A program made the position numbers and the translations under genes. The notes beneath the pieces were generated by a model, which made no database searches, was not told the DNA's origin, and saw nothing but the letters and a program-made list of their open reading frames with translations. Below, piece by piece: positions 1 to 34,078 of a DNA stretch of 34,078 bases. The number at the start of each line of letters is the position of its first letter. Position 1 is the first letter of the stretch. Source of the DNA: an uncultured Lachnospiraceae bacterium (GTDB lineage: Bacteria > Bacillota > Clostridia > Lachnospirales > Lachnospiraceae); the NCBI GenBank assembly GCA_947165275.1, contig CAMUZQ010000023.1:1-34078 (forward strand). The letters are read 5' to 3'.

Positions 1-101
1 TTTCCTTCAATTTTACTTCTCTCCTTTCTTGTCAGAACCTGGTGGATGAATTATCACTCAGCCCGTTTCCTATCAATTATCCTGTATTATTCACCCAATG
101 A

Positions 102-131
102 ATTATATCACAGATCGCGATCCTACTACAA
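102..131 (-). promoter_or_regulatory. Promoter pointing out of the left edge, with a palindrome in its spacer
   Basis: On the minus strand a TTGTAG -35 (126-131) lies 18 nt from a TATAAT -10 (102-107), preceded by TG at the extended -10 position. The spacer holds the perfect 10-bp palindrome GATCGCGATC (113-122), a possible operator. About 80 nt downstream is a strong AAAGGAG Shine-Dalgarno (21-27), 10 nt before a TTG at 8-10, so a further minus-strand gene probably begins at the very edge. No hairpin-plus-T-tract terminator is visible between the YfhO gene and this promoter. Confidence 0.5.
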
Positions 132-138
132 TAATAAA

Positions 139-2706
139 TCAGCATAAATCATCCCCTGGCTGTCTGCCCCGGATGACCTTGATAAGAAGGAGCAGAAAGG
201 CAGCTGATGACAGGAGTGACACGAAAAGGCCTGCACCGAATCCCGGAATATGATAATCCATGCTGATATGATGAACTCCCGCCGGGATCCCAAGCTTCAT
301 GAAAAGCCCGTAAAAGCCCTCAGGCTCAAGTCTTTCTTTTCCGTCAAGCATTATTTCCCATCCGGCCGAGACCGGGATCTCAAGCAAAAGCTCCTTACCT
401 TCAGGCATATCTGTGATCCCTTCGATATGCTCCTCGTCAAATTCCGTAAGCGTCAGGGCATCCCCGGAAAGAATGTCCGCAAGCTCCTGCATGTTTACAG
501 GATCAAACCTGTACAATCTGATCCTCAGTTTTTCACCGGAGTGCTCCTCATCTGCCTTAAGAGTTACCTCGTCCCCCTCCTCAAGTCTTCCAAGATCCAT
601 TATGCTCTCATAATCCATATCCTCGAATTTACCGTGGATCTCAGTGGAGAAGCTTACATATTCCTCTACAGTCTCTATATCCGACAAAGCCCAGGCATAA
701 TAATGTCCGTCCTCCGGGATCACGATACTGCAGCTTCCTTCATCCTCCGCGATACATCCATGCCCCACGGTCCGGAACACCTCATCTCCTCCCAGCTTCA
801 TGGAGACCTTATTCTGTCTGTCAAGGGGATCTGCTATGCCTTCATCATCCTTTTCAAAGCCGTAAGATCCCTCAGGGACAGCAAACCCGAAAGGAAGCAT
901 ATAAAGGCATTCATAGAGATAATCATCCTCCGCTTCACCTTTATAAAAAGCTATATCATAATCCGTTCCGTTATTCCTGTATTCATCCGCAAGAAGATAA
1001 TGCACTCCCAGAAGAGCCGAGGTGAAGGGGGTCATCCCCTCCGCCATATAATGCACCTTTGAAGCTTTCATTCCGAATTTCTTATAAAAATCCTCCGCGT
1101 CATTGTCTATGGTCGAGGAAAAGTAAGATGCATCATGATATCCTGCCATCGAAGACATATTCCTTATATTCTCATCCACGGTATCCAGCCTCGTAAAAAG
1201 CCCCTGATTGAGCGGATCCAGGGAGCAGGCTTTTGCGGAGAGCTCCCTGAAGGAGGAATTATGCCTGAAATAGCTCTCCCTCTTTATATCCCTCATGGAT
1301 GTCAGATTGAAATTTATCACAAGCTCGCAGACAAGAGTAAAGCACGCAGCGCACACTCCCCATCTGAAAAAGCTCTCCTCAGCAAATATATATAGAAGAA
1401 GGATAAGGAAATAAATGGCGATAAAGCTCCCGCTTATGATAAAGGTACTGATATCTGCATGCTCCTCCTCCCTGCAGAAAACAAAGCACAGGATAAATAC
1501 CGCCGCCGGAAAGAGCCCTCCCGCTATAAGACAGGGCTTTTTCATAAGGCTAATGCCGTCAAGAGCCTCATAGGCAAGGGTCAGATATGTAATTATGAGC
1601 AGGAAGGCCTGTCTTGCCGGTATGGAATCAGGATAATTAAAGCCGTGCCAGATAAACTCAAGGATATTCATATTGAAGGAAAGCCAGAATATCACAATAA
1701 GAGCTCCTCTTGCTATCTTATGCCTGAGCAGAATCTCCTTATTCATGAAGAAAAGAGGCAGGAATATAAGGACAGCCAAAGATGCATATACTCCGGGCTC
1801 GTGCCCAAGACCGGTCTCAACCTTGACCGCTGCAAGGGAGCGCAGCATAAGCTCAAAGGGTGTCATATAAAATCTGATCTCATCAGGCAGGCTGTTTCCG
1901 GTAAAGGAGGTATCCTTAATGATCTCAAGCTCCGGTATCAGAAGTATCCCCGACATTCCCGCCGCTGTCACCGAAGCTGAGACAAAACGCAGCAGGGATA
2001 AAAAAAGCTTCTTGATCCCTCTGATGCTTTCGACAGCGGTTATGATGAAATAAAGAATGAAGAATATATCGATTATCATGGCGATATAGTAGTTCGTCCA
2101 TGTGATAAAGGCCATGATGAGTATGTATATCATGGTGCTCTTCTCTTTTTCGGGCCCCTTTACCATCTTCTCAAAATACATTATCGCAAGTGGAGCCAGA
2201 GCTATCCCCCACATCCACATTACATTCCAGTCAAAGGCTGCCACATACCCGGAAAAGCCGTAGCAAAGCGAAAAAAACACCGGACAGATCACGGGGAGCC
2301 TCTGGTCCCTGAATATGAGATAACGGCACATTGAAGCAGAGGCCAGGGATATCTTCAGAAATGTTATATAGGTAAGGAATTCAAGCAATGCCCCCTCGGG
2401 TATGAATATGCTGAGGAGATTCAGGGGATCCGAAAGATAATATACATACATTGCATAAAAGGAGGATCCGAGTCCAAGATCAAAGCTGTATTTCAGGCTT
2501 CTTCCCTCTGAAAGCCTTCGTCTTAATTCATAAAGGAAGGGAAGGTACTGATGATAGAAGTCCTTTCTCAAAAAGGTGGAGCCGCCTGCAGGAAATATTC
2601 CCTGGATGATGCAGTAGACGATCAGCAGAAAAAAGGATATGACGAATGCAGCGGCGCAGGGATGCTCCTTAAACTCCTGCCTTATCTTATCTGTCAAAGA
2701 GTTCAT
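139..2706 (-). CDS. YfhO-family multi-pass membrane protein
   Basis: This 855-aa protein has many hydrophobic segments from residue 17 onward, a large soluble region at about residues 480-825, and a last membrane segment near 828-848 before a short basic tail. The early motif pattern (GG, KDFYHQYLPF, a Gly-rich turn, YYLSDPLNLL) and the later LLGVHYLLADE stretch are typical of YfhO proteins. In Bacillus, YfhO acts with a polyprenyl-phosphate glycosyltransferase in glycosylating lipoteichoic acid, and the fold is GT-C-like. The ATG lies inside the end of the upstream LtaS-like gene (20-nt overlap), implying translational coupling and a shared role in decorating an anionic surface polymer. The exact sugar and acceptor cannot be read from the sequence. 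Confidence 0.85.
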   Translation of the reverse strand: MNSLTDKIRQEFKEHPCAAAFVISFFLLIVYCIIQGIFPAGGSTFLRKDFYHQYLPFLYELRRRLSEGRSLKYSFDLGLGSSFYAMYVYYLSDPLNLLSIFIPEGALLEFLTYITFLKISLASASMCRYLIFRDQRLPVICPVFFSLCYGFSGYVAAFDWNVMWMWGIALAPLAIMYFEKMVKGPEKEKSTMIYILIMAFITWTNYYIAMIIDIFFILYFIITAVESIRGIKKLFLSLLRFVSASVTAAGMSGILLIPELEIIKDTSFTGNSLPDEIRFYMTPFELMLRSLAAVKVETGLGHEPGVYASLAVLIFLPLFFMNKEILLRHKIARGALIVIFWLSFNMNILEFIWHGFNYPDSIPARQAFLLIITYLTLAYEALDGISLMKKPCLIAGGLFPAAVFILCFVFCREEEHADISTFIISGSFIAIYFLILLLYIFAEESFFRWGVCAACFTLVCELVINFNLTSMRDIKRESYFRHNSSFRELSAKACSLDPLNQGLFTRLDTVDENIRNMSSMAGYHDASYFSSTIDNDAEDFYKKFGMKASKVHYMAEGMTPFTSALLGVHYLLADEYRNNGTDYDIAFYKGEAEDDYLYECLYMLPFGFAVPEGSYGFEKDDEGIADPLDRQNKVSMKLGGDEVFRTVGHGCIAEDEGSCSIVIPEDGHYYAWALSDIETVEEYVSFSTEIHGKFEDMDYESIMDLGRLEEGDEVTLKADEEHSGEKLRIRLYRFDPVNMQELADILSGDALTLTEFDEEHIEGITDMPEGKELLLEIPVSAGWEIMLDGKERLEPEGFYGLFMKLGIPAGVHHISMDYHIPGFGAGLFVSLLSSAAFLLLLIKVIRGRQPGDDLC

Positions 2707-4477
2707 AATACTGAAGAGTCCTGTAGTCGGAAATATCCCCGTTCTCCTTTATCTCCCTGTCGTCAAGCCTTCTTCCTTCCTGATCCATAGTCCTTATTGC
2801 AGACAGGATGGGATACCTGGAATAAAGCCCTTTTAAGAATACCCTGTAGCTGTCAAGGCCTGCGCCTGCAGTCTCAAGCACCCTGTTCCCGAGGAAATTT
2901 GCACTCATGTCGCACCCATTGCCGCCCTCGATATCAAAATTGGCCCAGATCACATAGGGGACGATATAGCGTTTTTCCACATCCTCTTCCGAAAGGTTCC
3001 TTGAATCCTTCCCCAAAAGCTTCCATATGGGACGCACTACAGAATCAGAGGGCTGATGGTCTCCGTACATAACTATAACGACGGGATCGTCTGTATCCCG
3101 GAAATGATCCGTAAGATATTCAAATGCCTCATCGGATCTTTTTACAAGCGTGAGATAACGCTCCGTGGCCCTTACATTTTTTAATCCCTCACGGCCTTTG
3201 ATCTCAATATCAACAGGAAGATTCTCATAATCCTTTTCATAAGGGCTGTGATTCTGCATAGTCACACAGAATGCGAAAAATGGCTTCCCTCCTTTTTTGA
3301 GATTCTCCTCATATTCCCTGATTATCTGCTCTGAACAGGCCATATCGCTGATATAATCGCGCACCTTAGATGAATCCTTCGCAAAATCATCCCGGAAGAG
3401 TATCTTCTCAAAGCCGAGCTGGGGATATACCCTGTTCCTCTCCCAGCCTGCGGGAAGATAGGGATGCATGCCCACTGTGGCATATCCCTGATCCCTTAAA
3501 TATGCAGGCATCGCATAGATTCCCTCATCCACATACTGCTGATAGGGTATGGAACCCTCGGGAAGAAAGAGCAGTGAATCCCCCGTGAGGAATTCAAATT
3601 CCGAATTCGGTGTATTGCCACCCACTATGGATACATTAAGCTCTCCGGTCACGGCATTCTCATATTCTCCCCTCTGCAGGGAATGCACATAGGGCATATA
3701 GTCCTCATTTGTTTCAAAATCCCCCAGCACGGAAGGATCCGAGAAGGCCTCGTTCATTATGACTATTATGCTGGCTTTTTTTTCGCCGCAGGCTATGGGA
3801 GAAAAGCTGTCAAGCTTTTCCTTCGCAGCCTCTGCGGAATATCCCTCCGGCCTGTCAACATTGACATACTGAAGCTCCATGAGAAATGCAGTCAGAGTAC
3901 CGTCACGTTCGGATATAGCCGTAGGGGTGAAAAGCTTTGTATAGAACCCGAATATATCCCGGGCGGCTTCAGTCTGTACAAAGGCTGTATAGAGCATCAT
4001 TGCTCCTGCTGATAAAAGGACTCCGAGGGCTCTGATGCCAAAGGATACTCCCTTTTCACACAGATCCCTGAGCTTAAGATCCGCAAAACCGCAGATGATA
4101 AACAGGAGTATAAAACCGATGATACATAATAAAGCCCTGCCTCCGGGCATATAATCATATCCTCCTGCAACCTCAGCAGCCGTCCCGAGTGATCCCAGAT
4201 CCCAGGGAAGCAGGGTGACTCCGCGGAATTCCACAAGATAATATTCCATAAGCCCTGCGATCATAAAGAATACACACATTATCCTGAGGGATATCTTCAG
4301 GCTTCCGCTCAGGAAGAAAAAGAAGGTGTTTATAAGAATAAAAAGAAGGATATTCAATACCTGTATCCCCGCCTTCATCCTTACGAAAGGATTGTGTGTG
4401 TATGCTTCAAAAAGATACATCACAAGGGCGGGGACGATAATGTACAGCAGAAGATTTCTGATCCTGCCGGGATTCAT
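2687..4477 (-). CDS. LtaS-like phosphoglycerol transferase (sulfatase fold)
   Basis: This 596-aa protein has about five membrane segments in residues 8-165 followed by an extracellular alkaline-phosphatase/sulfatase-type domain from about 233. Visible catalytic elements are the metal ligand Glu243 (IVIMNEAF), the nucleophile Thr289 in GGNTPNSEFEFLTG, His410 in MQNHSPY, and Asp473-His474 in MYGDHQPSD. This is the layout of lipoteichoic acid synthase and related enzymes, which move glycerol-phosphate from phosphatidylglycerol onto a polymer or glycan outside the membrane. Its ATG overlaps the purA stop codon as ATGA, and its 3' end overlaps the YfhO gene. The family also includes phosphoglycerol transferases that modify other surface glycans, so true LTA polymerase activity is not certain. 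Confidence 0.85.
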   Translation of the reverse strand: MNPGRIRNLLLYIIVPALVMYLFEAYTHNPFVRMKAGIQVLNILLFILINTFFFFLSGSLKISLRIMCVFFMIAGLMEYYLVEFRGVTLLPWDLGSLGTAAEVAGGYDYMPGGRALLCIIGFILLFIICGFADLKLRDLCEKGVSFGIRALGVLLSAGAMMLYTAFVQTEAARDIFGFYTKLFTPTAISERDGTLTAFLMELQYVNVDRPEGYSAEAAKEKLDSFSPIACGEKKASIIVIMNEAFSDPSVLGDFETNEDYMPYVHSLQRGEYENAVTGELNVSIVGGNTPNSEFEFLTGDSLLFLPEGSIPYQQYVDEGIYAMPAYLRDQGYATVGMHPYLPAGWERNRVYPQLGFEKILFRDDFAKDSSKVRDYISDMACSEQIIREYEENLKKGGKPFFAFCVTMQNHSPYEKDYENLPVDIEIKGREGLKNVRATERYLTLVKRSDEAFEYLTDHFRDTDDPVVIVMYGDHQPSDSVVRPIWKLLGKDSRNLSEEDVEKRYIVPYVIWANFDIEGGNGCDMSANFLGNRVLETAGAGLDSYRVFLKGLYSRYPILSAIRTMDQEGRRLDDREIKENGDISDYRTLQYYELFDR

Positions 4478-5748
4478 CTGTAGATGATATCTTCCCTTGC
4501 AGGTCCGTTTGATATCATTGTCACGGGATATCCGATCTGCTTTTCAATGAAAAGGATATAATCCCTGCATTTCTCAGGAAGGTCTTCAAATTTTCTTATG
4601 CCTCTAATATCGCACTTCCAGCCGGGAAGTGTGGTGAGCACCGGCCTGGCCTTTTCAAGTGCACGGGGATTCGGGAATTCATGCACCCTCTTTCCGTCGA
4701 TCTCATAATCAGTACATACAGGGATCTCGTCAAGATATCCCAGAGCATCTATAACGGTAAAGGCGACATCCGTGGTTCCCTGAACCCTGCAGCCGTAACG
4801 GCTTGCGACACAGTCATACCATCCCACCCTTCTGGGTCTTCCGGTAGTGGCACCGTATTCGCCTCCGTCTCCTCCGTGCTGTCTCAGCTCCTCGGCCTCG
4901 TCACCGAATATCTCCGATGTAAAGGCTCCTGCTCCCACTGCAGATGAATAAGCCTTTGAAACAGTTACTATCTTTGTTATCTCATGAGGAGCGATCCCCA
5001 GACTCACCGCGCCGTAGGAAGCTATGGGCGATGAAGAGGTTACCATGGGATATATCCCGTTATCAGGATCCTTCATAGAGCCCAGCTGACCCTCAAGGAG
5101 GATAGTCTTTCCCTTTTTCAGCTCCTCAGTGCAATAAAGACTGACATCCGTAAGATAGGGCTTGATTATGTCCCTGTATTCCATGCAGGTTTCAAAAAGC
5201 TCCTTCGGATCAAGGGGATCCTTATGATACAGTCCGGTGAGCATCACATTCTTCAAAGTGCATATGTCCTCAAGCTTTTCCTTCAGATAATCCTCATCAA
5301 AAAGCTCACAGGCCTGTATACCCTTTTTCGCATATTTATCCGAATAAAAAGGCGCTATACCGCTTTTTGTAGAGCCGAAGGCCTTCCCTGAAAGCCTCTC
5401 CTCCTCACATACATCGAAAAGGATGTGATAAGGCATGAGGAGCTGTACTCTTTCCGAAATAAGTATGGCCGGTCTTGGGACACCCTTTGAAACTATCTCA
5501 TCCACCTCGGACTTGAGCTTCATAACGTCAAGCGCCACGCCCGATCCTATGACATTTGTGACATTTTCATTAAAAACCCCTGAAGGACAGGTATGAAGGG
5601 CAAATTTGCCGTACTTGTTCTTGATCGTATGTCCCGCATTGGCTCCGCCCTGAAAACGGGCTACAACATCAGCATCCTCAGCAAGAACATCCGTGATCTT
5701 GCCCTTGCCCTCATCTCCCCAGTTAGCTCCGACTATAGCCTTGACCAT
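4474..5748 (-). CDS. purA: Adenylosuccinate synthetase
   Basis: PurA makes adenylosuccinate from IMP, aspartate and GTP, the first committed step from IMP to AMP in the cytoplasm. The 424-aa length is normal for the family. The signature loop GDEGKGK sits at residues 11-17 with the catalytic Asp12, and His40 in GGANAGHTI is the second catalytic residue. The GTP/IMP-binding segments around EGQLGSMKD and TTGRPRRVGW are present. The ATG directly follows the purB TAA, and the ribosome-binding site GGAGGTG lies within the last purB codons. PurB and PurA catalyse consecutive steps of AMP synthesis, so the pairing is functional. No frameshift or missing key residue was seen. Confidence 0.97.
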   Translation of the reverse strand: MVKAIVGANWGDEGKGKITDVLAEDADVVARFQGGANAGHTIKNKYGKFALHTCPSGVFNENVTNVIGSGVALDVMKLKSEVDEIVSKGVPRPAILISERVQLLMPYHILFDVCEEERLSGKAFGSTKSGIAPFYSDKYAKKGIQACELFDEDYLKEKLEDICTLKNVMLTGLYHKDPLDPKELFETCMEYRDIIKPYLTDVSLYCTEELKKGKTILLEGQLGSMKDPDNGIYPMVTSSSPIASYGAVSLGIAPHEITKIVTVSKAYSSAVGAGAFTSEIFGDEAEELRQHGGDGGEYGATTGRPRRVGWYDCVASRYGCRVQGTTDVAFTVIDALGYLDEIPVCTDYEIDGKRVHEFPNPRALEKARPVLTTLPGWKCDIRGIRKFEDLPEKCRDYILFIEKQIGYPVTMISNGPAREDIIYR

Positions 5749-7185
5749 TTATACATTCACCTCCGCTTTCTCTCCAAGCAAATCCTCATACTTCCTGAGC
5801 ACAGGCTCTACATATTCTTTAAGGAACCTCTCCACCTGATGTGACGCGCAGCCGGTATAATTAACAGGATCAAGACCGGCTTTAAGCTCCTCAAGGGAAA
5901 CTCCGAACATATCCTCATCTGCTATAAGCTCCAGCAGATCATTGTCAAGCCCCTCGCTCTTGACATGCCGTCCGGCCTCCATCGAAAGCTCTCTTATCTT
6001 CTCATGGAGCTCCTGACGGTTGCCGCCCTTATTGACGCAGTCCATCATGATATTCTCCGTAGCCATGAACGGAAGCTCTGCCATAAGATGCTTGCGGATG
6101 ACCTTATCATATACGACCAGCCCGTCAACCACATTCAGATCCAGAGTCAGTATTCCGTCAATTGCAAGAAACGCCTCGGGGACAGAAAGCCTCTTATTGG
6201 CAGAATCATCAAGAGTCCTCTCAAACCACTGCACGGAGGAGGTGATCCAGGTATTCATCGTATCACTCATCACATATCTGGAAAGGGACGCTATCCTTTC
6301 GGATCTCATGGGATTCCTCTTGTATGCCATTGCAGAGGAGCCTATCTGTGATTTCTCAAAGGGCTCCTCAACCTCTTTTAAATGCTGGAGGAGTCTTATA
6401 TCATTTGACATCTTATGTGAGGATGCCGCTATGCCGGCAAGTACATTAAGTACTCTGGCATCCACCTTCCTGGAATAGGTCTGTCCGGAGACGGGATAGC
6501 AGGAAGCAAATCCCATCTTCTCAGCTATCATCGGATCGAGCCTGTCAACCTTGTCCATATCCCCGTCAAAAAGCTCAAGGAAGGAGGCCTGTGTTCCCGT
6601 AGTTCCCTTTGATCCCAGAAGCTTCAGGGAATCCATGACATATTCGAGATCATCAAGATCCATCAGAAAATCCTGAAGCCAGAGCGAAGCCCTCTTGCCC
6701 ACTGTGGTAGGCTGCGCCGGCTGGAAATGTGTGAACCCGAGAGTGGGCAGATCCTTGTATCTGCCGGCAAACTCCGAAAGCTCCGATATGACATTCACAA
6801 GCTTCCTTTTCACAAGCTCCAGGGCATCACGCATTATTATAATGTCCGTATTATCTCCGACATAACAGGAGGTTGCGCCTAAATGTATGATGCCCGCAGC
6901 CTTCGGACATTGCTTCCCGAAGGCATAGACATGGCTCATCACATCATGCCGCACTTCCTTTTCACGCTCTCTTGCCACTTCATAATTGATATCAAAGACA
7001 TGTGCCTTCATCTCATCTATCTGCTCGTCCGTGATATTAAGCCCGAGCTCCTTCTCGACCTCGGCAAGCGCTATCCAAAGCTTCCTCCAGGTGGAGAATT
7101 TCTTGTCCTCAGAGAAGATATACTGCATCTCCTTACCTGCATACCTCTCAGAAAGAGGACTGATATATCTGTCAGTATCGCCCAT
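5749..7185 (-). CDS. purB: Adenylosuccinate lyase
   Basis: This 478-aa enzyme belongs to the fumarase/aspartase superfamily. It splits SAICAR into AICAR plus fumarate and adenylosuccinate into AMP plus fumarate. The family signature is at residues 283-294 (SSAMAYKRNPMR), and the other conserved blocks are at about 100-113 (IHLGATSCYVGDN) and 149-161 (LGFTHFQPAQPTT). The start is the ATG at 7185, preceded by AAGGAAG. A strong promoter lies about 50 nt upstream, so purB leads its own transcription unit purB-purA-ltaS-like-yfhO-like. Length and motifs match the longer, clostridial/eukaryotic-like PurB subgroup. Confidence 0.97.
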   Translation of the reverse strand: MGDTDRYISPLSERYAGKEMQYIFSEDKKFSTWRKLWIALAEVEKELGLNITDEQIDEMKAHVFDINYEVAREREKEVRHDVMSHVYAFGKQCPKAAGIIHLGATSCYVGDNTDIIIMRDALELVKRKLVNVISELSEFAGRYKDLPTLGFTHFQPAQPTTVGKRASLWLQDFLMDLDDLEYVMDSLKLLGSKGTTGTQASFLELFDGDMDKVDRLDPMIAEKMGFASCYPVSGQTYSRKVDARVLNVLAGIAASSHKMSNDIRLLQHLKEVEEPFEKSQIGSSAMAYKRNPMRSERIASLSRYVMSDTMNTWITSSVQWFERTLDDSANKRLSVPEAFLAIDGILTLDLNVVDGLVVYDKVIRKHLMAELPFMATENIMMDCVNKGGNRQELHEKIRELSMEAGRHVKSEGLDNDLLELIADEDMFGVSLEELKAGLDPVNYTGCASHQVERFLKEYVEPVLRKYEDLLGEKAEVNV

Positions 7186-7240
7186 ATGCTCTTCCTTTCC
7201 CGGCTGTTGTCATTTTACCGGAACAACAAAACAACGAGTT

Positions 7241-7282
7241 ATTATATACTACGCCATACCTGATTTCAAATACCGCCGGTAT
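7241..7282 (-). promoter_or_regulatory. Sigma-A promoter of the purB operon with adjacent inverted repeat
   Basis: The minus strand carries TTGAAA (7264-7269), a 17-nt spacer and TATAAT (7241-7246), a near-consensus sigma-A promoter giving a leader of about 50 nt before purB. Immediately upstream of the -35 is a perfect inverted repeat, ATACCG-C-CGGTAT (7270-7282), well placed for an operator; its one-base centre makes it a poor hairpin terminator for the gene before it. No recognisable riboswitch fits in the short leader. Confidence 0.8.
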
Positions 7283-7286
7283 CCTG

Positions 7287-8510
7287 CTATTCGTAGGAGG
7301 CTACGATGTCCAGTATCTCATTTGCATAATTCGGATATTTGGCGACAAGCTCCTGTACCTCCTTCTTCGCCGCATCCCTGTTATCGGAATTATAGGAGAT
7401 CCTTTTTCTCAGCCCCTGCCTTCTGGCTACCAGCTCATGTCTAAGCTCCACCATCTCTCTTCTGTCCGCTATCGCATCCGCCTGATGAAGCCAGAGCATC
7501 GGGAAATTGACATTGGCATTGACAAGCTCTTTCCTGAATCTTTCCTCTGCTGCGTCAAGCTCCGAGCTCGTGCGTCTCATGAGCAGACGCTCGTCTCTCT
7601 CCTCCTGATACAGCCTCCAGTTGTATGCAAGCTCATCGGAGGAATTGATATGATATTTCTCATACTCATAGGTTACAAGATTCTGTATGTTCACGAACCT
7701 GATCTTGACCGTATTCTGCTTTGCTATGATCTGATTGATCTGGTTGGTCGTGCGGCGGTTCACGCTTCTGGCATTGAGGAAGGCCGAGAAGGACAGCGCC
7801 AGTGTTATGGACCCCAGGGCAGCTGCGATTATAAATCCCGGAAGGACATTCATCTTGAACATGAACTGCATCAGCAGGAGTATCAGCATGACAAAGCCCA
7901 TGGCGAATACTGTGATCACCGCAGTATTCCTGCAGCTTATCTCCTTTACTATGGCTTCTCTTCTGGTAAACTGTCTGGAGACCTTCTCACCCTCAAGCTT
8001 CCTCAGATCATCCCTTACGAGCTCCTTATAATCCTCATGCTCCTTGAGCTCATCAAGAGCCTTGGGCATATCCTTTGATATCGCTTCCATCTGATAATAG
8101 AGAGCATCGCTGATCTTACCGACCCTCTTTGAATAAGACTGTGTCCTTTTTGTCAGATTTACAACATTCTCCGCAGCCAGGATCAGCCTGTTGCCTGACT
8201 CCTCGGGTATCTGCTCTATAAGCTCGCAGTCCTTCAGATAATCCGTCACATACCTGTATTCCTTTGAAGCGGAATCGATCTCTGTCGTGCATTCCGCCAT
8301 CTGATCACAAAGATTCCTTATATATCTCTGCCTTAAGTGCCTGGAGGACATATCCACCTCGGCCCGGTCCATCTGCTCTACCTCCGGGAGGTCCTCCTTC
8401 ATATACCCGTCATCAAAATAATCATGATCCTCGTCATAATCCTCATCATAATCGTATGGATCACGTCCTTTACGGGAAAACAGATCTTTTATCCTGGAAA
8501 AAAGCCCCAT
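7287..8510 (-). CDS. Membrane-anchored coiled-coil protein of the DUF5717/DUF5716 module
   Basis: This 407-aa protein has no function I can name. It starts with a short basic segment, then a striking Asp/Tyr-rich stretch (residues 17-36), a long charged helical region (about 48-190), two membrane segments (about 196-216 and 222-245) and a second helical, probably coiled-coil, region to the C-terminus. With both long arms on the same side of a two-helix hairpin, they probably face the cytoplasm. Its ATG abuts the stop codon of the preceding gene. It is the last gene of the four-gene module and the only one with membrane segments, so it may tether the soluble partners to the membrane; that role is inference. 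Confidence 0.75.
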   Translation of the reverse strand: MGLFSRIKDLFSRKGRDPYDYDEDYDEDHDYFDDGYMKEDLPEVEQMDRAEVDMSSRHLRQRYIRNLCDQMAECTTEIDSASKEYRYVTDYLKDCELIEQIPEESGNRLILAAENVVNLTKRTQSYSKRVGKISDALYYQMEAISKDMPKALDELKEHEDYKELVRDDLRKLEGEKVSRQFTRREAIVKEISCRNTAVITVFAMGFVMLILLLMQFMFKMNVLPGFIIAAALGSITLALSFSAFLNARSVNRRTTNQINQIIAKQNTVKIRFVNIQNLVTYEYEKYHINSSDELAYNWRLYQEERDERLLMRRTSSELDAAEERFRKELVNANVNFPMLWLHQADAIADRREMVELRHELVARRQGLRKRISYNSDNRDAAKKEVQELVAKYPNYANEILDIVASYE

Positions 8511-9275
8511 CTAGATCATCCTTCTGTAATCGGCCTTAAGCCTGTTGCTCAGTCTCTCCGCCCCAAGCCTGCCTGCATAAGATTTTTCTCTCAGTCTTTT
8601 TTTAAGCTCCGCCATCTCCACGGGCTCCCTTGTCATCTCCTCGATCTCCTTTGAAAGACCCTCATCCGGATGCTGCTTTACGAGCATATCTATATAATCC
8701 ACCCTGGACATGGCAAGCTTCCTGCAGAAAAAGGTCTTTCTTTCATCCCCTGCTGCGCTGAAGCACTCAGCGGCCTTACCGAAGAGGAAATACAGTGCGT
8801 AGAGCTTCCCGAGCTTACCCAAAAGCTCCCTGTATTTCAGCCCTTCACGCTCTGCACCCGCGTCCATAAGCTCCCTGGCATGCTCATACAGAAGGATCGC
8901 CGAACGGTATTTGCTGTTTTCCACAAGGAAGTCCCCCCTGGCGATGAGCCGGATGAACTCATTTGTATCCGTACCGTCCTTCAGCATCTTCACGATACCT
9001 GAAACGGTCTCTCCGCTCATATAATGTCTGTATGAAAAGAGTGTCCTGACATATCCCGTGATATCCTTTTCCATCCTCAGGTCATCCGAAAGATCCGGAA
9101 GAGCCAGTTTTTCCTTAATGAAAGCAATAAGCTCCTCCTTCATCAGAAAATCCCCCAGATCGTACAGGCGCTCCTTTATCACAAAGCACAGCTCCTCAAA
9201 TGAGTGTACAGCTGCCGAAAGCTCAGGTATATGATATGGATTTTGGGAATAAACACCTATAGGCTCGTATATCAT
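8511..9275 (-). CDS. Small all-helical, TPR-like protein of the module
   Basis: This 254-aa protein is not assigned to a named family. It appears all-helical and soluble. Residues of about 105-175 (containing ENSKYRSAILLYEHA and LFGKAAECFSAAGD) resemble two tetratricopeptide-type hairpins, and the C-terminal 60 residues are Lys/Arg/Glu-rich. The start ATG shares one base with the stop of the upstream Hsp70-like gene (TAATG) and has GAGGTG as ribosome-binding site, so the two are probably made in a fixed ratio. TPR proteins are common adaptors for Hsp70-type ATPases, which suits its place next to one, but no catalytic feature is seen. Confidence 0.72.
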   Translation of the reverse strand: MIYEPIGVYSQNPYHIPELSAAVHSFEELCFVIKERLYDLGDFLMKEELIAFIKEKLALPDLSDDLRMEKDITGYVRTLFSYRHYMSGETVSGIVKMLKDGTDTNEFIRLIARGDFLVENSKYRSAILLYEHARELMDAGAEREGLKYRELLGKLGKLYALYFLFGKAAECFSAAGDERKTFFCRKLAMSRVDYIDMLVKQHPDEGLSKEIEEMTREPVEMAELKKRLREKSYAGRLGAERLSNRLKADYRRMI

Positions 9276-10501
9276 TATATAAACACCTCGGTCTCAACCT
9301 TAACCCCTGATGACCTGAAAATATCTCCGAAGCCCAGGTCGTATGCGGTGCAATGCACGCTCGAAGCATCCTTCATGCTTATCTCAAGTCTTACACGGGT
9401 GCAGCCCTCCGGCCTTTTGGGGAAGCCTTCGCATCTTAACACACTGTATCTGACATCCTTCGTAAAAAAAGATTCGATCCTGAGACGTATCTCCTTGTCT
9501 GAACCCAGATAGAATTCACAGGCTCCCTTTGCCTCATACCAGTTTATCCCGGCATTAAGCAGCGGCACATAGACCTCCTGACCGTCCCTTATCATATGAA
9601 GTCCCACATCCGATACAAGCTTGTCATCATCAAAAAAAACGCAGGTTTTCAGCGTGGGATTTCCGTCCCTGTCATCGATCCCGGCATAGCAGGCCCCCTT
9701 TGTATAGAGGTTTCTGCCCTGAAACACCCTTCGTTTGCGTTCGCAGAGATAGGAGACGGACTTTGAGAGCCACCCTCCTTCAAATCCCTCCCCGGAAAGG
9801 TAAACCGCCGACACTATCTCGGAATCCAGCACGGATCTTGCTATATCCAGAAAGCAGAGATCATCCTTTAGCGTCATATCGAAATCCCTGCCCTCGACCA
9901 TACAAAGATGAGGTCTCGTATCCACCCTGGTATAGAGCAGAAGACTCCTCACTACCTCCCCGTCATAATCAAAAAGCGCGACCTTGTTTTTTGTAAGTAC
10001 CGGATCCTGATTCATGGCATAATAAAAGAAGCACTCCGGATATCCTATTATCCTGTAGGTCCTGCCCTCCTCCGAAAGAAACGAGGCTGCCTCCTCGACC
10101 GTCTTCACATATGCTTCCGATACGTCAGCCAGGGCTATGACCACCCTTTCCACAGTATCAAGAGGTGACAGGACAGAGGAAAGATATATTGTCCGTTTCA
10201 TAAACCCGGACAGGATATCCTTATAAAGATATCTTTTCCCGTTCCTTTCTGTCTCCCGTCCTTCCATGGCGCCCACAAGGAGATTTCTTATAAGCTCTCC
10301 GCCTTCCCCCGAAAGCCTGATCGCATCCTCTCCGTAGGCTATTTCATCATCCGGACCGATATAAGCCGCGACAGGGATGACATACCTCTCGGTACCGGCC
10401 AGTACCGGAACAGAACGCACCTCCTCATTTCCATCATTATCGATCCCTATGCTAACCTGACAGAAAAGATCGGTAAGATCATAGCCTATCACCCTTCCCA
10501 T
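9275..10501 (-). CDS. Hsp70/actin-fold protein (resembles DUF5716)
   Basis: This 408-aa soluble protein carries degenerate Hsp70-type landmarks in order. These are a first phosphate-loop-like start (residues 5-18, IGYDLTDLFCQVSI), an Hsp70-like segment IPVAAYIG...AYGEDA (42-60), a phosphate-2-like strand KVALFDYDGEVVRSLLL (173-189), an adenosine-motif-like VYLSGEG (233-239), and YTKGACYAG (266-274), comparable to the GAA...A helix of Hsp70. The C-terminal 120 residues look beta-rich, as in an Hsp70 substrate-binding domain. The usual glycine-rich phosphate loops are altered, so ATP binding is unproven. It overlaps the preceding large gene by 13 nt and has a GGGAGG ribosome-binding site. DUF5716 is my best recollection of the family name. 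Confidence 0.75.
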   Translation of the reverse strand: MGRVIGYDLTDLFCQVSIGIDNDGNEEVRSVPVLAGTERYVIPVAAYIGPDDEIAYGEDAIRLSGEGGELIRNLLVGAMEGRETERNGKRYLYKDILSGFMKRTIYLSSVLSPLDTVERVVIALADVSEAYVKTVEEAASFLSEEGRTYRIIGYPECFFYYAMNQDPVLTKNKVALFDYDGEVVRSLLLYTRVDTRPHLCMVEGRDFDMTLKDDLCFLDIARSVLDSEIVSAVYLSGEGFEGGWLSKSVSYLCERKRRVFQGRNLYTKGACYAGIDDRDGNPTLKTCVFFDDDKLVSDVGLHMIRDGQEVYVPLLNAGINWYEAKGACEFYLGSDKEIRLRIESFFTKDVRYSVLRCEGFPKRPEGCTRVRLEISMKDASSVHCTAYDLGFGDIFRSSGVKVETEVFI

Positions 10502-13500
10502 ATGACCTCCCTCACTATCCTGTCCCTTATGATATAATCCTCGGCAAGCTCAGCAAAGCTTTCCGTATCCTCCATGACAAGACTTGTCAGGGCATCCTGA
10601 AGGATCTCATACCTGGTCTCCCCATTGGTCAGTCTTTCCTCCGACCTTTCGATATTGCTTCCGGCATGTCCCTTTCCCTCTACGGTAATATAATACTGCA
10701 GAGTCTCTCCCGGAAAGATCACCCCTCTTGTCTGATATACTCCGGGATATAATTCCTTCATGATCTCATTCCTGTAATTGACGCTTCCTTCGTTATCGCT
10801 CTCCAGGCAGTAATTCAGCACAACCCTGGATCCGGGATCCGTCCTGTGCTCGATAAAGACATCCTCCGAAAAAAGCTCCAGGACAGGGATAAGATCCTTG
10901 TAGGAAAGGAAGAAATCAAAGATGATATCCCTCTCCGTCAGATCTCGTATATAAGGATACAGTATCCTGTCGGACCGCATATCCCTCCTGCTCTCAAAGA
11001 ACCTTATGAGACAAAGCGCTTCGATATCCGAAAGCGTCTCGTCTATGGCATATTCCAGAAGGCCTATATACAGCCTGTCATTAAGCAGTATGTCCCTTAA
11101 GAAATCATCCTCGGCAGCCCTCCTGAAATACTCGCCGACAACCCGTATGGAAGCATCCCCCTTAAGATAATCAAAGAATATCTCATCTCTTTCTCCAAGG
11201 TATGCTCCGGTGGCAAGCATCTGCTCGATGATCCTTCCTTCGATCACGGAAGCCTCCGCATCGAAATCAATGCAGGCTCTCCATATATCCTTAAGCTCCC
11301 TTAATGTACCCTCATAATATTTCGAAACAAAGCCCAGAATCTCCTCATTGTATTTATTCCCCCTGAAGGAGGCTGAGGCCGCCTCCAGGAGCACCGGATC
11401 AGGCTCCCTTCCCTCCTCTATGAATCTGGTGGCTATCCTCATGAGTATCCTGGGATCCATGCCGTATGAGCCGTACTCCTTTATCACATTGTAGGCCTCA
11501 TCGTCATCGCCCTTGATGGAGCAGAATCGGATATATTCATTTCTCTCCTCCATGGTAAGAAGACCCGTATTTATGGAAGACAAAAGCTCATCCAGCAGCT
11601 CCTGCATATCATTGTCAAAATAATACCTTAAAAGTGAGGTAAGAAGGCCCTCCTTGAATCTCCTGTTGAAAAGCTCGGAATCAATGATATGCCTGACATA
11701 GGACACATTCCTGTCGTCGATGGATATATAGCTCCTTCCGTTTTCCGCCAGAGCCACCCAGAGTCCGGGATCATCTATATCCATTGATCCCATGCTGTCC
11801 AGATATCCTGAAAGCCTCAGAAGCCTTATATCTTCAAAATCCGTATATTTCGAGCCGTATCTTCTTCCGTCCTCATCCTGGAAAAAAAGCTCATGATCAT
11901 TGTCATATATACTGACATAGGCTCTGCCCCCCTTTACGGGAATTGTCCTCTCCTCCTTAAAGGCATCCTCCACCACGGTAACCGATCTTATGCCGGGATC
12001 ACTTACGATGATAAGATGCAGAAATCCGTTTTTTAGTATCTCCCTGTCCAGAAGATTCAGATCAAAAACCCCTTTGTCAGCATCTCTGAAAAATCTCAGA
12101 TAATCGACGATTATGGCAAGATTCTCATCCATATGCCCCTGCATCACCTCAGAAGCGGCAAATATGGTGCATGCATTCATGCTTTGGATGAGATACATCC
12201 CTGCCTCATTTTCATTGACTATCATATTTGCGTATACATAGGATCTGAATGCGGGAGGCAGATCATTCTGGAAGCTGTAATACATGAGGACATTTCTGGG
12301 AAGCAGTTTAGTACCGCTCCGCCCCATGGAGTAGAGGTAGAAATCATACAGATTGGTAACTCCCAGATCTCTTTCCACGGCCTTTTCAAAATAAGGAAAA
12401 TATCTGCTGTCGCTTATCTCATTGCGGATCAGATAGGAGCATATGGAAATGAGCATCTCATTGTCATTGAATTCGCTGAAGTATGCCCCCATGATGCTTA
12501 TCACTCTCGCATCAAAGCCCCGGATCCTCTGTGACAGTATCGCCACCTGGTCTGCGATCTCTTTTTTCAGCAGGCCTCGTTTTACGGCAAAGCATAATAC
12601 ATTGATCTCAAAATCCGAAAGCTTCCTTATAAGAGACGGATCATTGGAGAGAATACTGTAAGCCTCCAGATACATGACCGGACTCCTCATCCCCCGCATT
12701 ACCTGATCCTCGATAAGGGCTCTTTCCCTTTCGGGAGACATCTTAATGGTCTCATCGAGATATATGAGGATCCAGAGTATCCTCCAGGAGTCCCCCGAGC
12801 GGTGATAAAGATCCCAGACCTGTCTCACAGCCCGGCTGAGCTTCTCATCATCCTGATCACACATAGCCCTCAGATATGTATAATATGCTGTGAGCTCATA
12901 TGAAAAATCCCTTTGATCCATTTCACGCTCTACAGCGTCCAGCACTATATCCGCTTCATTGTATCTTTTTGCCGCAAGCAGCAGCTGTGCCTGCATCAGC
13001 CTGCTCTCGGGATCATTCCTGTCTGACACAAGAAGCCTCTCTATAAGCCTGTTGGAACGGCTTATCCATTCATCCCCCGATATATCGCCTATACGGAAAT
13101 TTATGAATTCATTCACAAGCCTTGCTATGGCTGCATGCCTGGACCTTACCGTCTCTCTCTCTCTGCCCTTTGATACGGACATATCCACAAAGATCGGAAG
13201 AAAGATCTCCGAATGAAGTGATCTGAGCCTCAGGGATGCGAAATTATGTCCGGCATGGAGTCTGTCATACCGGATCACAAAGCTTATTTCGGCAAAATTC
13301 CCCTCGAAATCCTCCAATCCGTACTCATTCTTATAAAGCTCTACAAAATCATCCGTGCTGCTTACCTTAAAGCCCGAATACCCCCAGCCGCTCCTTCTCA
13401 CGGTAACGGAGATCTCCCTGTCAGCGGTAAGAGCCTGCTCCATCACACTTCCTTCGGCAAAATTCAGCAGTACAGGATTCTTTTTGCCTGCCTCGACGAG

Positions 13501-14013
13501 AAATTCCTCGACGCCCTCATACTTCCGTCCGGTCAGCGCGCATGCCGCGAAAGCCCTGTATTTGAGAAAGGTCTCCATCTCTCCGCCTTCAAATATCCCC
13601 TTTGCCTCGTCACTGTAAAAAAGCTCCGCAGCCTCGGCAAAATTCTCCTTTGCAAGATTGGTGAAATGAAAAAGATTCCTGACCTGGCCTATGGATGAGG
13701 CTATCTTCTTATTCACGATACTCAGTGTAACAGGTATCCTCTCCTCGCCCTGATTGGATATTATGGAAATACTGCCCTTAAACACGGTTCCCGGATCGAA
13801 GCCCTTTGAATCAAGCTCATAGCCTATCACCAGACCGTTGTCCGGGATCCTTCCGTTATGATCCGTGACGGAAAGCCGGATGCATCTGTGTGAGCATCTC
13901 ATCATAAAGGCAATATTATCATTGTCTGCCGCGCTCAAAATAAAGGTGCCCTGAGCCGACGTGTTCACCTCGCAGGTTTCCTCTATTCTTTTTATATTCA
14001 GAGACAGGCTCAA
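10489..14013 (-). CDS. 1174-aa solenoid-like protein (resembles DUF5717)
   Basis: This very large soluble protein has no signal peptide or membrane segment. Residues 1-105 look like a beta-sandwich. Residues of about 105-1050 are almost all helical, with TPR-like pairs (for example near 325-365, ESRLMQAQLLLAAKRYNEA), interrupted by a beta-rich stretch near 655-720. The last 120 residues turn beta/alpha again. I recall such proteins as DUF5717, of unknown function. The start is a TTG overlapping the upstream stop (TTGA); GGAG eight bases before it supports this choice. Size, solenoid character and tight overlap with an Hsp70-like gene suggest a scaffold or a client-handling partner. No enzymatic motif was recognised. 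Confidence 0.75.
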   Translation of the reverse strand: MSLSLNIKRIEETCEVNTSAQGTFILSAADNDNIAFMMRCSHRCIRLSVTDHNGRIPDNGLVIGYELDSKGFDPGTVFKGSISIISNQGEERIPVTLSIVNKKIASSIGQVRNLFHFTNLAKENFAEAAELFYSDEAKGIFEGGEMETFLKYRAFAACALTGRKYEGVEEFLVEAGKKNPVLLNFAEGSVMEQALTADREISVTVRRSGWGYSGFKVSSTDDFVELYKNEYGLEDFEGNFAEISFVIRYDRLHAGHNFASLRLRSLHSEIFLPIFVDMSVSKGRERETVRSRHAAIARLVNEFINFRIGDISGDEWISRSNRLIERLLVSDRNDPESRLMQAQLLLAAKRYNEADIVLDAVEREMDQRDFSYELTAYYTYLRAMCDQDDEKLSRAVRQVWDLYHRSGDSWRILWILIYLDETIKMSPERERALIEDQVMRGMRSPVMYLEAYSILSNDPSLIRKLSDFEINVLCFAVKRGLLKKEIADQVAILSQRIRGFDARVISIMGAYFSEFNDNEMLISICSYLIRNEISDSRYFPYFEKAVERDLGVTNLYDFYLYSMGRSGTKLLPRNVLMYYSFQNDLPPAFRSYVYANMIVNENEAGMYLIQSMNACTIFAASEVMQGHMDENLAIIVDYLRFFRDADKGVFDLNLLDREILKNGFLHLIIVSDPGIRSVTVVEDAFKEERTIPVKGGRAYVSIYDNDHELFFQDEDGRRYGSKYTDFEDIRLLRLSGYLDSMGSMDIDDPGLWVALAENGRSYISIDDRNVSYVRHIIDSELFNRRFKEGLLTSLLRYYFDNDMQELLDELLSSINTGLLTMEERNEYIRFCSIKGDDDEAYNVIKEYGSYGMDPRILMRIATRFIEEGREPDPVLLEAASASFRGNKYNEEILGFVSKYYEGTLRELKDIWRACIDFDAEASVIEGRIIEQMLATGAYLGERDEIFFDYLKGDASIRVVGEYFRRAAEDDFLRDILLNDRLYIGLLEYAIDETLSDIEALCLIRFFESRRDMRSDRILYPYIRDLTERDIIFDFFLSYKDLIPVLELFSEDVFIEHRTDPGSRVVLNYCLESDNEGSVNYRNEIMKELYPGVYQTRGVIFPGETLQYYITVEGKGHAGSNIERSEERLTNGETRYEILQDALTSLVMEDTESFAELAEDYIIRDRIVREVIWEG

Positions 14014-15098
14014 CTATATGTCTCCTTTATAAGGCTCAGCAGTCTGTCGTCATCCTTTCTGTCCATAAAACAGAATCTGATATAGGTATCATCAAGCCCT
14101 TTGAAATCCGAGCAGTCCCTTATCATCATCCTCTGCCTGACAGCGAGCTCAAAAAGGGCTCGGGATGACGGCCCCTTTTCCGGCAGATGCACCAGCACGA
14201 AATTTGCCCTGGGCTTTATATAGCTTATGCCTGAGGAGCTGAGATCATCAAGCATTTTACATACCCTTTCTCTCTCCCCGGACATATATGTCTTTACCTT
14301 TTTTATGTATTCCCTGTCCGAAAGCATCAAAATGGCAGCTTCGTTTGAAAGTGAGCTTACAGACCAGGGATCCTTATTCTCCTCTATTTCCGAGAGAAGC
14401 TTTTCATTGGAGGTGATCCCGTATCCCAGTCTTAAACCCGGAGCGCAGAAAAACTTTGACATGCTCCTTATCACAAAAAGGCTTCTGTACTGAGCTGTAA
14501 GAGGGGATACATCATAAATATCATCCGCAAAATCGATATAGGTCTCATCAACGGCACAGACAGTGTCAAGCCGGTCGCATATCTCAAGCAGCCTTCCCAT
14601 CCTGTCGGCGGATACGGCTGTGGACGTGGGATTGACCGGATTGCATATCATAAGGATATCATAGCCTTCCGCCACCCTGTCGCACAGAGCTTCCATATCA
14701 AATTCAAAGTCATTCCCTTCTTTAAGATAAAAAAGATCCGCGCTGCCCCCCGCGATGAGGACATTTCTTTCATATTCGGCATAAGCAGGCGCGACTATGA
14801 GCGCCCTGGGCGCCTTTTTATGCTTTATCACCGCACCTATGAGCTCGGAAGAGCCGCCACCCACGATGATATGTCCGGCCTCAGCCCTGCAGTATCCGCC
14901 AAGGGCTTTCCTTAAGGCCCTGTACCCTCTGTCGGGATATCTTTCCACACAGTGCAGTCTTTCACCGATCCCCTCCAGGTACTTTCCGGACACGCCCAGA
15001 GGACTTACATTTGCCGAGAAGGAAATGATCTCCTTTGCAGGGATGCCGTATATCTCCTCTATCTTTTCAAGATCCGAGCCGTGAAACGCTTCCTTCAT
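14010..15098 (-). CDS. PLP-dependent class I/II aminotransferase (CobD/HisC-like)
   Basis: This 362-aa fold-type I PLP enzyme starts with HGSD and SANVSPLG, a pattern close to threonine-phosphate decarboxylase (CobD) and histidinol-phosphate aminotransferase (HisC). Key residues are visible: Asn153-Pro154 and Asn156 in CNPVNPTS, Asp184 and Tyr187 in VDETYIDF, the Schiff-base Lys215 in SMSKFF, and Arg223 in GLRLGYG. No cobalamin or histidine genes are nearby, so neither pathway is supported by context. It overlaps trkH (ATGA) and the next gene (TTGA), so it is co-translated with potassium uptake and the DUF5717-like module. The substrate is unknown; it may serve the module. Confidence 0.85.
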   Translation of the reverse strand: MKEAFHGSDLEKIEEIYGIPAKEIISFSANVSPLGVSGKYLEGIGERLHCVERYPDRGYRALRKALGGYCRAEAGHIIVGGGSSELIGAVIKHKKAPRALIVAPAYAEYERNVLIAGGSADLFYLKEGNDFEFDMEALCDRVAEGYDILMICNPVNPTSTAVSADRMGRLLEICDRLDTVCAVDETYIDFADDIYDVSPLTAQYRSLFVIRSMSKFFCAPGLRLGYGITSNEKLLSEIEENKDPWSVSSLSNEAAILMLSDREYIKKVKTYMSGERERVCKMLDDLSSSGISYIKPRANFVLVHLPEKGPSSRALFELAVRQRMMIRDCSDFKGLDDTYIRFCFMDRKDDDRLLSLIKETYS

Positions 15099-16537
15099 TT
15101 TCTTCTCCAGGTTCCGGGTGAAAACAGCAGCAGCATGGGATACAGCTCCAGTCTTCCAGCCAGCATATCAAATGTCAGTACAAGCTTTGAAACAGTGGAA
15201 TAACTGTTAAAATTCCCGGTAGGTCCAACCACCGAAAGTCCGGGTCCGATATTATTCAATGTAGCCATAACAGCTGTAAAGTTCGTCTCGAGGTCAAAGC
15301 CGTCAAGAGAGATCACAAGAAGAGATATCAGGAGGACCAGCACATAGGACACCAGATAAACCGCGACACCGCTGACCATCTCATCCTTTATCTTTCTTTT
15401 GTCCATATATATATTCTTTACAAGCCTGGGATGGATGAAATGCATAAGCTCTCTTATATATGCCTTTGCCATTATTATAAGCCTTGATATCTTAAAGCCG
15501 CCGCCGGTGGAGCCTGCACAGGCGCCCACAAACATCAGACAGACAAGTATGGTCTTTGAGAGTGCGGGCCATTCATTGAAATCCGCAGTTGAATACCCGG
15601 TTGTGGTGATTATGGAGCTGACCTGGAAAAGCGCCTTTCCGAAGGCGTCAGAGGTGCTGGCGAACATGCCTTTGGCATTGTGCATGATGATCAGTGTGGA
15701 GGCGATAACAACGGCAAAATAAGCCCTCACTTCTTCCATGCTGAAGGCCTCCTTGATACTGTGCCTTATCAGGATAAAGAAATAAAAGTTAAAGTTAACT
15801 CCGAAAAGGAGCATGAAAACCGAGATTATCATCTGCTGTAGATAGGTATAATCCGCAATCGAGGAATTCTTTATTCCGAAGCCTCCCGTTCCTGCGGTAC
15901 CGAAGGTCAGGGTTATGGAATCAAACAAAGGCATCCCCGTGATCAGCAGTATCACCATCTGTATCACTGTCATGCCGAAGTAGATGATATAAAGGATCTT
16001 AGCGGAATCCCCCAGCTTCGGGACGAGCTTCCCCACATCAGGTCCGGGGGATTCGGATCTTAAGAGATGCATATTCTGTGCTCCGGTTTTGGGAAGTATG
16101 GCAAGGATGAATACAAATACCCCCATCCCACCTATCCAGTGGGAGAAGCTTCTCCAGAAAAGCGAGCAGTGAGACAGGCTCTCCACGTCGGAAAGGATGC
16201 TGGAGCCTGTCGTGGTAAAACCGGAAACAGTTTCAAACAGGGCATCGATGAAATCCGGGATCTCCCCTGTTATCACAAAGGGTATGCAGCCCACAACAGA
16301 CATTATTATCCAGCCCATTGCAACCGAGATGAAACCCTCCTTCGCATAATACAAAGGCTTGCTTACCTTCTTCAGGGTAATGAGTCTGCCTGTCAGGGCA
16401 CATATCAGGGCAATGCCAAAATATACAAATCCCTCCGATTCCCTGTAAAACAGGGATACGACAGCCGGAGCCAGAAAAAGAGCTCCCTCAACCTCCATCA
16501 GCGTTCCCAGTATGTATAATATGCTGGCAAAATTCAC
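15095..16537 (-). CDS. trkH: TrkH-family potassium uptake channel subunit
   Basis: This 480-aa membrane protein is the ion-conducting subunit of a Trk/Ktr potassium transporter. The four pore loops with selectivity-filter glycines are visible at about 107-111 (FTTTG), 212-220 (GTAGTGGF), 310-314 (ITTTG) and 428-433 (NNIGPG). The characteristic MxGACAGSTGGG-like segment is at 336-347. The start is GTG at 16537, supported by GGAGG nine bases upstream. The gene sits 37 nt after trkA, its regulatory partner. Its 3' end overlaps the aminotransferase gene. The length is typical of TrkH of the Trk rather than the shorter KtrB type. Confidence 0.93.
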   Translation of the reverse strand: MNFASILYILGTLMEVEGALFLAPAVVSLFYRESEGFVYFGIALICALTGRLITLKKVSKPLYYAKEGFISVAMGWIIMSVVGCIPFVITGEIPDFIDALFETVSGFTTTGSSILSDVESLSHCSLFWRSFSHWIGGMGVFVFILAILPKTGAQNMHLLRSESPGPDVGKLVPKLGDSAKILYIIYFGMTVIQMVILLITGMPLFDSITLTFGTAGTGGFGIKNSSIADYTYLQQMIISVFMLLFGVNFNFYFFILIRHSIKEAFSMEEVRAYFAVVIASTLIIMHNAKGMFASTSDAFGKALFQVSSIITTTGYSTADFNEWPALSKTILVCLMFVGACAGSTGGGFKISRLIIMAKAYIRELMHFIHPRLVKNIYMDKRKIKDEMVSGVAVYLVSYVLVLLISLLVISLDGFDLETNFTAVMATLNNIGPGLSVVGPTGNFNSYSTVSKLVLTFDMLAGRLELYPMLLLFSPGTWRRK

Positions 16538-16574
16538 TTGAAATTACCTCCGCTTTATATCATAACCCTCAGGC

Positions 16575-17942
16575 TCAGCCTGCGAGTATATCTGTTATGT
16601 CACTGAGTCCCTTATGGGTAGTGACGATCACCACTCTGTCTCCTACCTTTATGGAATGTCCGCCTCTGGGATAGATGATATTATTTCTGCGTCTGATGCA
16701 GGCGACAATAAGATCTTCCTTGATCTTAAGATCCTGGAGAGGGATATCCGTCACCTCAGATTCCTCTCTTATGACAAACTCCAGAGCCTCAGCCTTACCG
16801 TCAAGGATATTTACAAGTGTCTCAACCTGGCTTCTTCCCTGAGAATTCTGCATGGCCCTTATCGTCGTATTCACGATATCTACAACTATCGATCTGATAT
16901 GGACTATGGTCCCGATGTTTATCTCATCGATTATCGCATCGAACATCATCCTGTTGACCTTGGTCACTATTTTTGCTTTTTCATTATGCTTTTTTGCATA
17001 GAGTGAGATCAGTATGTTTTCCTCGTCTATACTTGTAAGGGCAACAATGGACTCCGCCCTCTCGATGCCCTCCTCCAGTATGACGGTCTCCTCGGTTCCG
17101 TCACCGTTTATTATGGTCGCCTTCTCGAGAGCCTCGTCAAGCTCCATGCACCTTGCCCTGTCCCTCTCGATTATCTTGACATTGATACGCGAATCCAGAA
17201 GCATTTTAGCAAGATAGAATCCAAGCTTGCTGCCTCCGATTATCATTGTATCCTTTACCGCATGAGTCTCGATATGGATCGTCTCGAAAAATCTGGCCGC
17301 ATTCAGCGGGGATGCAAGAAATGAAACCCTGTCACCCTCCTTCAGGACCGTGGAGCCGTTGGCAATAAGAACCTGATCTCCCCTCTCCACCGCGCATATC
17401 TGTATGGAATTGCGGATTTCAGGGGAAAGCTTCATTATCTTCTCGTCAATCAGCGGCGAATTCTTTTCTATCCGGAATTTAAGAAGCTCTACCCTTCCGC
17501 CGGAAAGCGTATCTATTTTTATGGCAGAAGGAAATCTCAGGATCCTTGCGATCTCTCTGGCAGAGGCCCTCTCCGGATTGATAACCAGAGTAAGTCCCAG
17601 CTCCTCTCTGAAGAAGCCGACCTCATCCAGATATATCGGATTCCTTACCCGGACTATCGTCTTTATGTCCGCATTTGATTTTCTGGCTATCAGACAGCAG
17701 AGGAGATTCACCTCATCAGAGTACGTGGAGGCTATCAGGATATCAGCCTTCTTTATCCCGGCCTCCTGCTGTACCACAATAGAGGCTCCGTTTCCCTCCA
17801 CTCCTATGACATCAGCAGTCTCCGTGATCTGATTTACAACCTCTCCGTCAATATCAATGACAATAATGTCATGATCTTCCTTTGAAAGTGATTCTGCCAG
17901 TGCAGAACCGACCTTTCCGCATCCTACTATAATTATCCTCAT
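16575..17942 (-). CDS. trkA: Trk system peripheral regulator TrkA
   Basis: This 455-aa cytoplasmic protein has two tandem RCK modules. RCK-N1 begins with the NAD-binding GCGKVG (residues 7-12) and RCK-C1 follows at about 140-220. RCK-N2 starts near 230 (IIGGSKLGFYLA) and RCK-C2 spans about 370-455. Nucleotide binding (NAD/ATP) by TrkA gates the TrkH channel. The double-module length matches TrkA rather than single-module KtrA. Its ATG overlaps the stop of the preceding ABC exporter gene (ATGA), and trkH follows. The second nucleotide-binding loop reads GGSKLG, a normal variation in TrkA. Confidence 0.95.
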   Translation of the reverse strand: MRIIIVGCGKVGSALAESLSKEDHDIIVIDIDGEVVNQITETADVIGVEGNGASIVVQQEAGIKKADILIASTYSDEVNLLCCLIARKSNADIKTIVRVRNPIYLDEVGFFREELGLTLVINPERASAREIARILRFPSAIKIDTLSGGRVELLKFRIEKNSPLIDEKIMKLSPEIRNSIQICAVERGDQVLIANGSTVLKEGDRVSFLASPLNAARFFETIHIETHAVKDTMIIGGSKLGFYLAKMLLDSRINVKIIERDRARCMELDEALEKATIINGDGTEETVILEEGIERAESIVALTSIDEENILISLYAKKHNEKAKIVTKVNRMMFDAIIDEINIGTIVHIRSIVVDIVNTTIRAMQNSQGRSQVETLVNILDGKAEALEFVIREESEVTDIPLQDLKIKEDLIVACIRRRNNIIYPRGGHSIKVGDRVVIVTTHKGLSDITDILAG

Positions 17943-19870
17943 GCCGATATCTCCCGTCCTGTATATAATTGATAATATTTACCCTGCTTAGCGATGAGCT
18001 CATCATGTGTTCCCCGTTCTATTATCCTGCCCTGCTCAAGCACCATGATGCAGTCGGAATTTTTGACCGTGGAAAGCCGGTGCGCTATCACAAAGGTGGT
18101 CCTCCCCTTCATAAGCCTGTCCATTCCATCCTGGACTATCTTTTCTGTTCTTGTGTCAATGGAGCTTGTCGCCTCATCCAGGATGAGCACCGGCGGATCA
18201 GCTATGGCAGCCCGCGCAATGGCAAGGAGCTGACGCTGTCCCATGGAAAGATTCGCGCCGTCTCCCTTCAAAACCGTATCATAGCCCTCCGGAAGCCTTC
18301 GGATAAAGGTGTCCGCATTCGCAAGCCTTGCGGCAGCGACTACCTCCTCCTCGGTGGCGTCAAGCCTGCCGAATCTAATATTCTCTCTTACCGTCCCGGT
18401 AAAAAGATGGGTATCCTGCAGCACCATCCCCAGAGAGCGCCTCAGGTCCGCCTTCTTTATCTTATTTATATTTATCCCGTCATATCTTATCTTGCCGTCC
18501 TGGATATCATAAAATCTGTTTATGAGATTTGTGATGGTTGTCTTCCCCGCGCCGGTGGAGCCCACAAAGGCTATCTTCTGACCCGGCTTTGCATAGAGCT
18601 CTATATTATGCAAAACCAGTCTGTCATCATTATATCCGAAATCGACATCATCCATCTCTACTGCACCCTGAAGCAGCTTGTAATCGGTGGTATCCGTCGC
18701 CTTGTGATAATGCTCCCAGGCCCAGATTCCGGTATGCTCCGACGAAGGGCTTATGCTGCCGTCCGGGGCGACAGACGCATTTGTCAGGGTCACATAGCCT
18801 TCATCCCTCTCGGTCTCAGAATCCAGCAGCGCAAATATCCTCTCTGCTCCCGCCAGTGCCATGAGCACAGAGTTGAACTGCATCGATATCTGATTTATCG
18901 GCATATTGAAGCTTTTATTAAAGGTCAGGAAGCTTGCCAGCTTTCCCACCGTCAGCCCTCCGACACCGTTAAGCGCCAGCGCTCCTCCTAATGCAGCGCA
19001 GAGCACATAGCTCACGTTGCCCAGCTGCATATTCACCGGACCCAGGATATTGGCGAATTTATTCGCATTATAGGCCGAATCAAAAAGTGCCTCGTTCTTT
19101 TCATCAAAGTCCCTTATCGCCTCATCCTCATGATTGAAGACCTTGACGACCTTCTGCCCCGCCATCATTTCTTCAATATATCCGTTAAGCTCGCCCAGTG
19201 ATCTCTGCTGACTGATGAAATTCGCTCCGGACCTTTTTCCGAAAAAGCCTGTAGTAAAGATCATGACCGCGACCATGGCCAGGGTAAGGACAGTAAGCGG
19301 TATGCTCAATACTATCATGCTGATAAAAACCGAGACTATGGTTATAAGGCTCTGCAGGAACTGGGGCATGGCCATGGATATCATCTGTCTCAGAGTGTCA
19401 ATATCATTGGTATATACAGACATGATGTCTCCGTGGGCATGAGTATCAAAGTATCTTATCGGAAGGGATTCCATATGCGAAAAAAGCTCCTTCCTTATCT
19501 GCAGAAGAGTCCCCTGGGATACTACTATCATGATGCGCTGATTTACATATGTGGATACCACACCTATGAGATATATCACTGCCACCCTTGAGATCGCATG
19601 AAGAAGCGGACTGAAATCAGTACTCCCGCTCATGAGCATCGGCGTAATATAATCATCTATCAGATTCCTTATGAAAAGGGTTCCCTGAACAGAGGCAAGC
19701 ACTCCGATGATTATGCATATCACAACTATCACGATATGCGGAGTATAATACCTCATCATGTATCCCATCGTCCTTACAAAAAGCCTGCCCGGATTCTTGA
19801 CCTTAGCCCTGGGTCTGCCGCGCATCCCCCTGCCAGGGCCGCCTATCTCTCTTACTTTCTCTTCAGCCAT
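17939..19870 (-). CDS. ABC exporter, subunit with the catalytic ATPase site
   Basis: This 643-aa half-transporter has a basic cytoplasmic N-terminus (1-40), six membrane helices (about 43-335) and an ATPase domain. The ATPase motifs are Walker A GSTGAGKT (437-444), Q-loop Gln485, signature LSMGQ (541-545), Walker B VLILDE with Glu566, and switch His597. A segment of roughly 45 residues (358-402) between membrane and ATPase domains is longer than usual. Its signature has Met in place of Gly, while Walker B and H-loop are intact. This complements the preceding gene's protein, whose Walker B is defective, as expected for a heterodimeric exporter with one degenerate site. The substrate is unknown; multidrug or lipid-like substrates are common in this family. 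Confidence 0.92.
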   Translation of the reverse strand: MAEEKVREIGGPGRGMRGRPRAKVKNPGRLFVRTMGYMMRYYTPHIVIVVICIIIGVLASVQGTLFIRNLIDDYITPMLMSGSTDFSPLLHAISRVAVIYLIGVVSTYVNQRIMIVVSQGTLLQIRKELFSHMESLPIRYFDTHAHGDIMSVYTNDIDTLRQMISMAMPQFLQSLITIVSVFISMIVLSIPLTVLTLAMVAVMIFTTGFFGKRSGANFISQQRSLGELNGYIEEMMAGQKVVKVFNHEDEAIRDFDEKNEALFDSAYNANKFANILGPVNMQLGNVSYVLCAALGGALALNGVGGLTVGKLASFLTFNKSFNMPINQISMQFNSVLMALAGAERIFALLDSETERDEGYVTLTNASVAPDGSISPSSEHTGIWAWEHYHKATDTTDYKLLQGAVEMDDVDFGYNDDRLVLHNIELYAKPGQKIAFVGSTGAGKTTITNLINRFYDIQDGKIRYDGININKIKKADLRRSLGMVLQDTHLFTGTVRENIRFGRLDATEEEVVAAARLANADTFIRRLPEGYDTVLKGDGANLSMGQRQLLAIARAAIADPPVLILDEATSSIDTRTEKIVQDGMDRLMKGRTTFVIAHRLSTVKNSDCIMVLEQGRIIERGTHDELIAKQGKYYQLYTGREISA

Positions 19871-19892
19871 TTATATATATTCCCTCAAGCCT

Positions 19893-21686
19893 TTAATCAA
19901 AAGGATCATCGAAGTCTCCTGTGCCGCCTGTCTGTGACTCGTAAACATCCCTGTATATCTCTGATGACGCAAGAAGCTCATCATGACTGCCCACTGCCGA
20001 TATCCTTCCGTCATCCATGACTATGATCCGGTCTGCTCCCATTACTGAGGATATCCTCTGCGCTATGATAAATATCGTGGTATCCGGGATCTGTTCATGC
20101 ATGGCCTTTCTTATCCTGGCATCAGTTGCTGTATCCACTGCCGAGGTGGAATCATCAAATATGATAATCTTTGGTTTTTTCACAAGGGCTCTTGCTATAC
20201 AGAGTCTCTGCTTCTGACCGCCGGAAAAATTGGATCCGCCCTGTTCTATCCTGGAATCATACCCCTCAGGCATCGCGGATATGAATTCATCCGCCTGTGC
20301 CATACGGCATGCCTCGATGCACTCCTCCTCTGTCGCTTCCTCATTTCCCCATCTCAGGTTTTCCAGGACCGTCCCTGAAAAAAGATTGTTCTGCTGGAGC
20401 ACCATGGATACCTGATCCCTTAATACGACCAGATCATAAGCCCTGACATCTGTCCCTCCTACCCTGACGCTCCCCTCCGATACGTCATACAGTCTGGGAA
20501 TGAGATTTACAAGGGAGGTCTTGGCCGAGCCTGTGCCACCGATTATCCCTATCACCTCACCTGACTTCACATGAAGCTCTATGTCCTTGAGTACATATTC
20601 CTCTGCAGTCCTGTTATATCCGAAATTCACCCCGCAGAAATCAACAGATCCGTCAAAAACCTGACGGACCGGATCCTCCGGATCCTTCAGATCACTCTCC
20701 TCCTTTATCACCTCCGTGATACGCTGGGCTGAGGCCATTGACATCGTGAGCATGACAAAGATCATGGAAAGGATCATGAGGGAGACAAGTATATTCATAC
20801 AATATGCCAGAAGGCTCATAAGCTCTCCCGTAGTAAGCTCCTGCTGTATTATGGCATTAGCGCCAAGCCAGCTTATGAGGATGATGCAGGTATATACCGT
20901 CAGCTGCATTACAGGCATATTTGTGACCATCAGCTTCTCAGCCCTGATGAACATATTGTAAAGGTTCTCTACCGCTCTGTTGAATTTATCCTTCTCATAT
21001 CCCTCTCTTACATAGGCCTTTACAACTCTTATCGCCGAGACATTCTCCTGTACGGATGCATTCAGGTCGTCATACTTTTCAAATACCTCACGGAAATAAA
21101 CCGTGACCCTTCTCAATATGAGAAAAAGAAAAAGCCCCAGAAACAGAACCGCTGTGAGATATACCGCAGAAAGCCCGGGACTGATTATCACAGTCATCGT
21201 CATGGCTATGACAAGCGACATTGGGGCGCGCATAGCCATTCTTAAGAGGATCTGGTAGGCATTCTGCACATTGGTGATATCCGTTGTGAGCCTGGTGACA
21301 AGGCCTGAGGTGGAATATTTGTCTATATTGGAAAAGGAAAATGTCTGGATATTACGATACATCCTCGAGCGGAGATTCATTGCAAGCCCTGCGGAGGCCC
21401 TGGCCCCGAAGACTCCTCCTCCGATCCCCGCCATAAGTCCTATGACTGCAATAACAAGCATCATACCGCCCGTGGACAGTATGACGCTCATGTTTCCGGC
21501 CTGAACCCCGCTGTCGATGATCCTGGCCATCAGCAGGGGGATCATCATCTCCATGATAACCTCGAGTATCATACATAAAGGAGTCGCAGCTGAAGCAGCC
21601 TTAAACTGCCGGATCTCCGCTCCGATCGTTCTGATGCACTCCTTTATTGAAATGCTTTCATAGGATTTTGGCTGTTTGGCTTCCAT
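19893..21686 (-). CDS. ABC exporter, subunit with the degenerate ATPase site
   Basis: This 597-aa half-transporter has six membrane helices (about 33-320) and an ATPase domain with Walker A GGTGSAKT (383-390), signature FSGGQ (487-491) and Walker B IIIFDD (507-512). Asp512 replaces the catalytic Glu, Gln543 replaces the switch His, and Ala388 replaces the Gly before the Walker Lys. These are the marks of the degenerate half of heterodimeric exporters such as the LmrCD/BmrCD/TM287-288 type. Its perfect FSGGQ would complete the active site of the next gene's protein, 22 nt downstream. Only a weak ribosome-binding site is seen, so coupling to galK translation, eight bases upstream, is likely. 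Confidence 0.92.
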   Translation of the reverse strand: MEAKQPKSYESISIKECIRTIGAEIRQFKAASAATPLCMILEVIMEMMIPLLMARIIDSGVQAGNMSVILSTGGMMLVIAVIGLMAGIGGGVFGARASAGLAMNLRSRMYRNIQTFSFSNIDKYSTSGLVTRLTTDITNVQNAYQILLRMAMRAPMSLVIAMTMTVIISPGLSAVYLTAVLFLGLFLFLILRRVTVYFREVFEKYDDLNASVQENVSAIRVVKAYVREGYEKDKFNRAVENLYNMFIRAEKLMVTNMPVMQLTVYTCIILISWLGANAIIQQELTTGELMSLLAYCMNILVSLMILSMIFVMLTMSMASAQRITEVIKEESDLKDPEDPVRQVFDGSVDFCGVNFGYNRTAEEYVLKDIELHVKSGEVIGIIGGTGSAKTSLVNLIPRLYDVSEGSVRVGGTDVRAYDLVVLRDQVSMVLQQNNLFSGTVLENLRWGNEEATEEECIEACRMAQADEFISAMPEGYDSRIEQGGSNFSGGQKQRLCIARALVKKPKIIIFDDSTSAVDTATDARIRKAMHEQIPDTTIFIIAQRISSVMGADRIIVMDDGRISAVGSHDELLASSEIYRDVYESQTGGTGDFDDPFD

Positions 21687-21694
21687 CGGAGACT

Positions 21695-22870
21695 CTATCC
21701 GATCCTCCTTGCCCCGTCGGAGGCATCGGCTATATAAAACTCCGCTTCTATGCCCGTGCGCTCCTTATATACAGAACCCAATGCCTTAGTGAAATTATCC
21801 ACATATTCATTTTTGACGATCGATACGGTGCATCCTCCGAAGCCGCCGCCCGTGATCCTTGAGCCTATGACCCCCGGCAGCTTCCAGGCCTCGTCTACAA
21901 GTATGTCCACCTCTTCGCAGGAGGCTCCGTAATCATCCCTCATAGAGATATGCGCCTCATTCATCAGCTTTCCGAAGCCCTCAAGATCACCCTTCCTGAG
22001 AGCGGAAACAGCCTTTATCGTCCTCTGGTTTTCATACACCGCATGCCTTGCCCGCTTCCTGCAGACCTCACTCTTTATATATTCGCTGTGCCTGTCAAAT
22101 CCCTCCTCATCGAGCTCTCCCAGGGAATTGATATCCATCACCTTCTGCAGATCCGCCAGCGCCTCCTCGCTCTCCCTGCGTCTTGTATTATAAGAGTTAT
22201 ATGAGTTCTCGGTGAGATTGTGCTTAACCTTTGAATTTGTTATCACTATCTTTTCGTTTTTTAGATTTAAGGGTACATATTCATAGCTCAGATCCGCCGT
22301 GTCAAGGAAAATGGCATGATCCTTCTTTCCCATTGCAGAGGCAAACTGATCCATTATGCCGGAATTGCTTCCGTTATATTCATTCTCTGAAACCTGACCG
22401 AATCTTGCGCAGTCTATCATATCCACAGGAAGGTCATAGAGATCCTTTACGATCACCGCAGCTAGCTCCTCTATGGAGGCCGATGCCGAAAGCCCTGAAC
22501 CTGCCGGAAGATCTGCAGCCATCACCATATCATAGCCCCCGGGTATGCTGACGCCCGCCTTTTGCATGGCCCAGATCACTCCCTGCTGATAATCATACCA
22601 GAGACCGTTGTCATTGGGAGCAAGCTCATCCATACTTATCTCCTGGACCCCCTCCTCCGGCCAGGTCATATTAAACCATCTGAGAATCCTGTCATCACGC
22701 TTTCTGGCCACGCCGTAATTCCCCATGGACAGAGCGCAGGGAAAAACATGGCCTCCGTTATAATCGGTATGCTCACCTATGAGATTCACCCTTCCCGGAG
22801 CGAAGTAGCATCTGATATCCCCTTCATCCCCGAACTTTTCCTTAAAGCACTCCAGTACCCTCTCGATCAT
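21695..22870 (-). CDS. galK: Galactokinase
   Basis: This 391-aa GHMP kinase phosphorylates alpha-D-galactose to galactose-1-phosphate in the Leloir pathway. The galactokinase signature spans residues 25-40 (PGRVNLIGEHTDYNGG). The ATP-binding loop is GSGLSASAS (124-132), slightly different from the common GLSSSAS. The catalytic Asp174 is in IMDQF, and the C-terminal GGGFGG motif is present. The ATG at 22870 has GGAGG five bases upstream. It is the first gene of the long minus-strand run, and no galT or galE is nearby in this window. Its link to the downstream transporter genes appears to be positional. Confidence 0.96.
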   Translation of the reverse strand: MIERVLECFKEKFGDEGDIRCYFAPGRVNLIGEHTDYNGGHVFPCALSMGNYGVARKRDDRILRWFNMTWPEEGVQEISMDELAPNDNGLWYDYQQGVIWAMQKAGVSIPGGYDMVMAADLPAGSGLSASASIEELAAVIVKDLYDLPVDMIDCARFGQVSENEYNGSNSGIMDQFASAMGKKDHAIFLDTADLSYEYVPLNLKNEKIVITNSKVKHNLTENSYNSYNTRRRESEEALADLQKVMDINSLGELDEEGFDRHSEYIKSEVCRKRARHAVYENQRTIKAVSALRKGDLEGFGKLMNEAHISMRDDYGASCEEVDILVDEAWKLPGVIGSRITGGGFGGCTVSIVKNEYVDNFTKALGSVYKERTGIEAEFYIADASDGARRIG

Positions 22871-22901
22871 ATATACCTCCTGTATATTTACGTACAGTTA
22901 T

Positions 22902-22971
22902 TGTATTGCAGCTTTTGGATAAGCAGTCAAAGCTGACAATACATTATACATCTAATCCACGCACTAATCAA
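22902..22971 (-). promoter_or_regulatory. galK promoter with long inverted repeat overlapping the start site
   Basis: On the minus strand TTGATT (22966-22971) is separated by 17 nt from a consensus TATAAT (22943-22948). Directly downstream is an inverted repeat: TGTATTGCAGCTTT at 22902-22915 against its complement at 22929-22943, 14 matched pairs with one extra base and a 13-nt centre. The expected transcription start (about 22936) falls inside one arm, so an operator is more likely than a fully transcribed hairpin. No T-tract follows. Confidence 0.75.
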
Positions 22972-23047
22972 AAAACGCCCTTTGCTGATATCGACGTCTC
23001 TCCCTCTGAACCTGCACCGGCTTCCGCAGGCATTTCTGCGTAAACTG

Positions 23048-23145
23048 TGATATAATCTAAACACTCTGCCATTGTATGAGATGATCTCGGTTTCCACCTG
23101 ATTTTTCCGATATGAGACATGCAGGTAAAGCACGTTGATCATCTC
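23048..23145 (+). promoter_or_regulatory. Extended -10 promoter and leader inverted repeat before the fusion gene
   Basis: A TGATATAAT extended -10 (23048-23056) faces the plus-strand gene; no good -35 is found 17 nt upstream. The leader of about 115 nt holds GAGATGATC (23078-23086) and its exact complement GATCATCTC (23137-23145), separated by 50 nt. This could be a pair of operator half-sites or a long-range stem. Confidence 0.5.
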
Positions 23146-23177
23146 ACTGATACTTCAGAGTAAAGGACATGAAATAA

Positions 23178-24446
23178 ATGAATGCTGTTGAATGGATACA
23201 ACCTGATATTGAAGGGAGCGAAAGATATCTGGAAAAGCTGAACAATTGTCATCAGATCATCGGTGATCTGGGCCCTATGGTGGTGCTGGGCTACGGATAT
23301 AAACAGTTTTATTCCGATGGCCTGTACTGGACCCTGGATGGTCCGGTGGATGAATGGCTTCCTCCTGTGGGAGACTGGGATAACACAGACTGGCCTGAGG
23401 TAATGGAGAGGAATGTTCCTGACGGGACAAAACTCACCCGCATCCCGGAATATCTGCTGAAGATATGGAAGGAGCAGATCCCGGACAGGATAGAGATCAT
23501 CGAGAGCAGGGACCAATGGGATTATGTACTCTATCCCGACCGGCTCGTGGCGATGAAAGGAAATAAGCTCAAGAGCTTCAGACAGAGTACCAATCGTTTC
23601 CGCAAAATGTATCCCGAAGCCGTGATCATTCCGATAAAAGAAGAAAACATACCGGAAGTGCTGGCCTTTCATGACAAGGCGGTAGCAGAGCTTCTGCAAA
23701 GAGTGGATAACGTTAAGGAGGCAGAGCGGGAGGATCAGGCGATACGCCGGATCCTGAAATTCTGGGGAGATCCCAACAGCCGTCTCTTTGGATTTCTGGT
23801 GAAGGTCAACGGTACGATCGCATCTGCTGTCGTCAATGAAAGGATCAATGAGGTCTCCAGTATAGGGATCTATCAGAAGAATAATTATGATTTCAAGGGA
23901 GTTAACTCCTATACTATTTATAAGGATGCACAGATGCAGAAAGAGATGGGTATCCTTATCATGAATATCATGCAGGATGTGGGTGTTAAGAACCTGAGAG
24001 CTGTCAAGGAGCATCTTTCCCCTTTGGTATATATCCGCAAATATTCTGTCATTTATCACAACCCCGGTCCGTTAAAACTTCGGGATGATCCGGATGAGGA
24101 AAAGACCTGGTGCAGAACGGGAATGAAGCTGACCGTAAGGAAGGACGGGAAACAGGTTTATTTTAACGTCTCCGGAAGGATCTCTGCAGAAAATGCCGAT
24201 CTGATCTGTGCCAGGATGCTTAAGGCCTGCAGGAGAGGATACAGTATAAGGCTTGATCTGTCGGACGCAGAGTACATGAGTGCCGCAGGACTCAGGATGC
24301 TTTTATTCGTATTTAAGATAAAAGGACCGGAGGGCTTTGTCATATGCGGTGTAGCTGATCCCGTTAAGGAAATACTGGCTATGCTCGGTTATGACAATAT
24401 AATTACTATCTCCGGGGAGGATGAGACTTATGGAAAACGATGCTGA
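23178..24446 (+). CDS. LPG-synthase/GNAT-like domain fused to a STAS domain
   Basis: This 422-aa soluble protein has two parts. Residues of about 1-305 resemble the DUF2156/phosphatidylglycerol lysyltransferase C-terminal domain, a double GNAT fold: YGYKQFYSDGLYW near 40-52, the KSFRQSTNRFRK motif near 133-144, and LRAVKEHLSPLVYIRK near 272-287. Residues of about 320-415 form a STAS domain, as in anti-sigma factor antagonists (VSGRISAENAD, IRLDLSDAEYMSAAGLRML). The usual Ser/Thr phosphoacceptor pair is Ala369-Ala370. It has no MprF-type membrane part, so a cytoplasmic acyl or aminoacyl transfer role is possible but untested. The ATG is preceded by AAAGGA. The next gene, a MATE transporter, starts within its last codons. 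Confidence 0.8.
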   Translation: MNAVEWIQPDIEGSERYLEKLNNCHQIIGDLGPMVVLGYGYKQFYSDGLYWTLDGPVDEWLPPVGDWDNTDWPEVMERNVPDGTKLTRIPEYLLKIWKEQIPDRIEIIESRDQWDYVLYPDRLVAMKGNKLKSFRQSTNRFRKMYPEAVIIPIKEENIPEVLAFHDKAVAELLQRVDNVKEAEREDQAIRRILKFWGDPNSRLFGFLVKVNGTIASAVVNERINEVSSIGIYQKNNYDFKGVNSYTIYKDAQMQKEMGILIMNIMQDVGVKNLRAVKEHLSPLVYIRKYSVIYHNPGPLKLRDDPDEEKTWCRTGMKLTVRKDGKQVYFNVSGRISAENADLICARMLKACRRGYSIRLDLSDAEYMSAAGLRMLLFVFKIKGPEGFVICGVADPVKEILAMLGYDNIITISGEDETYGKRC

Positions 24447-25797
24447 TGAGATCCGGGACTATTCCTTTTGGGGGCTTTTCCGGTACGCACTGCCGACCAT
24501 TATCTCCTTAAGCGTCAGTTCAGTCTATGCCTGTGTTGACGGGTATTTTATCGGTACCTATATAGAGGAGGAGGCGGTTTCCGCCGTGGAGCTTTTTCTC
24601 CCTGTCGAAAACCTTCTTTTTGCATTTGCCTTTATGTTCGGCAACGGAGGAAATCCGGAGCTTGAGCGACTGTCCGGCAGCAGCCGGAAGGATCTTTCCG
24701 ACAGGATATTTTCGGATCTTTTCTGGTTCATGATGTTCTGCGGGATAGTCATTACAGCTCTGCTTGTATTATTTAAAAATCCCCTGACCGTTCTTCTGGG
24801 AGGAGGCAGCAGCGCCGGTCAGATGGGAATATGGTTTGATGAGTATTATTCCATCTGTGCCCTTAAGCCGTTTTTTTGTATTTCCGCGATCGCGCTTTCC
24901 ATACTGATGACCGGCGAGGGGAAAGTGCTGCGTGCCAGTCTTTTTTCCGTTTCCGGAGGGCTGTTAAATCTTGTTCTTGACTATTTATTTATTAAATGCA
25001 TGCATATGGAGGTCCGCGGTGCAGCCATTGCCACGGTCATCGGAAATGCATTTACCTTTCTGCTTTTTCTGCTTCATTATATGCCCGTATGGAAGGACAG
25101 ACGGTGCTTCCGTTTCCGTGCTGTCAGGCATTTTTCATATATAGGCAGGATCTGCCTCAACGGAATATCCGAGATGATCTCGACTCTGGCCTTAAGTGTG
25201 ACTGTACTGCTCATGAACCGGCTGATGGTAATGGTGTACGTAGATGACGGTATAAGCGCCATGCTGGTGGTCACATATGCTTCGGAATTCTTCCTTGCCG
25301 TATCCGAAGGCCTTGATGTGGCGGTGGGACCGCTGATAAGCTATCATTACGGGAGAAAGGACAGCCGTGAGGTCCGGAAGGCATACAGGTATTCTTTAAT
25401 ATGGACAATGATCATCGCTGCTGTGAGCGTCTTCGGAATCTGTCTTTTCAGAGAGAACTATGTTGACATATTTTTCATAAAAGGCAGTCCGATGTTTTAT
25501 CTGGGTGTGCACGCTCTGCTTCTGTCCGTCGCAGGTATTGCCCTTCAGGGAATAAATGTGTATGTCCAGAGTCTTTTTACCGCTTTTTCAGATGCGGTGG
25601 TATCCGGCATATTATCTGCTCTCAACACCTTTGTATTTATGGTGGGAGCAGAGCTTATCATGGCTTATTTGTTCGGAGCTGACGGATTGTTTGCCGCTCA
25701 GAGTGTGGCCGAGACAGTGACACTGTTTTTCTCGTTCTATTGTTTATGGCGTTTCAGAAACAAGTACGGATATGGGAGATCGGGCTCCGCTCTTTGA
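24430..25797 (+). CDS. MATE-family efflux transporter
   Basis: This 455-aa protein has about twelve membrane helices in two similar halves, typical of MATE exporters that use Na+ or H+ gradients to expel cationic drugs or metabolites. Early residues (YALPTIISLSVSSVYACVDGYFIG) and the GEGKVLRASLFSVSGGLLNLVLDY-type stretch near 140-170 fit the family. An ATG at 24421 is also in frame, but the GGGGAGG ribosome-binding site touches it directly. The ATG at 24430 has a proper nine-base spacing and is preferred. The gene overlaps the GNAT-STAS gene by 17 nt, so the pair is coupled. The transported substrate cannot be inferred. Confidence 0.88.
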   Translation: MENDADEIRDYSFWGLFRYALPTIISLSVSSVYACVDGYFIGTYIEEEAVSAVELFLPVENLLFAFAFMFGNGGNPELERLSGSSRKDLSDRIFSDLFWFMMFCGIVITALLVLFKNPLTVLLGGGSSAGQMGIWFDEYYSICALKPFFCISAIALSILMTGEGKVLRASLFSVSGGLLNLVLDYLFIKCMHMEVRGAAIATVIGNAFTFLLFLLHYMPVWKDRRCFRFRAVRHFSYIGRICLNGISEMISTLALSVTVLLMNRLMVMVYVDDGISAMLVVTYASEFFLAVSEGLDVAVGPLISYHYGRKDSREVRKAYRYSLIWTMIIAAVSVFGICLFRENYVDIFFIKGSPMFYLGVHALLLSVAGIALQGINVYVQSLFTAFSDAVVSGILSALNTFVFMVGAELIMAYLFGADGLFAAQSVAETVTLFFSFYCLWRFRNKYGYGRSGSAL

Positions 25798-25822
25798 GCC
25801 CTCCCTGCTGCTTTTATCAGTT

Positions 25823-26974
25823 TTACATATGCGGCTCAGCCTGTGTCCTCTCAGTCATCCCTCCTGTCTTTTCTTCAGGCTTTTCCTCCGGCATCTCTTC
25901 CTGTATCCTGTCTGTTATTTCCCCCGGGAGCCCTTGCTGTATACTATCTGTTTTTCCCCCGGGGAGCTCTTGCTGTATACTATCTGGTTTTTCCCCTGTG
26001 CGCTCCTCCTGTATACTGTCTTTTTTCCCCTCCGGGAGCTTATCTGTTTTCTCTTCCGGTTCATTTTCCGTTATTCTCCCGGGCATTTTTTCCGTTATCT
26101 CTTCAGGCTTTTCCTCCGGCGTCTCTTCCTGTATCCTCTCAGTTTTTTCCCCGGGGAGCTCTTCCTGTATTTTATCTGTTTTTTCCTCCGGAAGCTTATC
26201 CGTTTTCTCTTCCGGTTCATTTTCCGTTTTTCCGGGCATTTTTTCCGTTATTTCTTCAGGCTTTTCTTCCGCCATACTATCCGGGGGCTGTTCGGTATTT
26301 TCCTCAGTGTTTTTCACCGCTGTGTCCACCGGCATCTCACCCGGCATATTCTCCGGCGCTATCTCCGTTTTGTCCTCCTGATCCTTCCCAGATTCCTCCC
26401 TGGGAGGTCTTCTGTTCTGGATCTCCCCTATTGTATGATTAAGTCCCTCCGAGAAATCCCTGCTGCTTTTCTTAAGCCCGCCTACCCTTACGGTAAGCTC
26501 CGGTTCCTTACCCTTATCATCCGGGACAAAAAGCTCATCCTCAAATCTTTCTGCTGTCATATCTATGGCATCATCTATCCTCATGCCTCTGACATCATGC
26601 TCGAAGTCTGATATCCCCTTCCTGAATTCATCGGTATCATCCTCCGGAGCTGAGATCCCGACCACCCTGTCGAAGACATTCAGCCTGTATTCTACTGTTT
26701 CGGCCCCGTTTAAGGTCACTGTACTGACAGGCGCTGCATAAGCGGACACTCCTCCGCCGATCACTGCCAGAGCAAGAAGCGCAGCAGCAGTTCTTGCAAA
26801 AGCTGACATTCTCCTGTAACTGCCTGCTTTAACCTCATCCTTTTTTATCTCGAATTCAGAGAGCTGAAGAACCTGCCCAACCTGATATCCTCTGTTTTTA
26901 ACGGCATGAACTATGCCCTTATCATCAAGGATCGCTGCCTTATCCTCTTTTATCTCCAAAACCACGGATCTCAT
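25823..26974 (-). CDS. rsgI: RsgI-type transmembrane anti-sigma factor with Pro/Glu/Lys-rich tail
   Basis: This 383-aa protein binds and restrains SigI across the membrane. Residues 1-45 form the RsgI N-terminal anti-sigma domain (VVLEIKEDKAAILDDKGI, YQVGQVLQL). One membrane helix spans about 61-81. Residues 82-165 match the RsgI periplasmic domain (EYRLNVFDRVVGI, GMRIDDAIDM), but the expected Asn-Pro autocleavage pair is Asn89-Gly90. From 190 to the end it is a low-complexity region with repeats such as PEEITEKMPG and EEKTDKLPE, with no carbohydrate-binding domain. An in-frame TTG lies four codons upstream at 26986. The ATG at 26974 is chosen because GGAG sits seven bases before it and would lie inside the coding sequence otherwise. 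sigI ends 62 nt upstream. Confidence 0.9.
   Translation of the reverse strand: MRSVVLEIKEDKAAILDDKGIVHAVKNRGYQVGQVLQLSEFEIKKDEVKAGSYRRMSAFARTAAALLALAVIGGGVSAYAAPVSTVTLNGAETVEYRLNVFDRVVGISAPEDDTDEFRKGISDFEHDVRGMRIDDAIDMTAERFEDELFVPDDKGKEPELTVRVGGLKKSSRDFSEGLNHTIGEIQNRRPPREESGKDQEDKTEIAPENMPGEMPVDTAVKNTEENTEQPPDSMAEEKPEEITEKMPGKTENEPEEKTDKLPEEKTDKIQEELPGEKTERIQEETPEEKPEEITEKMPGRITENEPEEKTDKLPEGKKDSIQEERTGEKPDSIQQELPGGKTDSIQQGLPGEITDRIQEEMPEEKPEEKTGGMTERTQAEPHM
25826..26407 (-). repeat. Low-complexity repeat region in rsgI
   Basis: About 580 bp encode degenerate Pro/Glu/Lys/Thr repeats. Within it, a segment beginning at 26030 is closely copied at about 26186 (offset near 156 bp, or about 52 codons), showing a recent internal duplication. 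Shorter units of about 10-13 codons (KTD-IQ-ELPGE type) fill the rest. Confidence 0.8.
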
Positions 26975-27036
26975 TCTCTTCTCCAAATCTGATCTGCCCG
27001 AAATATATTACCTGCCCGGCTTTATCCTCAGGCTGT

Positions 27037-27756
27037 TCAATCCGCCCTGTAGGGCAGATAGCCGGCTATCCCGGGATAATCCCCTGCCAGTATCACAGCT
27101 GCACTGATAAGGTATTTCCTGTGTCTGTCTATAAGCTTTCTTGAAACCTTCTCCCTTTGAAGTATCTTTTTTATAGGAAGTATCCTGCTCCTTATTATCT
27201 CCTCCATAAGAGGCGGAGGAGTGAATATGGCCTTTAATACCAGACCGCAGGCCTTCTTTGATTTCTCCGCCCTGGGAGAGCATTCCACCAGGTCAAAGAA
27301 ATCTATACCGTAATCCTTCAGTTCATCCCTGAGGGTTTCTATTTCATCCCTGAGAGCCGTATCCGCTGTCACGGCTGTTTTTTCATTTATATCATGCTGC
27401 AGGGACCGGTCAGTCTCTGACTCCTCTGTCTCCCCTTCAAAAAGCTCAGGCATTACGGCGATCTCATTCTCACCCACTCTTGCGTTCTTTCTGTAATTAT
27501 CAAGCTCCCTGCTTTTTATCACATACGCGGCATAGGACCAGAAGCTTCCTCTGGTCCCGTCATAGTTTTTTACTGCCTCCGAAACTGCCATGAGCGCAAT
27601 GGAATACTCATCATCACTTACGGTGATATTCCTGTTTAATATCTTTCCTGTCAGTTTCAGTATGTGCTGCTGTTCCTCTGAAAGGAAACGGTCCAGCGCC
27701 TCAGTGCTTTCCGCTGCTGAGAGCGCCCTTTCGTTTGCCGTGCCTGTTTCATTCAT
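27037..27756 (-). CDS. sigI: RNA polymerase sigma factor SigI
   Basis: This 239-aa sigma-70-family factor has the SigI pattern. Region 2 is at about residues 45-95 (ISVSDDEYSIALMAVSEAVKNYD, GSFWSYAAYVIKSRELDNYRK; quoted in part). The SigI-specific C-terminal domain runs from about 143 (LKDYGIDFFDLVECSPRA) to the DNA-binding segment LPIKKILQREKVSRKLIDRH and AGDYPGI. SigI directs heat and wall-stress genes in Bacillus and polysaccharide-sensing regulons in cellulolytic clostridia. Its ATG overlaps the preceding stop as ATGA; rsgI follows. The linker between the domains (about 96-140) is acidic and longer than I would expect. Confidence 0.94.
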   Translation of the reverse strand: MNETGTANERALSAAESTEALDRFLSEEQQHILKLTGKILNRNITVSDDEYSIALMAVSEAVKNYDGTRGSFWSYAAYVIKSRELDNYRKNARVGENEIAVMPELFEGETEESETDRSLQHDINEKTAVTADTALRDEIETLRDELKDYGIDFFDLVECSPRAEKSKKACGLVLKAIFTPPPLMEEIIRSRILPIKKILQREKVSRKLIDRHRKYLISAAVILAGDYPGIAGYLPYRAD

Positions 27757-28625
27757 TCCTGTTTGAATAATCCTTTAAGAAAACCATATATTTCCGAGAG
27801 CTTTTTTGTCACGATGTTTCCGGACTCTTCTTCAGCTGGCCGGGCTTCAGACTCTGTCCTGACATTTTCGGATGCAGCTGTCTCCAAAGCTGCCTGCAGG
27901 TTATCATCCTCCTTCAGCGGTCTGTTTCCTGCCACTCCCTCGGGAAGCTCATCCTCTTTTCCTTCCATGACTTCAGGCAGCTCTTCGTCAACCTCTATCC
28001 CGGCTTCACTGAATGCCGCCGCAAGTGCAGCCTCCGCCTCGGAAACCGCATCCCTGTAAGCGCTTATTTCCTCCTCAGACAGATCAGGGTTTTCGTCAAG
28101 CGCCTCCTTCTCAGCCTTCAGCGCATCCTCTGCTGCATTTATATATTCCTGAAGTGAAGCTTTGGTATCCTCATCCTCGATAACTTCAAGTGCATCCTTA
28201 TAGGCCATTATATTCAAAGAATCTTCAGGAAGCTCCATCTGCTCACCCTCAGGCTTTTCCGATAACTCATCTTTCGCTTCGCCTTCAGGAGGAGCCGGTC
28301 TCTCACCCTCTGCTGTCTCTTCCGGCATAGCCGGCCTCTCACCCTCTGCTGCGCCCTCCGGCATAGCCGGCCTCTCACCCTCTGCTGCGCCCTCCGGAGG
28401 AGCCGGCCTCTCACCCTCTGCTGCGCCCTCCGGAGGAGCCGGTCTCTCACCCTCTGCTGCGCCCTCCGGAGGAGCCGGCCTCTCACCCTCTGCCGCTTCG
28501 AGCTGCATCTGCTTCCCTTCGGCTCCGGTGCCTGCATTGGCCGCATATGCGACTGATGCTGAGCTTAAGCAGAGCGTTCCTGTAAGTGCCGCCATCATGA
28601 TCCTTTTAACTATCGCATTCTTCAT
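27753..28625 (-). CDS. Secreted Pro/Glu-rich tandem-repeat protein
   Basis: This 290-aa protein is not a family I recognise. It has a classical signal peptide with likely cleavage after Ala28 (VAYA-AN). Six consecutive 12-residue repeats follow at residues 44-115, consensus AAEGERPAPPEG, two of them with AMPE. An acidic helical region (about 130-205) and a tail ending in a short amphipathic segment (KKLSEIYGFLKGLFKQE) complete it. No sortase motif, lipobox or second membrane helix is present, so it is probably released or held loosely in the wall. It is the first gene of the sigI operon (ATGA overlap with sigI) with an AGGAGG ribosome-binding site. A role in envelope sensing or as a SigI-controlled wall protein is inference. 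Confidence 0.82.
   Translation of the reverse strand: MKNAIVKRIMMAALTGTLCLSSASVAYAANAGTGAEGKQMQLEAAEGERPAPPEGAAEGERPAPPEGAAEGERPAPPEGAAEGERPAMPEGAAEGERPAMPEETAEGERPAPPEGEAKDELSEKPEGEQMELPEDSLNIMAYKDALEVIEDEDTKASLQEYINAAEDALKAEKEALDENPDLSEEEISAYRDAVSEAEAALAAAFSEAGIEVDEELPEVMEGKEDELPEGVAGNRPLKEDDNLQAALETAASENVRTESEARPAEEESGNIVTKKLSEIYGFLKGLFKQE
28281..28496 (-). repeat. Six tandem 36-bp repeats
   Basis: Six in-frame 36-bp units encode the AAEGERPAPPEG repeats of the secreted protein. The units are nearly identical at DNA level, differing mainly at the PPEG/MPEG codons, which suggests recent expansion and possible copy-number variation between strains. Confidence 0.95.
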
Positions 28626-28687
28626 TTTGTTTTCCTCCTGGTATTATAATCATTTTTCGGGTTTCTGTATCCCCTTCTGACTAAATA

Positions 28688-28716
28688 TACGCAGACCTGA
28701 AACAAAAAAAGGGGGT
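28688..28716 (-). promoter_or_regulatory. Candidate SigI-type promoter of the sigI operon
   Basis: On the minus strand ACCCCC (28711-28716) is followed after 19 nt by CGTA (28688-28691), about 63 nt before the secreted-protein ATG. A C-rich -35 with a CGAA/CGTA -10 is what I recall for SigI promoters; the spacing is uncertain. The -35 falls in the stem of the feo terminator. No good sigma-A alternative with a usable leader is seen. Confidence 0.35.
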
Positions 28717-28742
28717 CGGATGATATTTTTTTCATCCGGCCC
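28704..28742 (-). terminator. Intrinsic terminator of the feo operon
   Basis: Read on the minus strand, an 11-position stem (28732-28742 with 28713-28723, one mismatch) closes an A/T-rich loop of eight bases and is followed by CC and seven T residues (28704-28710). It lies 84 nt after the stop of the last feo gene, a clear Rho-independent terminator. Confidence 0.9.
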
Positions 28743-28825
28743 GGATCATTTTATGTAAGCATTTTTGTCAAGATGCTATCGGTAAGGAAGGCAAGCTATA
28801 TGTAAGTCTGTTTTCGTACAACTCC

Positions 28826-29296
28826 TTATTCAGTTACAGTTGAGAAGCTTCTGATCTCATATCCTGCAGCCTCTACAGCTTTTCTTAAGGCCTCCTCATC
28901 CACGGCCTCATCGGATATGATCACCGTCTCTCCTCTTCTATGTGAAGATCTGACCTTTTTGACTCCGGCAACCCTTCTTACAGCTTCATTGATATGCGCC
29001 TCACACATGGAACACATCATGCCGTCTATCTTTAATACAGTCTTTACCGTATGGTCTCCGTCACTGCCACCGGCTTTACGGAGTTTCTCGGGCTTTTTTA
29101 TTCCCTTGAGTATACCGGAAGCCTCGGAGGCAGATATCACGCTTTTGTCAACCCTGCCGGTGCAGGATCCTCTGCAGGAAGCACAGCCTCCGCCGCAGCC
29201 TCCGCTCCTGATATCGTTTATTATCTGTCTCAGGGCCAGTCCGATAAACAGTGCCAGTATGGCTATGACTATTATATTACCTAATAAAGGCGGCAT
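28826..29296 (-). CDS. FeoB-associated Cys-rich membrane protein fused to an HMA domain
   Basis: This 156-aa protein begins with one membrane helix (about 6-25) followed by the Cys cluster Cys34, Cys38, Cys41, Cys45 (GGCGGGCASCRGSC), the mark of the small FeoB-associated Cys-rich proteins encoded beside feoB. Unlike the usual 50-70-aa form, it continues through a linker (50-83) into a heavy-metal-associated domain (about 84-150) with the metal site GMMCSMC (Cys95, Cys98) and the usual beta-alpha-beta pattern. HMA domains carry Cu(I) or related soft metals in copper chaperones. It is the last gene of the feo operon, 24 nt after feoB. A role in metal handoff or sensing next to FeoB is inference. 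Confidence 0.85.
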   Translation of the reverse strand: MPPLLGNIIVIAILALFIGLALRQIINDIRSGGCGGGCASCRGSCTGRVDKSVISASEASGILKGIKKPEKLRKAGGSDGDHTVKTVLKIDGMMCSMCEAHINEAVRRVAGVKKVRSSHRRGETVIISDEAVDEEALRKAVEAAGYEIRSFSTVTE

Positions 29297-29320
29297 ATCG
29301 ATCTACCTTCTTCAAGCCCC

Positions 29321-31606
29321 TCAGGCCGAGGCTTCCACACTCGTAAGGGATTTTATGCTGTCATCCGGCTGATAGCCTTTACGGAAAAGCAGATATATAA
29401 TAAGCGCTATGAGCGCAAAGCCTGCAGCCGTACCTATACCGAACGCAACCTCTCCTGCAAAAAATCCGAAAACATTATAACATATGAAGGCCAGAACATA
29501 AGCCCATACCGTCATATATCCGATCGCAGCCCATGTCCATTTTGCATTGTTCATTTCACGTTTTATGGCTCCTATAGCTGCAAAGCAGGGTGCGCAGAGC
29601 AGATTGAATATCATGAATGACATGGCTGCCATCGGCGTATAGTCTGCGGCAACACGGTCCCAGATGCCTTCGCCCTCTTCTCCGAGCTCTTCGCCGGCAG
29701 CCTCCTCATCGTAGTTGTAAAGAACCCCGAAGGTACCGACAACCTGCTCCTTGGCCACAAGTCCGGTAATGGTGGCTACCGCAGGCTTCCAGCTTCCGAA
29801 GCCCAGAGGTCTGAAAATGAAGGAAAGAGCATTTCCTACGTCTGCAAGAAGTGAAGCATCCATAGGCGCCACGTCTTCCTCAGGGATATGCATCCTGTCA
29901 GCCAGCTGTGCGGTATATTCAGCTGTCATGACGTTCTCATCCGCAAAGAGATTTTCGACCATCCCGAAGCTGCCGTTAACTGTCCCGAAGGCCGACAGGA
30001 ACCAGATTATGACTGATGAAACGACTATGACGGATCCTGCCCTCTTTATAAATGACCAGCCTCTCTCCCAGGTTGCTCTCAGTACTCCGCCCGCGTTGGG
30101 TATGTGATAGGCGGGGAGCTCCATGACAAAGGGTGCCGGCTCTCCTGCAAACTGCTTGAATTTCTTTAATATGATCCCTGACAATATGATCGAACCTATG
30201 CCGATAAAGTATGCTGAAGTGGCGATCCATGGAGATCCTCCGAATACTGCTCCGGCTATAAGTCCTATGATGGGAAGTTTAGCTCCGCAGGGCATGAAGG
30301 TCGTGGTCATGACCGTCAGCTTGCGGTCCCGGTCGTTTTCTATCGTACGTGAAGCCATGATCCCGGGAACTCCGCAGCCTGTAGCTACAAGGCAGGGAAT
30401 AAATGATTTGCCCGAAAGCCCGAACTGTCTGAATATCCTGTCCATTACGAAGGCTACGCGGGCCATATAGCCTATATCCTCAAGGATTGAGAGCAGAAGG
30501 AAAAGCACCAGCATCTGGGGTACGAAGCCGATGACAGCTCCGACACCTGCGACTATTCCGTCCTGTACAAGCCCGTAAAGCCATGTCCCCTCGGCTACTC
30601 CGAGTCCGGTGAGGATGGAATCAAATAATCCGGGCACCCATTCTCCGAAAATGACATCATTTGTAAAATCTGTCGCTGCTGTTCCTATCGATACGCTCCA
30701 GCCTCCCATGGCGATAGCATAGATTAAAGACATTACCACTATAAAGATGGGAAGACCCAGTATCCTGTTTGTGACTATCCGGTCTATCCTGTCGGAGGTT
30801 GTAAGCTCTCCGTCTGCCCTTCCCTTTTCCACCGCTACTTCTATTATATCTGTGATAAGCTCGTATCTCTCGTTTGTAATGATGCTTTCCGAATCATCAT
30901 CCATAGCCTTTTCATGGCTTTCAATGAGCTTTTCGATCTCTGCCGCATCCAATCCCAGCGCAAGCTTCTCCAGCACTTTTCCGTCGCGTTCAAATACCTT
31001 TATGGCATACCATCTGAGAAGGCCTTCATCAACCTTCCCCCTGAGTTTCTCCTCTATCCTTGACAGAACCTCCTCTGTAGCGCTGCTGAAGCATTTTTTC
31101 TGTTCGATGCCCTTTCCGGCCTTAGCCAGGGCCACAGCCTTGCCGGCAGCATCATGGACGCCTTCCCCCTTCATCGCAGAAATCTCCACTATCTCGCAGC
31201 CGAGCTTTTCGGAAAGCTTTCCGGTATCGATGCGGTCTCCGTTTTTCTTCACAAGATCCATCATATTTACCGCCAATACCACCGGTATCCCCAGCTCGAT
31301 AAGCTGTGTCGTGAGATAGAGATTTCTTTCGATATTGGTGCCGTCCACTATGTCAAGTATGGCATCAGGCTTTTCGTCTATCAGATAATTCCTGGATACT
31401 ACCTCCTCCAGTGTATATGGTGAAAGAGAATAGATTCCCGGCAGGTCCTGTATGATAACGTCATTATCTCCCTTGAGTCTGCCTTCCTTCTTTTCAACCG
31501 TTACACCCGGCCAGTTGCCTACATATTGATTTGATCCCGTCAGCGCATTGAAAAGTGTGGTCTTGCCGCTGTTGGGATTTCCTGCCAATGCTATTTTTAT
31601 CGCCAT
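29321..31606 (-). CDS. feoB: Ferrous iron transporter FeoB
   Basis: This 761-aa protein takes up Fe(II) across the membrane. The N-terminal G domain has G1 GNPNSGKT (residues 9-16), the switch region NWPGVTVEKKEG, G3 DLPG (54-57) and G4 NMMD (114-117). A helical GDI-like domain follows to about 260. The C-terminal half holds two gate-type membrane halves with the conserved segments GxSGKSFIPCLVATGCGVPGIM (abridged) and FMPCGAKLPI. The length is normal for bacterial FeoB. The ATG has a GGGAGG ribosome-binding site and lies 17 nt after feoA. It is probably repressed by an iron-dependent regulator acting at the operon promoter. Confidence 0.97.
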   Translation of the reverse strand: MAIKIALAGNPNSGKTTLFNALTGSNQYVGNWPGVTVEKKEGRLKGDNDVIIQDLPGIYSLSPYTLEEVVSRNYLIDEKPDAILDIVDGTNIERNLYLTTQLIELGIPVVLAVNMMDLVKKNGDRIDTGKLSEKLGCEIVEISAMKGEGVHDAAGKAVALAKAGKGIEQKKCFSSATEEVLSRIEEKLRGKVDEGLLRWYAIKVFERDGKVLEKLALGLDAAEIEKLIESHEKAMDDDSESIITNERYELITDIIEVAVEKGRADGELTTSDRIDRIVTNRILGLPIFIVVMSLIYAIAMGGWSVSIGTAATDFTNDVIFGEWVPGLFDSILTGLGVAEGTWLYGLVQDGIVAGVGAVIGFVPQMLVLFLLLSILEDIGYMARVAFVMDRIFRQFGLSGKSFIPCLVATGCGVPGIMASRTIENDRDRKLTVMTTTFMPCGAKLPIIGLIAGAVFGGSPWIATSAYFIGIGSIILSGIILKKFKQFAGEPAPFVMELPAYHIPNAGGVLRATWERGWSFIKRAGSVIVVSSVIIWFLSAFGTVNGSFGMVENLFADENVMTAEYTAQLADRMHIPEEDVAPMDASLLADVGNALSFIFRPLGFGSWKPAVATITGLVAKEQVVGTFGVLYNYDEEAAGEELGEEGEGIWDRVAADYTPMAAMSFMIFNLLCAPCFAAIGAIKREMNNAKWTWAAIGYMTVWAYVLAFICYNVFGFFAGEVAFGIGTAAGFALIALIIYLLFRKGYQPDDSIKSLTSVEASA

Positions 31607-31623
31607 GTCTTTATCCTCCCGCC

Positions 31624-31845
31624 TTATTCAACCTCGATCATTTCCGCATCTGCTTTGCGTACGGAAAGCTCGTAATTCCGTATATTAAGCTCCATCGGAT
31701 CCCCCAGAGGCGCTACCTTTCTCACATGGATCTCGACACCCTTTGTGATACCCATATCCATTATGCGGCGCTTTACCGATCCCTCTCCATGGAGCTTCCT
31801 GACCTTCACTGTTCCGCCGACCGGAACATCGCGCAATGTTTTCAT
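31624..31845 (-). CDS. feoA: FeoA, second copy
   Basis: This 73-aa protein has the SH3-like FeoA fold: MKTLRDVPVGGTVKVRKL, then SVKRRIMDMGITKGVEIHV and a closing LNIRNYELSVRKADAEMI. FeoA binds the cytoplasmic side of FeoB and supports iron transport. A longer reading from 31890 is open, but the ATG at 31845 is chosen because GGAGGA lies just upstream of it and the shorter product starts exactly at the family's normal N-terminus. It is followed by feoB. Confidence 0.92.
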   Translation of the reverse strand: MKTLRDVPVGGTVKVRKLHGEGSVKRRIMDMGITKGVEIHVRKVAPLGDPMELNIRNYELSVRKADAEMIEVE

Positions 31846-31876
31846 TACCTTTTTTCCTCCTCTGTAAAGCGTATTT

Positions 31877-32098
31877 TTATATTGCGTCAACCATTATCTT
31901 CGCGGCCATTTCTTTAGTTATTGCTAACCTCGAATCCCTTATATTTACTATCATATTGCCATTCTGGGCTTGTACAACCGCTAACTCGGTATCGTTTACA
32001 AATCCGAGATCTGCCAGATGGCTTTTTGTTTCCGGATTACCTCCAACCCTCCTTACTACTGCTTTATCTCCTGATCTGAGTACAGCTAAAGGCATCAT
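31877..32098 (-). CDS. feoA: FeoA, first copy
   Basis: This 73-aa FeoA-type SH3-like protein (PLAVLRSGDKAVVRRVGG, KSHLADLGFVNDTELAVV, NIRDSRLAITKEMAAKI) leads the feo operon. It is clearly diverged from the second copy 31 nt downstream, so the pair is not a recent duplication. Two adjacent ATGs are available at 32098 and 32095; AGGAGG lies a few bases upstream of both. Tandem FeoA genes occur in many clostridia, where the two proteins may have separate roles. Confidence 0.92.
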   Translation of the reverse strand: MMPLAVLRSGDKAVVRRVGGNPETKSHLADLGFVNDTELAVVQAQNGNMIVNIRDSRLAITKEMAAKIMVDAI

Positions 32099-32119
32099 GA
32101 CACCTCCTGAAAAGCTATT

Positions 32120-32178
32120 ATTATAGTTAGGTTTGACTAATCTGACTGTATGTTAGCACTCGCTAACACGGATGTCAA
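32120..32178 (-). promoter_or_regulatory. feo operon promoters with two TTAG-N6-CTAA dyads
   Basis: A distal promoter reads TTGACA (32173-32178), 17 nt, TAACAT (32150-32155). A proximal TATAAT (32120-32125) has no good -35. Two copies of TTAG-N6-CTAA lie at 32153-32166 and 32127-32140, centres 26 bp apart. The distal copy is part of a 7-bp-arm perfect dyad overlapping the -10, and the proximal copy sits next to TATAAT. The half-sites resemble those of DtxR/IdeR/MntR-type boxes, so iron-dependent repression is likely but inferred. Confidence 0.7.
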
Positions 32179-32227
32179 GACCGGCCCGGCATATCTGTCA
32201 CGAAACAGGCGGTCTGATATAAAGAAG

Positions 32228-33781
32228 TCAGCCTCCGTTTTTGTTCCCGAGTTTTTTCATATTGATATCATCCAGCTCGCCCCAGTCCAGGACATCATAG
32301 CTTTTCCCGTTCCAGTCGAAGGTATCCTCAAAGAACATGAAGCTCTGAGGATTTCCCGACTCACGGTCTACAAAATCATATATCCGCCTCCCGGATCCGC
32401 CGACATTTTTGGTTGACTCTTCGCCGATCCTGACGGTTTTAAGCGCCTTCAGCACCTTGATGACAGTCTCCGAATCATATCCGTCATACCAGGTTTTCCC
32501 CGAAAAAACCAGCTCCGGAGGATCTGCAAGTGCCTTTTCATACCATTCATTCAGCCTCTCATCATTACAGAATATAAAAAGCGGCTCGCCGGTCCTGACA
32601 CCGCCCTCTTCATAGTCTCTGTATTTTTTCAGATAAAGCTCATTCATGGCAGTATCCAGGGCGCGCATCACCTTATTCTCTTCTTCTTCATCATCCGGAT
32701 CATACCTTGCCGCGAACTGCATCAATACATCCTTATGCATCATGGTATCAGTGAATACGGTCACAAGAAGCTTAAGCCTTGACCTGCCGCCGTCAGGTGT
32801 CTTCTGGTCTATTGTAAGCCGGGGCACGGATATCACCTCGCTTGTTGCAGCGTCCTTTCTCTCGACATACTCCACCCCGCTCACCTTCTCCACGGTATAT
32901 CCTTCTGCCTTCAGCTCCTTTTCGGCAAGCTCCTTAAGCGTCCCGGTCAGATATCTCTCAGGATCTCCGTCCTCACCGAGGATACGTCTTATGGTGATGA
33001 AGGGCGGCTTGCCGGTCCCGTCCATATAGATCCCTATGCCGCCGAAAAGCTCTTCCTCACTCTCCCACGCCGTCTCATACAGATCGTAATATCTTGTATA
33101 AAAAGCATCATTATCGGCATATATATAAGCATATTCATGATAACCCTCATCGTGAAGCTTTGCTGTGATATCATGCAGCCTTCCATAGTCAGCTATCACA
33201 TGTCTCTCGCCCCCGTTCCAGCTGAAGGTATTCATATCAAAGGCGAACCACTGCTCCGAACCGTCCTCCATGATGAAACGAAAACTCTCTCCGGCTCCGT
33301 CAGAAACCGAATCCGGATCAAAATCCGTCACCTCTCCTATCCTTACCGTAAGCAATGCCTCAGCTGTCTCCAGGATCATCTCCTGATCCGTAAACTCCAG
33401 AGTATAAGGAGCTATGCTGTATACGGAGTAATCAAGACTTACGGGAGGCTCCTCTTTGAGGGAATCAAACCATTTCGAAAGCTCTGTATCGCCGCAGAAT
33501 TCCAAAAGAGGCACACCATCCGTGCTATGCCCGCCGTATGCATCCGGCCCGCTATCTGCATTGTGCCCGCCATCTGCATCAGTCCCGCCTTCCGTCGTCC
33601 ACTCTTCTTCCGTCAGCGGTTCATCCACTGTCGAAAGCTCATCCTCTCTTCCGCCCTGCTTATCATCAGCTGTAATATTGTCTCCGGACCTGAATCTGTA
33701 AAACAAAAAACAACCCAGAATCCCAAATACGGCAAAAACCAGGATTATTGTAATAATTATCTTTATTCTCATCTTATCCAT
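32228..33781 (-). CDS. Membrane-anchored protein with duplicated extracellular domain
   Basis: This 517-aa protein is of no family I recognise. A single N-terminal membrane helix (residues 6-28) leaves the rest outside the cell. Residues 33-89 are a Gly/Asp/Thr-rich low-complexity linker. Residues 91-205 and 400-506 are two copies of one domain, sharing PL.EFC/PLFIFC-type starts, W(F/Y) near position 15, LLTVRIGE/LKTVRIGE, F..DTF.WNG and DYG/DWG.L.DI endings. Between them, a region of about 190 residues (210-395) looks unrelated. The start is the ATG at 33781 with AAAAAGGG upstream. It precedes the feo promoter by about 50 nt and follows an unrecognised gene. There is no lipobox or catalytic motif; a binding or sensing role is a guess. 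Confidence 0.8.
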   Translation of the reverse strand: MDKMRIKIIITIILVFAVFGILGCFLFYRFRSGDNITADDKQGGREDELSTVDEPLTEEEWTTEGGTDADGGHNADSGPDAYGGHSTDGVPLLEFCGDTELSKWFDSLKEEPPVSLDYSVYSIAPYTLEFTDQEMILETAEALLTVRIGEVTDFDPDSVSDGAGESFRFIMEDGSEQWFAFDMNTFSWNGGERHVIADYGRLHDITAKLHDEGYHEYAYIYADNDAFYTRYYDLYETAWESEEELFGGIGIYMDGTGKPPFITIRRILGEDGDPERYLTGTLKELAEKELKAEGYTVEKVSGVEYVERKDAATSEVISVPRLTIDQKTPDGGRSRLKLLVTVFTDTMMHKDVLMQFAARYDPDDEEEENKVMRALDTAMNELYLKKYRDYEEGGVRTGEPLFIFCNDERLNEWYEKALADPPELVFSGKTWYDGYDSETVIKVLKALKTVRIGEESTKNVGGSGRRIYDFVDRESGNPQSFMFFEDTFDWNGKSYDVLDWGELDDINMKKLGNKNGG

Positions 33782-33819
33782 GTATATATTACCCTTTTTC
33801 AGCCTTCAATCCGGCAGGT

Positions 33820-34078
33820 TCATCTTTCAGCTGACGGATTTTCTGTCTCATTTCCAAAAATGTCCCTTCTGAAATCCCTGACAGTTACCGACTCATACCG
33901 TGAAGGAAACTCATCCGGCTCAAAGCTTCCTCTGATAAAAAGGACATTATCAATACCATGGCAGACAGTTCCGATAGCAAAATCTGCCGCTTTATCCTCA
34001 AAAAAAGTCATTTTATAACCGGCGCCTTCAGAAACGGAGCCAAGGAATATGATCTCCTTTCCGGGCAGCTCCTCAGCG
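33820..34078 (-). CDS. 3' end of an unrecognised gene, cut by the window edge
   Basis: The reading frame is open from the right edge to the stop at 33820 (85 codons visible), so an apparent start at 34011 is probably internal. The visible C-terminal part contains LGSVSEGAGYKMTFFEDKAADFA (abridged: ends ADFA), VLFIRGSFEPDEF and a charged tail. I do not recognise the family. It ends 38 nt before the next minus-strand gene, so the two may be co-transcribed. Confidence 0.55.
   Translation of the reverse strand, partial: AEELPGKEIIFLGSVSEGAGYKMTFFEDKAADFAIGTVCHGIDNVLFIRGSFEPDEFPSRYESVTVRDFRRDIFGNETENPSAER

Follow-up and report, generated by a model that had tools for sequence, protein, structure and literature searches.

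In yeast, the Hsp70-type protein Ssz1 binds ATP and does not hydrolyse it, as described in PMC7083937, and the GAP1-N2 GTPase-centric systems of Firmicutes are multi-gene loci in which HSP70 and GrpE occur with TPR or FNIII partners, according to Kaur et al. 2020 (PMC7159879). The Pfam families DUF5716 (PF18980) and DUF5717 (PF18984 and PF18983), of which proteins of the present locus are members by curated score, are entered in that database with no function; the Hsp70 kinship, the reduction and the longer operon described below are added here. Searches of the open-licence literature with both family names and their Pfam accessions returned one paper, on curcuma and mismatch repair, and no description of such a module (Hsp70/GrpE/VWA, a pseudo-ATPase Hsp70 with a TPR protein, or lid-less bacterial Hsp70s) was found in the same literature. 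The main text of PMC11019930 contains no occurrence of Lachnospir- or Clostridia.

The window, the whole stretch of 34,078 nucleotides that was analysed, comes from an uncultured Lachnospiraceae bacterium and carries four consecutive genes on its minus strand. These encode a DUF5717 giant (1174 aa, 10489..14013, TTG start) and a DUF5716 pseudo-Hsp70 (408 aa, 9275..10501), both identified by ORF and Pfam, a TPR-derived protein (254 aa, 8511..9275) placed by a profile-profile match and gene order, and a membrane coiled-coil protein (407 aa, 7287..8510) placed by a profile-profile match and a hydrophobic segment. Neighbouring genes overlap by 13 nt and 1 nt and abut with 0 nt between the last two; both the ORF coordinates and this tight spacing are as claimed in the sequence-only reading, an earlier description made from the letters alone. 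In rough pairwise NG86 comparisons with five related loci, with dS near saturation in every one, dN/dS was 0.04–0.20 in all those that could be computed, 19 of 20, and the four are real genes under purifying selection.

Upstream, on the same strand, a CobC/aminotransferase-like gene (14010..15098) lies outside the conserved module; this name and those of purA, purB, trkA, trkH and MreB, used for genes of the window and its genome, are presumed by us from sequence or length. In the own genus, TrkH-like and CobC-like genes precede the module in the same overlapping run (4-nt overlaps), the CobC-like gene overlapping DUF5717 by 4 nt. Since, of the best 80 of 563 relatives, only 25 have the CobC-like gene close to the module (12 of them on the same strand) and 12 the TrkH-like gene, the conserved unit is taken to be the four genes. 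In the interval that separates the membrane gene from the PurB-like gene, a promoter-like site on the minus strand (7241..7269, TTGAAA-17-TATAAT, 11/12) had the top score among 27 such sites in 4300–20000, where shuffled sequence gave a mean of 22.8; this match to the consensus suggests that the PurB-like gene is transcribed from a putative start of its own.

The 408-aa protein matched DUF5716_C with E 1.6e-81. Pfam HSP70 (PF00012) did not match it, phmmer against the PDB gave 0 matches, and NCBIfam gave sub-threshold matches to unrelated models only, which concerned two of the module's four proteins. The DUF5716 profile matched DnaK directly only weakly; it matched HspB, a group of Hsp70s from the longer operon whose members match PF00012, with E 1.9e-35, and HspC with E 5.5e-11. 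Since direct sequence searches were negative, the Hsp70 link of this protein needed the HspB intermediates together with structure. The AlphaFold2 model and PDB searches predict an Hsp70 fold, with an actin-like nucleotide-binding domain (NBD) at ~1–285 and a beta substrate-binding domain (SBD-beta) at ~286–408. A fold unrelated to actin/Hsp70 would have refuted the sequence-only reading; the model and PDB alignments showed that of Hsp70, and the idea survived this check. On profile similarity and predicted fold, DUF5716 is a member of the Hsp70 superfamily by descent.

The Hsp70 landmarks with altered phosphate loops that had been noticed in this protein were confirmed. In one MAFFT alignment, from which all residue positions are taken, the catalytic K70, the catalytic E171 and T11 of phosphate loop 1 were each found in 0 of 81 aligned short forms, and D201 and G339 (0/81 for the latter) were also lost in every one; the numbering and the roles of K70, E171 and T11 are those of E. 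coli DnaK. D8 was kept in 76/81, position 194 was D or E in 81/81, and G338 of the adenosine motif was present in 81/81; position 199 was noisy, with T in 8/81. After the SBD-beta a median of 10 residues (range 10–23) follows, against 138 in DnaK, which leaves no lid. From these alignments the DUF5716 short form has the appearance of a lid-less pseudo-ATPase. The proposed chaperone machine is retained as chaperone-derived and group-specific, and a working chaperone is not supported.

The giant matched DUF5717_N (PF18984, E 6.6e-219) and the C-terminal DUF5717 (PF18983, E 6.4e-61). Its AlphaFold2 model (mean pLDDT 87, pTM 0.60) bears out the solenoid scaffold proposed earlier, with TPR-like helical solenoid at ~283–663 and ~735–1048 and beta stretches at ~665–730 and ~1051–1121. 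Near the N-terminus, the model and PDB matches place two PapD/ASH-like beta-sandwiches (~1–102 and ~181–279; rmsd ~2 Å over ~95 residues), a likeness of predicted fold only. The earlier description lacked these domains. Kinship of DUF5717 with Ski3, IFT-A, NatA or separase was considered and rejected, the fold matches being at levels usual for solenoids.

Even with the E-value limit set to 1, no TPR model of Pfam matched the 254-aa protein. The profile of its family matched the TPR proteins of the longer operon with E 5e-23 over 175 columns, and the first member of that partner alignment matches TPR_2 at 2.2e-21; the protein is a shorter relative of the longer operon's ~390-aa TPR protein, and its TPR-like character stands on this homology and not on recognisable motifs. 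The membrane protein profile likewise matched its longer-operon homologue (E 5.3e-41). As to the two-helix membrane hairpin, two hydrophobic segments were found in 45 of 63 homologues (one in 15, none in 2, three in 1), and in the window copy one merged stretch is called close to the middle of the protein, at 193–229. The presumed membrane linkage of the module is common and not universal: among loci from the best 80 of 563 relatives, the membrane gene accompanies 63 of 78 copies and is absent after the TPR gene in 15, and 14 of the corresponding 15 genomes, searched whole, all lacked a homologue. Since the protein is absent from these 14, membrane tethering cannot be essential, and the membrane coiled-coil protein is an accessory, dispensable component.

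Each of the four genes has a relative in one longer operon that occurs in other families of the order, for which 31 genomes of these families were taken, one (G060, a 3.5-kb contig) being left out of the operon survey. This operon also encodes a GrpE fusion and three lid-less Hsp70s that retain the catalytic residues, one of which has a VWA domain after it; the VWA domain was found by Pfam in one HspV, and a MIDAS-type motif was read in four. The VWA domain stands where the lid of an Hsp70 would be. Sporulation genes adjoin the longer operon in few genomes only. Its DUF5716 orthologue is already a pseudo-ATPase, and a FastTree phylogeny (416 columns) nests the short form within this orthologue group, with long branches and a support of only 0.325 for short-form monophyly. 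In the DnaK tree, the own-family row G138 lies by itself on a long branch. The other Hsp70s of the operon were not found in the own genome, and neither was a second GrpE. Since the short form lies inside the DUF5716 orthologue group, the module of the window is best read, on these sequence comparisons, as a reduced operon in which the pseudo-Hsp70 was kept and the Hsp70s with ATPase motifs, the motors, were lost.

Conservation of the locus was examined in 80 loci, the best of the 563 relatives that were confirmed; because these were retrieved through DUF5716, its presence is by construction and that of its neighbours is not. The 80 loci are phylogenetically redundant, ten being close to the window (58–84% identity). 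Neighbours were detected by HMMs on all ORFs; a greedy longest-ORF caller, which in a few loci put an antisense ORF on top of the TPR or the membrane gene, gave 78 DUF5716, 71 TPR and 58 membrane genes. The DUF5717-DUF5716-TPR order and tight spacing were found in 80/80 and 78/78 loci, with varying flanks. In one locus (L123) DUF5717 is split into two ORFs, and one DUF5717-DUF5716 gap measures 363 nt. The genes are regularly separated only as regards the membrane protein and in the reduced genome G051, where DUF5717 and DUF5716 are together and the membrane gene is on another contig; otherwise they stay together. DUF5716 occurs in one copy in each of the 33 listed genomes of its own family, a figure from a listing that omits 109 genomes without a match, and is absent from 129 of 246 genomes of the order; in the own genus DUF5717 is absent from 2 of 37 genomes (66% and 90% complete). 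Across 24 other families, DUF5717 and DUF5716 were both present in 11, both absent in 12, and DUF5717 was alone in one. Members of the order can do without the module, and the genome survey and profile comparisons support its earlier description as group-specific and chaperone-derived. Five records labelled as phage, all unannotated and from human faeces, match the 408-aa protein and are probably host DNA.

Among the same 80 loci, a PurB-like gene is linked to the module in 47, and an Hsp90/HtpG-like gene (identity from a Pfam scan of one copy) is found in 26 upstream of DUF5717 and in the same orientation, at ≤350 nt in 5. Since the PurB-like linkage is commoner and the HtpG of the own genome is on a different contig from the module, a functional link with HtpG was rejected as a basis for the mechanism.

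The explanation preferred here, to which we give a probability of roughly 0.45, is that a multi-Hsp70 operon was reduced to a pseudo-Hsp70 on a DUF5717 scaffold serving ATP-independent holding or assembly of clients, usually at the membrane. The retained core would comprise the lid-less Hsp70 without ATP-hydrolysis residues, the Ig-plus-solenoid DUF5717, the TPR-derived adaptor and, usually, the membrane coiled coil. The pseudo-Hsp70 would sit constitutively on the DUF5717 scaffold and may bind clients at its SBD-beta with low affinity and independently of ATP, in the way that Ssz1 does within RAC. Such a complex would hold clients, near the membrane in most genomes, either for assembly or until passed to the housekeeping DnaK or HtpG.

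The strongest alternative, although less likely, is that the Hsp70 fold was exapted as a fixed block of an envelope, division or surface-assembly scaffold, with the SBD-beta binding one dedicated partner such as a strand of DUF5717. In 82 short forms, residues 258–273 and 386–399 (mean conservation 0.90 and 0.72) are more conserved than the phosphate loops, which reach 0.55 and 0.46 against 0.54 for the NBD as a whole, as a fixed interface would be, and the PapD/ASH-like domains and the membrane gene beside 63 of 78 copies also fit. However, the three Hsp70 types with intact active sites and the GrpE of the longer operon indicate client handling, and no envelope gene stood out among the recurrent neighbours scanned in the best 80 of 563 relatives.

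Improbable is a nucleotide-sensing switch, in which the NBD would still bind a nucleotide, ATP or another, but not hydrolyse it, the module acting as a regulator: retention of D8, D194 (as D or E) and G338 and the Ssz1 precedent are in its favour, but T11, K70, E171, D201 and G339 are lost in all short forms. Somewhat less probable still is that no joint machine exists and co-transcribed, functionally separate genes are kept by operon inertia. Nearby purine and transport genes are indeed often syntenic, the PurB-like gene in 47 of the best 80 loci, but the order and spacing of DUF5717, DUF5716 and TPR persist throughout those loci despite changing flanks, DUF5717 and DUF5716 co-occur over the 24 other families, and the two have stayed together in G051, whose membrane gene lies elsewhere. 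An anti-phage or conflict system can be nearly dismissed: the GAP1-N2 loci of Firmicutes likewise bring HSP70 and GrpE together with TPR-fused partners, and PADLOC, run on five longer-operon proteins, matched an HspC (E 3.9e-11) and an HspV (1.7e-6) to the candidate defence model PDC-M61B and a TPR protein to PDC-M71B (2e-9), but it matched none of the four window proteins, Pfam detected no TRAFAC GTPase or GAP1 in these four or in 18 proteins of three longer-operon loci, DUF5716 is single-copy in each of the 33 listed family genomes, and the giant had no match in 72,556 plasmid records.

More tentative than the client-holding reading itself is its extension to a bacterial Ssz1-like principle, an ATPase-dead, lid-less Hsp70 on an Ig-plus-solenoid scaffold acting as an ATP-independent platform, the family having kept this core and discarded three intact Hsp70s and a nucleotide-exchange factor. 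If true, a large gut family would provide a natural experiment in Hsp70 evolution by cutting a multi-Hsp70 operon to its non-hydrolysing member, pseudo-Hsp70s would be a working principle in bacteria beside the eukaryotic RAC, and gene families without annotation would gain a function, including DUF5716, which every one of the 33 family genomes listed contains.

In comparison with DnaK/Hsp70 (PF00012), the NBD and SBD-beta are common to the predicted DUF5716 fold, with profile similarity via HspB and HspC, whereas in DUF5716 the lid is absent and K70, E171, T11 and D201 are replaced. Compared with the GAP1-N2 systems, the longer operon differs in having several Hsp70 paralogues, one of them followed by VWA, and DUF5717. 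Ssz1 of the yeast RAC (Ssz1-Zuo1) is lid-less and non-hydrolysing, and DUF5716, judged by its sequence, lacks the lid and the catalytic residues and may likewise be non-hydrolysing; Ssz1 is partnered by a ribosome-bound J-domain protein, whereas the partner of DUF5716 is presumed to be DUF5717, and the likeness to Ssz1/RAC is one of working and not of membership.

The four minus-strand genes of the module were found at exactly the positions given in the sequence-only reading. The first, encoding the 1174-aa protein, was assigned to DUF5717 (Pfam PF18984, E 6.6e-219; PF18983, E 6.4e-61) and the second, encoding the 408-aa protein, to DUF5716 (PF18980, E 1.6e-81), labels that denote families of unknown function and nothing more. 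No match above cut-off was obtained for the TPR-derived (254 aa) and membrane coiled-coil (407 aa) proteins in the Pfam scan, or for any of the four proteins in the NCBIfam scan. Pairwise dN/dS values against five related loci, rough estimates with near-saturated dS, could be computed for 19 of 20 comparisons and were 0.04–0.20, so all four genes are under purifying selection. The same reading had guessed an Hsp70 relative in the 408-aa protein, and in this it was right.

The window DUF5716 protein and those of 80 loci (81 short forms) were aligned with 18 DnaK sequences and the Hsp70 paralogues HspA, HspB, HspC and HspV of a longer operon found in other families of the order; residue names follow E. 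coli numbering. K70, E171, T11 and D201 were each retained in 0/81 short forms and T199 in 8/81; D8 was still present in 76/81 and the first adenosine-motif glycine in 81/81. Judged by its sequence, window-type DUF5716 is a pseudo-ATPase. All the scored residues were intact in HspA (27/27), HspC (21/21) and HspV (19/19), and K70, T199 and D201 were missing from HspB (25/25); the simplest reading of the alignment is that inactivation is older than the window's lineage. This residue loss, like the predicted fold, the gene order and the reduction, is a computational result. Conservation in 82 short forms peaked at residues 258–273 (0.90) and 386–399 (0.72) and was average or below in the phosphate loops. 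The substrate-binding part (SBD-beta) is followed in the alignment by a median of 6 residues in HspA, 10 in HspB and 18 in HspC, which are thus without a lid. The lid of HspV is replaced by about 204 residues (201–207 in 19/19); a DTTGSM (MIDAS-type) motif was present in all four copies read (L035:12517-14676, L168:12466-14538, L182:12000-14090 and L056:5146-7218), and Pfam assigned a VWA domain to the L035 copy.

Of 31 genomes fetched from other families, each picked for carrying DUF5717 or DUF5716, 30 were viewed. The order of the longer operon is DUF5717 N-part (~390 aa), C-part (~900 aa, in some genomes fused with the N-part), HspA (~559 aa), GrpF (mostly ~630 aa, GrpE being the C-terminal part), HspB (~520 aa, the orthologue of DUF5716), HspC (~546 aa), HspV (~692 aa, Hsp70 followed by a VWA domain in the lid position), a TPR protein (~390 aa) and, in four viewed genomes (G039, G042, G065 and G159), a membrane protein at the end. 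The order HspA-GrpF-HspB was seen in 24/30 genomes, with small ORFs interspersed in some; among the remaining six, four contigs stop short of HspB, G142 shows only HspB and HspC, and G051 is reduced. The TPR and membrane proteins of the window are homologous to those of the longer operon (profile E 5e-23 and 5.3e-41, respectively), so that each of the four window genes has a counterpart in one operon. The operon-borne GrpE occurs in addition to the housekeeping GrpE in 8/8 longer-operon genomes searched. At L042:4127-6019 and L035:7375-9312 the GrpE domain lies behind about 480 residues without a family above the Pfam cut-off, this fusion being a second, operon-borne nucleotide-exchange factor. 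In a few genomes (L053, L052, L037) the operon neighbours a valyl-tRNA synthetase gene and/or a sigma-factor/SpoVAD sporulation cluster. DUF5717 is a single ORF of N and C parts (1191–1329 aa) at L177, L178, L179 and L037, the last cut after HspA; since L177-L179 retain the longer operon, the fusion is not tied to reduction.

A Hsp70/GrpE profile search of the window's own genome found a single DnaK and a single GrpE, both on a different contig; the only other Hsp70 matches, ORFs of 335 and 237 aa, are too short to be operon Hsp70s. In a DnaK-rooted tree the short forms clustered with HspB of families f4 and f22 (0.991), inside HspB (0.844), and HspB plus short forms was the sister of HspC (1.0); the short-form node itself had weak support (0.325), and branches are long. 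An unrooted DnaK tree gave a matching neighbour order (window's family f1, f4, f22, rest), with one long-branched f1 row apart. The simplest reading of these sequences is that HspA, GrpF, HspC and HspV were lost in the window's family, and the module resembles what is left of a chaperone operon once the ATP-driven members have gone. What looks like a second reduction was found in G051, from another family, where DUF5717 adjoins DUF5716 and the membrane gene lies on a separate contig next to a MurJ-like gene; no operon-type active Hsp70 was found genome-wide, nor any TPR relative within the two stretches read. DUF5717 and DUF5716 thus make up the minimal core. A same-genus genome carries a separate island (L187; G032, contig C1, 1705000-1724900) in which five Hsp70 genes, one of them including a PIN domain, occur together with genes for a metallo-beta-lactamase-fold protein and a SNF2-type helicase; this appears to be an accessory or conflict island that has no relation to the module.

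DUF5716 was detected in 117/246 genomes of the order (129/246 without) and in 33/33 listed genomes of the window's family. DUF5717 was present in 47/61 near relatives, including 35/37 within the genus, the exceptions being G001 (66% complete) and G034 (90% complete). Class-wide it was found in 11/291 genomes, 10 from the window's family, one match being sub-threshold. Among 24 other-family genomes, 11 had both, 12 neither and one DUF5717 alone (G041, 80% complete, contig cut within the operon). In the linkage sample, the best 80 of 563 loci, DUF5717 was immediately upstream of DUF5716 in 80/80 (median spacing 16 nt; <=60 nt in 73/80) and the TPR gene downstream of DUF5716 in 78/78 uncut loci (median 12.5 nt; <=60 nt in 71/78). 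The membrane gene came next in 63/78; of the 15 loci without it, eight were titled Eisenbergiella, and whole-genome searches in 14 of these 15 genomes gave no match (controls 3/3 positive). Since the flanks differ from genus to genus, it is the module that forms the conserved unit. In this sample an HtpG-like (Hsp90) gene preceded DUF5717 in the same orientation at 26 of loci L107-L165, within 350 nt at L126, L133, L141, L147 and L165. Three "Bacteriophage sp." records from human faeces with DUF5716 homologues (MT835719.1, MT835988.1 and MT835486.1) are probably misfiled bacterial DNA.

The predicted DUF5717 structure (mean pLDDT 87, pTM 0.60) contains PapD/ASH-like sandwiches at residues 1-102, matching HYDIN and FimC domains at ~2.1 Å, and 181-279, matching YadV at 2.3 Å; it also has a long TPR-like solenoid, for which the structural matches were generic. 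Such a modelled architecture would fit a multi-partner scaffold. We infer that the proteins form a complex in which the DUF5716 pseudo-Hsp70 would stay permanently on the scaffold, offering clients a site independent of ATP; this site would probably act upstream of DnaK, with hand-over of the clients.

Ssz1 of the yeast ribosome-associated complex is the closest analogue in its way of working, and such a site would share its logic. As described by Zhang et al. (2020, PMC7083937), Ssz1 is without a lid and binds ATP without hydrolysis, and nascent chains contact its SBD earlier than Ssb. The GAP1-N2 systems, as described in PMC7159879, also contain HSP70/GrpE; however, the window-type module and the longer operon differ from them, because Pfam searches matched no GTPase or GAP1 domain in 18 proteins of three longer-operon loci.
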